Shown one piece after another: positions 1 to 64,000 of a stretch of DNA of 64,000 nucleotides. Location: contig NC_083386.1 of NCBI RefSeq assembly GCF_031755915.1, positions 12,896,001 through 12,960,000 of the forward strand, given 5' to 3'. The notes under the pieces are model-generated. The model had not been told where the DNA came from. It was given only the letters and a program-made list of their open reading frames with translations, and did not search any database. The position numbers were made by a program, and so were the translations under genes. This DNA comes from Ziziphus jujuba. Lineage: Eukaryota > Streptophyta > Magnoliopsida > Rosales > Rhamnaceae. How positions within the stretch are numbered: position 1 is the first letter of the stretch; each line of letters starts with the position of its first letter.

Positions 1-60
1 TACGTGATTAATTTTTATTATATTTATGGTTATTACATTATACTTTCAAATTGATTAAAG

Positions 61-923
61 GTACCATGTGCAACATCGTTCACAAGTAAACAAAAAAAAT
101 CATGAAAATGTGCCTTATAGTCATTATGGAGGATCGAAACCCTTTGTATATGATCTTCAGGAAAAATCAAAGGTATATATATACATGTATATTTTTGTCC
201 AAAATTCTCTGTATAACATTTAAAATTGGCAATTTACTTGTTTGTTAATTTTCTATAGATAACATTTTTATGAACAAGCAGAATTTTCTTGCAGGACAAA
301 CACTAGGAAGGGTGGACTTTTTTCATAATATGCATTATCATCATAAAAAAGGTTGGATCAATAAGATAGCTCGACAAAGATATGTATGTAAATAGTTTTC
401 TACATTTCTCCTCCCAAACTAAGAAACACCTTGTAATTCTCACTTTTCTAAGTGAATAATACATTCATATGAATTTTTGTTTTTTGTAGGAGGACATGCA
501 TCAAAGACGTTCACAACTATGTGAGGAAGGATTTGAATTGGTGGATGAGAATGTGATTGCTGATGAAGTATTGGGAACTAGAGCAGGATATATACCCGGC
601 ATGGGATATGGTCCGAAACCAGCCTCATATTCTCGTAAAAGACAACCATCACCAGGTACAATTGCTTTGCATGAGTGATTGTCAAGTTTGAAAGATGAAT
701 ATGACTCATACAGGCAACAAAGTGAAGAACGGATGACAATTTTAAAAGAAAAATATGACTCATATAGGCAACAAAATGAAGAACGAATGTCAAAATATGA
801 AGAAGATATGAGCCAAATAAAGAGTTTATACGACAAATTATGGTACAACACTCTTGCTCTGGTGATGGTACATCTGTTTGTTTTCCTCCACCCCCTCCAC
901 CCCCTCCATCAGCTGCTTGTTGA
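61..923 (+). pseudogene. CACTA-associated Ptta/En/Spm-type protein, 3' exons, broken
   Basis: Three exon-like blocks can be joined: about 61-172, 295-383 (after a ttgcag acceptor) and 490 onward (after ttttttgtag). The join across 383/490 keeps one frame (RQRY then EDMHQRR). The protein has the family signature GTRAGYIPGMGYGPKP, then a charged coiled-coil with two near-identical DSYRQQ(S/N)EERM units. An in-frame TGA at 676-678 separates the signature from the coiled coil. A proline-run C-terminus ending at 921-923 is in another frame, so there is also a frameshift or an unseen intron. This is the second CACTA gene product family (PF03004-like), not the DDE transposase itself. Confidence 0.7.
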
Positions 924-1119
924 TAAAGATGAATATTTTCATTTTATTGTGGTAGCTTTTGGATTTTTATTCACTTTTGGATTTTATTGTGGTAGCTTTT
1001 GTTCACTTACTTTTGTACAATATGAAAATTTGTATCATATTTGTGTTGATAAAACATATTCAGGTTAATAAAAACTTTCGTCCATCATATTTTGCAAAAA
1101 AATTTTATAAAAATTGGAA

Positions 1120-1736
1120 ATTCTTTTGCCGAAAAACTCACTTTCATCGGCAAATGATTGAATATTTACCAATAGAAAAAGTTTTGCCGCTAAAATATTT
1201 TATCGACAATGGTATATTTGTCCAAAAAAACCATTGTCGAAGACCAGTTTCCTCACTAAATAGCTATTTGGCGACAAATATAAATTTCGTCGGCAATGAC
1301 ACATTTTCTGACAACTATAACTTCATCTTTAATGGAGCCTATGCCAACAAATTATAGTGTCGTCGCTAGAGAACTCGTTGCCGACAAACAATCAATTCGT
1401 CGCTAAAGGTGCCTTGCCGGACAACATCTTGTCATCGCTAATAGTTTTAAAAATTGTCAGCATTGTATTGTCAAGTGCTTCTTTTTTTGTCTGCAAAACC
1501 CTTTACCGACAATTCTTGGGTCGATGGAAATATTATTTGGTGAGAAAGTTTAGTATTCGTCGATAAAGTGATTCACCAAGAAACGTAAGATATTCATCGA
1601 TTAATACAATCCTCGAGGACACATACGCAACGACAGTGCCAACAAATGTAGTTTCCTCGGTAAATCCTTTACCGATGAATTTTTCAGCTTCGCCGACAAT
1701 TTGCATTCCTCGGTAATTGATAATTTTCTTGTAGTG
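1120..1736. repeat. CACTA subterminal repeat block and terminal inverted repeat
   Basis: More than a dozen 10-15 bp variants of tcgccgacaa, ttcgtcggcaa, cattgtcgaa and catcgctaat occur in both orientations. They end at the 13-bp terminus at 1724-1736. Open frames here (for example 959-1566) are by-products of the repeats and have no protein support. Confidence 0.75.
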
Positions 1737-1918
1737 TTAGCTTCATGAAGGGAACAACGCATGACTAGTACTTACTCCACAAATGGCAAAATTCTTACAA
1801 CTATGTGATAGATTTTTCTTTTTCTACTTCGAAAAGAAATATTTTACAAAAGGAACTTCCAGAGATACACATATCAACTTGGATAGCTTGATCCAACCAA
1901 TCGGTACCAATTTCCATC
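1737..1918. other. Flank between CACTA end and LINE RNase H
   Basis: AT-rich sequence, probably the 3' tail of the LINE that continues to the right on the minus strand. No gene or site of its own is seen. Confidence 0.4.
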
Positions 1919-2394
1919 CTAAGATTCAAAATAGCTCAATTTCACAACATCTTGAGCCAAAACACGAGCTACATTATTTGACTCTCGATGCTCAAAAGAG
2001 CAAGAAAGATTCCCATGCAAAATCAACCATACCTTAATGTCTTCAACAAGAAAGCAATCAAAACCCATATAACAATATGTAGATGTGATAGCTTGAATGG
2101 TAGCTTTTAAATCACTTATGAATTCAGCATCACAAAAACCACATTGAACAATAAATTTCGGAGCCTTTCGTAGAGCCAATAATTCTAGAATAAGTGCAAT
2201 GCATTTCAAAAAAGAAATAGTTGCTGTTGCCATCAACTGACCATGCTCATTTTGTATCACTGTTCCGACACCAGCATTATTGCAACTTTTCAAGATACCT
2301 CCATCCACATTAATCTTCAATTTACCAGGTTTTGGAGGAATCAAATTCCACTTTGTTGCCGATTCTCACAAGCTAGATAAGAAATAGCTTCATA
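1919..2394 (-). pseudogene. LINE (non-LTR retrotransposon) RNase H domain, C-terminal fragment
   Basis: A 141-residue open stretch begins PPKPGKLKINVDGG, the first catalytic-Asp block of plant LINE-type RNase H (RVT_3). It is followed by the GVGTVIQNEHGQ strand and the ESNNVARVLAQ motif near the C-terminus. Upstream codons to 2394 (RIGNKVEF.., then TKWNLI) continue the usual LINE linker. In the family this domain removes RNA from RNA/DNA hybrids. The matching reverse transcriptase lies at 7120-8110 on the same strand, so the LINE was split by the copia element between them. The zinc-knuckle and linker region expected between the two domains is mostly missing. Confidence 0.75.
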
Positions 2395-2395
2395 A

Positions 2396-2697
2396 ATAAT
2401 ATTCAGTAGTAATAGGCTTTTTAAATAGTTGTTTGCATGTATCCCAATGTTTCCATGGCAAGATGTATATATATATATATATATATGTTATACTGGGACC
2501 CAAGGGAACACTATGAAACTTTAGCAACTATTCCATAGACTTATATATGGATATTCCGAGAGAATATTCTCTAAAGCAAAACATTTACATTGGCCACTTA
2601 TACAAGACTTTATATTACATAACACACCTACACAAGACTTAATATTTGACACGTGAGTGATACAAGACAAGGTCTCTATAGAGCTTTATCCTTATCA
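2396..2697 (-). repeat. Copia 3' LTR
   Basis: Direct repeat of 6708-6992 with many substitutions and a TA microsatellite near 2466-2487. Its edge at 2697 reads TGATAAGG on the minus strand, directly after the purine tract at 2698-2712. The divergence indicates an old insertion. Confidence 0.8.
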
Positions 2698-5600
2698 TCC
2701 CCCCGCAAGTGAAACCTGGTGACATGCAATGGTGAGCTCAGATCAAAGTTTAGTAAAACAAAAAAGAGATAAAGTTTTTGTGAAGATGAAAAGTTGCATA
2801 TGCAATTAACACATGATGAAAAGCTGGTCCGATGTGAAGACCAAATTGAGATATCCTTTTCAAGTGTCTGAGAACATGCTTGCATCTACTAACGAGGAAG
2901 ATGAGGCTCTTTCAAAAATTGACTTAGTTGATTGACTATAAAAGCTATCTATGGCCAAGTAAAAGTAAGTTATTGAAGGGCCCCAATGGTGCTTCTAAAG
3001 AGAGAAGGATTTGAGAAAAGTTCCCCAAATGTTGTAGACAAACAGCTGCTAGTACATGTCGGAGTATCAGAAAGTTTACAATCACACATGTTAGTTCTAT
3101 TTAGCAGATCAAGAATGTATTTTGACTGAGACAAAATAAGGCCATCAATGCAAAGTCTTTCAAGGCAAAAAGGGAGCCTTGAAAGGGAGCCTTGAAAGAG
3201 AGTTCACTCACTAATTAGCTGTTGAATAAAGGTGGTATCATTCCTAGTTACCAAAATATCATCCACATAGGCAAGAAAACGGATCAACCGTGGACAAAAA
3301 TTATACATAAACAGAGATGCATCAGATTTGGCATTGGTGAAGCCTATGGCAACTAAAGTGGATCAAAGTCTATCAAACCATGCTCGCGGTGCTTGCTTAA
3401 AACCATAGATGGCCTTATGTAATCAACGAACATGGGTGGGTTTGGAGGGATCAATGAAGCCTTCAAGCTGAGACATGAACACAGTATCATGAAGAAAACC
3501 ATTTAAGAAGGCATTGTTCACGTCTAGCCATTGGATAGATCATCATTTGGTCACTGCAATAGAGTGAATGGTTTAGATTGTAGTTGGTTTAACAATCGGG
3601 CTAAAGGTTTCCAGATAGTCCATACTCAGATGTTGGTGCAAACCTTTAGCCACCAAGCAAGCTTTAAGACAAAACACCGAACCATCAGAATTATTCTTGG
3701 TATTGAAAACCCATTTATTACCCATAATACTGTACCGATAGTCAAAGGGAACTAATGTCCAAGTATGGTAAAATTGTAAAGCTTGGAACTTAGATTGCAT
3801 AGCTTGTTTCCTTGTAAGAAACATTTAAAGGCTTCAGAGACAGTATAGGATTCATGAGCAAAGGAAGTTTGATTGGAGAGAAAGAGTCTTGGTTTAAGTG
3901 ACCCCATTTTTTATCAGGTGAGCATAGGGTGCAAAGGCAAAGAAGATTGAGAGGGAAAAGTCAAGTAAATAGCAAAAGGTATAGAATTATGAGAGACTGT
4001 ATGAGAAAGTGAAGGTTTGATAAGGGTATAAATGCATGTGTGATAGTAGAGGGGGACATAATCAATGGAGAAATATGCCCATGAGAAAGAATAGGTGTAG
4101 GATTATCAAGTTGCTTAGTCTGAAAGGCTAGGTTGTGGGAAAGAGGTCAATGAGGCTCACAGGCAATAGTGGGAGCAGAATTTGTATTTGGTGGTGCTAT
4201 CATTTTGAGTGGACTATTGTGTAAAGGAATCACAGGTTGAGACTGAGTGAGGAAAGCTTAGTAAATAGTTATCTATTAAGGGATTCGTTCCAGAGGTGCT
4301 TAGTGTAACACCCGCAGTGGTAGGTGAGACAACTATAGACCCATCAAACAAAAATATATCAGAGTGTGAGTGGAGAAAAAGAACTTTAAAAGTAGATTTA
4401 AAAGGAAAGGAAGTTTCATTAAATTAACATACCGGGAGATGTAGACTGGTCCACTAGAAAGTAAGCCATGATAACCTTGTGTTCTATGCTATAGCCTATA
4501 AAGACACATTGAGATGAATGAAAATCAATTTATGTGAGTTACAGGGTCTAAGGCAGAGGAAGCATTCACGCCCAAAAAATCTTTAAAAAGGAATAGACAA
4601 GGTCTCTTTCACATAAGCATTTAAAAGGGGAAACATTGCTAATAACGGAGGTTAGAAGTTGATTTATGAGGAACACTGCTGATGAAAATGCTTTCACCAA
4701 AATATAAAAGGCATAGTAGCTTGAGCAAGAAGAGTTAGACCAATCTCTATTATATGGCAATGTTTTTTCTCACCTCTACCATTTTGTTGGTTTCCATGAG
4801 GACAGGGATGTCCGAAAAGAATGCCATTTTGTTGAAGAAAAAGAACTATTGTTTTATGCTCACCTTCTCAGCAAGTTTGAATACATTTTATGTTTCTTTC
4901 TAGTTGATTTCAAACCATCTATTTGAATTTTATAAACACAGAGCAAACCTCATATTTGTTTTTTTAAAGGATAAACCCACATAAAACGAGAAAAATCATC
5001 AATGAAATGACATAATATTGAAAACCCTCAGTTGAATTTTTTGGAGACGATCCCCAAATATTAGAATGAATAAGTTCGAAGGGGCTTTATTTTTGGTATC
5101 AGAAAGTTTAAAAGGAAGTCAATGCATTTTGCCATACTGGTAGGATTAACAAAATGAAACTTGTTCATTTTCATTTAAATTGTGTTTATAATGCTGTAGA
5201 CAAAACTTTCCTTGATTGATGGGCCAAACATTAGTGCCAAACATCTGGATTAACATTTCCAAACACATAGCACTACTCATTAAGAGTTTAGGGAAAACAT
5301 TAAAAGCAGACAACAAAAACATAGTAGGTGTAGTAGTGGGTGACTTTGCAGATTCAGGGGCCAGCAATTAATAGCGCCTGTTACTAAGCTTCCCTCTTAA
5401 AAGTACTCTTCCTAACAATCTTGTCTTTCTCAACACAAAAATTGGAATGAAATTCAATAACAACATTGTTATCAGTCGTTAGCTGAGAAACACTAAACAA
5501 ATTCTTGGTAATATTTGGGATATGAACTTTTCGTAATGAAATGGGCTTAAGTTCAAAAGGCAGGGAAGAGATACATTGGTGTTTGATATACAAACCTTTA

Positions 5601-6690
5601 CCATTACCAGTGGTCAGTCTCTCATGGCCACGATAGGAGCTGTGTTGTTCAAGATTGGCTAGATTCATGCCATGTGATGAGTGGCGCCACTGTCAACAAA
5701 CTAGGAAGTAACTGCTACAATTTCAGGAGTAGCGTAAGTGGTCATTTGGTTTACTCCAGGACCATGAATGGAATGATCAAAATAGAGATAACATGAAGTG
5801 ACAATGTGTCTTGGCTTTCAGCATATTTGACATATAGGTCCAGTATTCCTTCTAGCGTCACCCCTTCTACAACCATGACCCCTTTGTGGTGCACCTCCAT
5901 GAGTTCCACCTCTACCATTGAAAGAGTGGTTGCCTCTTTCTAAATAATTGTTGTTGTTGTTGTTTCCGCTATTTTGACCATTGCTGTGCACAATCAAATT
6001 TGCAGCAGCAAAGTTAACAGGAGCCACAACTGAGTTGAGCTATTCTAACCTTGTCACATGGTTAAGAAGTAAAGCTTGCACCGTTTGGGTCATATTCAAA
6101 CCCAAAACCTATTAGTATATAAAGAATAAGGTCTTGTTCATCAAATAGGTCCCTAGCAGTTGCTAGAGTATTTTCAGCATTCTTAATGCGCACTATGTAG
6201 TCATTGGTGCTAGATAACCCCTTCTTTATGAATTGCAGTTGTATTTTAAATATGAGGATGTGAGCTCTAGATTGAGAAGTGCAAAGGAGCTCAAGAGCTC
6301 GCCAAGGATAAAAAGTGGCAGTATAATTGAGAACTTGACTCAGGACAAATGCATCCATATTGGTTAAGCTAGACCAAATGTGTGAAATCTGAGTTGACGG
6401 TGTAACTGAAGTAGAGCCACTATTATTAGTTTAACCATTAGTGAGGGAAACATACTCCGAAGGGCACAACTTAACGCCATTGATGAAGACTTCTAACTTA
6501 TTTTAACGAAGATTTAGCAGCACCTGTTCCACAAGAAGAAGTTCTTTTGATCAAGTTTTATAGAAAGATTGTAGCTAAAAATATTAGGAAAAAGGTGTAG
6601 CAGATGGGGAACAAATGCTTGGGTGGTCGAAGGAACACAAGGTGAATCCCCAGGAGCAATTGAAAGAGACATAATAGATGTTTATCTTTT
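2698..6690 (-). pseudogene. Ty1/copia gag-pol polyprotein remnant
   Basis: Read right to left on the minus strand, the copia order is visible. A UBN2-type gag block lies at 6062-6358 (SRAHILIFKIQLQFIKKG, then SSTNDYI). Next come an Asn/Gly-rich nucleocapsid segment (5818-6027), a protease DSGATHH motif near 5675, and the GAG-pre-integrase region (5384-5668, with PNITKNLFSVSQL). Integrase remnants lie at about 4560-5370. The reverse transcriptase block is at 3573-3824 (NKWVFNTKNNSDGS, then DYLETFSPIV), and LNGF / YGFKQAPRAW-like remnants follow near 3370-3500. Stops and frameshifts occur throughout, so no functional product is possible. All pieces are collinear with a single element. Confidence 0.85.
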
Positions 6691-6693
6691 CAA

Positions 6694-6705
6694 GCTCGGA
6701 TACCA
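6694..6705 (-). other. Copia primer-binding site
   Basis: On the minus strand TGGTATCCGAGC follows the 5' LTR by three bases. It matches the initiator tRNA-Met complement TGGTATCAGAGC with two mismatches, which fixes the element's orientation. Confidence 0.7.
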
Positions 6706-6707
6706 AG

Positions 6708-6992
6708 ATAATATTCAATAGCAATAGGCTTTTTGAATAGTGATGGTGTGGAAACCCAAGGTAAATCCCGAAACTTTAGTAACTATTCCAGACTCATCTA
6801 TGGATATTCCAAGGGAATATTCTCTAAAACGAAACATTTACATTGGACATTCACCAAAAAAAAAAAAAAAAAAAGACATTTACATTGGACACCTACACGA
6901 GACTTCATATTACATAAGACACCTATGCTAGACTTAATGTTTGACACGTGAGCGATACAAAATAGGTCTCCAAAGGGCTTTTATCCTTATCA
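6708..6992 (-). repeat. Copia 5' LTR
   Basis: Partner of 2396-2697. It contains an A-run at about 6857-6874 that breaks a duplicated 'acatttacattgga' motif. It is bounded by the primer-binding site on the left and, unexpectedly, by a purine tract and RNase H coding sequence on the right. Confidence 0.8.
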
Positions 6993-7115
6993 TCCCTCCA
7001 CAAGTAAAACCCAATGATCTGCAACGGTGAGCTTGGATCGAAGTTGAGTAAAACAAATAAGAGATAAAGGCTTTGTGAAAATATCTGCAAGTTGATAAGC
7101 TACACAAGCTAATTG
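6993..7115 (-). pseudogene. Second, truncated copia RNase H C-terminus
   Basis: On the minus strand this encodes YQLADIFTKPLSLICF, the conserved end of copia RNase H, then a GTGGAGGGA polypurine tract directly before the LTR at 6992. The same sequence adjoins the left LTR (2698-2800), so this is part of a second internal region from a tandem or recombined copia copy. Confidence 0.75.
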
Positions 7116-7119
7116 GGCA

Positions 7120-8110
7120 GCATAAACCTTTAAAATGCGACTAGACAAATTAATTGGGTTTCAAAAGCAAACGCCACTATTGTTTGGCTAGTAAAGCACG
7201 ATTAAAATCCCCAAGTGATCCAAACACTCATACCACCCATAGCTTTAGGCTGAAACAATGTTTCCCAATTTTTCCAATAAATACCTCTGTTATCACCTAC
7301 ATGTCCCCACCAAAACTGTTTAAAATATCAACCTCCTTAGCCTCATTTTGGAAGTCTAAAACATCCTATAGTATAACCAAGAATCGACTAAACAATAGAT
7401 TTTATTAGAATTTCCTTGTGTGCTTTCAACAAAAGCTTTTCCCTATACCCCGTTAACTTTTCCCAAACCCATTCCTTCAATATTTAGAAATGTTTTATTT
7501 AATTTCTCCAAATCAAATTGGAAGCCCCAAATATTTTCCATATCCAATATCAGTTTTTGAATATGAAAAACAGATTTAACCATATTTCTTATTTCCAAAA
7601 CCTACTAGGATTGAAAGATGCAATCGTCTTCTGCATATTGATAGATTGAACCAATGCTTGCTCATATGTCCTCAATAGCTGCAAAATATTTTTGCACTCT
7701 TCCATCATAGCTTTTCCAAAAATGATACCATTCACAAAAAACAAATAGGAAACACATGGACTATTTCTTGCAACCTTAATCCCACACAACTTCCTCTCCA
7801 ACTTAGCCTCTTTTAATAATGATGAAAGACTTTTAGCACAAATGGATCTCCTTATCTCAAACCACAATTCGAATGAATTAAACCATAGACTTTACCATTA
7901 ATGAGTATAGAATAAGTAAATGATGAAATACATTTCATAAAAGTATCAAACCAGCTCTAAGCAAAACCCATTGCAAAAATAATTTATCTAATAAAATTGT
8001 ATTTCACCCGATCATATGCTTTGCCCATGTCAAATTTCAAAGCAAGTAAATGATTAGATCCATTCTTTCAACTGTTTAAATCATGCATGGTTTTGAAAGC
8101 CCCATGACAT
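7120..8110 (-). pseudogene. LINE reverse transcriptase fragment
   Basis: Broken frames on the minus strand contain, in order, KFDMGKAYDRV (RT motif A, about 8000-8050), the YSILINGK / GLR.GDP block (7860-7930), and SSLLKEA..GIKVARNSP with LFFVNG at 7589-7867. In LFFVNG the catalytic FADD-type motif is altered to FVNG. C-terminal remnants follow down to SSRILKVY near 7130. Frameshifts and stops are frequent. The strand and order match the RNase H at 1919-2394, so both probably belong to one LINE interrupted by the copia element. Confidence 0.85.
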
Positions 8111-9201
8111 TATCCATAATGTGATGATCCAAAATAAAAGCAATTTGCTCTTGTGATAGTTATCAGTCAAATTGATTGCTGACATGATAATTGTTAATTT
8201 GCAATGTATTTAATTTTATTTTTATTTTTTAAACTAAGAATCTAATATGAGAATGTGAATAATTGCAGAGAACTTTAATTGTACTAGCAAACGAACTATA
8301 TACAATTCTATTATAAATTTATATTTTTACACTCATTTAAAATTGCTACTAAAAACATTTAATAATCAAACTTTTTTGTGTTCAAAAATATACAATTTAA
8401 TCATTTAAATATGTTTAAAAATATACAATCAAAATTTTTCAAAGATATTTATAAGTTTGAGATCAAATGCTCTGATGAATGCCTCATTGATGTTTGATTG
8501 GGCACTCAATATGTTTTGTATGTTTGACCAATCAGGTGAATATACTTATGATTTCAATACAAAACATTTTAACAAAAACAAAATGATAAAATTACCTAGA
8601 GTTTATTTGTTCACATTTATGCAAAAAAGTTGCCGCCACGAGGAGAAAGCTTGTTTGGCATCCACTCTTCTCCATTTTTGGAACAGGATCCTCTAACGGC
8701 AACTCTTAGAATGATATTTGACTATCGGTTTCGTTCACCCAAAAGACTTACTAACCATCATGTGAGAAGATTTACAAGGACCAAGAATATGCGAGGACAA
8801 ATATATGGGAAAAAGCATATGAGATGGGATAGAAAGACTACCAGGATGCCGGAGTAGAGGTCCCAACTTGATGGAATGAGTTACCGAAATTGTAGTCAGA
8901 GTCGAGCTTTTATTTAATTAGATTTTGTCTCTGATTCTAATATTTGATTTGTGAAAAAGACGTGATTTAGCTTTTATTTGGGGATCATATGAATTATGGA
9001 AATTTTAGATAGTAAAAATATTATATAAAAATATTTTATATTTTATATTTTTATATATTTAAAGGTAATGTATAAGAACAAGACTATATAAATTTTTTTA
9101 GACTTTTAAAAAGAATTTCTCATAATTAAAACTGAATTGCGTATGACATGCTATATCTCACACGTGATGGTCACTTGTATTGACCTTTTTATATTTATTT
9201 C
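8111..9201. other. Intergenic, no recognised gene
   Basis: AT-rich sequence. Overlapping open frames at 8457-8696 and 8630-8857 (the latter basic, with SLFGIHSSPFLEQDP and RFRSPKRLTNHHVRR) match no family I recognise and may be a relic of another element. Confidence 0.4.
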
Positions 9202-9816
9202 TGTTTGTAACAATATTTTTAGTCTAAGATAACAAGGAAGCATAAGGAAAAATATCCCATACGGATTAGCAGAAAGAAAATCAATTGTATTTTAGAGCCA
9301 TAAATTTTTTAATTATCGCACATAAAAAAAAATAAGAAATTTGTGGGTGGTTTTTCTTATTATATGTTGAAGCATCATTTGCTTATTGAAGGACAAACCT
9401 CAACTTCTACTACATCTTTTTACATTGAAACTTTTCTCTCAATTTTAATTCTAGTTTTCAATATAAAGCAGGCTTTCTAGCAGCTTATTATTTAGTTTTT
9501 ATTTAGTATTGGCCCTTACATCACCTATTATTTAGTTTTAGCTATTTAATTTTGTGCTGATCCTTAGGCCGCCTATTTTATTGGCTTTATTGTTATTATT
9601 ATTATTGGCATTATTCTTATTTATTTTTTCTTAGTTGATTAAACTCTTTTAATCATTAAAGCATTAGAACATTCTTAATTATTTGTTCTCTGAATTAAAT
9701 ACAATCTTCTGATTTTATTTTTGCAATTATTATTATTATTATTTTCTTTATTTCCTTCAATCTACAAGGTGGCATGCTTGTACAATCAGAGACGCCAGGT
9801 GTTAGATTTTTTTGCA
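9202..9816 (+). repeat. 5' LTR of the 2.3 kb element
   Basis: Begins TGTTTGTAACAAT and ends about TTTTTTTGCA. Similar along its length to 10886-11486, with scattered substitutions and microsatellite length differences. Confidence 0.75.
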
Positions 9817-10885
9817 TGCTAAATGGGACCCATCAACTAAGAAGCTGAGATAATTTCAAATGATGATAAAGTCATTAGAGATATTTTATGTTCGATAAGT
9901 AACGATGTAAAAAAGCACAACAGAAAGATGGCAGCATCATTCGAATTCATGTACCAACAGTTGCAGGCTTTTCAAGCCGCACTGAAAGGCATGTTACCAA
10001 TTTATGATTAGAATGAGCATTAAGTGTTGGCTTCCCAGGCCGCCTCTACCTCGACATTGGCACCACAGGCCGTATCAGCCCCGATGCTAGCCCCCAGGTT
10101 GCACACATCGAGTTGCAAGAACCTCAAACCGCACTGACACTTGCAGGAATGCTAGCCTCCAAGGCCACCTCTGCCTTGATGCTGGCTCCCTAGGCTAGGT
10201 CCATTTCGATCCAGGCCATTTAAGTCTTATTAACACCTATTGGAATGCTGGCCTTTAGGGCCACATCCATCCCAGTAGCACCTTCAGGTGCATCTACCAC
10301 AATGCTAGTCCCTCGGACTATATCCAAAATGATAGTGATTCCATGGACAACATCTACTAGAGTGCAGGCCTTTATGGTCGCACCAATAATGATGAAATAG
10401 TTTGAAGGCATGGGACAAAAGATTCAGCCATATGTTTTTACATTGGCCAAAAATGGAATTCAGCTTGGGGAGCAACCGTTTATACACCAAGACTGTAACC
10501 AGAAGTATTGTTGATATGGAATCCCTCAACCATATCAGGCCAGTCCCAACAATTTTAGGTGGAGGAATGGGCATTATAACCTTGAAACCAACCGAGATTT
10601 TGGACAGCCAAAGATCAAGAACAATATGAATATAGGCTTCAACATGGATCTAGGAGCTGCTGAAAAATTCATTTTAAAGATGACTAGTGATGCAACGATG
10701 AAGCATGATCCAAAAAGATTTTGGTTCGGACAGAAGACCAAATGTCGTAGACAAAGACAATTGAACACCAACATGATTTTACCGATGGCTATCGTAGGAC
10801 ACTAATACAAAGAGCTGAGACTGAAAAATTAAAGTATTACATGTTTCATCAAATTATTCTAATTTAATGAAACATGGGAGGGCAA
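9817..10885 (+). pseudogene. Internal region with gag-like, Ala/Ser/Pro-repeat relic
   Basis: From ATG 9929 the frame reads MAASFEFMYQQLQAFQAALKG and then meets a TAG. The same frame continues ASQAASTSTLAPQAVSAPML, part of a degenerate array of about 30-bp units (core 'aggccgcctctacct.gat.ctggc'). That array runs from 10030 to about 10390. Further collinear residues occur to about 10800. The function is unknown. It resembles the short gag-like proteins of non-autonomous LTR elements but is broken by stops and frameshifts. Confidence 0.5.
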
Positions 10886-11486
10886 TGTTTGTACTAATCT
10901 TTTTGGTCTAAGATAATAAGGAAGCATAAAGAAAAATATCCCACATGGATTAGGAGAAAGAAAACCAATTGGGTTTTAAAACTATAAGTTTTTCAATTAT
11001 CCCACATCGAAAAAGTAAGAGATTTGTGGATGATATTTTTTATTATATATTGAAGCATTATTTGCTCATTGAAGGACAAACCTCAATTTCTACTATACCT
11101 CTTTACACTAAACTTTTCTTTCATTTTTAATTCTAGTTTTCAACATAGAGTAGATTTTCTGGCCGTTTATTATTTAGTTTTTATTTCGTGTTGGACATTA
11201 CATTACCTATTATTTAGTTTTAGCTATCTAATTTTGTGCTAATCCTTAAACTGTCTATTTTATTGGCTTTATTATTATTATTATTGGCATTGTTTTTATT
11301 TTTTTTTTCTTAGTTGATTAAAATCCTTGAATCATTAAGGCATTAGAATTTTCTTAATTGTTTGTTCTATGCAATTAAATACAATGGTCTGATTTTATTT
11401 TTGCAATTACTATTATTATTTTTTTTTCAATTAGAAAGTGACACGATCCTACAATCAGAGACGCCCAATGCTGGATTTTTTTTCCA
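10886..11486 (+). repeat. 3' LTR of the 2.3 kb element
   Basis: Starts directly after the purine tract gggagggcaa and ends near TTTTTTTTCCA. Partner of 9202-9816. Confidence 0.75.
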
Positions 11487-12104
11487 ACAATTTCTCTATT
11501 AGGGAAATTAATCCTATAATCTTTTTATTAGCAAAAAAAATCCTATAATTTGATAAACAAAGTGCAGACAAAAGTGATATTATTATTTTTTGTCTTTTTT
11601 TGGCGGTGGACTTCTTTTTTGGGACAAAATTTTCAGAAATTAAAAATAAAATAAAAATTATTAGATTCCCGGAAAACCTCAACCTTCTCGTCTTTTTGCG
11701 AGAAAGGGGCCCAAAGTCCACATCCAAATGTATTATACATTCATGTCTCTAGGAGCAAGACAGCCAACTCCCTCCTACACAGAATCCGAAAATCTTCCAT
11801 AACCGCACCAATTTTTATCCGACACAACAAACTGCATAATTTTGGCCAATTCCTCATTTGCTACTCACCACCCAGTTGTGATCCTTAAAAAAATATTTAA
11901 TAAACAAAAAAGGAAAAAAAAAAAAACCAATGGCTAACATATCTATATCAAAATCAGAATAACCACAATGAAGAGGAAACTAATAAGAAATTAGTTAACC
12001 TTCACATGATTATCAACTATACGATGCTTTTTACTTACAAAAAAGGGAAAACAAAATGATGTTTGAATCACATATATGATTATATTAAATAGCGACCAAG
12101 TAGC
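11487..12104. other. Intergenic, no recognised gene
   Basis: AT-rich sequence with A-runs. Nothing recognisable on either strand. Confidence 0.4.
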
Positions 12105-13381
12105 ATGGTGTCACGGTCCCACCGTTCTAAGCGTACAACGGGGCCGTGCGGTGCTTACTTGCCCCTTGCTGGTAGTAAGCCAACCATTAATGTCCCTCGC
12201 AAGCAAATAACCCACACGATATTAGTATTGTGCATGCACCAAGCAAGCAATAAAATAAAGCATGTAATCACACAATCGTTAGAAAAGGGTCAGTAAATAA
12301 GGCAACAATACGATGAATTGGAAATGCGTTCGTTTTATTCGTTCTCGATGGAGAGAACAGCAGAGAGGTTTACAAGCACGCTATTAAAAGTTCTCACCTA
12401 TACTAGTGGTCTAGCCCAACAACTCGCCAACTAGCCACCCCCCTCCAAAGAGCTTATCGGGCTATTTTCATTCCGACAGGAATACATATCAAAATATGCG
12501 AGGAATCATAACGGCACTATTTCAAATAACAAAAGCTAGAAATCCAAGCAAGTGACCATGAGCTTGACTAATGACCCTAGATGAACTTGGCTTGGTATTT
12601 ACAATCAAAATGCAGAGGTGAGTGCGACTCTTACACATGGCATGTGACTCTGAAGCAGCATTTAATCTTTCTATATTAGTATGAATAGTACATGTGTTCC
12701 ATAATGATAATGGCTCTAGCCTTTAAAAGAAAAGTACTCTTGGGTATCCTTTTGTGTCTGTAAGTTTGTATTTAGCTGAACTTCAATAAACTCCTTGTTT
12801 GACCATTTTTCTCAATTTTTTGCATAACAGTATTCCTGTAGAAAGTTCACCGCCATATTATAGTGTAGCCAGGTTGGTATTTTATGAGATCTTGAGTTTT
12901 TTCTAATTTTAATTTAGGCATATCGAGCAGGGACGTTCGTAATATCAGTAAGCCACTGTTTCGTTCAGCTAGTGACTAATCTTACCACCCTCAAAGTAGA
13001 GCACCACATGCTAGTGCTTCATGTTAAAGCAATTGAAACAGAGGACCAAAATCTTTTTACTTTTCCTCCACCTTCACCTCAATAATTGTTCGAAAAAAGC
13101 CAAAAGTGGCTAAATTTTAACATTTCACTTCTTTTTATATTTGTACCTTTAATTATGTACCCTCCAATTCTTTCCAGGTTATCTTCTCTTTCCCATTCAA
13201 CACTTTTATAATTTCTTTTCTCATCCTTTTCCTTCAAAATTCAAATGGGTATCCAAGTTCAGAAGTAACTCTATCTACTCTTAGTATATATATATATATA
13301 TATGTATATATACAGTTTGCTTCTAAATGCATATATATATGATAATCACTAAATCATCCGCATAGTGCAAAAATGGTAGTG
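12105..13381. other. Possible LTR relic, then unassigned sequence
   Basis: 12107-12200 opens with 'tgtcacggtcccaccgttct' and a GC-rich stretch ('ggggccgtgcggtgcttact') unlike its AT-rich surroundings. The start is TG, as in many plant LTRs. No second copy exists in the window, and no primer site or purine tract was found, so this is only a suspicion. 12700-13381 contains a TA microsatellite (about 13287-13304) and no gene. Confidence 0.3.
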
Positions 13382-13903
13382 TCAGGACCTAATCTGGATC
13401 CTTTATCGGAACCTAGATAAATCCTAATCCTAGGAAAACCTTACTGAACCTTTTTACGAAAAATCCGACAGCATTTTTCCTAAAGGTTGGACATATTACA
13501 AAATTCTTTACCTAGAAACCACACTTCTAAAAGACACTATCTTAGTCCTCCCATCTTACTAGAAGAGATTCCATAATTTGCAGCACTTCATAATAAAACA
13601 AAATAAAGAACATGCAGAATATTGAATAAATAATAGTCTAATATAGTATACAGAGTATCATAAAGTTTACTATTAAGTATAAATTTTAATACAATACAAA
13701 GATGGGAATGAATATTACAAGATTGAAAGAAAAAAGGAAAAAGGCTTCTTGGAATTCAGCAACGAACAAAGACATAGAGCTCACTCTGAATGGTCAACAC
13801 CTACTAACCTAGGCTTGGGGGAACGGATTTAAAAACGGAAAAATAATGAAATGCTAATCATCCAAGCGAATAACCCAACTACTACATATACTATAATAAT
13901 AAA

Positions 13904-13946
<43 letters not shown>

Positions 13947-15379
13947 GACAATTTATAATAAATAAATAAATAAATCACTAAGTGGTTAAAAATAACGAAT
14001 AAATGAAAATAGGAGATTTTCTCTCAAAACCATCACAATTTCGCTCAATTGGAAAAGTTTCCTTTTTGAAAATTATTTTCAGAAAATTCATTACTTTTAT
14101 ACCCCAAAAATCAATGAAATAATAAATAAATAAAATACAAACAATTTAAAATTAAAATTGACATTGGAAATAATTTAATAACAAATAATTAAATTTAGAA
14201 TAAGTTATCATAAGATAAAATAAAATCATAAATAAATAAAATTTGTATTAAAAAAATTAGTGTAAAAGCAAAATTAACCTCAATAATTTATAAAATTTTG
14301 ATTAAATAAATCAATTAAATAATAAAAGAAATATTTTAATTAATTTAAAACATTCATTTGAAATAAATGGTAAAAATATAATAAAATTTATTTTAAAACA
14401 TCAAATTAAATTAAATAATAAAAACATGATAAAATACATTTTAAAACATCAATTTAATATAAATGATAAAAATATGATAAAATACATTTTAAAATATCAA
14501 TTTTAAATAAATGATAAAAACATGATTAAATAAATTTTAAAACATTTTTTTTTTAAATCATGTTGAGAAAACAATTCGCCACTATATAATAATTAGTGCC
14601 AGACAGTACCTAGTATCCTAAGTACCATTCTGACATGAAGGTTAAAAAGAAAAACTTACAAACAGTCACCTTGGCATCCCATTGGCATCGATGCTAATAA
14701 CAATCCTCCTGGCCATAGAGAGGGATGACTGATGCTCACTGTATATTATACTTGCCAACCCTCAGATCCATGACTCCTATAGGAAAACCATATATACTTG
14801 TGTGCTAATCAACAGATACAGCATAGAACATCAGTACGGTATGGTGCATCGAAAACTATAAAATTATAAATCTCATAAAATGCAATGGGTTTAGTATATC
14901 ATTTTAGACCCATAAAATTTCTCATTTCCTTTTAAACCATCGTCATAAATTGTTTAGATTAAATACACCAATTTTAACACAATAAAACTAAATCCATAAA
15001 TATTTAAAATCATAAATACAAATTTTGAGCACAATAATTTAATACAAATATTTTTCTTAAATCCTTAAAATTAATTTATACAAAAATTACATTAAAATCA
15101 CATAAAAATTTACATATACTTAAATTTGCATAAATACCTTTTTATTATGCACAATAAATTCAACAATAAAATTTAATAATAATTTAAAAATAATTTAAAA
15201 CCATAATTTCTTTAAAACAAAAGATATAAATTTGATGCAACACATATATTTAAATCAATATAAATTGACATCATAAATTTAAATAGCAATGTTATTAAAT
15301 ATTAAGCACATAATATTTTTTAAAATTCCAAATAAATGCATTTTATTTTACAAAATAAATATACAATAAATTCAATGTA
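13382..15379 (-). repeat. Ty3/gypsy LTR, minus orientation, 5' part missing
   Basis: Read on the minus strand it ends TTAGGTCCTGACA. It then shows, from right to left of the LTR, the same blocks as the plus-strand LTR at 16627-19739. These include the decagon of 'ctaccc/ggtcctga' motifs near 13400-13560, the 'gatgattagc' block near 13855, and the GC-richer module at about 14575-14850. It is more diverged and AT-drifted, with a long TA microsatellite (about 13910-13940). About 1.1 kb of the LTR start is absent. It passes directly into plus-strand integrase sequence near 15380. Confidence 0.75.
13910..13941. repeat. (TA)n microsatellite
   Basis: About 15 uninterrupted TA units inside the minus-strand LTR copy. 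Confidence 0.9.
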
Positions 15380-16580
15380 TTATTGGTGGATTGGCATGAA
15401 GAGAGAAGTGACAGATTTCGTATCAAAGTGTTTGATTTGTCAACAGGTGAAGGCAGAAAGACAGAAGCCTTCAGGGCTACTCCAACCCTTACCTATTCCC
15501 GTGTGGAAGTGGGAAGAACTCAACATGGACTTCGTATTCAAGCTTCCTCCCACACCTAGAAGGTACGACGGCATTTGGGTGATCATCGATCATCTTACCA
15601 AGTCAGCACACTTTCTACCTGTAAGAGAGCGCTTCTCACCCGAGAAATTGGCCCAATTGTTCATGCAACGTATTGTAAGTCTTCATGGAGTACCACTAGC
15701 CATCGTATCCGATCGAGATCCACGTTTTACTTCGCGACTATGGCGAAAGTTGGTTGATGCATTAGGAGCAAGACTTAACTACAGCACCGCCTTTCACTCG
15801 CAATCTGATGGACAAGCTGAGCGCACAATTCAGACATTAGAAGACATGCTAAGGTCTTGTGTTATGCAATTTCGCGGTAGTTGGGATGAACAATTGCCAT
15901 TGATAGAATTTGTCTACAATAACAGTTATCAAGCGAGTATTGGGATGTCCCCGTATGAAGCTTTATATGGGAGGCAGTGTCGGACACCTTTGTGCTGGAG
16001 TGAGGTAGGAGAAGAGAGACTCCTTGCAACGAATAATGCGGTCGGATCTGAGTATTTACGGATGACCTTGGACAAGGTGAAGATCATTAGGGATCGGTTG
16101 AAGGTTGCCCAAGATCGACAGAAGAGTTAGGCCGATGTCCGTAGAGGGGATTTGGAATTCGAAGTAGGAGATTGGGTATTCCTAAAGTTAACTCCATGGA
16201 AAGGAGTAGTACGCTTTGGTCGACGAGGTAAGTTGGGTCCTTGTTATATTGGGCCTTACGAAATTACGGAGAGGATTGGCCCTGTGGCTTATAGATTGGC
16301 ATTACCGGAAGAGCTAGCCTGAGTGCACAATGTGTTTGATGTTTCGATGCTACGGAAATACATTGCAGACCCCTCACACGTACTCGAGAGTCTGGACATA
16401 GAATTAAAGGAAGATCTTTCGTATGTGGAGCAACCAGTGCAGGTTTTGGATCGCGAGGAACGGGTGCTACGCAACAAGACTATTCCTCTAGTTAAAGTTT
16501 TATGGCGGAACCATTTAATCGAGGAAGCAACGTGGGAGCTCGAAGCGTAGATGCGTTATCAGTACCCTTATTTGTTCCAG
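15380..16580 (+). pseudogene. Ty3/gypsy (chromovirus-like) integrase with chromodomain, 3' end of pol
   Basis: The fragment starts inside the integrase zinc finger (CLICQQVKAE). The DDE core follows: MDFVFKLPPT with VIIDHLTKSAHF, then IVSDRDPRFTS, then SDGQAERTIQTLEDMLR. After a TAG at 16128-16130 the frame continues GDLEFEVGDWVFLK and GPYEITERIGPVAYRL, meets a TGA (16321-16323), and resumes VHNVFDVSMLRKY. It ends with VKVLWRNHLIEEATWELE, a chromodomain-like tail that in this family directs integration to heterochromatin. With two stops and no protease or RT, it cannot make a working polyprotein. It leads directly to the purine tract and LTR at 16627. Confidence 0.9.
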
Positions 16581-16611
16581 TGACGTGCGGAATTTCGAGG
16601 ATGAAATTCTT

Positions 16612-16626
16612 ATAAGGGGGGAAGGT
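16612..16626 (+). other. Gypsy polypurine tract
   Basis: The tract aaggggggaaggt directly precedes the LTR start TGTAACACCCC. It marks the priming site for plus-strand DNA and confirms orientation. Confidence 0.8.
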
Positions 16627-19600
16627 TGTAACACCCCGTCCCAAACCACATCGGAATTCGTGCACGTTGACCGAGGTTGACCGTTGACCGAGTGAGTCAA
16701 AAGTTGACTTTTTGTTCCAGTTGAAATTTTGAGTTGACCAGGGTACCGTAGCGAAGTGCATGATGCCCCGAGTTCGTAGACTAGTAGCACGTCGAAAACG
16801 GAGCTACGGTTTGAAAGTTATGGGCAAAACAAGTCAACCTGCAAACTGTCCAAAAGGTGTCGGAAGTTGACTTTTTATCGTTGTATAATTTTTATTTGAC
16901 TTTTGTATGGTTGTAAAGTACTCGTCGATACGAGTCCATAGACTAGCGGCACGCTTAAATCGGACATCTGGTTAAAAAGTTATAGACGTGTGAAGTTTGC
17001 CGGATACCGTAATATTTTATTATATTTGGCTTAAGTGCACAGTAACGCCACATGTCGTCACCTGAATGGTCCACGTGGATGAACAGTGTCACCACTGTGG
17101 CTTTTATTTGGCAAAAATCTCGGGGAGGAGAGAGAAAGAGAGAGAGGAGAGAGAGAAACGACCGGCCACTGGAATCGATAAATTTTCCGGCCGACCCTTG
17201 CTACACGCATCGGCCAGACGGAAGCGGCTCCCTATTTCGGGCCAAACCCCAAAATTTCACGACCGCCGGCCGCCGGACGCGCCCAGATCGAGCCGGTGAA
17301 GCTGGGCGGTAATTTTCCCCTCCACCCGCCGGCCACCGCCGTTTGACCCCTTTCCGGCCATTTTCAGGCTACACGCGCCAGCCACCCCTCACCACCTCCT
17401 CATTTCCAGCCAGCCCACCAAATTTCACGGCCACGGGACCTCCGGCGCGGCGGGATCGGAGCGTTTTCCGGTGAGGTGCCGAAAACCTTCAAACCCCGAT
17501 TTCTTCGCCGTCCGGCCTCCGTTTGCCTCACTGCCGGTCCAGTTGGAATCCTCTCCCTTTGATCTACAAAACCCCCAAAAATCTCAACCAACGGCCACCG
17601 CATACGCAGCCGCCGGCGACGGTTGCCGGTGACCACGGCGGCTCGCCGGAAGTCACTGTTCCAGCGAGTACCCAGTTGCACCGCCGGTCCCTGTCCACTG
17701 ATTCCGACCCCCTGAACCCAAATCGGGGGTCCTTTTCAGCCAATTCGCGATGGATTGAGAGGATCGAAGAGTTGAATCCTGAAAGCTTTCCGACGAGATT
17801 CCGGCCACCACCGGTTCGATCTCCGAAAAGTAAGACCGGATTTGTAATCCTCGTCGCTCAAGCTTCGATTCGGTATATTACTCGTCAACTTTGGTTGTCG
17901 TTTGTGTTTGCTCTCCGGGTACCCATTTGGGAGTTACCCGATTAAAATATTAATATTTTTGGTTTTGTGTATTGTGGATGTTTTAGGTGCACGTGCGAGT
18001 AGTGGAGTCGATCCTGCGGAGGATCTTGATTGAGATACGTGCTTAAGGTGAGTGGCCCACCTTCAAATTAATTTCGGGAATTAAATTTGTGAATATTTGG
18101 TATGATTTGAATATTTGAAAATTATATTCTATGTGTCAAATATTTAATTGATTATTGTGGAAATTATTGGTGGATTTATTTTGATTAAAGAAAATATGCA
18201 TTATATAAATTTATGCAAATGTGAAAATTATTTTATGGTATTGAGGATTGTGAAATTTTTGTGGTTTATACATTATTCTGGGCATGATTTGATTTTCAAA
18301 TATTTCAAGGAAAATATTTGTTTATATTGGTGACTTCAATTTTTATAAGTATGCCATGGAATATTATGTGATTCAATTTATTATATTTCAAAAAAATATT
18401 TTATGCTATTGGAAAAATTGGAATATTTAAATTGGTGGATTTGGGAGTTGGTGGATTTGAAATTAATGGAATTTATGACGTTGATTATAAAGAAATTGTG
18501 GAGAATTTCTGGGTTTAATTGGATGGAATAAACCCGGTATGTTTATGGAAAATTTGAAATTTTGAGATGTATTGATTTATGATTTTTAGATGCACCATAC
18601 ACGTATTGGTGTTCTGTTTATATGTGATATGGTTAGTGTGCACACGGATGTGATTAGCGCGCGGGTGGGTGTGAGTAGCGCGCAGGTGATTTCATGGGGT
18701 TGTCCTGTGGTTGCCATCGGATGAGGGTAGGCCGCCCCTCCATGGCCGGGACACCTGTTTGCAGCGGCGCGGTGGGACGCCACGCGACCGTATGCCGGTT
18801 TCTCTCTATAACCTCCTGTCTGGCGGTACCTTGGGACGCTGGGTACTGTTGGCGCCACTGGTATATAGTGGGTGCATCAAGTGATTTTCAGAACTGAGAT
18901 TTTAAAATAAATATTTTGAAACTGTATTGGAATTAAGAATATAATTAATACTGTTTTTGGTATTTATTTGAGTGGGGATTTTAAATTGGTTTAATTTTTT
19001 CCCTTTACTTAATTATTCAATAAATTAATTTCTTTTAATTATAAATTTTGGATGCTTGACTTATTATATTTTATTTGATATTTAGTTGAATAAATTGATG
19101 TCATGGTTTCCGGGAAATATGAATAAAGGGTTTTGTGAAAATGTTTTAAAAGGGGAAGTTTTCCAACCGAGAGAATTGTAAGGGTTTTGAGAGAAATTAT
19201 TATTTCCAATTAATTATTATTTATCTACTTTATTACCGTGGTATTATAATTGTATAGTAGATAGGGTCACTCACTGAGATGATTAGCATCTCACGTTTTT
19301 AAATTCTGTTCCCCTAGGTCCAGGTTGGGAGACGTTGATTGTCCGGGGCGAGCCCAACGTCTCAGTTCATTGCCGAAAGTCCAAGAAGTATTTCTTCCCT
19401 TTTTCCTCTCCATCTTGTATTGTTTCCTTATCTGTCATTTTATTAATTCCACATGTAATTGTATAATGCTCTGTATACTGTATTGGACAAGTAGTTATTA
19501 TTTATGCACTGAGTTACTGTTATTCTTTGAAGTGCTGTAAATTTGTGGAATCAATTTGTAGTATTGTGGGAGGAATAAGGGGATGATTATAGAAGTGTGT

Positions 19601-19739
19601 TTTCAGTGCAGGAAATTTTTGGTTAGTCCTACCCTTAGGGGAGGTGCTGCTGGATTTTCCGTTGGAAGGTTCGGTGGTATTTCCCTGGGATCAGGGCTTA
19701 TCTAGGATTCCGGGGAGGAATTTTGGATGAGTCCTGATA
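16627..19739 (+). repeat. Ty3/gypsy 3' LTR, about 3.1 kb, complete
   Basis: Begins TGTAACACCCC after a purine tract and ends GTCCTGATA (the family end is TCCTGACA). It is similar along its whole length to the solo LTR 59549-62742. It contains a GC-rich, CpG-rich block (about 17050-17940) with incidental open frames (17052-17312, 17523-17945), an AT-rich middle, a 290-bp GC-rich module bounded by GATGCACC/GGTGCATC (18589-18878), and a conserved end block. Splice-like 'aggtgagtggcc' occurs near 18046. An LTR this long is unusual for plants. Confidence 0.9.
18589..18878 (+). repeat. 290-bp GC-rich LTR module with inverted ends
   Basis: Starts GATGCACC and ends GGTGCATC, with further inverted similarity (GTATTGGTG against CACTGGTATA). 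It lies in AT-rich LTR sequence. Corresponding modules occur at 61601-61890 (also exactly 290 bp), about 14575-14850, 31488-31800 and, less well bounded, about 27480-27752 in the minus-strand LTRs. Confidence 0.6.
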
Positions 19740-20334
19740 GTTGATTTCTTATTGAAAATAAACCCTTAAATAGGCTAAGAGCACAAAACAAAAACCCTAA
19801 AACAGACATGTAAAATTCGGCCATAAGGAAAGAAGTATTGTGTGGCCGAAATTGATACTTTCCTAAACTAATTTAGATTAATTAATTCTTTTATTTTGAA
19901 TTAGGAATTAATTAATTTACAATGAAAATAATACAATAATAAATTTCCTAAGTTGATTTGTCCAGCAAATAAATAAATAGAAACCAAATAAGAGACTAAT
20001 TTCCTAAAATAAAAAGTCAAAATCAAATTAGGAAACTAATTGACTATTTTTCTAACTAAGCTATCTTTACCAATCTTTGGCCAATTTAAGCGCTAAATCA
20101 ACTTCTCTATGCCATTTAGGATGCCAAATAAGATTATTATTGAGTCCCACATGTTGCCCTTGATTGGAACAAAGAAAAAATGCCAACTCAGGAAAATACA
20201 ATAAAGCCAGCAACAAATCCAGCAATTTTCGGCCAAAACTCCTCCTATGCACACGAGCCCATTTTGGTTGCCTTTGATTCTTCCTTGGCTTGATTCCATG
20301 ACCTCTTAGTGATATTCAATGAATTCACGAATTG
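19740..20334. other. Segment between two LTR ends, possible minus-strand LTR relic
   Basis: AT-rich, with many 'aggaaatta/taattaattcc' motifs. On the minus strand a 'cctatttaaggg' TATA-like block resembles the style of the LTR near 25360 ('gcctataaatagg'). It may be a relic of that retroelement family inserted here. The open frames at 20067-20299 on the minus strand have no recognisable domain. Confidence 0.35.
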
Positions 20335-20606
20335 TTGTATTTCATGTTTATTAAATTATTTTTAATATATGCATTGATATTTATTTTTGTTATCGAAATG
20401 CTGCCAATTGTGGAATTTATTATAGTAAGGTGGGAGGGATAAATTGGTATGATATAGGAGTGCATTTTCGTGCAGGTAATTTTTGGGACATGCTCTACCC
20501 TTAGGGTAGATGCTGTCGGATTTTCCTTAGAACGGTATGGTAGTATTTTCCTTGGGACTAGAACTTGCCTAGGGTTCCGGGAAGGGATCCTGCGTGTCCT
20601 AATAGA
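20335..20606 (+). repeat. Gypsy LTR 3'-end fragment
   Basis: Follows the order of blocks in 19480-19739: 'atgctgccaattgtggaattt', 'gtgggaggga', 'tgctctaccctta', 'atgctgtcggattttcc', 'cttgcctagggttccgg', 'gtgtcctaata'. It is a diverged last 270 bp of the same 3.1 kb LTR family. Confidence 0.75.
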
Positions 20607-20759
20607 GTCTATAGCCTGAAGAAGAGCATGTTAACGTCAAGTGGAAACTTGGAAGGAGATAAAACAAGTCATAAGGAAAACTGTTTGTCCTTAGTCACTA
20701 CTATAGAATGCTCTATCAAAAGCTTCAATCATTGTTATAGGGTAGTAAAAGTGCGGAAG

Positions 20760-23700
20760 ATTATTATAAAGAGATGGAGGTTATCATGATGAAGGCTGAC
20801 ATTGTGGATGATTCTGACGACTACCATGGCAAGATTTTTAGCTAGCTTGAACAAGAGATTGCCAACCAATTTGAATTGCAACATTATGTAGAGATGAATG
20901 ATATATTGCATATCGCAATCAAAATTGAGCAACAGTTAAAGAGAAGGGGTACTATCACCACATGGCTAGGTCTAGTCCAGCAAGTTGAAGATCAAATCCC
21001 ACCTATGAGAAAGCATCTAAGTCGAAACAAGAGGAAAAAGCACTAAATAAGCCTAATTCTGGTCTGAAAACCGAAACTCCTACTTTAGCCAAATAAGTTA
21101 GTAAAACCTATCTTATCTAGAAATCGAGATATTTTATGCTTTAAATGTCAAGGTAGAGGGTACATTATAAGCCAATATCCAAATAGAAGAATCATGGTAC
21201 TTAAAGATAATTGGGATATTGAGACTTAGGATAAAGAGGATAAGTTAGATGATGAGTTAATGCCAGCACTGGAGGACAACATTGATGAAAATGAAGAGGA
21301 ATCACAATGCAAGTACCCGATGAAGGGAGATTTAGGTTTAGTTACGAGAAAAGCCCAACAATTTATAAAGATGAAAATCAAGTACAACGAACGAACATCT
21401 TCCATATAAAATGTATAATCAAAGATAAAATATTTAGTATGATAATTGATAGAGGAATTTGTGCTAATGTAGCTTGCACTGTTATGGTTGAAAAATTAGG
21501 TTTAACAACTATTAAGTATGCTGATCCTTATAAAATTACAATGATTAAATGATAATAGGAAAGTTAAGAGTTAATAAACAAGTAAACGTAAAATTTAGCA
21601 TTGATGATTATGAGGATAAAGTGCTTTGTGATGTTGTACCTATGCATGCGAGACACATATTGTTGGGTAGACCTTGGCAATTTGATAAGGATACTAAACA
21701 CCATGGTTGAGCAAATAAAATTGTGTTTTCTTACAAAGGTGATAAGATTGTGCTGATACCATTAACTCTTAAAGAGGTTTTTGAAAACCAGCTGAAATGC
21801 AACGAAGGAGAGAGGTTGAGCAACAATAAAAGGTCGAATCCACCATTCCCATGGCCAAGAGAGATCACACAGACCCTATAGATAATTTTCACCATGTGGC
21901 CGAATGACATTTCAAGGGTAAGTTAGGTAAGTCCATAAAGATGATAGAAAAAGAAAAGAAAAAGAAAGAAAAAAGAAAAAAAAGGTTTTTTGCAAAAACA
22001 AGTGAGATCAAGAGAGCTTTCTTATATAAAAAGTCTATGTTTTTAATGATGTATAAGGAAGCTTATTTGAATCATTTAGCTTGCCTTGATGATCTTGTAC
22101 TTCTTAGTTCTGTAGCTTCTCTTTTGTAAAAGTTTTATGATATCTTTCCTGAAGACATACCAAGTGGACTTCCATCAATTAGAGGATCGAGCATCAAATT
22201 AACTTTTTTCGAGGTGTAACAATTCCTAATTGACTAGCATATAGAAGTAATCCTGAGGAAAGAAGGAGCTTCAATGTTAGGTAAGTGAATTGTTAAAAAA
22301 AAGGTTATATTAGAGAAAGCATGAGTCCATGTGTTGTTCCAGTATTATCAGCCCCTAAAAAAGATAGAACATGGAGAATGTGTATTGATTATAGGGCTAT
22401 TAACAATATAATTGTTAAGTTTAGGCATTCTATCCCTAGGTTAAATGATATGTTTGATGAGTTATATGATATATACATGCTTTCTAAGATTGAGTGGTTA
22501 TAATCAATACACATGAAAAAAGATGGTGAGTGGAAAACTACCTTTAAAACAAAACACGGATTATATAAGTGGTTGGTTATGTCATTTGGATTAACTAATG
22601 TCGTAGCATTTTTATGATATCAGTGAACCATGTTTTGTGTGCTTTTATTAGTAAGTTTGTGGTTGTGTATTTTGATGACATTCTTGTATATGGTAGGAGT
22701 TTAGAAGAACATGTAGAACATTCTAGACTAGTTTTAAAAGTTCTTAGGAAAAAACGGTTGCTTGTTAATCTTAAAAAGTATAATTTTTGTCAATCTGTGG
22801 TTGTCTTTTTAGCTTTTATAATAAGTGTTGTAGGTACTAAAGTTGGTTAAGAGAAGGTTAAGGCCATTCAAGAGTGGCCCATGCCAACTTCAATCACAAA
22901 TGTTAGGAGCTTTCACGAGTTAACTAGCTTTTATAGAAGGTTTATTAAATATTTTAGTACCAGTACTGCACCTTTGATAGAAGTTATCAAGAAGAGTGTA
23001 GGTTTCCACTGGGAAGAAAAATAAGAAAAGTCCTTTAATTTGTTGAAGGAAAAACTTACTAATGCTCCTTTATTAGTTTTACCTAACTATTCAAAAACTT
23101 TGAGATTGAATGTGATGCCTCAGGAATAGGTATAGGTGCTATTTTGATGCAAGAACGAAGAGTCATCGCATATTTTAGTGAGAAGCTAAGTGGGACAATC
23201 TTAAACTATCATACTTTTGATGAAGAGTTATATGTGTTGATTTGAGCTTTGGAAACATGGTAGCACTATTTATGGCCAAACGAATTTGTGATCCATATTG
23301 ATCATGAATCTTTGAAGTACATAAAAGAACAAGGTAAGCCTAATAGAAGACATAGTAAATGGATAGAATTCATTGAAACTTTTCCCTATATCATTCGCCA
23401 CAAGCAAGGTAAGGAAAATATTATGGCTGATGCATTATCCCACATGTATGTATTACTTTCCACTTTAAGTGCTAGTTGCTTAGGTTTGAACAAATTAAAA
23501 GTTTGTATGCATGTGATAATGATTTTGGTGAAATTTACAAATTTTGTGAAAAGCATTGTGATGGAAAATTTTATAGATTTGAGGGATACTTATTTAGGGA
23601 GAATAAACTTTGTATTCCATCATATAGTTCATTTGAGCTGTTAGTGAAGGAATCACATGGGGGTGGTCTTAGGGACACATTATAGCAGCTAAAATTTTGG

Positions 23701-24840
23701 CTATTCTATAAAAGCATTTTTATTGGCCACACATAAAAAGAGATGTTGAGAAGGTTTGTGAGAGATGCATTAAGTTTAAGAAGCCAAAATCACGTTTACA
23801 ACCCCATCGGTTGTATATGCCTTTGCCTATTCCATCTTATCTATGGATAGATATTTCTATGGACTTTGTATTAGGTTTTCCTAGGACAAAATGTAAAAAG
23901 GACTCTATTTTTGTTGTCGTGGATAGATTTTCTAAAATCACACACTTCATTGTATGTAACAAAACTGATGATGCATCTTATGCTGCTGATTTGTTCTTTA
24001 AAGAAGTTGTTAGATTGCATGGTATGCCTAAAACAATTGTATCCAATAGAGATGCTAAGTTCCTATGTTATTTTTGGAAAATATTGTGGGCAAAGTTATG
24101 TACTAAATTATTATTCTCTACTACTTGTCATCCACAAACAAATGGTCAAACTGAAGTAGTGAATAGGACTTTGTCTATATTGTTGCATGCTTTAATTGGT
24201 AGAAATATTAAAATTTGGGAAGATTTTTTGCCTCATGTAGAATTTGCATATAATAAGACTATGCATTCTGCTACAAAATATTCTCCTTTTGAAATTGTAT
24301 ATGGTACGAATCCTTTAACTCCATTAGACACAACACCTTTGCCTATGAGTGAACATACTAATCTTGATGGAAAGAAACAGGCAAAATTTGTGAAGCAGAT
24401 ATATGAGAAGGCATGTGCAAACATTGTAAGAAAAATGGAACATATGCACATGTAGCTAATAAAGGCCGAACGCCTATGGTGTTTGAACTTGGAGATTGGG
24501 TTTGGCTGCATATAAGGAAAGAAAGATTTCTAGTCCAACGGAAGTCTAAGCTTATGCTAAGAGAATATGAACCTTTCTAAGTGTTGAAGAGACTAAATGA
24601 TAATGCATATCGTTTCGATCTGTCAGGAGAGTATAATTTTAATGTTACCTTTAATGTTTTTGACTTTGATTTGAGGACAAATCCTTTGCAAGGGGAAGGG
24701 AATGATGAGGACATGCCTAGGAGTATAATAAGCTATAGCCAATATCCTATGCAATTCAAGACAGGACCAATAGTGCGAGCTTAAGCTAAAAGATTCAGAG
24801 AAGCACTAAATGGTTTAATCTAGAAGGTGTTTAGCTCTCA
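20760..24840 (+). pseudogene. Ty3/gypsy gag-pol polyprotein, decayed
   Basis: The gag end is at about 20775-20945 (LEQEIANQFELQHYVEMND after a stop, then IKIEQQLKRRG). A zinc knuckle CFKCQGRGY lies near 21140. An aspartic protease block is at 21307-21552, with catalytic DTG/DSG changed to DRG. Reverse transcriptase occupies 22320-22860 ([37 protein letters not shown]). RNase H with [15 protein letters not shown] and [12 protein letters not shown] lies at 23000-23460. Integrase lies at 23740-24450 ([42 protein letters not shown]). Basic C-terminal residues run to about 24840. Numerous stops and small indels show it is inactive. The RT active-site YFDD is still readable. It is a different family from the 3.1 kb LTR element. 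Confidence 0.9.
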
Positions 24841-25079
24841 GGGGAAATTCACTGCTGAAGGTGAATCAAGGATGGTCCAATGTATAGGATTACACAGTCA
24901 AATCCATGAAAAAAAGCCTTTGTTGACTTGGCACAATGATGTGGTATCTTGTATAAGTGGCATAGTAATGTGGCAACCATAGGATGATGTGGCAATGTCA
25001 TACGGCATCTTACGTGACATTTATGCAGATATGATAAACTTCAAGACCAAATTGACTTTTCTTGGTGTCCAAGTTATTA
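24841..25079 (+). other. 3' end of gypsy internal region
   Basis: Degenerate sequence continuing from the polyprotein tail, including repeated 'gatgtggcaatgtcata' type motifs. No separate gene is seen. Confidence 0.35.
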
Positions 25080-25640
25080 ATTAGTTTATAGGTTGTAATT
25101 AGGAATCTTAATTATTTTTGTGTTTATTCTATAATGAGAAAAGTGTCAAATCAGTTTCCTAATTTGCCTTAATCATGTAATTAAATCACATTTCCTAATT
25201 TCAATTAGAGGAAGGTTGATAAGTCAAATTAAGATTAGGAAACTGGGTTTAATGTCAATTCTTATTTTAGAAAACTAGAAAATTCAGCCAGCCATAATTT
25301 ATGCTTAGTGGCAAAAAATTAGGCTTTATTTTTCTTTACTTTTATTTATACTTTGCCTATAAATAGGCACTCCTTTTAGTTGAATAAAACAGTTCAAGAA
25401 TTTTCAGCATAATTATGAGAGTTATTCTCTTGGTTCTCTAAGAACTATTGAACTTATCAAACTTTGCTTGTAGTTTTCAAACTCTAGACTTATCAATAGG
25501 TTTCCCATCCCCTATTGTGCCATCATTACTATACCAAAATTCTTAGTCACAGATTGATTAAGGGTTGAGGTTTCAATTAAAACCTGTTTTAGAACGGTAT
25601 ATACTTTATTTGATACAGGTTTATGAGCGAGTTGGCTTAA
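25080..25640 (+). repeat. Probable 3' LTR of the decayed gypsy element
   Basis: It lies directly downstream of the polyprotein in the same orientation. It has promoter-like architecture: a TATA box (gcctataaatagg, about 25356) and a short leader 'ttgaataaaacagttcaag'. Only one copy is present and the exact edges are uncertain. Confidence 0.45.
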
Positions 25641-26322
25641 GTTCATATCAATAACTTTTATCAGATATAGCTCAATACCATGTAAAGATTTGATATTATA
25701 ATATAATAATTGTGCAAAGCTCAGTGAATTGTATTTACACTTGACGTTAAATAAATAAATGGTCGTACATAGAAGATTACATCAGATTTGTTAAAAGTTA
25801 AGTGAAACATCAAGAAGCAAAAGATAATGTATACCCTAATAATATAAACTAATCTAGCCGAAGATGATTCCCACGGGTTTGTAAGGAACACTTATCTTTA
25901 CAATAGAACTAAAAAAATTAATATATTTAAGCGTATGGAAATGTGGAAAATATAAAACATGATTATTAGTTTTATTCTATTTTATTTTATGTGTAAGTAG
26001 TTATTATTTTTATTTAATTATCATATGAGAATGTAATGCAATCATATATTATTGTAATTATAATTATATGGTTTTAATATATATTTTGACGTATTATTAA
26101 TTAATAATTAAATTGTTTTAACATATTTGAAATAACTAGTTTAAATAAGTCAATTTATATAACCGAATTAATTTCTTATCTTAACATAAATGGACCATTT
26201 TAATAATGTGCTCAATAAACAAGTTATATGGATCATATCATATTACATATCTATTAAACAGGTCATTTTTCGATAAAGGGAATCAGACACGATTAATAAA
26301 TGTATAAGTAGTTTTATTCTAT
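25641..26322. other. AT-rich, nothing recognised
   Basis: Very AT-rich sequence without open frames or repeats that I could match elsewhere in the window. Confidence 0.4.
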
Positions 26323-26676
26323 CATTACAAGAAAAGCAATGACAGGAGACACAATTAATGCGTCGGGTAAAATAAAAGCCAATGCTTCATAAAGTATCAC
26401 TTGATATGGTATCGCTAAAATAACCAACAAAAAGCCCGACGCTTTAAAAAGTGTTGCCTACTTTGATATCTAATGACTTTTTTTAAAGAAAAGCCGAAAC
26501 ATTTTTTAAGAAAAGTCGACACTTTTATTATAAAAAAGCATCGTTAAATGTTTTGAAATAACGTACGCTTTTTTGAAAAAATGTCACTAAATGTACAAGA
26601 ATAACCGATGCTTTTTTAAAAAAAAAAATGTCGCTAAATGTAAATAAATAACCGATGATTATTCAAAAAGGCATCA
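26323..26676 (+). mobile_element. CACTA-like terminal fragment
   Basis: Starts cattacaagaaaagcaatgac, one base from the CACTACAAGAAAA terminus. It is followed by repeats of about 40 bp around 'aataaccgatgcttttt..aaaaatgtcgctaaatgta', as expected for subterminal repeats. It stops abruptly at about 26676 where LTR sequence begins. Confidence 0.5.
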
Positions 26677-26928
26677 TTAAATATGTAGATCCAATGGTTA
26701 AATGATCAAAATGCCCTTAAAATTCTTTTGACAATAACTTTCTAATTTCAACTCCGATTTTAGCGTACTACTAGTTTATGAACTCGTGTCAACGAGTATA
26801 TTTTTTTGGTAACTCAATCAACACAAAATCCTATCTAGAGCAAAAAGTCAAAATTTAATCCCGCTTGGTCAATGAGGGTCAAATTCGGTCAATGTAAAAA
26901 TTTTCGGTGTGCGGAATGGGGTATCACA
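26677..26928 (-). repeat. LTR copy 1, 5' part only
   Basis: Matches 29880-30129 closely. Its minus-strand start is TGTGATACCCCATTCC. It is truncated where it meets the CACTA-like fragment. Confidence 0.8.
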
Positions 26929-27147
26929 ATCTACCCCCCTCAAAAAAAAAATTTCGTCCTCGAAATTAAAAAGGTACAGCCAAGAGCAGAGTTAACAAGG
27001 GCTTATACCCCCCGATTTGCACTATTTGGTCACATTATCCCTTGATCGACTATAACCATATGGTGATGACTAACCTTTTGAGATACACCACCCCACACTT
27101 CCTAAGAGCTCCCAGGGATAATGGAACCAAGAGCTCTGATACCAATC
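26929..27147 (-). other. Mini internal region 1 with PPT and PBS
   Basis: Only 219 bp long. The plus-strand tract ctacccccctc near 26931-26941 is the purine tract GAGGGGGGTAG on the minus strand. The site GCTCTGATACCA at 27133-27144 is an exact complement of the initiator tRNA-Met primer-binding site TGGTATCAGAGC, separated by GAT from the LTR end. No protein is encoded. Confidence 0.85.
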
Positions 27148-30129
27148 TGTCAGGACCAGTCGAAGATCCCTCACCAGAACCATAGATAAGTCCTGATCCC
27201 AAGGAAACACCACCGGATCTTCCAATGGAAAATTCGACAGCATCTCCCCTAAAGGTGGAGCCTATCACAAAATTTACCTGCATCAAAATGCATTTCTATA
27301 TGCACCACCTTATTCCTCCCACCTTACTACAATAATTTCCACAAGTTGCAGCACTTCGATATCGAACTATATAAAAACATATACACGACAGAAGTGAACC
27401 TTACTACAATAATTTCCACAAGTTGCAGCACTTCGATATCGAACTATATAAAAACATATACACAACAGAAGTGAACCAATATAAAAACAAGCACTGCCAG
27501 AAATGGAGGTTAAAGAGAGAAACCTGCATACGGTCGCATAGCATCCCACCGTGCCACTGCTAACAAGCGTCCTGGCCATGGAGAGGGGTGGCTGCAGCCA
27601 ATATCAACTTGCCTACCCTCGTTTCGATAGCAACCATAAGACAAACCTATAAATCACATGCGTGCTAATCATACCCACCTGCGCGCTAATCATATCCACA
27701 TGCACGCTTATCATATCCATATATACAGAACACCGGTACGTGTATGGTGCCTCAAGAAAAGCACTAAATTTTATAGCATTATTAATAATGGTTTTGATAA
27801 AATTTTATAATAATATAATATAATACTATAAAATTTGAATTTTAATAAAATACATTTAAATTTATGAACTTTTATCAAATGCATAAAATTTCATATTCTC
27901 TCTTTAATCCATCATCACAAATTCATCAATTTACATAATCCATCTCCCCACCAGAAATCAAATTTATGAATAAATTAATTAATTAATGCATAAATATATC
28001 CTTTTCGAAATACTAAATTTTAAATAAATATTTTTCTCCAAACAATATAAAAAAAATTCATAAAAATTCATACATAACTAAAATCACATAATTGCATTAT
28101 TTATGCATCAAAATTTCAACATTTAAATCAACAATAAATTTAATAAATATTAAACCATAATTTCATAAAATTAATCTCTTACACAATAATTCAGTTCCAT
28201 AAATAAATAAGCACATAAACATATTTTCTTTATCACAGTAATTTAATAAAATTAATTTCTCGAACTTTCAAATCAATTCATACCAAATATCATTAGAACC
28301 ACATAAAATGTTATATATAAGTAAACAAATGAAAATACTTTTGTTATACGTCATAACCTCAACAGTAACATTAACAGTAATTTAACAACAATTGAAAACT
28401 ACAATTTTCTTAATTTCGAAGATATAAATTAAATGCTATACATAACTTTGGCACCATAATGTTAAATAACAATTTTATTTACGAATTAAGCACATGAATT
28501 CCCATAACACAATATATATATATACACATACATATGTATACAAAAGCATATATGTACATGCACATATAAATATCTTCAATGTATATATAGATATATATTC
28601 ATTCATACTTGTTCATATACACATACACATTCTTTCAGCAATTAAATAAATGTAAGCACTTGCTCATATACCCACAAAATATATGTGCATATAGAGATAT
28701 ATATATATATATATATATATCAACTAGCACATACCATGGGATGCACCAACACTTAAACACCCGCATATGTATACATGAATGAAACACATATATATTTACA
28801 AACATACACCTACATATGTATACATAAACATATATACACAAAACCCAATTGGCTTTAACTTAAAAGTTGGGGTTTTTCAATATCTTGAGGATTAATTTAA
28901 TTTAATCATTTCTTTGGCCTCTAACAATCATTAGAAACTTAGGTGTAATGACAATTGACTAAAGACTTGTTTAATTTCTGTCCAATTTCAACATAAACAT
29001 AACTTAGCTTCAACAATGGCAACTTCCTAAATACTTGACTATAATTCACATTCTAGCTACCAATTTGAAGCTTATGAAGAGAGCATCAAGAATATACCTT
29101 CAATTGGTTCAACCAACGCCGGAGGTGGTCGGAATCCCACCGGGCCTTATTGTCGAATTGGGTTTTGTCATACCTCCTAAACAAGCGAGTTTTAAGCCAA
29201 TCCAAGCTTGTAAATGGACTTAGAGGGTCCGAATTTGTGGGAAATGACCACCCATTCTATGCCATGCTCATTTGAAGATGGTGATCAGAAAATGCACCCC
29301 TCACCAGTTTTCATGGCTTTCCAACGAGTCTAGACTATTTCGTGGCGTGATAAACTTGGTTATGGTTTCCTGGGAGGATGGGTTTCAAGTTGGTATAAAC
29401 ATTTCTTAGTGGGTGTCGAAAATTCAAACGAAATTGGTGATAGAAATGGTTGTCTTGAACGAACGAGGGGTGGGTTGGGTTCTTTTTGTTTTCCTTGTAT
29501 TTTTTTAGTAATCAGGAGGAGATGATGAATAGAAGAGGGGAAAAGTCAAAATATCTCCAGTAAAAGAAATAATAATAATGGGTATATTACACTGGACACC
29601 CTCGAAGTTTTTCTTAATTACAACTAGATACCTTCATGAAGTTATAAAAATATAAGCACGAGGGTATCCGGTTGTAATAAAAGAAAACCTCGAAGGTGTG
29701 CAGTATAATATACCCTAATAAAAATTAAGAAAAAATAATAAAATAATAACATAATATAATATAGTAAAAATAATATAATGTGTATATATATATATAAATA
29801 TAAAGGTAGTTAATGGGTTTGTGGGTTTTAATTAACCCCAAAGAAATAATATTTTAATAACCCAAATTGTACAACACTTAAATATGTGGATCCAATCGTT
29901 AAATAATCAAAATGCCCTTAAAATTCTTTTGACAATAACTTTCTAATTTCAACTCCTATTTTAGCGTATTACTAGTTTATGAACTCGTGTCAACGAGTAC
30001 ATTTTCATGGTAACTCGGTCAACACAAAATCCTATCCAGAGCAAAAAGTCAAAATTTAACCCCGCTTGGTCAATGAGGCTCAAACTCGATCAACGTAAAA
30101 ATTTTCGGTGTGTGGAATGGGGTATCACA
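27148..30129 (-). repeat. LTR copy 2, complete, 2982 bp
   Basis: Minus-strand start TGTGATACC (30129) and end TCCTGACA (27148). It contains a tandem duplication of about 78 bp (27322-27477), AT-rich drifted sequence, TA/TACA microsatellites (28510-28860) and a segment at 29030-29500 with the GC-richer block of this LTR family. The open frames at 28635-28841 and 29035-29223 are incidental. Confidence 0.8.
28697..28721. repeat. (TA)n microsatellite
   Basis: About 12 TA units within LTR copy 2, in a longer purine-pyrimidine alternating stretch. Confidence 0.85.
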
Positions 30130-30345
30130 ATCTACCCCCCTCAAAAAAAATTTCATCCTCGAAATTAAAAGGATATAGCCAAGAGCAGAGTTAACAAGGG
30201 CTTATACCCCCGATTTGCACTATTTGGTCACATTATCCCTTGATTGGCTATAACCATATGGTGATGACTAACCTTTTGAGATACACCACCCCACACTTCC
30301 CAAGAGCTCCAAGGGATAACAGAACCTAGAGCTCTAATACCAACC
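30130..30345 (-). other. Mini internal region 2 with PPT and degraded PBS
   Basis: 216 bp, nearly identical to 26929-27147. The purine tract is at about 30131-30142. The primer site reads GCTCTAATACCA (30331-30342), one mismatch from the tRNA-Met complement. Confidence 0.85.
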
Positions 30346-31876
30346 TATCAGAATCCGTCTAAGATCCCTCACCGGAACCATAGACAAATCCTGATCCTAG
30401 GAAAACACCACCAGATCTTCCAATGGAAAATCCGGCAGCATCTCCCTTAAGGGTAGAGCTTATCACAAAATTTACCTACATGAAAATATCCATAAGTTGC
30501 AGCATTTCGATATCAAACTGTATAAAAACATATACACGACAGAAGTGAACTAATAAGAACAAAAATATGCCTTTAAAGGTTCATGTTCGGCCACAACAAC
30601 CACTTAATACCATACTACATGTTACTATCGTTTTACAGCATTCCAATACATAATGTAAACAGGGGAAAATAGGACAATATTTATAATTGTAATATTAATC
30701 ACAATAACACCATAACTTGCCCGTAGCCTTCCACACTTGCTCATAAGCTTATCCACTTGTCCGAAGGCTTACATAATTGCCGGAAAGTTTCTGTATAATA
30801 CCAATAATAATAATAGTAATAATAATAATAATAATAACAATAAATGATAACAATACCAATAAAAATAAAAATAATAATAATAATAATAATAATGATAATA
30901 AAAATAATAATAATAAGGAATAAAGAATTAATAATCATAATAACAATATTAATAACAATAATTATCACAAAATACCAATAATAAAATAGTAGCAACCATG
31001 ATAATTAATGGCAATAATAATAATAATAAATAATGATATTAATACTAAAAATAATCATAATAAATAATAATAATTATTATAGTAACAACAATAATAATAG
31101 AAATATTAATAACAATAAAAAAATAATAATATTAATCATCATAATAGAAATAATAATGTTATTAAAAGCAATTAAGCATAATATTAGAAAATCAGGATAT
31201 GAATAAATAAGATAATACAAGGTAAAATAATATTTTAAAACTAAAATCAGATTATAAAATATACACCGGCATCGGAGGTACGAAAGATACTCTAGTATGC
31301 TGCGTGATCCATGATTCTAGCTGTCACAGGTACTTTGCTACCAATACAGTCCGGGATGGTTGCCTAAATTGGCCGTCCGATTCCCTAGACTCGTAAGCAA
31401 AATAGTTATGAGGTTAGCTCTTCACGGACCATATCGAATCGTCACCCCATACGGTGTAATACATATATCTATATATATAAAGATATTTGATGCACATACT
31501 ATATACCAGTGGCGCCGACAGTACCCAGTGTCCCAAGTACCACTAGACAAGGAAGTTAAAGAGAGAAAGCAGCATACGGTCGTGTGGCATCTCACCACGC
31601 CGCTGCTAATAGGCGTCCTGGCCATGGAGGGGGGTGGCTATGGCCGATATCAACTGGCCTACCCTTGGTCTGATAGCAATCATAGGACAAACTCATAAAT
31701 CACCTGCATGCTAATCACACCCACTTGCACGCCAATCATATTCTCATGCGCGCTTATCGTATCCATATATACAGAACACCGGTACTTGTATGGTGTATCA
31801 AGAAAAACGCTAAATTTTATAGTATTATTAAAATAATGGTTTTTATAAAATTTTATAATAATATAATATAATACTA
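30346..31876 (-). repeat. LTR copy 3, 3' part only
   Basis: Begins with the diverged end TATCAGAATCC, then follows LTR copy 2 block by block ('caccggaaccatagac', 'gacagaagtgaac', the GC-rich module to about 31800, then 'ttttataataatataatataatactata'). A large AAT-rich microsatellite (30790-31180) is expanded inside. Homology stops at about 31876. Confidence 0.8.
30790..31180. repeat. Long (AAT/ATA)n microsatellite
   Basis: About 390 bp composed almost entirely of AAT, AATAAC and AATAATG units, absent at the same place in LTR copy 2. The minus-strand open frame 30741-30995 is an Ile/Phe run made by this repeat, not a gene. Confidence 0.9.
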
Positions 31877-32179
31877 TATGTTGTTGGTCCTCTTATATAT
31901 TGCATTCATTTTGCATTTTTTATACACAAAATTTTCAACTTTCTTGACCCTATATGTGTTTTAAAAACTACTACAGTGATTGTGGGATCTTTGCTTTGAA
32001 GTATATTAAATATAGAAGTAGCGATGAAGATCATTTATTCAAGAAGAATGATACTAATTGGTTTAGAAAGAAATATATGGTTTAAAAAAAATATATGCTG
32101 TGGAGTTGTATTTTAATAGATTTTCAATTTAGATATGATGGTTTTGACTTTGGCATCCAAATACATTATGGCACTCTAT
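31877..32179. other. AT-rich spacer, nothing recognised
   Basis: No open frame or repeat partner seen. Confidence 0.4.
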
Positions 32180-33490
32180 TTTTTTTAATTTTATAATCAA
32201 TTTGTGGTATTTTATGTTATTTTACACATCATGTATGACACCATAGAATTATACTTATCCATTTGCTCAATGCAATTTAAGGATTGATTAAAAAACAAAA
32301 GAAACAAAAATTAAGTCATTAACCAAAAAAATGTACAACCAAAATTACCAACGATCAATCAGTAATCAAGATAGATTCCATTGGCAATTTTTCCAAAGAG
32401 TTACATAAAGATTATATTATGAATGAAATCATAGAATTTGTGATTATATATTTATTCAAATCAACTTAACGAATGATAAAAAACATAAGAAAGAAAAAAC
32501 AAATTAACCCATTAACAAACAAAAAAGAAAATTTGTATTTTCAAAATTACGAATGGCCCATTGATAATACTGATGGCGTCTGTCGGTAATTTTTTTAGAG
32601 ATTAATATGCTTGTTGGAAAAATTACTGACGATACCCATTGGTATTACCGACAATCTCTTTGGTAATTTTTTATGTTAAGTTTTTTAATATAACACTTCA
32701 TATTTTATTACAATTATTTTTATATTATGCATGACACCATATAAAATTATGCTAATATATTATTGAATGCAGCTTAAGTAATGATTAAAAAAAAAAAACA
32801 AATTAATCCATTAATAAACAAAAAAAAAAAAATTGTACTACCAAAACTACCAATGGCTCATCAGTAATACCTATGGCACCTATAAGTAATTTTTCCAGAG
32901 ATTAACATGCTTGCTGGAAAACTTACCGACAGCACCCATCGGTATTACTGACAGTCCTTTTGGTAAATTTTTATGTTAGTTTTTTATTTATATATATATA
33001 TATAACAATCCATATTTTATTACAATTATTTTTTATATTATGTATGATACCATATAAATTGTACTAATACACCATTGAATGCAACTTAAGTAATAAAAAA
33101 AAGCATAAGAGAAAAAGAAAACAAACTAACCCATTAACAAACAAAACAAATTTGTGTTACCAAAATTACCAATGACTCGTCGGTCATACCGATGGCACAT
33201 GTCGGTAATTTTTTCAGAGATTAATATGCTTGCCGGAAAAATTGTTGATGGCCATTGGTATTCCCAATAAGCTTTTCGGTAATTTTTTTATGTTAATACT
33301 TCATATATTATTACAATTATTTTTATATTATGTATGATACCATAGATATTGTACTAGTACATTATTTAATGCAACTTAAATTATGATAAAAATCATAAGA
33401 AAAAAAAAACAAATTAACCCATTAACCAAAAAATATTATGTAATCAAAATTACCAATGACCTGTCTATAATCCCAATAAAAATGGCAATT
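32180..33490. repeat. Irregular tandem repeat B (units about 200-320 bp)
   Basis: Four to five diverged units share, in order, 'atgtatgacaccata', a homo-A stretch, 'cccattaacaaacaaa', 'aaaattaccaatg', 'cgatggcac.tgtcggtaatttttt.agagattaa.atgcttg', and 'ccgacag..cttttggtaatttt'. The anchor 'ggtaatttttycagagattaayatgc' recurs near 32382, 32584, 32884, 33206 and, degenerate, 33478. Short inverted elements around TCGGTAAT suggest origin from DNA-transposon subterminal sequence. A detached copy lies at 50407-50520. Confidence 0.75.
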
Positions 33491-34059
33491 TTCCTTGCAT
33501 TCCACATCCTTGTAATGAATCTCTAATTAAATGGGGAATCGGGGTATCGGGGTGGGAACAGGGCAAAAACCTTATACATAAGTCGGGGTCGGGATGAAGA
33601 CAAGGCAAAAACCTTAGACCTAACTCCTATTTATTCCCTCTATACATACAAAAGCAGTTGACACCTGCATTTCTTTGAACAACAGCTTGGCTTTTCGTGT
33701 CGTCTTGGAAGTCTCAACAGTCAGTAGATTTTGTTCGAATGGGCACAATAACCAACATAATCGGAACCTACTGAATGTTATTATAGAGCAGGGAAAAAAA
33801 AAAAAAAAATCTTAAATCGGAACCTTAATTACTTTTCAACAGGCAAACAATATCATCTTTTTGCTACATACAGACTGAGAAATTGGCCACCATTAATTCT
33901 GAATTTTACCCAAATCTTGAGGTACTAATTATTCTGGAAATGAACCCAATTATTTCCCCATAATTAGAAAGTTAGTTTTCCAAACTCCTCATCCAGTGTA
34001 TCTGCTATGTTGCGCTTCCTTATGGAACGTTTCAATCTTTCACCACGGCTTTTAACTAT
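33491..34059. other. No recognised gene
   Basis: Contains a direct repeat 'caggcaaaaacctta' / 'aaggcaaaaacctta' in a G-rich context (33540-33625) and an A-run near 33795. It probably includes the 3' flank of the RopGEF fragment. The left end of the Mutator-like element that ends at 36870 was looked for here and not found. Confidence 0.4.
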
Positions 34060-35165
34060 TTAGTTGCGAGGATAGGATGCTGGTAATGTAATTGGAGAGG
34101 CACAAGAAGTGTGTTGAATTGAGAAAGGGCTTGGTGATCTCTGCTTTCGTCTAGGAAGAGTACCGCCAAATCTTCCCTGGTCATATAAAGATATAGATTC
34201 TGAAGCAGAGTGTTGTTTTGTGGCATCATCTATATACAGGAGATCATCAATCCTTGCCATTATATTGAAGGCTAAGCTTTCCATCACGTTAGAATAGCTT
34301 TCAAAGATTGACTGTCCCACATCCTACAGCAAAAAGGAAATTAGTGAATTTTAGTTTTGCTTTCCAGTTTTACCCTTTGTTAATATCATCAAATTATTCA
34401 TAGTTCCAGCTTCCATGTTTCTTGAAAGTTGAAATGCAATGAGAATAAATATTGTTGAATGAAGAGGGGTTTAGGAAAACTAATGCTTGAATATTTTCCC
34501 ATTATGTATAAATGACTGAAAATTTTCAAAGGCATAAATATACCTTGTTATACTGAATCTTGCTCATATCCAGAGTAGTTCGTGGGAGGCCAGGGAACCA
34601 CATCTTTAAATTTTGTAAGAGGGTCTCCAGCCGATATGCAAGAAGCTTATTTCTATGCATGTTACCGGCAAAACCTTTGACCTTTCCAATTCAGGATGAG
34701 TTTCGAGACTTTTCATCAACTGAAACGCCGTTTCAGGTTCTTTTGCCTTCAAATGTGCACAGAAGCCTCAATCCTGTTTAGTATTTCTAGGGTGGTGTAT
34801 TCTGATAAGAAGTCTAAATAATCAAGAAAACACTCTGGGGAGAACATATCTGCTGTCATGTAACGATATATGATCTCACCTAAACAATCTTTTCCACTCT
34901 GAGAAAGATTGGCAGGCAATGCCAACATATATTAGGATAATGAAGAGTAGAATGACCAGAAAATTGAAGAGAATAAAAAGTTGCAATAGCAATTTGATTT
35001 GATTCTCTAGTCATACATAGAATATATAATAAAGTTGGTTCACATACCTTAGGCAAGCTCTGTAAGTAAGCATTTGGGATTTCCATCTCAGCCAGAACGC
35101 TACTATTGATCGCCATGGTAGCCTTAAGGATCTGATTCATGCATTCTCTACATTGTTGCAATCTC
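34060..35165 (-). pseudogene. RopGEF (PRONE-domain) gene, three 3' exons, broken
   Basis: PRONE proteins activate plant Rho-type (ROP) GTPases at the plasma membrane. Three exons are visible on the minus strand: 35165-35048 ([19 protein letters not shown], then [15 protein letters not shown]), 34898-34544 ([18 protein letters not shown], then TLEILNRIEASVHI, then KMWFPGLPRTTLDMSKIQYNK) and 34323-34060 (DVGQSIFESYSNVMESLAFN, a Ser-rich tail with SPSPFSIQHT). Splice sites are plausible and phases agree. In the middle exon a TGA follows HI, and a frameshift and further stops follow before the frame recovers at LLAYRLE. The N-terminal half of PRONE is absent upstream. It is a dead 3' fragment, probably carried by the Mutator-like element ending at 36870. 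Confidence 0.85.
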
Positions 35166-36062
35166 TTTCTCCCATCATCATATTAGAGAACTGGCAGCAA
35201 TTAGAGAACCTCAAACACCACATGCTTTAAATGTTAATGGTCAATGGTAAACAGCAAACCACAGTTTTACCTAAACCTTACGTAGATCTAACAATTGCAC
35301 TAATGTGGAGCAATATTACAAATAGAATATATGAATGTTAATATGTATATGAGCAATTGCAGAACCTAATTTTATGTCAAATATGGTTTGACGAAAGAAC
35401 CATATGATAGAGAGTTAAATCATAGTTTGCAATGATTTGTTTGTCGTGCTTCACTTTTGGCAGAAAGCTTGATACCTAAATGTAGTCTTGGTGTATTCAA
35501 AGAATTAAGCCAATTCAGATTGATACTTATAGATGCAAATAGCACAAGTAACATAAAAGCATCAGTTAAAAATCCAAGATCATAGTCTGATTGTTTTAGA
35601 TCTTTATGTAGTTCATGGTTTATGGATTAGCATCATACTTTTGCGTAGTATCAATTGACCTTAAGATTTCAATTGCAGCAACCAGCTCTATGAACTCTAT
35701 ATTTGTGTCAATTAATCATTTATTTGCAGATTAAAAAGGCTTAATCATTTTTGTAGATAATTAATTTGGATTAGTTTAAAAAATACAAGAAAAAAATTAC
35801 CCAAAGCAAACAGAGCAAAAATAATTTTATATTTCTCTGATATTTCTTTAAAAGAGTTAAAACATTGTGACGTTTTTGAAATGATTGAATATCATAGTAT
35901 GATAGTTTCTCGCTCATGGTATTATTTGAAACCTTTAAGCATGATTTCCAAAGTAACGGTGTAGTAAAAGACCATTTTCGTTTCATTTCCAAAAACTGTA
36001 AGTTATCTTGTCGAAGGGACGACAAAGAACCAATCCACTCATACTGCCATGGGTGAAAGTCA
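35166..36062 (-). other. Spacer with an unrecognised minus-strand open frame
   Basis: Mostly AT-rich. The open frame 35771-36160 on the minus strand includes an exon-like, codon-balanced stretch (LDFHPWQYEWIGSLSSLRQ, then LEMKRKWSFTTPLLWKSC) that may be another captured exon. I do not recognise its family, and its C-terminal part looks non-coding. Confidence 0.35.
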
Positions 36063-36870
36063 AGTAATTTTCTCTTCATTTGTATAAGCAAAACCATTAT
36101 ATAATTTCCACCACACACATGCAACCCAATAAAACATGTCAACAAACAGTTCAAATGCATATGATTTTGGCCCCAAATAATAAAACCAGAAAAATAATAG
36201 GGTTCTAAAAATTCGATCAGTAATCAATAATTACTATATCCCATCTGTAAGATCCATTAACTTAATATTTTCAATGTACTAATCAATAAAATTTCTCATA
36301 CAGCTAATAAAAACAAAAATAAAAGCAGACCTAGAAGACCGAATAGAACAAAAAGTAAAAGAAGATTTGAGAGGCTGAATGATCATCGTCACCTGATGAG
36401 GTTGTTGTTTTAGTTGTCTTAGTGAGTCAATGAGAAGCAGAGAATGGGAAGAGTGGTGAGACGAAGAAGAAGAGGAGGAGGAGGAGGAGGAAGGAGCAAG
36501 GAGTTTTTTTGTAGGCCTGTTTACCGACTAAGTAGACACCGAAGGTGGCGACTTCGAGGCCAAGATAGGGAAGGCATGGCGGAGCTGATTACTAAGTTTC
36601 GGATGCTTCCTCCACTCGTCCATCCTCCTGAAGAACTCTCCAGTTGTCCCAAGCCACTTCGCCATTCTCCCTCAGTTTCTCTTCCTCTTCTTCTTCGTGC
36701 TCCATTCAGGGGAAAAATGGAATAGATTTTCGTCTTGATTTTTCTTTTTGATTTTTGAAAAAAGGTAATTTGGGAATATTTGAAAATAGGAGGATAAAAC
36801 AAAAAGATTGAGACGGGAGGGGTAGTTTACATTAAGGCCTTTCAAACAGGGGTATTGGGCCAAATTCTCC
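36063..36870 (-). mobile_element. Right arm of a Mutator-like element (first copy)
   Basis: About 800 bp are similar to 52762-53535, both ending in the same outward terminus (plus strand ..ggtattgggccaaattctcc at 36870). Read inward on the minus strand, the terminus is GGAGAATTTGGCCCAATACC, like the inverted repeats of the element 38851-53535. The matching left end for this copy was not found. The arm contains the complex I B12-like fragment. Confidence 0.7.
36393..36665 (-). pseudogene. Complex I B12 (NDUFB3)-like subunit, exon 1, frameshifted
   Basis: From ATG at 36665 the frame reads MAKWLGTTGEFFRRMDEWRK and HPKLSNQLRHA, as in the short plant B12-type accessory subunit of mitochondrial NADH dehydrogenase. 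After HAFP the frame runs into a TAG. In another frame the expected membrane segment continues (GLEVATFGVYLVGKQAYKK), so one small deletion broke it. A Ser/His-rich tail and a CAG|GTGACG donor end the exon at 36393. The family is about 70-75 residues with one membrane segment. The copy at 53090-53330 is broken differently, so neither derives from the other's lesion. Confidence 0.75.
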
Positions 36871-36899
36871 ACTACGAAATCTTCCATAGTTTCAGAGTG

Positions 36900-37510
36900 A
36901 TGCCAATGGCAGCCTCTAACCCTAACCCTAAAGACAACAAGGAGGATGGTTGGCGATTGAAGTTTCTAATAGATACACAAAGCAATAGAGTCTTCTATTC
37001 GTGGTAGCCAACAAGGACTTCGTTGATTTCTTATTCACACTTATCTCATTGCCAATAGCCACCGTAATCAAGCTTCTCCTAAGCAATGACATGGTGGGTT
37101 CTCTAGGTAATCTTTACCAAAGCATTGGAAAGTTCAATTCCAATTACCTTCAATCCAATATCAACAAAGAAACCTTCTTGAACCCCAAGTATTTGCTAAA
37201 GGGCATATCCTCAACTATCCCTCTGTTTTGTTCCAATTTCCCATCAAAACCCACAGCTCAAAAACTGTATCTTTGTCTGAGATTGGATTATGGAAGCCAT
37301 GAAATACCTGATTCCCATAAGTATGTGGCTATTCACCCAAAAGCTTGGTGTCCTAGGAGCAAAAACAAAATGTCTAGTGAGCTTACTTTTTTTGCTACGG
37401 ACAAAGGTTTGTCCTCCTTTGCCTTGTCCTCTGCCTCTGGTGAGGAAGGGTATGTGAAAGGTGCTACTTCTTGTCCTCTGTCTAGTGAGCTCTTAATTAA
37501 AGAAGTATAA
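36900..37510 (+). pseudogene. DUF674 family protein, N-terminal part, frameshifted
   Basis: Starts at ATG 36900 with a low-complexity leader, then WRLKFLIDTQSNRVFYS. After a frame change near 37000 it continues VANKDFVDFLFTLISLPI, DMVGSLGNLYQSI and, later, YVAIHPKAWCPRSKNKMSSE, ending in LLIKEV at 37510. These are DUF674 hallmarks (plant-specific, function unknown; members usually about 450-500 residues with two related halves). Only the first half is present. It lies outside both Mutator-like elements and so is the best candidate for original host sequence here. Confidence 0.8.
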
Positions 37511-38850
37511 ATATTCTTTACAGACATTAGTATTTTCATTTTCAATCTCAGTTTCTTTTTCCTATTGCTATGCATTCTACAATTCCACTTCTGTTTTTGG
37601 TTCTATAGAACATTTCACTGCCATTTATATTCCACTTATCTTGTATCGCATTCCTATCCATGTGCCTTCCTCTATTCAAAAAAAATCTACCATTGCTAGC
37701 AAAAAATAACCAATCAACCGCTGTGCCATTCAATATCCAAGTTAATCGCAAGCATATTTTTTCATTAGCAAACTCAATTGAGATTGACTATCATTTTGGA
37801 CACCATGACTTGCATAAAGAGAACCTTAGAACTTCTTCCAGTTGGGTCTTCAGATCAACTTGTTAAGACATATTTACTGAAATCCAATATTCATTAGGAC
37901 TTTTCAATATTTTGCTCACCAAATTCAAGTTGGCAAGATGCATTGGCTAAAGAATAATTATAGTCCTTTAATTAAGAGTATATTCGTATAAATTAGAGCA
38001 AATCAAATAAACTTCATTTAGGATCTGTTGCATATGTAATTGATAATGTAAATTACTAGTTTCCTACTCGAGGTGAGGTCTCTGCATCTATAGAAATTCT
38101 CTCTTCTATTATATATGTTCCAACACATACATATATATATATATATATATGGAAATTTATTTTTATTAAAATACCCAATTTATTTTCTTATTGCATTTTC
38201 CGATTCTACCACTGCCACTTTGTTGTGTGAAGTGTATTTTTTTTTTTTTTTTTCTTAATATATAGGGCTTCAGATTGCTAAAGGCATTTTTGACGACAAG
38301 GACTGCTCTAACTGATGTTTTTTGTTCTTACTGGTGTTTCTCTAAAGAAAGTATACAGTAGATTTGATCATCATAGCACAAAATGAAATCATTGTGGTTA
38401 GGCTTTTATGTGATCTCTTTATTTGTTTCTATGTGATGTTTTTGTTTTTTAACTACTAAAAGTGGTAGAGTTAGAACAGCCGGCCCCTAGCTTCCATGAC
38501 CATTGACTTTCACAGTCACCTATCCTACTTAGGCATTTTTAATCCTCTTCCTCCCTGTCCGAATGAAAACAAATAAAAATAATCAGCTTCAACACATAGT
38601 TCCCCATTTTAAGGTCAGAAAATTCAGAGAGAGTTTGGAAGAACTCTTTTGTCCGTACTTCTCAATATCAAACGAAATTGATACGTTACGTCGTCATTAC
38701 AACGACACAGACTCTAACAAAAATGAAAAATGCAAGTCAATTAAAATAAAGTGCAGAAAATGATTAAATGGCAAGAAAAACAAGTCTTTGGGCTTGAGGA
38801 AGGAAATGTTGCCTGGTCCACGTCTATGTCATGAAGAATAATTTTGACCA
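37511..38850. other. Intergenic, no recognised gene
   Basis: AT-rich sequence with a TA microsatellite (about 38132-38150) and a T-run (38238-38254). Short open frames (37660-37866, 38563-38763) have no recognisable domain. The last nine bases (38842-38850, ttttgacca) form the left target duplication of the next element. Confidence 0.4.
38842..38850. other. Left 9-bp target duplication of the Pack-MULE
   Basis: ttttgacca, paired with ttttgatta at 53536-53544. Confidence 0.6.
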
Positions 38851-38950
38851 GGGAAATTTGATCCAATGCCCTTATTTGAATGGTGTTAACAAAATATACC
38901 TACCTTGATTGAATCATTTTTGTTTTATCTTTTAATATTCATTACATCTT
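38851..38950 (+). repeat. Left terminal inverted repeat
   Basis: Imperfect inverted match to 53436-53535 and also to the terminus at 36870. Blocks in common: G-run, AATTTG, CCAAT, CCCTT, TTTTTGTTTTA. Confidence 0.7.
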
Positions 38951-39740
38951 TAAAAAAATTTTAAAAGATCTAGATGTTCTTTATTTTAGATTTAATATAA
39001 GGAAACATTTTGTGGCTCCTCCGATTAAACTTCTGAATTCTCATTCAAAACCAATGCTGAGATTAGAAAGAGGATCAAATTCAAGGACAATAAGTTTGAG
39101 TTCAATAAAAGCAATGCTCAGATCTTCTGGCTAATGCTTGACGATGCCCATATTCAATCCCGCCTTTATTTCTACAAGTATCGGAATGTTTTTACCTTCT
39201 CACTTATGCTTATTTCTTCTTTGGTGTTTCAGAAATACTTGAATGGTGGATCGGAAGAATCTGGGTCTTTAGCAAATGGCGGTTTTGTTCTGGTTCTACT
39301 AGGATTTGCGAGTGTTTTTAAGTTTTTAACGTTGCTCGCCAAGGTTGCTTTTGAAAAATTTGCGTCGAGGAGGTCGGAGAAGCATAGAGTGTTCTCTTTG
39401 GGGCTTTGGGAGCCATAGCTAGAAATATGGTTTGCTTCCTAATTAGTCCTTCGGTTCTGGATTTCAATTTTGGTCCAGTTGATGGTTTTTGTAGATCTTC
39501 AATTACTGTTTTAATGGGTTTCGTAGTTGGTTTTCTATTTATGCCTGCAACGAAGAGTGCCAGAGCGTTTTGGCTTGGAATTGATCAGTCCAGGTCTAAT
39601 TTGGCAATGATTTCATGCGGATGGTTTGCTAGACTAATTCTAAATTATTTGGTGATTCTATTCACATCAATTCTATGGATTAAACCTTTATCAGAAATGT
39701 TGGTCAACAAGAACATTGGTGATGGTAAAGATGTGCATTT

Positions 39741-40776
39741 TGTTGGGGTGAGAAGGTTATGACCAAGAGCAAGCTAGCTTGAAGTGTTAGCAACAAGCAA
39801 GCTTTTGGTGATGCTCTTGGGAATGGTTGTGTGTGAGTTGTGTTTTTAGGTTTTGGTTATGGTGTTTTCTGGTTTTTAGGGTTCCTAAAGTGTTCTAAGG
39901 TGTTGAAGAAGAGATAAGAAGAAGAGGAACACGTTGGCTTTTGAAAATAAGGCTTAGATGTGTAGCCATTTCATTCATTTTACAATATAAGCTTGAAATT
40001 ACAACTAGTTCACACATGCCAAGCATGTGAGCTTACAAAATGAGTAAAGTATTTGAAATTTAAAAAGTAAAATGGTCAACACCTAACTTTTCATACACAA
40101 AAGAGTCAAAAACCAGCTGCAACATGTCTATTCCAAATATAGTAAAAAGTGGCACATGGTTTGAACTAAGTTCCTATTGTTTAACTAGTTTGGGTAAACA
40201 ACCAAACTAGCTTCACCTACTTAGTTTCCCTTTGTATCTGCCTATGAAACTTGGTTTGAAGCATCCTTGGTCATCAATAAATATTGTTCCAAGAGCTAGG
40301 AATGTTCTGGAACCGGATCATGGGCCAAACAGCTCCAAAACTGACCCATACTCTGCATACTGGGCCCATCAGATACAGCAATCTGTTTGGAATAGAAAAT
40401 GGACTTTCCCATGTCATTTGGACCTGAAATTTGAACCATAGTCTTCTATATATGTCTGTAGACATCCCTCAAAATTTCAGCCCAAAAATCCATTTGAAAC
40501 CTGAGATATAAGATGAATAGTAGAACTATGTTGCTGGAAATTATGAATCCAGCACCATAGGCATTTCAAGCATAACATTCCTACTCTTTTGTGCATAATT
40601 TTGCCTATACTTTTGCACACATAACTTAGGCACAAAACATTATCAAAATATACCTTGCATAAATTAAAACATACAAAAAAAAATATAAACTGATAAAAGG
40701 AAAGGATTTGATACCAAGGTGTGCATGCTAGTCGGTGACATGCACCATCAAATGGCAAAATTGCCACACTTTAACA
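39741..40776 (-). repeat. Copia 3' LTR
   Basis: Near-identical to 44892-45926 (for example cacgttggc against catgttggc, ccatttgaaacc against ccatttgcaacc). It carries the last six bases of the polyprotein frame including the stop codon. Confidence 0.95.
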
Positions 40777-43700
40777 CTCCTCCTTGGCAATTTTGTATGA
40801 GACATTGAGAAGTCCTCTCAACATCTCAAATCTTTTCTTTCCCAATGGCTTGGTGAAGATATCCGCCAAGTTCTCCTCGGAAGTCACATACTCCAACTTC
40901 ACTTCACCACGTGCTTCAAATTCCCTTAAGGAATGATACTTGACCGGTATATGCTTGGTCCTCCCATGTTGGACTGGATTTTGTGCAATTGCTATTGCTG
41001 AAGTATTGTCACACAATATTACCGTGGATTCCTCTTGCTTCAAGCTCAAGTCCTCCAATAATTTCCTAAGCCAAACACCTTGATTAGCACAACTTGAGCA
41101 AGCAATATACTCGGCTTCCGCAGTGCTTTGTGCAACGGTTTGTTGCTTCTTGGAATTCCATGAGAAAGGACCATTTCCAAGAGTGTAAATGTAGCCCGAT
41201 GTGCTCTTGCTATCATCCAAAGAACCAGCCCAATCACTATCACTATAACCAAGCAAAGCTTCATTCATGCCATCCTTGTACCATATACCAAAATCACTAG
41301 TACCTTTCAAATACCTTAGGATTCTTTTTGCACAACTAAGATGATTTTGTGATGGACTATGCATAAATCTTGACAAAACAACCACACTAAACATGATATC
41401 CGGTCTAGTAGAGCATACATATAAAAAGCTACCAATTAAACTTCTATAGATGGAAGGATTTACCTTTGGAGAATCATCATCCTTCACCAATTTGGTGCCT
41501 TCATTCATAGGTGTGGCAACGCTATTACAATCTTCCATGTCAAACTTCTTGAGCAGCTCCTTCACATAGCTTTCTTGAGATATGAAGATGCCCTTGGATG
41601 ATTGGACAACTTCAATTCCAAGAAAGTATTTCATCTCTCCAAGGCTAGACATCTCAAAGTTCAATTCTAGCTCACCTTTGAAGTTGCTCACTTCTTTCTC
41701 ATTACCACCGGTCACTAGGAGGTCATCAACATAAAGAGACACCAACACCATGCAACCATGAGTCCTAATATATAATGTAGGCTCATTAGGACTCCTCCTA
41801 AATCCATGCTTTGTCAAAAAACCATCTATCTTGGCATACCATGCCCTAGGAGCTTGTTTAAGGCCATACAAGGCCTTGTGTAGCTTGTATACCTTCTCTT
41901 CACTTCCTTTCTTCACAAAACCTTCGGGTTGCACAACATAGACCTCCTCCTTCAATATTCCATTCAAGAAGGCTGACTTCACATCAAGGTGATATACTTT
42001 CCAAGACTTTTGTGCCGAAATTGCAAGAAGAAGTCTTATGGTTTCCATCCTTGCAACCGGTGCAAAAGTCTCTCCATAATCCACACCGGATTGTTGTGCA
42101 TATCCTTTGACAACAAGCCTTGCCTTGTGCTTATTTATGGACCCATTCGGATTGTACTTGGTCCTAAAGATCCACTTCACCCCAATAGCATTCTTTCCCT
42201 TCGGTTTTGTTACCAAGCTCCAAGTGTCATTCTTGTTTATCACATCGATTTCATCTTGCATGGCTTGTCTCCACTCTTTTCTTGCCATAGCCTCATAGAC
42301 ATTGATTGGATCACTCAATGCCACATTACACCTTTCATAAATCTCATTAAGAGGTCTTGTGCCTCTCACACCATCACCAATCTCCAAATCAGCCCCTATG
42401 GAGATTTCTAGCTCATTCTCATTATATTCATCATCATGGGCAGCACCTTCATCATTTCCTTGTTCCTCATCGTTATCATGAGCTTCAAGCCAATTGTCTT
42501 CATCCATACTAGCCAACTCCTCCTTACCACAAACCCATTTAGCTTCCTCATCAACTTTCACATCTCTACTTATCACAAGTTTCTTGGTTTCCAAGTTATA
42601 CACTCTATATCCCTTGGTCACATCACTATAGCCAATCAAGACACCAACTTGTGACCTTTCATCAAGCTTTCCTCTATTCTCTTGTGGTACTAGGATGTAA
42701 CAAATGCTTCCAAATACCCTTAGATGATCAAGAGAAGGCTTATATCCAAACCAAAGCTCAAATGGGGTTTTACTCCTCAAAGACTTGGAGTAAAGCCTAT
42801 TTTGGATGTAGATGGATGTATTAACTCCTTCGGCCCAAAACTTCTTTGGCAAGCCACTTTCAAACAACAAACATCTAGCCATCTCCATGATGGTACGGTT
42901 CTTCCTTTCACATACACCATTTTGTTGTGGTGTGTATGGTGTAGTGAATTGATGAACTATACCATGATCCTTACAAAGTTGTTTGAAAGCCTCACTTGTG
43001 TATTCCCCACCATTGTCCGTCCTTAACACCTTTATAGTGCAACCGGATTGATTTTGCACTAACTTCATAAATTCTACAAACTTCTCCAAAGCTTGTGATT
43101 TTCTTTCAAGGAAATACACCCAACACATTCTTGAGTAATCATCAATGAAAGTTATGAAATACTTGCTGCCATTTAAGGATGGAATACTCATAGGACCACA
43201 AATATCCGAATGTATAAGTCCTAACTTCTCCTTTGATCTCCAAGAACAAGATTGAAATGCTAGCCTAGTATGCTTTCCTTTTTGACACACTTCACACACA
43301 TGTTCTTGCTTCTCCACCAATGGCATGTCTCTAACAAGTTCATGTGTGCCTACCAATGACTTAAAGCTAGCATGGCCTAGTCGTTTATGCCAAAGTTGAG
43401 AGGTGTTCTCAACTTTGGTGTTCAATGCAACTGATGCACCATTTTCATCCATATTCAACCTAAAATTCTTGTTCTTCATTCCAACACACATTAATTCATT
43501 TCCATGTGGATCAACTATAGTGCATGTCATGTTTGAGAAGTGTAATGCATATTTGTTCTCAAGCATTTGACCTACACTAAGTAAGTTCTCACATAAAGAA
43601 GGTACATAGAGAACATCATGGATAGTTTTGATACCTTTGGTGGTGTGTATCACCACATCTCCTTTGCCTTTCACTTCCATCAAGGCTCCATTTCCAATTT

Positions 43701-44757
43701 TGACTTTGTTGTGGCTGCTCCTATCCAAGTTTGTGAACCACTCATGCTTGTGAGACATATGGTGTGTTGCTCCACTATCAATGATCCATCCTTCATCATT
43801 CTTGATGCTACTAAAACAAGTAGCAACAAACAACTCTTCGGATTCACTATCACTTGCATTATCTTTAGCAACATTTGCTTGTTGCTTATCTTTCTTGTTT
43901 GCCTTGCATACTCTCTCCACATGACCTTTTTGTTGGCATTTATGGCAAAATGCATCCGGCCTCCACCAACACCTTCTTGGATGATGACCTTTCTTCTTGC
44001 AATGGTGACAAGGTTCATAGGACTTCCTCTCGGGTTTGCTAGTTTCACCTTTCTCCTTTATGACCTTAAGCTTGTTCTTCTTTTGATTTTGTGTCTTTTG
44101 ATGTTGTTTAGACACAAATGCAGCCTCCATTGATTCTTCATGTCTAATCCTCCTCCTTTGCTCCGTAGCTTGCAAGGCATTCACCAACTCGGTCAAGGAA
44201 ATTTCATTTAGGTTCCTTGACTCCTCCAATGAAGATATCTTAGCTTCAAACCTCTCGGGCAAGGAGACCAACACCTTCTCCACAATCCTTTGGTCACTTA
44301 ATCTTTCACCTAGCACCCTAATTTGATTCACCACATTAAGAAGCCTTGTGGTGAACTCCTTAACCGTTTCTTTGTCTTTCATCTTGATAGTCTCAAACTC
44401 CCTCCTTAGGTTAAGGATTTGCATTTGCCTTGTCCTTGCACTCCCTTGGAACTCATCTTGAAGTTTGTCCCAAGCTTCTTTGGCACTCTCACATGCCATT
44501 ATCCTTGTGAAAATGGTATCACTAATACAAGAATGAATGGCGGTGAGAGCCTTGAAACCTTTAGCCAATTCCTCCTTATGGTGCTTGATTTGGTTGACCA
44601 TTGCCCCTTGTCTCAAAGGCTCGGGTTCTTGGGGATTTATGGTGACCTCCCAAAGACCATAAGCCTTCAAGTAGGCTTGCATCTTGATACTCCAAATGTT
44701 GTAGTTCTCCCCATTGAAGATAGGAGGAGAAGGAGTTGAAAAACTTGAAGAAGCCAT
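40771..44757 (-). CDS. Ty1/copia gag-pol polyprotein, intact, 1328 aa
   Basis: A single open frame from ATG 44757. Gag (UBN2 type) occupies about residues 1-230. Two CCHC knuckles follow, C250-C263 and C271-C284. The protease active site is DSGATHH with D327. The integrase zinc site is H457, H462, C488, C491, with catalytic D518, D581 (RTDNGGEY) and E617. Reverse transcriptase (RVT_2) spans about 845-1090, with D925 and YVDD at 1009-1012. RNase H has D1173 (SDSDWAG), E1214 (TAEAEY) and D1250, ending LADIFTKPLGKKRFEML. The order protease-integrase-RT-RNase H defines copia. Every catalytic residue I checked is present. The final codons are the purine tract itself, and the stop lies inside the 3' LTR. 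The product forms cytoplasmic virus-like particles in this family. Confidence 0.96.
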   Translation of the reverse strand: MASSSFSTPSPPIFNGENYNIWSIKMQAYLKAYGLWEVTINPQEPEPLRQGAMVNQIKHHKEELAKGFKALTAIHSCISDTIFTRIMACESAKEAWDKLQDEFQGSARTRQMQILNLRREFETIKMKDKETVKEFTTRLLNVVNQIRVLGERLSDQRIVEKVLVSLPERFEAKISSLEESRNLNEISLTELVNALQATEQRRRIRHEESMEAAFVSKQHQKTQNQKKNKLKVIKEKGETSKPERKSYEPCHHCKKKGHHPRRCWWRPDAFCHKCQQKGHVERVCKANKKDKQQANVAKDNASDSESEELFVATCFSSIKNDEGWIIDSGATHHMSHKHEWFTNLDRSSHNKVKIGNGALMEVKGKGDVVIHTTKGIKTIHDVLYVPSLCENLLSVGQMLENKYALHFSNMTCTIVDPHGNELMCVGMKNKNFRLNMDENGASVALNTKVENTSQLWHKRLGHASFKSLVGTHELVRDMPLVEKQEHVCEVCQKGKHTRLAFQSCSWRSKEKLGLIHSDICGPMSIPSLNGSKYFITFIDDYSRMCWVYFLERKSQALEKFVEFMKLVQNQSGCTIKVLRTDNGGEYTSEAFKQLCKDHGIVHQFTTPYTPQQNGVCERKNRTIMEMARCLLFESGLPKKFWAEGVNTSIYIQNRLYSKSLRSKTPFELWFGYKPSLDHLRVFGSICYILVPQENRGKLDERSQVGVLIGYSDVTKGYRVYNLETKKLVISRDVKVDEEAKWVCGKEELASMDEDNWLEAHDNDEEQGNDEGAAHDDEYNENELEISIGADLEIGDGVRGTRPLNEIYERCNVALSDPINVYEAMARKEWRQAMQDEIDVINKNDTWSLVTKPKGKNAIGVKWIFRTKYNPNGSINKHKARLVVKGYAQQSGVDYGETFAPVARMETIRLLLAISAQKSWKVYHLDVKSAFLNGILKEEVYVVQPEGFVKKGSEEKVYKLHKALYGLKQAPRAWYAKIDGFLTKHGFRRSPNEPTLYIRTHGCMVLVSLYVDDLLVTGGNEKEVSNFKGELELNFEMSSLGEMKYFLGIEVVQSSKGIFISQESYVKELLKKFDMEDCNSVATPMNEGTKLVKDDDSPKVNPSIYRSLIGSFLYVCSTRPDIMFSVVVLSRFMHSPSQNHLSCAKRILRYLKGTSDFGIWYKDGMNEALLGYSDSDWAGSLDDSKSTSGYIYTLGNGPFSWNSKKQQTVAQSTAEAEYIACSSCANQGVWLRKLLEDLSLKQEESTVILCDNTSAIAIAQNPVQHGRTKHIPVKYHSLREFEARGEVKLEYVTSEENLADIFTKPLGKKRFEMLRGLLNVSYKIAKEEC

Positions 44758-44877
44758 GTGAATGTTGCTTTCTAGTATGAAGGAATATGAAAATATATTT
44801 GTGCTTTCAAGTATCTCTTCACTCTCAAGGAACGAACCAGCCCAAAAACCTCACAAATCTCACAAAAATGTGCCTTG

Positions 44878-44888
44878 CTCTGATACAA
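44878..44888 (-). other. Copia primer-binding site
   Basis: On the minus strand TGTATCAGAGC lies a few bases after the LTR end CAACA. It is an initiator tRNA-Met site with one change. Confidence 0.75.
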
Positions 44889-44891
44889 CTT

Positions 44892-45926
44892 TGTTGGGGT
44901 GAGAAGGTTATGACCAAGAGCAAGCTAGCTTGAAGTGTTAGCAACAAGCAAGCTTTTGGTGATGCTCTTGGGAATGGTTGTGTGTGAGTTGTGTTTTTAG
45001 GTTTTGGTTATGGTGTTTTCTGGTTTTTAGGGTTCCTAAAGTGTTCTAAGGTGTTGAAGAAGAGATAAGAAGAAGAGGAACATGTTGGCTTTTGAAAATA
45101 AGGCTTAGATGTGTAGCCATTTCATTCATTTTACAATATAAGCTTGAAATTACAACTAGTTCACACATGCCAAGCATGTGAGCTTACAAAATGAGTAAAG
45201 TATTTGAAATTTAAAAAGTAAAATGGTCAACACCTAACTTTTCATACACAAAAGAGTCAAAAACCAGCTGCAACATGTCTATTCCAAATATAGTAAAAAG
45301 TGGCACATGGTTTGAACTAAGTTCCTATTGTTTAACTAGTTTGGGTAAACAACCAAACTAGCTTCACCTACTTAGTTTCCCTTTGTATCTGCCTATGAAA
45401 CTTGGTTTGAAGCATCCTTGGTCATCAATAAATATTGTTCCAAGAGCTAGGAATGTTCTGGAACCGGATCATGGGCCAAACAGCTCCAAAACTGACCCAT
45501 ACTCTGCATACTGGGCCCATCAGATACAGCAATCTGTTTGGAATAGAAAATGGACTTTCCCATGTCATTTGGACCTGAAATTTGAACCATAGTCTTCTAT
45601 ATATGTCTGTAGACATCCCTCAAAATTTCAGCCCAAAAATCCATTTGCAACCTGAGATATAAGATGAATAGTAGAACTATGTTGCTGGAAATTATGAATC
45701 CAGCACCATAGGCATTTCAAGCATAACATTCCTACTCTTTTGTGCATAATTTTGCCTATACTTTTGCATACATAACTTAGGCACAAAACATTATCAAAAT
45801 ATACCTTGCATAAATTAAAACATACAAAAAAAATATAAAGTCATAAAAGGAAAGGATTTGATACCAAGGTGTGCATGCTAGTCGGTGACATGCACCATCA
45901 AATGGCAAAATTGCCACACTTTAACA
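44892..45926 (-). repeat. Copia 5' LTR
   Basis: Partner of 39741-40776, followed by the target duplication CATTT at 45927-45931. The transcription start should lie within it; no TATA box was assigned with confidence. Confidence 0.95.
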
Positions 45927-46212
45927 CATTTGGTCAACAAAGTTGGACATTTAGAGAGATTGCTTGGAAGTGTAGGAATTTTGCCTTCCAATTTTGCTAA
46001 ATTTAGGATTTGGTGCTTATTGCTTTTGGGTTTCTTGTAACTTGTTGCTTTGCGACCGAACTTGCAAATGTACTGGAATAAAGCTCTTTTGTCTTGGTAC
46101 CAGAGGTTGCATGCTAGCAAAGTCCCTAATTTGGAATTTAGCAGGGCAAAAGTTTTCCTTCACAATCATTTCTTATGTCTCATAGTTTTGCAGTTTCTTG
46201 AACCCCCAGTTT

Positions 46213-48060
46213 TGATAACCATAGGGGTTTCGGTAATTACCGATGAAAGCTACGGTAATTTTTCCAACAACTACAAATTGATTACCGTAGGTTTCATCTG
46301 TAATTAACGAAGGCCCTATGGTAATCAAATTTTTGTGCCAATTTGAGAACTTTTGCAAAAAATTTTGGGGTTTTTTCTCCTTAGAATTATTGAAGAATGT
46401 ATATTTTGCATGTTGTTGCATTTAACACACATTAGGGGATTGTGGGGGCCAAAAAATTGGTAAAATATGATAACCATAGAGGTTTTGGTAATTACCAATG
46501 AAACCTACGGTAATTTTTCCAACAACTACAAATTGATTACCGTAGGTTTCATCTGTAATTAACAAAGGCCCTATGGTAATCAAAGTTTTGTGCCAATTTG
46601 AGAACTTTTGCAAAAATTTTGGGGTTTTTTCTCCTTAGAATTATTGAAGAATGTATATTTTGCATGTCGTTGCATTTAACACACATTAGGGGATTGTGGG
46701 GGCCAAACAATTGGTAAAATATGATAACCATAGAGGTTTTGGTAATTACCGATGAAACCTACGGTAATTTTTCCAACAACTACAAATTGATTACCGTAGG
46801 TTTCATCTGTAATTAACAAAGGCCCTATGGTAATCAAATTTTTGTGCCAATTTGAGAACTTTTGCAAAAATTTTGGGGTTTTTTCTCCTTAGAATTATTG
46901 AAGAATGTATATTTTGCATGTTGTTGCATTTAACACACATTAGGGGATTGTGGGGGCCAAAAAATTGGTAAAATATGATAACCATAGAGGTTTTGGTAAT
47001 TACCGATGAAACCTACGGTAATTTTTCCAACAACTACAAATTGATTACCATAGGTTTCATCGGTAATTACCGAAGGCCCTACGACAATCAAATTTTGTGC
47101 CAATTTAAGAACTTTTTCAGAACTTTTGGGGCTTTTTTTCTTTAAGATCATTGAAGAATGTATATTTTTCATATTGTTGCATTTAACACATATTAGGGAA
47201 CTTGTGGGGGCTAAAAAATTGGTAAAATATGATTACCATAGGAGTTTCGGTAATTACCGATGCAACCTACGTAATTTTTCAAGCAAGGACAAATTGATTA
47301 CCTTAGGTTTCATCGGTAATTACCGAAGGCCCTACGGTAATCAAATTTTTGTGCCAATTTGAGAACTTTTTCAGAACTTTTGGGGTTTTTTCTCTTTAGG
47401 ATTATTGAAGAATATATATTTGGCATATTTTTGCATTTAACACATATTAGGGGACTTGTGGGGGCCAAAAAATTGGTAAAATGTGATAACCATAGGAATT
47501 TCGGTAATTACCGATGAAACCTACGCTAATTTTCCCAGCAACTACAAATTGATTACCATAGGTTTCCAAGGTAATTCCCGAAGGCCCTACGGTGATCAAA
47601 TTTTTGTGCCAATTTGAGAATTTTTTCAGAACTTTTAGGGTTTTTTCTCCTTAGGATCATTGAAAAATGTATATTTTGCATGTTGATGTATTTAACACAC
47701 ATTAGGGAACTTATGGGGGCAAAAAAATTGGTAAAATGTGATAGCCATAGGGGTTTCAATAATTACCGATGATACCTACGGTAATTTTTCAAGCAAAGAC
47801 AAATTGATTACTGTAGGTTTCATCGGTAATTATCGTAGACCTTACGGTAATCAAATTTTTGTGCTAATTTGAGAACTTTTTCATAACTTTTGGAGTTTTT
47901 TCTCTTTAGGATCATTGAAGAATATATATTTTGTATGTTGTTGCATTTAACACACATTAGGGGACTTGTAAAGGCCAAAAAATTCGTAAAATATGATTAC
48001 CATAGGAGTTTTGGTAATTATCGATGAAACCTACGGTAATTTTTCCAGCAACTAGAAATT
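46213..48060. repeat. Tandem repeat A, eight units of 254-255 bp
   Basis: Units start 'tgat(a/t)accatag' at 46213, 46468, 46722, 46976, 47230, 47484, 47739 and 47994, the last partial. Spacing is 254-255 bp each time. Each unit holds a palindromic pair built from 'ggtaattaccgatgaaacctacggtaat' and its inverted form around 'gattaccgtaggtttcatcggtaattacc', then an AT/T-rich stretch and 'acacattaggggattgtgggggcc'. Units 2-4 are the most alike and units 5-8 more diverged. The minus-strand open frames here repeat with the unit and are not genes. Confidence 0.95.
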
Positions 48061-48476
48061 GAATGTTTTCACTTGTTAATGTCATTTTTTCTCTTACTTT
48101 GTCAACAGTTATCATTAATAATGTGTATTTGCAACAAAAATAAACTTCCCACCACAATTTCATAAACATATTAATATCGTATTATCATGATTATCAAATG
48201 TCATCTCTAAATAACATACAAAATACTTAAAACACAATACCATTTTACCAAAATAATACCACAAATGACTTTTTTAACAAAACAATACCACAATACTATT
48301 GACTTTTTTACCAAATCACACATCCAACAATTGGGCTACTAATTACATTGCTACAACTCCATTGAAAAAAAAAAAAAAAATCCCTGCTCCACCTCTGCTT
48401 TCCTTTCCTCTATGAAAAAGCATCTCTCACCTCTCCTCTTATAAGCATATGAAAGACTTAGGAAAAATTGCAGTTG
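48061..48476. other. AT-rich spacer after tandem repeat A
   Basis: Contains an A-run (about 48366-48381). No gene seen. Confidence 0.4.
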
Positions 48477-48557
48477 ATTCAGCTTCCACTTCTAGGAGAT
48501 CAAATGGAGCTCGACTAGTTTCTGCTAGATGAGAAATAAACATCAGTAAATTATAGG
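48477..48557 (-). pseudogene. nad1: Mitochondrial nad1 fragment (nuclear copy)
   Basis: The minus-strand translation contains LLMFISHLAETSRAPFDLLE followed by VEAE, matching a conserved loop of the mitochondrial complex I subunit ND1 (LAETNRAPFDLPEAEAE type). Flanking sequence on both sides loses similarity, so only about 80-100 bp are present. It is organelle DNA in the nucleus, probably taken up with, or inserted into, the Pack-MULE. Confidence 0.75.
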
Positions 48558-49788
48558 AAATTGTCACATTCAAAGCCATAGATGAACTCTCATCAATCAC
48601 CCAATGGCCTAGAAAAGGGCCACATCTAAATAGAACTGAATACAAATGCTAAAAAGTATTTATTTTGCCAGACCATATCTCAGCATCAAACTTTGAGTAG
48701 GTTCATCCTTAGATGGATGATCCTTGCTTGGTGTAGATTCGGATGGATAAACTTAAGCACAATTTTATGCCATTTTTCTTCTTTTTGTTCCTATTCAATC
48801 ACTTTCCTACTTTCTCCTAAATTGTTTGGCTGGTTTCATAATTTTATTTAAGCACCTACAACGCAAGAAGCTTTAGAAAATAAAACATTCTTCATTAAGG
48901 CAAAACTTGCGCTAGTAACTTTTATGCTCTGCAGTTGCAAAGGCTGTTCAATTTTTCAATTTCTTTTTCTTCTCTGAAAACCTGAAATTTCTGATCCACT
49001 CCAATCACGATCACTTATTTTGTCAGTGAACTTTTTTTCCCCCTATTTTAATCAAAAGAAGGCAACATGTTGAAGATAATAGGTGTCTGTCATCAAAGTT
49101 GTTTGCTTTGTTGATTGCAATTTTGCCTAAGACAAAACCCTTTTCTAGCATGCTGCTAAGAGCTAACCACATCCTCTGCCTTTCAAAATGTAAAGTAATC
49201 AACTCTAGGAGGCAGAGTTTTATTATCAATTTCCTACATATACTAGTGAGGTTAACAGGTTGGCAACATTAACATGTTAAGTGTGAAAGATTGAAAATTT
49301 TTATTAGAGAATCTTACATGAAGTTATTGTGAGAGACATATAGTTCAAAGTGAAACTTGTTTGCATAAACCAACTAGTAAAAGCATGCAAATAAATACAT
49401 TGTTAAAGATGCCACTTAATAGGATGGCCGCTCATTGTAATATAAAAAATCCTGGTGTTGCCTATATATACTCCATAAGATGCCATTAGAATTGGTTATT
49501 TGAGCTTTGTTTGAACTGGAATAAATATTTCAGATTACACTTTGAACAACAAAAATACCAAAACTGGCACGATAGAAGCAAGGAATTGTTGAGGATATCA
49601 ACAATAGGTTTGGGATTCTAGAAGGATGCAGGTAATCTTCCAAAACTAGGACTGTAAGAAATATCTGCAAAGGAAATCTAGAAGTTTCTCCTTAACAAAT
49701 ATTCATACAAGTAGCAAAATAGAAGCAAAAATTAGCTTCATAATATAAGAACTTTAATAAACTTAAAGAAGAATAATTTAGGCCTTAC
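48558..49788. other. Spacer without recognised gene
   Basis: AT-rich sequence. Minus-strand open frame 49023-49229 has no known domain. It could be intron sequence of a captured gene. Confidence 0.35.
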
Positions 49789-49880
49789 CATGTCAGGGTC
49801 CAATGTATCAAATGCATGAAGTCCATATCTGTCTTCAGGTACAAGAATAGTTGTTTTTGGATCTAAAGACTCAGTTTTAC
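49789..49880 (-). pseudogene. Captured exon, family not recognised
   Basis: Read on the minus strand between an ACAG acceptor and a GTAAGG donor, it gives KTESLDPKTTILVPEDRYGL and HAFDTLDPDM. It is clean coding sequence without stops. It is not the expected next exon of the C2 gene upstream, so it may come from another gene. Confidence 0.45.
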
Positions 49881-50234
49881 CTGTTTCATGTATGAAGTAT
49901 TCTATTGAAAATCATAAATTTCATAAAAAAAAAAAAATGCTTTAAATTAAAATGTAAAACATAAAATATAAAATATTCAAGTGGTCTGACAATTCAGAGC
50001 ATTATTAGAAGAACAAAATAACACAATAAAAAAGAGAAAATGTTACAAAAAATTATGTCAATTTTCATATCCTAGCAAATATTTAAGCAATTTCTTCATG
50101 CCATTGACTAATACATAAAGCATAATGGAATTAACAAAGCATATCAATGACTAAAAGCAGCTAAATTTCACTAATACATAAACATATGGAATTATCTTGT
50201 GGAATACATCTAGAAAAAAGCATATAGTTGTTAC

Positions 50235-50361
50235 CATAGAAGAAATAACAAAGCTTTCGAGCGTCCACAATTGTTACTGATAACTCTCCAACAAAATCCT
50301 TGTTCCCTTCTTGCATATCCCCTGGTTTTAAATCATTTGGAACTAGGCCAACTGCCTTTCC
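50235..50361 (-). pseudogene. C2-domain lipid-binding protein exon (NTMC2T5-like)
   Basis: Between a TTTTTAG acceptor and a GTAACA donor on the minus strand the exon encodes KAVGLVPNDLKPGDMQEGNK and DFVGELSVTIVDARKLCYFF. This is the start of a C2 domain (first beta strands) as in plant synaptotagmin-like NTMC2T5 / tricalbin-type proteins, which tether membranes through lipids. No SMP domain or further C2 exon was found nearby, so only this exon was captured. Confidence 0.65.
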
Positions 50362-50406
50362 CTAAAAATGCATACATCTATTTGATCATTGCATGTGTGC
50401 AATCCA

Positions 50407-50520
50407 TATGGCCCATGTCGGTAATTTTTTCAAAGATTAACATAGTTGCTGAAAAATACCTACAGTATACTTCTGCATTTTCAATAATTCTGTTGGTGAT
50501 TTTTTATGTTAATTTTTTTT
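50407..50520. repeat. Detached copy of repeat B
   Basis: Reads 'cccatgtcggtaattttttcaaagattaacat' and 'tctgttggtgattttttatgttaattttt', matching the unit core at 33190-33300. It lies directly beside the C2 exon inside the Pack-MULE. Confidence 0.65.
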
Positions 50521-50949
50521 CATGTAACTATTGAACATAATATTAATGCATGAAGGATGTTAAATTTTTTTATATAATGTAACCATGTAACTATGATAAT
50601 CTTGGGGTCCATTGATGCATAATGGATGAGGAATATGTATATGTTTGTGTATGTATATGGAAATATGGATATATATATATATATCCATATATATATGGAC
50701 TAAAAAATAATTGCATGGTACAAGACAAAGTATATGCTTCATAAGAAAACGGCTATTGAACCTGAATTCATCCACCATATCAACAAATAAAAGAATTTTT
50801 CAAAATCCATGAAAGTAACTCAATACCATTGGAAGCTTTGCCTTTGAAAAAAAGAAAAAAAAATGTCAAACTAGATGCTCAAAACAGCTTTCATGGAATG
50901 AAGTGGAAATTTATGGCTTTAATTCTCTTTTGTGAACAATAAATAGCCT
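50521..50949. other. AT-rich spacer
   Basis: Contains an imperfect palindrome of 'tatatccatatatatatgga' type near 50670-50698. No gene seen. Confidence 0.4.
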
Positions 50950-51340
50950 TGTGGAAGACTTGACTCACAACCAATTCAATACTAACATTTCTCAACTGCA
51001 TTGAACCACCAATGGTTGGCTTGCATATCTCTTCAATGGAAGAATCAATTCCACCCACCATGCATCCTTTAAAAGGTGCAACATGACTCATCCGCATGAA
51101 AGTTCTATTCCATGGACACAAATCTTTTAAATTTCTCATTTCTTGATGTTGGCACATCACCATCTGCTAGAACTCAAGCAAGTTCACACGATCTAACTGA
51201 GCATTGATTTGCATTCTTCTCAGATTTTGCTCAAGCTTCATCAGCACTTCCTGCTCTTGTAATAGTTGTGTTGTAGCAGTGACAAATCTTTTCATTTTCT
51301 TCACTTTCCTCTCCATTTTCTTCAATCTATATTCCTAGCC
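50950..51340 (-). pseudogene. PSI-like (DUF3475/DUF668) protein fragment, broken
   Basis: The minus-strand frame reads MERKVKKMKRFVTATTQLLQ, then LEQNLRRMQINAQLDRVNLL and EF, then a TAG (near 51168). It resumes HQEMRNLKDLCPWNRT and CKPTIGGSMQLRNVS. The charged helical segment ending in a LWNRT-type motif is typical of PSI / DUF668 proteins, plant growth regulators linked to phytosulfokine response. The beginning and the DUF668 core are missing. It is a captured, disabled fragment in the same orientation as the other minus-strand pieces. Confidence 0.65.
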
Positions 51341-52454
51341 AAACCATTGAAAACCATTTTGAATAGGATCATTACAAAATTGTTCAAGACGGTGATAAAC
51401 AGGATTGGCACACGTCCTATGTATGCACAATCAAACAAAGAAACCAAAAGATATTACGTGTTACTGTTTACATTTAGATGGAAATTTCAATTTTTAAATA
51501 AAGAGAAGCACTAAAACAAAAGTTAACATCACACTGATAGAACATATTCACTAAATGAATCAAAGAAACCAAGTTGGCCAGGAAGAGTTTCCAATAACCT
51601 ACTAAATGGGTGGCTAATATTGATTTAGATTTCCCATTTTCAAAAGAAAAAGTCAAAGAGTAGTTTTAAATTCTCCAAGATTCTTCATATGCTATCACCC
51701 TTAATGCAAGTACCTTAAACATTTTTTAGCATAAGAAGAATTACATGTATCATGCAGTCAGATTAATCCAATTAAGCAACCAATATCAACCAGGAAGACC
51801 AGATTGTTTATACCTTTATGTACCTTCCAAATTTAGTTCCTTGATATTTTCTAATAGTGGAACAACAGGCTCCATGACAATATAGATAGCAACCTTGTCG
51901 TATTACCACAAAAAGTTTTAGTCTCCATACTATAAAGGAATGATAAAATATTTGGATGTTTGACCTAAAAAGAACAAACGTGACTTTTTTATACTAGTAG
52001 GTATCGTAGAAAAATTCCTTTACAGAAGGCTAGTAACAGAAGGATAAAGTAGCTAGACAGGGAAACAAAACATGTATTAAAGCTTAGAAAAATAGGCATA
52101 CTATCAAAAAAAATCGATGGACTCTTAAAAAACAACCATGTTGAGTTAATGCTTGATAAAACTAAAAATTTAAACATTTTGTTACAAAAATATTACACTT
52201 AAATTTTATCAGATTATTGGATTTCAAATTTCAGGGATGTGAGAATCTTTCATATCAATTTCCTCTTTGATTTTGATAGGTGTATGTGACAAGAAAATCC
52301 ATAATGCATCAATCCGCTAATATCTAAATTCAAAAAAGTAGCAACCAAAATATTGAAAATTGCAAAGAGAAGAATATTTAAACCAATCCAAGAAACCAAA
52401 GAGAATAAGAACTTTCTCAAGAAAAATACTAACCACAACAAAGAGTAAAACAGA
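51341..52454. other. Spacer without recognised gene
   Basis: AT-rich sequence. No clear coding signal on either strand, possibly intronic sequence of captured genes. Confidence 0.35.
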
Positions 52455-52564
52455 TGAGAACTTATTGTTCTGAGGCGCTTTACACCATTACGACCAGCAG
52501 CTAAATGTCCATCTTGGGCATTACTTCCAGAAAGAGAAAATATACATACAACAGATCCATCATC
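52455..52564 (-). pseudogene. Captured exon, family not recognised
   Basis: After a TTTTAG acceptor the minus strand encodes DDGSVVCIFSLSGSNAQDGH and LAAGRNGVKRLRTISSHL. There are no stops, and base composition is richer in GC than the surroundings. No donor was fixed and no family recognised. Confidence 0.4.
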
Positions 52565-53089
52565 CTAAAATACCAATTAAAAGTATATCAACATATCATG
52601 TATCTATATATGATAAAATTTTCTTAGATTAGAGAAACTGAAGATTGAAATTCATAATTGACGTATAGGAAATAGCCAATAATAAGATCTTAGGAAGATC
52701 TGAGCATATAGACACATCCAAGACTTTAACAGAACAGGTTATGGAATATCTTCACTACTAAAATTTTCTCTTCATTTGTATAAGCAAAAGCATTATATAA
52801 TTTCCACCACACACACGTAACCCAATAAAACATATCAATAAACAGTTAAAATGCATATGATTTTGGCCCCAAATAATAAAACCCAAAAATAATAGCATTC
52901 TAAAAACAAGTTCAGTAATTAATAATTACTATATCCCATCTATAAGATCCATTAACTTAATATTTTCAATTGTAATAATCAACAAAATTTCTAGAACAAC
53001 TAATAAAAACAAAAATAAAAGCAGACCCAAAAAACTGAATGGAACAAAAAGTAAAAGAAGATTTAAGGGGGTTGAATGATCATCGTCAC

Positions 53090-53330
53090 CTGATGAGGTT
53101 ATTGTTTTAGTTGTCTCAGTGAGTTAGTGAGAAGCAGAGGAATGGGAAGAGTGGTGAGAAGAAGAAGAAGCAGAAGAAGAAGAGAAAGGAGGAGTTTGTT
53201 GTAGACCTACTCGCCGACTTCGAGGCCAAGACCAAGAAGGGCATGGCAGAGCTGATTGCTAAGCCTTGGATGCTTCCTCCACTCGCTCCTCCTCCTGAAG
53301 AACTCCAATTGTCCCAAAACGCTTCGCCAT
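53090..53330 (-). pseudogene. Complex I B12 (NDUFB3)-like subunit, exon 1, broken
   Basis: ATG at 53330. After MAKRFGTIG a two-base deletion shifts the frame. The expected residues then follow in another frame: FFRRRSEWRKHPRLSNQL, then LGLGLEVGE, a TAG and VYNKLL. About 27-30 bp of the membrane segment are missing compared with 36393-36665. The Ser-rich tail and the CAG|GTGACG donor (at 53090) are conserved. Confidence 0.75.
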
Positions 53331-53435
53331 TCTCTCTCACTTTCTCTTCCTCTTCTTTTCCGTGCTCTGTTTAGGGGAAAAATGGTGTAACCTTACATCT
53401 TCATTCTTCCTTTTCACATTTGAAAAAGGTAATGT

Positions 53436-53535
53436 GGGGATATTTGAAAATAGAAGGGTAAAACAAAAAGGGTTGGAAACGTGTGGGTAATTTTCATTAA
53501 AGCCTTTAAAACAAGGGTATTGGGCCAAATTCCCC
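53436..53535 (-). repeat. Right terminal inverted repeat
   Basis: Inverted partner of 38851-38950, followed by ttttgatta (53536-53544). Confidence 0.7.
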
Positions 53536-53660
53536 TTTTGATTATGTGTATCTAAAAAGCCCAAGTTTACAATCTTTTATATATCATTTGCTGAGTATGC
53601 AGGACAATACATTAACGATTCTATCAAAGAATCTTTTATTAGAAAATTATTCGTAAATTA

Positions 53661-53700
53661 TGGGTGTGTTTGGTTTGTTGGATTGGCCAGGATTGGATGG
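53661..53700 (+). repeat. Harbinger left terminal inverted repeat
   Basis: GGGTGTGTTTGG-type terminus next to TTA. The partner end lies outside the window, so the repeat length is not known. Confidence 0.6.
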
Positions 53701-55822
53701 GACACAGTCCCAGTCTGCTGTTTGGTTGATCATTTTGAGCTCGGGACAGGTTTAACCTAAACAGTAAATTAATCCCAAATGATCGGGACACAGCTGACTC
53801 GTCTCTCCCCCTAGGTCATTTTTGTCCCAAACTCAAAAAAGCCCTTGTTCTCTCGCGTATCGTTGCCTCGTGTGGAAGATCGAAGGAAAAATCACAGCTC
53901 GGTTGGTGAGTATCTCTATCTGCATCTCTATCTATTTTCTTCTCTGCATCTCTATCTGTTTTCTTCTTCCTGTATTGTGACATTTCTTCGTATAGGCCAT
54001 CTTATACTCTATCTGGAAAGGGCTTCCATTTGCAAGCAAAACCCCAAACTCCAAAGAACCCAGGCAAGTGTCATCTTTCTCTCCTCTCTATTTTGTTGTC
54101 GTGGGATCTCGTCGATATATCTTTAAAAAAAATAAAAATTTCCTTAAAAATTTTACAAAAAAATCGTTAGTTTTTTCTCTGCGTTTGGGAAATTTTTTTT
54201 CCCTCAATTTGTGTTTTCTTTAGGGTTGGGAAAGGGCTTCCATCTCCTCTCTGTTTTATGTTGTCGTCGGTGTGGATTTGAAACCCACTTTTGATCTCTC
54301 ACCGAGATATCTCCATGCAGATGTTTTGAAAACTAAAAACATAACCAAGTTTTCTAACCATTTCCATTTTTGTTCTAAAAAATACTTGCATTTTTTGGTT
54401 CATTTTTTAAAACCAAAAAATTTAGTTTTTCCTTTCTTCTTTCTGGTGATGCGATAGACTAATTGCCTCTCTTGTTCCCAAACTCTTTAATCCTCTTGCA
54501 TCCTTTCTCTAGCCTTCTTTGTCACAGATGATGGTTAAATCACTGGCACTGGAATGCTTGCTGGTGTAAAGCTTATTGACTAATGGTTGGCACAAATTGC
54601 TAGATCTGCAGACTAAGATTGTAAGCTACACTTTCGTTTTCTTTTATTTCTAGCATGATAAATCTGTTGTAAAGCTTTTCAGATCTTGGTTTTAGACACG
54701 TATTTCGATTTTGACGGTCTAGGCTTTTATTACTCTCACTCCTAGATCTGATATAGTGTAAAACAATGTGTGGTTTTGTTGATGTCTCTGGATATGATCA
54801 TGATTATTACTTCTAACGTAAAACAATGTGTGGTTTTGTTAATGTCTCTGGATATGATCATGATTATTGTTTCTTTTATTTTGCATTTGGGTCGTAGGGT
54901 TGCGTTATTGCTTGCTTTTTCTTCCAAATTTGGATATGAGTTTTTCAGGTTTGGATTGGTTATTGGCAGTATTAAGATATTAATGTTTCTACTTGAAAGG
55001 CTTATAATGTTATGTCTTTTCATCTCTTGATAAAGTCTCTCTCTAAATGTTCTGATTGGATAAGTAAAAGTTATAACAAGGTATCTCATAATCTTTGTAA
55101 ATGGGCTGTAATTTTTTATGTTAGGGGAAAGGCTTTTTTATAAATGAATTTTCTTAGCAAAGAAAAATAATAATATATTACAGATTTTGGAAACAATTGT
55201 TTACCATGTCTGCTTGTTTCGAGAACCAGTATATAAGCTATGTGATATGAATAAAAGCCATATGGTTGGAGAAACTAAATAATTTGAATTTATCTAGTGA
55301 GGCCCATGGAAACCCGCAGAGGTAGATTTACTGGCTTGGACCGAACTATATTCAATTTGGTCCAAAAAACATTTTCAAAAGTCCAGTTTACGTTATCTTA
55401 GTACAATCCAACATCCCAAAGAAACTGGACTTTTCGAAACTCCTTTTGTTACAAGTTCTCTAGTAAGCCATGCCTATTTATTGGTTTAAGTAAAAAATTA
55501 AAAATTAAAAAAATAAAACGTGCGCGCACACATGCAATAAAAAAAACAAGACAAAAACTGTCTGATCTCATTGAACCATCCCCAACTTTTATGAGAAAGA
55601 CATCAAACTGAAATGCTCTTGTAGTGTCTTGATTCCTGTGATAAGATAATATCAGGTCATTACTCCTCAACTAGATACCACAACTTGCATCTAGGGCAGG
55701 TTCTTAATGTGCTATAGTCACTTGTTAAAGAACATTCATTCTATATCCTTAGTTGTGATGAATAGGACAATATAAGTCATTTTAACAGTTCTCCCATTAA
55801 ACTGGTATATTTATTGCCTCAG
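53701..55822 (+). other. Harbinger 5' region, probable untranslated exons
   Basis: Around 53850-53910 a CT-rich, leader-like stretch is followed by a good donor (ttg|gtgagtatc). 54759-54885 is a direct tandem duplication of about 63 bp ('gtaaaacaatgtgtggttttgtt..tgatcatgatta'). No convincing coding exon was recognised here. The minus-strand frame 54742-55089 is a product of the duplication. Confidence 0.45.
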
Positions 55823-56160
55823 CTAATCTGGGAATGACCAAAGATTGGAAAAATAATGCAGTGCGAAGTTTGAAACAGGAGGAGCAGCTCCTGAAAATGC
55901 ATTATATTCATGTACTTAAACTGTTCAATTTCAATATTAACGTGTGCTATTGGAACATCTATTCTGCATATGCTTATCTGTTATGGAATTATCTTTCTTT
56001 TTGTGTAGTTTGTATCTTATCTTTTATTCATAATGTCTTTCTTATTGTGCAGTTCAGAGATTATCTTGTGATTTGGATCGGTCAGACAAAGAGGCAGTGC
56101 AATTTGTGATTGAGAAACTTCGATCCCTGACAGCCAAAAAAGCTTGGTTAGATGAACAGT
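55823..56160 (+). pseudogene. Exon-like coding blocks of unknown origin inside Harbinger
   Basis: After a tgcctcag acceptor, 55823 on encodes MTKDWKNNAVRSLKQEEQLL and KM. After a ttgtgcag acceptor, 56054 on encodes RLSCDLDRSDKEAVQFVIEK and LRSLTAKKAWLDEQC. Both are helical, charged, codon-like and flanked by intron-like AT-rich sequence. Together they look like two exons of a cellular gene rather than transposon protein. The family is not recognised. They may be captured host exons or a 5' part of the transposon transcript. Confidence 0.4.
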
Positions 56161-57332
56161 GCTTCTTAATAGTGGTGTTGATAAAATGTTTTAGATATTG
56201 TTTGTTGGTTTCCCTGCTAAGTATTTATCTTTGTATTTCATTGAAGAAAATCTTAAAATCCATCTTGAAGCATTTTATTGATGATGTGTGGCAACAGTTG
56301 AAATTTGGGAATGATGTTTGGAAAATCTATCATGTTTGCTCATTTGGTGTTTTCCATTGGCATGCCAATAACCATCTGTTCAAAAACCAAAAAGAAAATC
56401 AACTTTATATTATATTAAGTACGCACTTAATATATGTGAACAAGCTTTCAAACTTTATGTTGAGATTTATTCAGCTAATTTTGTTTTTTTAACAATAAAG
56501 GCTTTTAAATTACATTATTGAATATAAGTTTTTCCTTAAGATTGAAAAATTAACAGATTTAATTTATAAGGATTATTTGTGAATGTCATTACAAATTAGT
56601 GCAACCTGACTAATCAACTAAATTTACATGGCCTCCAAACTAAATCAAAAATAGATAATTTGTTGTTTTTATAATTTTTTTTTTTTTTTTACCTTGTGAG
56701 ATGGAAACATTTAAGACACAGGTTTTAAGGGCAATCAGGTTATTTTCTATTAGATGATTTGGGTTTTAAAAAATTATAAGCATTTTGGTCTTTCGACCAT
56801 AAATATTGGATCAATTTTGGAGCATTATTACATGTGATATCCTAGTTATAAAATATGTGTGTTAACCCTACATTTGTTTTAGTGTTTTAGACATAAAATA
56901 TATTAAGTTACAATTTCTTAAACACGGTATGGGCTTTGGTTGATGACAAATGGAATAAGAAATGCTTTGTAAGTTGAAAAATGCTTGACACGAACATGAT
57001 TTATTGGATTAGTCAGCTTGTTAAACGACATATGTTATTAAGAATATGCTTGCTCATACTTGAAAAATGGTAAATGAAAATCCTGGTTTGCTACATAGTT
57101 GATATATGACAAGTGGAATTAAATTTTGGTTAGTCATACTCATCTTATGGCAAACGGAAGGAATTGATTTGCGTTGTTTCATACAAATAGATGTATCTTG
57201 GAATTGATTTGCATTGTTTAGTCCAAAGTAGTTTATGTATCTCAATTTTAATATGCTATTTATTTATTTATTTATTTTTCTTGAAGCATTTTTTTGTTTT
57301 TTATTTTATTTTTTTATTTTTTTGTAGTACAT
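56161..57332. other. AT-rich, intron-like sequence before the transposase
   Basis: T-runs and AT-rich sequence. It ends in a long T-tract and TTTGTAG acceptor (57321-57327) just before the transposase ATG. Confidence 0.5.
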
Positions 57333-58635
57333 ATGGATCGAAGAAAAGTCACTGCATTCCTTTTACTTCCAAATGATTCACAATTAGAGTCTTTTTGTAC
57401 GGCTTTTATGTTACTTTTGCTTATGTATATGTACTGGGCATATATAAGGCGAAATGTTAGAGGTTATAGAAATCAATTACCTAGGAATGCAGAATTGCGT
57501 ATGTCTTTTCTAAATAGTCTGCTAGACAATGATGTTAATTGTATTAGTCAGCTTAGGATGGATAGGAGAACATTTGATACTTTATGTCAGTTATTAGATG
57601 ATGATGGATATGTTAAAAGTGATGGCATTGTTACATTGCAAGAGCAAGTGTGTATATTTCTGCACATAATTGCTCACCATACCAAGAACCGTACAATTAT
57701 CACTAGATTTTTTAGATCGGGAGAGACAATAAGTCGATATTTCAATTCTGTGTTGCATGGAGTACTGCGCTTACATAATATTCTGTTGCGCCCACCAAAA
57801 CCTGTATCAGATAATTGTTTGGATGATAGATGGAAAGTATTTAAGGTACGTTTGTGGAATAGCTTTGTTATTAATATTATAGTTCAATTAGTTGGAACAT
57901 TATCTGATGTTAGTAACTTTGTTAATGGCGTAGAATTGTTTGGGAGCTTTAGATGGAACTTACATTAAGGTGAATGTACCAGAAATCGATAAGCCAAGAT
58001 ATCGCACAAGAAAGGGTGAGATAGCCACAAATGTTTTAGGTGTATGTAATCCAAATATGGAATTTATATTTGTATTACCTGGTTGGGAAGGTTCCGCTTC
58101 AGATTCAAGAGTACTCCGTGATGCATTAAGCAGGCCAAATGGGTTAAGAGTACCAACCGGTAAGGCTAATTCTCAAAATTTAAATTGTAGTAACCAACAT
58201 TGCATACACTAATAGGAGATATGTTTTTGCTTTTTAGGTTGTTATTACTTAGTGGATGCTGGTTATACTAATGGTGAAGGATTTCTTGCACCATATAGAG
58301 GAACAAGATATCATCTTTCTGAGTGGAGAGATGGTTGTGCACCCATAAATCACGAAGAGTATTTCAACATGAAGCATGCATCTGCTAGGAATGTCATAGA
58401 AAGATGCTTTGGGGTTCTTAAAAAGCGGTGGACAATTTTAAGAAGTCCATCTTTCTATCCTATTGCAACACAAATCAAGATCATTACCGCATGTTGCCTT
58501 ATACATAATCTTATTAGAAGAGAAATGATAATTGATCCTGGGGAAGTTGAGTTTGATAGGAGTGAAGATGTTGCCATTAGTACCGATGATGACATTATAG
58601 GATCGATTTCTTCCTCGGACCAATGGACTAACTAG
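57333..58635 (+). CDS. PIF/Harbinger DDE transposase (HARBI1-like), intact, 3 exons
   Basis: Exons 57333-57845, 57934-58159 and 58238-58635 join by GT-AG introns of 88 and 78 bp without a stop, giving 378 residues. The N-terminal helical region (about 70-150) has [15 protein letters not shown], and [19 protein letters not shown] is the usual conserved region before the catalytic core. The DDE triad is D178 ([10 protein letters not shown]), D253 ([11 protein letters not shown]) and E301 ([16 protein letters not shown]). HNLIRREM lies near the C-terminus. The start follows an intron acceptor, so upstream exons are probably untranslated. This enzyme cuts and joins element ends at TWA sites, normally with help of the Myb-like partner. 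All checked catalytic residues are present. Confidence 0.93.
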
Positions 58636-58885
58636 AGAGATGATTTAGCTAAGCAAATGTTTACTGAGAGGAGATGTCATGGACATTAGTGGTCGAGTGT
58701 CTTAATGCTCTTGTAATTGTTTTATTTTATACTGTTTGTTAAACATCTTGGATCATTTGTATGAAAATCAATTTATATTATATGCCATTGTTGTCATATG
58801 TGAATGATTTTTTCTTATTTTCTTGCTGTTATTTGCTTGCTGTTATTGTATTGTTGAAATCATAAAAATTTGTATTTTAATAGAA
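58636..58885. other. Intergenic within Harbinger
   Basis: 3' untranslated region of the transposase and leader of the next gene, ending in an acceptor-like attttaatag before ATG 58886. Confidence 0.5.
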
Positions 58886-59238
58886 ATGGAAGTTGGAGGT
58901 AGCAGTCACGATATCCAAGGGATTGAATCTAGACGTACATGGAGTAAAGGGGAGAAAGATGCTTTGCTGCTTATTTTAGATGAGGTTGTAGCTAGTGGGT
59001 AGCGGTGTGACACCGGATCATTCAAGCCTGGCACAATTACTATGATTGAGAGGCGATTGGCTGAGATATGTCCTAATTCGGGCTTGAGAGCAAATCCACA
59101 CATTGAGTCAAAGCTGAAAAAGTGGAAGAAACAATACGGTATAATATATGATATGCTAAACAAAAGTGGCTTCGGATGGAATGACTCTCTTAAATGTGTG
59201 GAAGTTGATAGTGACGAAGTTTGGAAAGCATATGTGCA

Positions 59239-59347
59239 GGTTTTAAAACTTTGGACATGAGTTTTCATTGAATTTTTTCACTTGATATATGAAGTTATGT
59301 TTTTCTATTGTTTACAATTAAAAGTTTGTTTTTTTTTTTTTTTTTAG
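59239..59347 (+). other. Intron of the Myb-like gene
   Basis: Donor GTGCAG|GTTTTA and acceptor after a T-run (TTTTTTAG|AGTAAC). Removing it joins VWKAYVQ to SNPSAKAW. Confidence 0.7.
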
Positions 59348-59548
59348 AGTAACCCAAGTGCAAAGGCATGGAGAAGTAAACCGTTTCTGCTATATGGAGG
59401 CTTGCTAGTATTTTTGGAAAGGATCGGGCAATGGGACATGGAGCACAAACTCCAATTGATATGGTTAATGATTTGAATTTGGAGAGTGGAAATGAACAAT
59501 TTACTGATGTGTGTTCTCCAATGTCTGTGAATGAAATCCATAGTGAAC

Positions 59549-62500
59549 TGTAACACCCCGTCCCGAACCATGTTGGAATTTTTGCATGTTGACCGAGGTT
59601 GACCATTGACTTTGATGTTGACCGATGTGTGTTCTAGGTTGAGTGAGGTACCGTTACGAAGTACACGTTGGCACTAGTTCGTAGACTAGTAGCACGTTGG
59701 AAACGGAGCTACGGTTTGAAAGTTATGGGCAAAACAAGTCGTGGTGCAAACTGTCCAAAAGGTACCGAGAGTTGACTTTTTATCGTTGTATAATTTTGGT
59801 TTGACTTTTGTATGGTTGTAAAGTACTTGTCGATACGAGTTCATAGACTAGCGGCATGCTTAAATTAGACATCTGGTTAAAAAGTTATAGACGTGAGAAG
59901 TTTGCCGGATACCGTAATATTTTATTATATCTCGCTTAAGTGCACAGTAATGCCACATGTCGTCACCTGATTGGTCTACGTGGGTGAACAGTGTCACCCA
60001 CGATGGCTTTTATTTGGCAAAAACGACGGGCCACCGGAATCGACAAATTTTCCGACCGACCCTTGCTACACGCACCAGCCAGACGGGAGCGCCTCCCCAT
60101 TTCCGGCCAAACCCCAAAATCTCACGACCGCGGTCGCCCGACGCGCCCAGATCGAGCCGGCGAAGCTCGACGGCGATTTTTCCCCTCCACCACTGGCCAC
60201 CGCCGTTTGACCCCTTTCTGGCCATTTTCAGGCCACACGCGCCAGCCACCCCTCACCACTACCTCATTTCCGGCCAGCCCACCAAATTTCACGGCCACTG
60301 GACCTTCGATGCGCCAGGCGCCGAAAACCTTCAAACCCCGATCTCTTCACCGTCTGGCCTCCGTTTACCTCACCGCCGGTCTCATTCGAATCCTCTCCCC
60401 TCGATCTACAAAACCCCCAAAAATCTCAGCCATCGGCCATCGCACGCGCCACCGCCGGCCACGGTTGCCGGTGACCGCGGCGGCTCGCCGGAAATCACTG
60501 TTCCGGCGAGTACCCAGTTGCACCGCCGGTCCCTCTCCACTGATTCCGACCCCCGAATCCAAATCCGGGGTCCTTTTTCGCCAATTCACGATGGATTGAG
60601 AGGATTGAAGGGTTGAATCCCGAAAGCTTTCCGGCGAGATTCCGGCCACCACCGGTCCGATCTCCGGGAAGTAAGACCGGATTTGTAATCCTCGTCGCTC
60701 AAGCTTCGATTCGGTATATTACTCGTCAACTTTGGTTAACGTTTGTGTTTAACCTCCCCCGGGGTACCGGGTATTATTTACCCGAATAAAATATTATTTT
60801 ATTTGACTGTGTAAAATTGTTAATTTAGGAGCACGTGTGAATTGTGGAATCGATCCTATGGTGAATCGTGGTTTAATTGCGTGCTCGAGGTGAGTGACCC
60901 ACCTTCAAATTAATTTCGGGTTTTAAATTTGTGAATATTTTGTGTGAATTGAATATTTGAAATTTATATTCTATGTGTCAAATATTTAGTGGATTTATAT
61001 GTGGAAATTTTGATGCCCATATTTGTGTAAATTAAATCATATTTTGATTTTTGACAAATTATGGAAATTTGGATTTTTATGGAAATTTGATATATATAGG
61101 CATTGTGATTTTGATATTAATTGATTTATTGTGGAAATTATTGGTGGATTTATTTTGATTAAAGAAAATATGCATTATATAAATTTATGCAATGGGGAAA
61201 TTATTCTATGGTATTGAGGATTGTGGAATTCAATTATATATGAAATTCTTGTCGTTTTAATATTATTTTTGGGCATGATTTGATTTTAAATATTTCAAGG
61301 AAAATATTTGTTTAAGTTGGTGGCTTCAATTTTTATAATTATGCCCGTGGAATATTATGTGATTTAATTTATTATATTTCAGAAATATTTATGCCATTGG
61401 AAAAATTTGAATATTTAAATTGGTGGAATTGAGAGCTGGTGGATTTGAAAATTATAGTATTTATGCGATGAATTTATGACGATGATTAAAATGGAATTGT
61501 GGGAAATTTATGGGTTTAATTGGATGGAATAAACCCGGTATGTTATGGAAAATTTGAGATTTTGAGATATAAAATAAATATGTGGATTTTATGATTTTTA
61601 GATGCACCATACACTTACTGGTGTTCTGTTTATATGTGATATGGTTAGTGTGCACACGGATGTGATTAGCGCGCAGGTGGGTGTGAGTAGCGCGCAGGTG
61701 ATTTTGTGGGGTTGTCCTGTGTTTGCCATCGGATGAGGGTAGGCCGCCCCTCCATGGCCGGGACACCTATTTGCAGCGGCGCGGTGGGACACCACGCGAC
61801 CGTATGCCGGTTTCTCTCTATAATCTCCTGTCTGGCGGTACCTTGGGACGTTGGGTCCTGTTGACGCCACTGGTATATAGTAGGTGCATCAAGTGATTTT
61901 CAGAACTGGGATTTTAAAATAAATATTTTGAAATTGTATTAGAATTAAGAATATAATTAATACTGTTTTTGGTATTTATTTGAATGGGGATTTTAAATTG
62001 GTTTAATTTTCCCTTTACTTAATTATTCAATAAATTAATTTCTTTCAATTATAAATTTTGGATGCTTGACTTATTATATTTTATTTGATATTTAGTTGGA
62101 TAAATTGATGTTTTGGTTTTCGGGGATTATGAATAAAGGGTTTTGTGAAAATGTTTTAAAAGGGGAACTTTTCCAACCGAGAGAATCGTAAGGGTTTTGA
62201 GAGAAAATATTATTTCCAATTAATTATTATTTATCTACCTAATTATCGTGGTATTATAATTGTACAGTAGATAGGGTCACTCACTGAGATGATTAGCATC
62301 TCATATTTTTAAATTCCGTTCCTTTAGGTACCAGGTTTGTCGGTATTCATCTGGAGCGGACTTGATCTTCATCACTGTCTTAGTTTGAGAAGTACCCTGT
62401 TCTTCATTTATTGAAATTATAATATTTCTTTCATCCACGTTGTATTCTATATTTAGTAGTACTTCATGAAGCTCTGTATACTGTCTCGGACATTTATGTA

Positions 62501-62742
62501 CTATTTATGCACTGTGTTACTGTTATTCTTTTGGAGTGCTGTAAATTTGTGGAATCAACTTGTAGTATTGTGGGAGGAATAAGGAGATGAATATAGAAGT
62601 GTGTTTTCAGTGCATGAAATTATGGTAAGTCCATCCCTTAGGGGAGGTTCTGTCGGATTTTCCATTGCAGGGTCCGGTAGGGTTTCCCTGGGATCAGGGC
62701 TTGTCTAGAGTTCCGGTGAGAAATTTTGGACGGGTCCTGATA
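59549..62742 (+). repeat. Solo Ty3/gypsy LTR, 3194 bp, inserted in the Myb-like gene
   Basis: Starts TGTAACACCCCGTCCC and ends GTCCTGATA, similar throughout to 16627-19739. It is flanked by GAAC on both sides (59545-59548 and 62743-62746). Deleting the LTR and one GAAC restores the reading frame exactly, so it is a clean insertion reduced to a solo LTR by recombination. The GC-rich block (about 59950-60720) includes open frames 59957-60616 and 59991-60599 without any recognisable domain. They are probably by-products of GC-rich composition. Confidence 0.92.
61601..61890 (+). repeat. 290-bp GC-rich LTR module with inverted ends
   Basis: GATGCACC...GGTGCATC, the same length and order as 18589-18878. 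It includes 'atgccggtttctctctata' and 'gtctggcggtaccttgggac'. Confidence 0.6.
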
Positions 62743-63048
62743 GAACCGTCTACCCAACCTAAATCAAGAGGTAAGAGAAAATCTGGATTGAAGGATGATG
62801 ACATTGTGAGCGGGTTTGGCAATGTAGCAAAGAAATTGTTTGATAAATTGGCTGCAAAGTTAGATAAATCTGAAGCCAATTATCCACAATACTTAGCTAT
62901 GGAGCTAGACAGGTTAGGCTTCTCTGTTGATGACAATCTTGAAATCTCTAAGGCAATGAAATTGGATCCATCGAACGTTGAGGTTTTTAAGATTATTAGA
63001 ACGGATACGGGCAAGATTAAATTTGCTAGAAAAATTTTAAATTACTAA

Positions 63049-63334
63049 GTGTTGCTGTGTATCATATATTTAAGACTATGTATGAGGGGATAATAACTAT
63101 GAACACTTGGATGTGAACTTTATGGACATATGTTGTATGGTCGTTTATGGACATGTGGTATGGTAATGGATGTTAGTATTTAATTATGTATGTAAAGACA
63201 CTTATATGAAGCATGTGTTATGTTTTAGTGTATTAATATGCACCTGATTGATTTAGTTAATTGTTATTTTGTCTAATTTTATTATTATCTTATCATATTA
63301 TGTTATAATTTATTATAATATGCAGGAACATTAA
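63049..63334. other. Spacer between Myb-like gene and viroplasmin-domain gene
   Basis: AT-rich. Ends in an acceptor-like ataatatgcag at about 63315-63325, ten bases before the next ATG. Confidence 0.45.
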
Positions 63335-63652
63335 ATGGCAAGGAGAAGAGTTTATGTTGTGTTTGAAGGTAGACAACCAGGAATATATAATTATTGGCCT
63401 GAATATCATCAACAGGTGCAAGGATTTAAGGATAATTTATATCAAGCCTATAATACAACTGAAGAAGCTGAAATAGCATATGCTGAGTATGTAGAACGAA
63501 TGATGAGGAATCTAAATGAGACAAATCCAATACAACATATCACCGCACATACACGTGCCAACTTGAATAATGAGTGGCATAATGGTTTTATAATCGGCTG
63601 TTTGTTTGGATTACTATCAATGGGTGTATTTACTTATTTGGCATATAAGTAG
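63335..63652 (+). CDS. Small viroplasmin / RNase H1 N-terminal domain protein with membrane tail
   Basis: An open frame of 105 residues. Residues 2-52 (RRRVYVVFEGRQPGIYNYWP, then EYHQQVQGFKDNLYQAYNT, then TEEAEIAYAEY) match the domain shared by the N-terminus of eukaryotic RNase H1 and caulimovirus viroplasmin, which binds RNA/DNA hybrids or duplex RNA in characterised members. No RNase H catalytic domain follows. Instead residues about 84-104 (GFIIGCLFGLLSMGVFTYLA) form a probable membrane segment. The ATG follows a good 3' splice site, suggesting an upstream non-coding exon. It lies in the same orientation as the transposase and partner gene. The family is recognised; its role in a transposon is unknown. 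Confidence 0.75.
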   Translation: MARRRVYVVFEGRQPGIYNYWPEYHQQVQGFKDNLYQAYNTTEEAEIAYAEYVERMMRNLNETNPIQHITAHTRANLNNEWHNGFIIGCLFGLLSMGVFTYLAYK

Positions 63653-64000
63653 ATTATTGGTGTAAAATCAAATATATACATTTGTATGGAGACAAGTATG
63701 TGAAATCGTACTTATCAACAAGTTTTTAATCAAATATGATGTTAACTTTATTTATTTGTACATATGATTTGACATATTATAATATCATTTTAATTTGTTT
63801 TGAAAACCATATATTAACATAATTTGTGGGTGTAAAAAAAATTACAATTTAATTACAATGTAAAAAAAAATTACAATTACAAAATTTCATTACTTAACTT
63901 TATTTCTCATTAATTTTTATTTATAAAATATTATGTTATAATTTAATTTTCATTTAATTTTAAAATTTCAAATTAATATAGTTTGTGGATGTAATAAAAA
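63653..64000. other. AT-rich end of window, no Harbinger right terminus
   Basis: Contains a direct repeat 'aaaaaaaattacaatt' around 63834-63880. No CCAAACACACCC-like inverted end was found, so the element's border lies further right or is lost. Confidence 0.5.

What the first reader, a model, noticed from the sequence alone, without database searches (positions are those of the whole stretch)
38851..53535. Pack-MULE with fragments of at least five unrelated genes
Inverted ends of about 100 bp and flanking 9-mers ttttgacca/ttttgatta define a Mutator-like element without transposase. Its cargo, mostly in minus orientation, includes TMEM161, nad1, a C2 exon, a PSI/DUF668 piece, two unidentified exons and a complex I B12-like exon. 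Capturing this many sources, including organelle DNA, in one element is unusual.
Basis: partly seen in the sequence, partly recalled or inferred. Interest (0 to 1): 0.75.

Follow-up and report, generated by a model that had tools for sequence, protein, structure and literature searches.

The report
Jujube transposon carrying seven gene scraps
A decayed mobile DNA element, probably from the jujube genome, has collected pieces of several unrelated nuclear genes and probably one mitochondrial gene, and parts of the same patchwork appear in other predicted jujube genes, so it is a rich example of a known kind of gene-shuffling transposon.

Summary
The ends of 38851-53535 carry about 91 bp of imperfect inverted repeat (score 49, best of 1000 shuffles 36), flanked by TTTTGACCA/TTTTGATTA (7 of 9), within limits published for Mutator-like elements. 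The right end with its NDUFB3 (B12) piece recurs at 36066-36870; that homology stops at the terminal base of both. No transposase domain was found. Cargo: TMEM161, nad1, a tricalbin-3-like C2 piece, an SCY1-like kinase exon and NDUFB3, supported by searches; a DUF668-like piece (name recalled); and an unidentified exon (KTESLD). Two further predicted jujube proteins hold the DUF668+C2 fusion; one continues into KTESLD and the nad1-derived stretch.

Corrections: 6186 bp of the span is a recent Ty1-copia retrotransposon (TSD CATTT) nested in TMEM161, and 1850 bp is a 254-bp tandem array; the Pack-MULE proper is about 8.5 kb. A second half-element (RopGEF + NDUFB3) lies beside it. One exon is now named (SCY1).

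A CACTA element with five gene fragments is already published (PMC1947982), so this is a new member of a known kind. The genome search did not complete, so copies and donors were seen only through proteins.

The parts
38842..38850 (+). Left copy of the 9-bp target site duplication, TTTTGACCA
   Evidence: Sequence
38851..38941 (+). Left terminal inverted repeat (GGGAAATTTGATCCAATGCCC...)
   Evidence: Local alignment to the right end, score 49, 0 of 1000 shuffles as high; core scan
39029..39740 (+). TMEM161 fragment, first part; one frame change at about 39388-39418; the stretch before about 39490 is assigned by recall
   Evidence: Pfam PF10268, E 5.4e-8, residues 152-332 of the joined reading; frames
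39741..45926 (-). Nested Ty1-copia retrotransposon: LTRs 39741-40776 and 44892-45926 (99.4% identical), open 1359-codon frame 40771-44850 on the minus strand, TSD CATTT; later insertion, not cargo
45927..46210 (+). TMEM161 fragment, second part, one premature stop (starts with the second CATTT of the copia TSD)
   Evidence: Pfam on joined reading; frames
46213..48062 (+). Tandem array, 254 bp x 7.3, palindromic motifs; origin unknown
   Evidence: repeats
48463..48549 (-). Probable mitochondrial nad1 fragment, match to plant Nad1 residues 188-216; a 3' splice site lies inside it (exon from 48521)
   Evidence: PDB phmmer E about 1e-4; Pfam NADHdh E 1.7e-4, below its cut-off; same stretch in P0024
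49789..49880 (-). Unidentified exon (KTESLDPKTTILVPEDRYGLHAFDTLDPDM) with GT/AG borders
   Evidence: 93.5% over 31 aa to P0024; splice junctions
50235..50361 (-). C2-domain protein piece (tricalbin-3-like), cut in mid-exon at its 5' side, followed by intron-like sequence
   Evidence: 58 hits; in 56 of 58 the exon continues upstream in frame as FQ/FE, the other two are jujube chimeras
50987..51325 (-). PSI/DUF668-like piece (family name recalled) with one premature stop
   Evidence: P0082, P0025 and P0024 of jujube
52436..52564 (-). SCY1-like inactive protein kinase exon plus the start of the following intron
   Evidence: P0001 91% over 43 aa; P0018 and P0022 named scy1, P0020 and P0021 protein kinase
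52762..53400 (-). NDUFB3 (complex I B12) piece with flanking DNA, shared with the neighbouring half-element
   Evidence: PDB E 5.9e-11; 52762-53535 is 82.7% identical over 811 aligned columns to 36066-36870
53445..53535 (-). Right terminal inverted repeat
53536..53544 (+). Right copy of the target site duplication, TTTTGATTA
36066..36870 (-). Second right end of the same family with its own NDUFB3 piece; homology ends exactly at its terminal base
34216..35182 (-). RopGEF (PRONE) exon fragments beside the second right end; profile positions before 165 not found
   Evidence: Pfam PF03759

Best explanation
This is a non-autonomous, chimeric Mutator-like element (Pack-MULE), probably on chromosome 3 of Ziziphus jujuba or a very close relative. 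Shown: inverted ends, the 9-bp flank pair, truncated pieces of four nuclear genes named by searches (TMEM161, tricalbin-3-like, SCY1-like, NDUFB3), a probable mitochondrial nad1 piece, two more pieces whose genes are recalled (DUF668-like) or unknown (KTESLD), a recurring right end, related chimeric proteins predicted elsewhere in jujube, and a later copia insertion. Inferred: a transposase supplied in trans moved it; the pieces were added stepwise, probably by gap repair with template switching; and transcription from the right end could join the pieces through the splice sites they carry.
For: Terminal repeat and flank statistics. A second copy of the right end, whose homology stops at the terminal base while flanks and inner cargo differ. 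No transposase domain in six frames of the element outside the copia insert. Cargo identities. Jujube chimeras: P0025 (locus tag Zijuj03) equals a two-exon reading of the window at all 131 residues; P0082 (Zijuj10) has the DUF668+C2 fusion; P0024 adds KTESLD and the nad1-derived stretch; P0001 (Zijuj02) carries the SCY1 exon beside a different piece. In 56 of 58 hits the C2 exon continues upstream in frame, the other two being P0024 and P0025, so the piece is cut in mid-exon; it runs into NNYMLFSRC, close to NNYMPLSRC in P0026, which points to capture of genomic DNA. The copia element is nested inside the TMEM161 piece and its LTRs are 99.4% identical, so it came later and recently.
Against: The two ends match each other only moderately beyond about the first 40 bases, and the TSD has 2 mismatches of 9. 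No complete sister element with both ends was seen, because the genome search did not complete. It is not shown that the other jujube copies of the chimera lie between the same ends. The second right end has no recognisable left mate. No transposase source was seen. The nad1 match is short. The DUF668 name is recalled.
Confidence: 0.82

Rival explanations
1. Composite: two different elements of one MULE family, one with the left end and TMEM161, one with the right end and the minus-strand cargo, brought together by deletion or by the tandem array.
For: The 254-bp array separates TMEM161 from the rest. The right end occurs without most of this cargo at 36870. TMEM161 is the only plus-strand piece.
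Against: The 9-bp flanks match at 7 of 9, random rate 0.003, as expected for one insertion.
Confidence: 0.12
2. The minus-strand block of exons was assembled by another capturing transposon, a Helitron or a CACTA element, and only later enclosed by MULE ends.
For: Same-orientation multi-gene cargo is also a Helitron habit (recalled). A five-gene CACTA element is published (PMC1947982, passages). The arrays have palindromic motifs that I associate with CACTA elements (recalled).
Against: No Helitron-like 3' end by a strict hairpin+CTRR rule on either strand outside the copia insert (0 and 0; 30 shuffles, mean 0.03, so the rule has little power). Among five exact CACTA patterns the only hit between 30 and 55 kb is a bare CACTACTA at 52753 without a partner; degenerate ends would be missed.
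Confidence: 0.05
3. Ordinary decayed local genes that happen to lie between two chance inverted repeats.
For: Several pieces are degenerate, with stops and a frame change.
Against: Seven pieces, five of them under 400 bp, are packed together. The same fusion is encoded by other predicted jujube genes. The right end recurs with an exact border.
Confidence: 0.01

Closest known systems
Pack-MULEs (rice, maize, Arabidopsis, tomato)
   Same: MULE-type inverted ends, 9-bp TSD, no transposase found, truncated host gene pieces, chimeras from several loci
   Different: More sources than a typical element as I recall them, large size, a probable mitochondrial piece; donors not located
Tgm-Express1 (soybean CACTA element, PMC1947982)
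   Same: Five unrelated host gene fragments with introns in one element; fragments used as spliced exons
   Different: CACTA superfamily ends; this element has MULE-type ends and seven pieces, and its splicing is seen only in gene models
Multi-gene Helitrons of maize
   Same: Several gene pieces mostly in one orientation (recalled)
   Different: Helitrons lack inverted ends and TSDs (recalled); no Helitron-like end was found here, with a weak test

Membership tests
Pack-MULE | Terminal inverted repeats of at least 50 bp (filter used for multiple-TIR MULEs in PMC3310237) | tested here: met
   91 bp aligned, score 49 against at most 36 in 1000 shuffles; 6 mismatches in first 30
Pack-MULE | 9-11 bp TSD with at most 2 mismatches (PMC3310237; 2 TSD mismatches also in PMC8903248) | tested here: met
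   7 of 9, exactly at the published limit
Pack-MULE | No MULE transposase | tested here: met
   No transposase family at E up to 0.01 in six read-through frames of the 8.5 kb outside the copia insert; the one hit listed, CTD12 at E 0.0029, is below its cut-off. These scans also missed TMEM161, so small remnants could escape
Pack-MULE | Contains fragments of host protein-coding genes | tested here: met
Pack-MULE | Other genomic elements with homologous ends | tested here: met
   A second right end at 36870, without a left mate; whole genome not searched
Pack-MULE | Donor loci located and shown to be outside the element | not testable with these tools
   Genome search unanswered (10 calls); only homologous proteins seen
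Helitron | Ends TC...CTRR with a 3' hairpin, no inverted ends (definition recalled) | tested here: not met
   The element begins GGGAAA and ends TTCCCC with inverted ends. An inner Helitron is not excluded: 0 hairpin hits, weak rule
CACTA (Pack-CACTA) | CACTA ends with 3-bp TSD (definition recalled) | tested here: not met
   The element's ends are GGG-type with a 9-bp flank pair; no paired CACTA ends among five exact patterns between 30 and 55 kb

The most novel reading that the evidence does not exclude
A jujube MULE lineage works as an exon-collecting platform. A fixed right-end module (inverted repeat plus the NDUFB3 piece) is kept while downstream cargo is exchanged: SCY1, DUF668, C2, KTESLD and nad1 in one element, RopGEF in its neighbour. 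All of that cargo lies in the sense direction from that end, so it can be spliced into chimeric transcripts, one of which uses a splice acceptor inside a former mitochondrial gene.
Probability: 0.3. Interest if true: 0.6.

Novelty: new member of a known kind. Interest (0 to 1): 0.45.

Why it matters
It suggests that a Mutator-like element in a dicot tree genome can gather seven pieces, most or all from different genes and probably including organelle DNA, and that parts of the same chimera are filed as genes elsewhere in the genome (P0024, P0025, P0082). That matters for gene annotation. It also bears on the open question of how these elements acquire DNA: the shared right end with different inner cargo gives breakpoints that can be compared directly.

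Tried and rejected
Left mate for the second right end (36870): scanning for its predicted TSD ACTACGAAA and for the terminal core gave no convincing site. It may be lost or diverged.

Names for the KTESLD exon and the DUF668-like piece: Pfam gave nothing useful, and PDB gave nothing for the DUF668-like piece or the C2 piece; KTESLD was not sent to PDB. The frame at 35774-36223 had no Pfam family, and adding part of it to the query brought no hit of its own that I identified.

Helitron and CACTA readings: see rivals. GC bias as in grass Pack-MULEs: not seen; pieces are 31-38% GC against 34% for the window.

My first report draft said that three of the five C2 hits without the motif were P0027, P0076 and P0079; the recount shows P0047, P0057 and P0074, all of which have FLDFQ, so 56 of 58 continue upstream.

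Literature, seen as listings with starts of abstracts only: 20 of 22,256 papers listed; 30 of 90; 12 of 37; 2 of 2; 12 of 128; 8 of 11; 12 of 46. No listed title or abstract start described a mitochondrial fragment in a Pack-MULE, or a Pack-MULE survey of jujube. Papers that hold the relevant words in their text, such as PMC4929541 and PMC5240378, were not opened, so this is not proof of absence. Opened: PMC8903248 (passages and section 10), PMC3310237, PMC1947982, PMC4858842 and PMC13317346 (passages only).
Full report
What was checked. The finding says that 38851-53535 is a Mutator-like element without transposase, carrying pieces of at least five unrelated genes. I tested the ends, the flanks, the contents, the neighbourhood and the relatives.

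Ends. 38851-38941 aligns with the reverse complement of 53445-53535, score 49; the best of 1000 dinucleotide shuffles scored 36. The first 30 bases differ at 6 positions. The flanking 9-mers TTTTGACCA and TTTTGATTA agree at 7 of 9; two random 9-mers of this window do so at a rate of 0.003. One published filter, used for MULEs with multiple TIRs, asks for TIRs of at least 50 bp, external ends no more than 20 kb apart and a 9-11 bp TSD with at most 2 mismatches (PMC3310237, passages). Another search was run with 7 TIR and 2 TSD mismatches (PMC8903248, passages). This element, 14,685 bp with its insert, falls inside those limits, at the edge for the TSD.

A second copy of the end. In the whole window, both strands, the terminal core is matched at 21 of 21 in three places: 38851, 53535 and 36870; the only other hits at 16 or more are two at 16 of 21 that are opposite-strand echoes of the right ends. 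The stretch 36066-36870 matches 52762-53535 at 82.7% over 811 aligned columns, and the match stops at the outermost base of both ends. Both copies hold the NDUFB3 piece. Further in, they differ: here the next piece is the SCY1 exon, there RopGEF exons. A left mate of the second end was not found. The 1980 bp between the second end and the left end of the element hold a DUF674 remnant (Pfam E 7.6e-13 for 36989-37507, profile positions 276-414 of 445). An ATG at 36900, 29 bp beyond the end, opens another frame; that it was the start of this gene is inference.

Nested retrotransposon. 39741-45926 is a Ty1-copia element on the minus strand with LTRs 99.4% identical, an open frame of 1359 codons and TSD CATTT. 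It splits the TMEM161 piece. Without it the element is about 8.5 kb, of which 1850 bp is a 254-bp tandem array.

Cargo, from the left end. TMEM161, plus strand, 39029-39740 and 45927-46210: Pfam E 5.4e-8 when the parts are read together, the match covering residues 152-332; the earlier residues are assigned by recall, and of the four frames scanned alone two were unmatched and two stayed below the cut-off. Then, all on the minus strand: nad1, 29 residues matching positions 188-216 of plant mitochondrial Nad1, E about 1e-4, Pfam E 1.7e-4 below the cut-off; the KTESLD exon; the C2 piece; the DUF668-like piece (name recalled); the SCY1-like kinase exon, 91% identical over 43 residues to a jujube protein, with relatives named scy1 in coconut and sweet potato among 23 hits; and NDUFB3, E 6e-11. 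So four nuclear genes and a probable mitochondrial one are named by searches; a fifth nuclear source rests on recall, and KTESLD may be a sixth or may belong to one of the others. Read-through frames of the element outside the copia insert show no transposase domain. Those scans also missed TMEM161, so a small transposase remnant is not excluded.

Relatives. Three jujube proteins carry the fusion of the DUF668-like piece and the C2 piece. P0025 (FEM48_Zijuj03G0076400) equals a two-exon reading of the window at all 131 residues, which suggests that the window is this locus or a near-identical one. P0082 (FEM48_Zijuj10G0026000) lies on another chromosome by its locus tag and has a glutamine where the window has a stop. 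P0024 (LOC132800255, isoform X2) continues into the KTESLD exon and then into the nad1-derived stretch, in the order of the window; splicing the window at the matching GT/AG sites gives 142 residues identical to the 153 of P0024, with a stop in the window copy inside the nad1-derived part. I cannot tell whether P0024 and P0082 are one locus in two genotypes. P0001 (FEM48_Zijuj02G0057500) has the SCY1 exon beside a different piece. These are predicted proteins; no transcript evidence was seen.

Nature of the pieces. The query returned 58 proteins. In 53 of 58 the motif [VIL]LDF[QHE] precedes the C2 stretch in the same frame; three of the other five have FLDFQ, so 56 of 58 continue upstream, and the remaining two are the jujube chimeras P0024 and P0025. 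So the window piece starts in mid-exon. The AG just before it, which acts as splice acceptor in the models, may come from the donor's own codon (inference). After the piece the window reads into NNYMLFSRC, close to NNYMPLSRC in P0026; P0028 and P0029 also continue with NNY. Intron sequence therefore seems to have come along, which means copying from genomic DNA and not from mRNA.

How it most likely works. A transposase supplied by another element acts on the inverted ends (inference from family knowledge). The pieces were added in several steps, most simply by template switching during gap repair (inference; models in which MULE excision sites invade ectopic sequence are mentioned in PMC4858842, passages). 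The shared right end with different inner cargo fits stepwise exchange. The six minus-strand pieces run in the sense direction from the right end, TMEM161 in the sense direction from the left end; promoters in MULE inverted repeats are described for other Pack-MULEs (PMC3310237, passages). The element is damaged; the copia insertion is later and recent. How old the element is cannot be read from the 82.7% between the two right ends, which dates the split of the two copies and not this insertion.

Comparison and novelty. Chimeric Pack-MULEs are known, and Tgm-Express1, a CACTA element, holds five unrelated gene fragments that are spliced into transcripts (PMC1947982, abstract and passages). Element width correlates with the number of loci captured (PMC8903248, section 10). 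Seven pieces, one probably mitochondrial, in a MULE whose chimera recurs in other predicted genes is a strong example, but of a known kind.

Limits. The genome search was unanswered ten times, so genomic copies, donors and empty sites were not seen at DNA level. The nad1 match is short. The species call rests on one identical predicted protein and its relatives.

Noticed in passing
36989-37507: DUF674 remnant (Pfam E 7.6e-13) between the second MULE right end and the left end of the element; an ATG in another frame lies 29 bp beyond the end at 36870.
   Followed up: partly
34216-36870: Second half-element: RopGEF (PRONE) exon fragments plus NDUFB3 and a right end, without a recognisable left end.
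   Followed up: partly
46213-48062, 32217-33492 and 50401-50519: A 254-bp tandem array and a second array of roughly 300-bp units with similar palindromic GGTAATTACCG-type motifs; one unit-like stretch of the second (73% identity) sits just before the C2 piece.
   Followed up: partly
P0001 (FEM48_Zijuj02G0057500): Jujube protein whose source name begins 'Glycoside hydr' (cut in the listing), fused to the same SCY1 exon: possibly another capture chimera annotated as a gene.
   Followed up: no
58216-58632: DDE_Tnp_4 transposase fragment (Pfam E 1.7e-14; PIF/Harbinger type recalled). The frames at 57285-57965 and 58808-58999 gave no Pfam family.
   Followed up: partly
16627-19740 and 59549-62743: Long repeat pair, 83-86% identical, same orientation; not identified.
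   Followed up: no
63335-63649: Frame with a ribonuclease H1 N-terminal (Cauli_VI) domain, Pfam E 4.4e-13.
   Followed up: no
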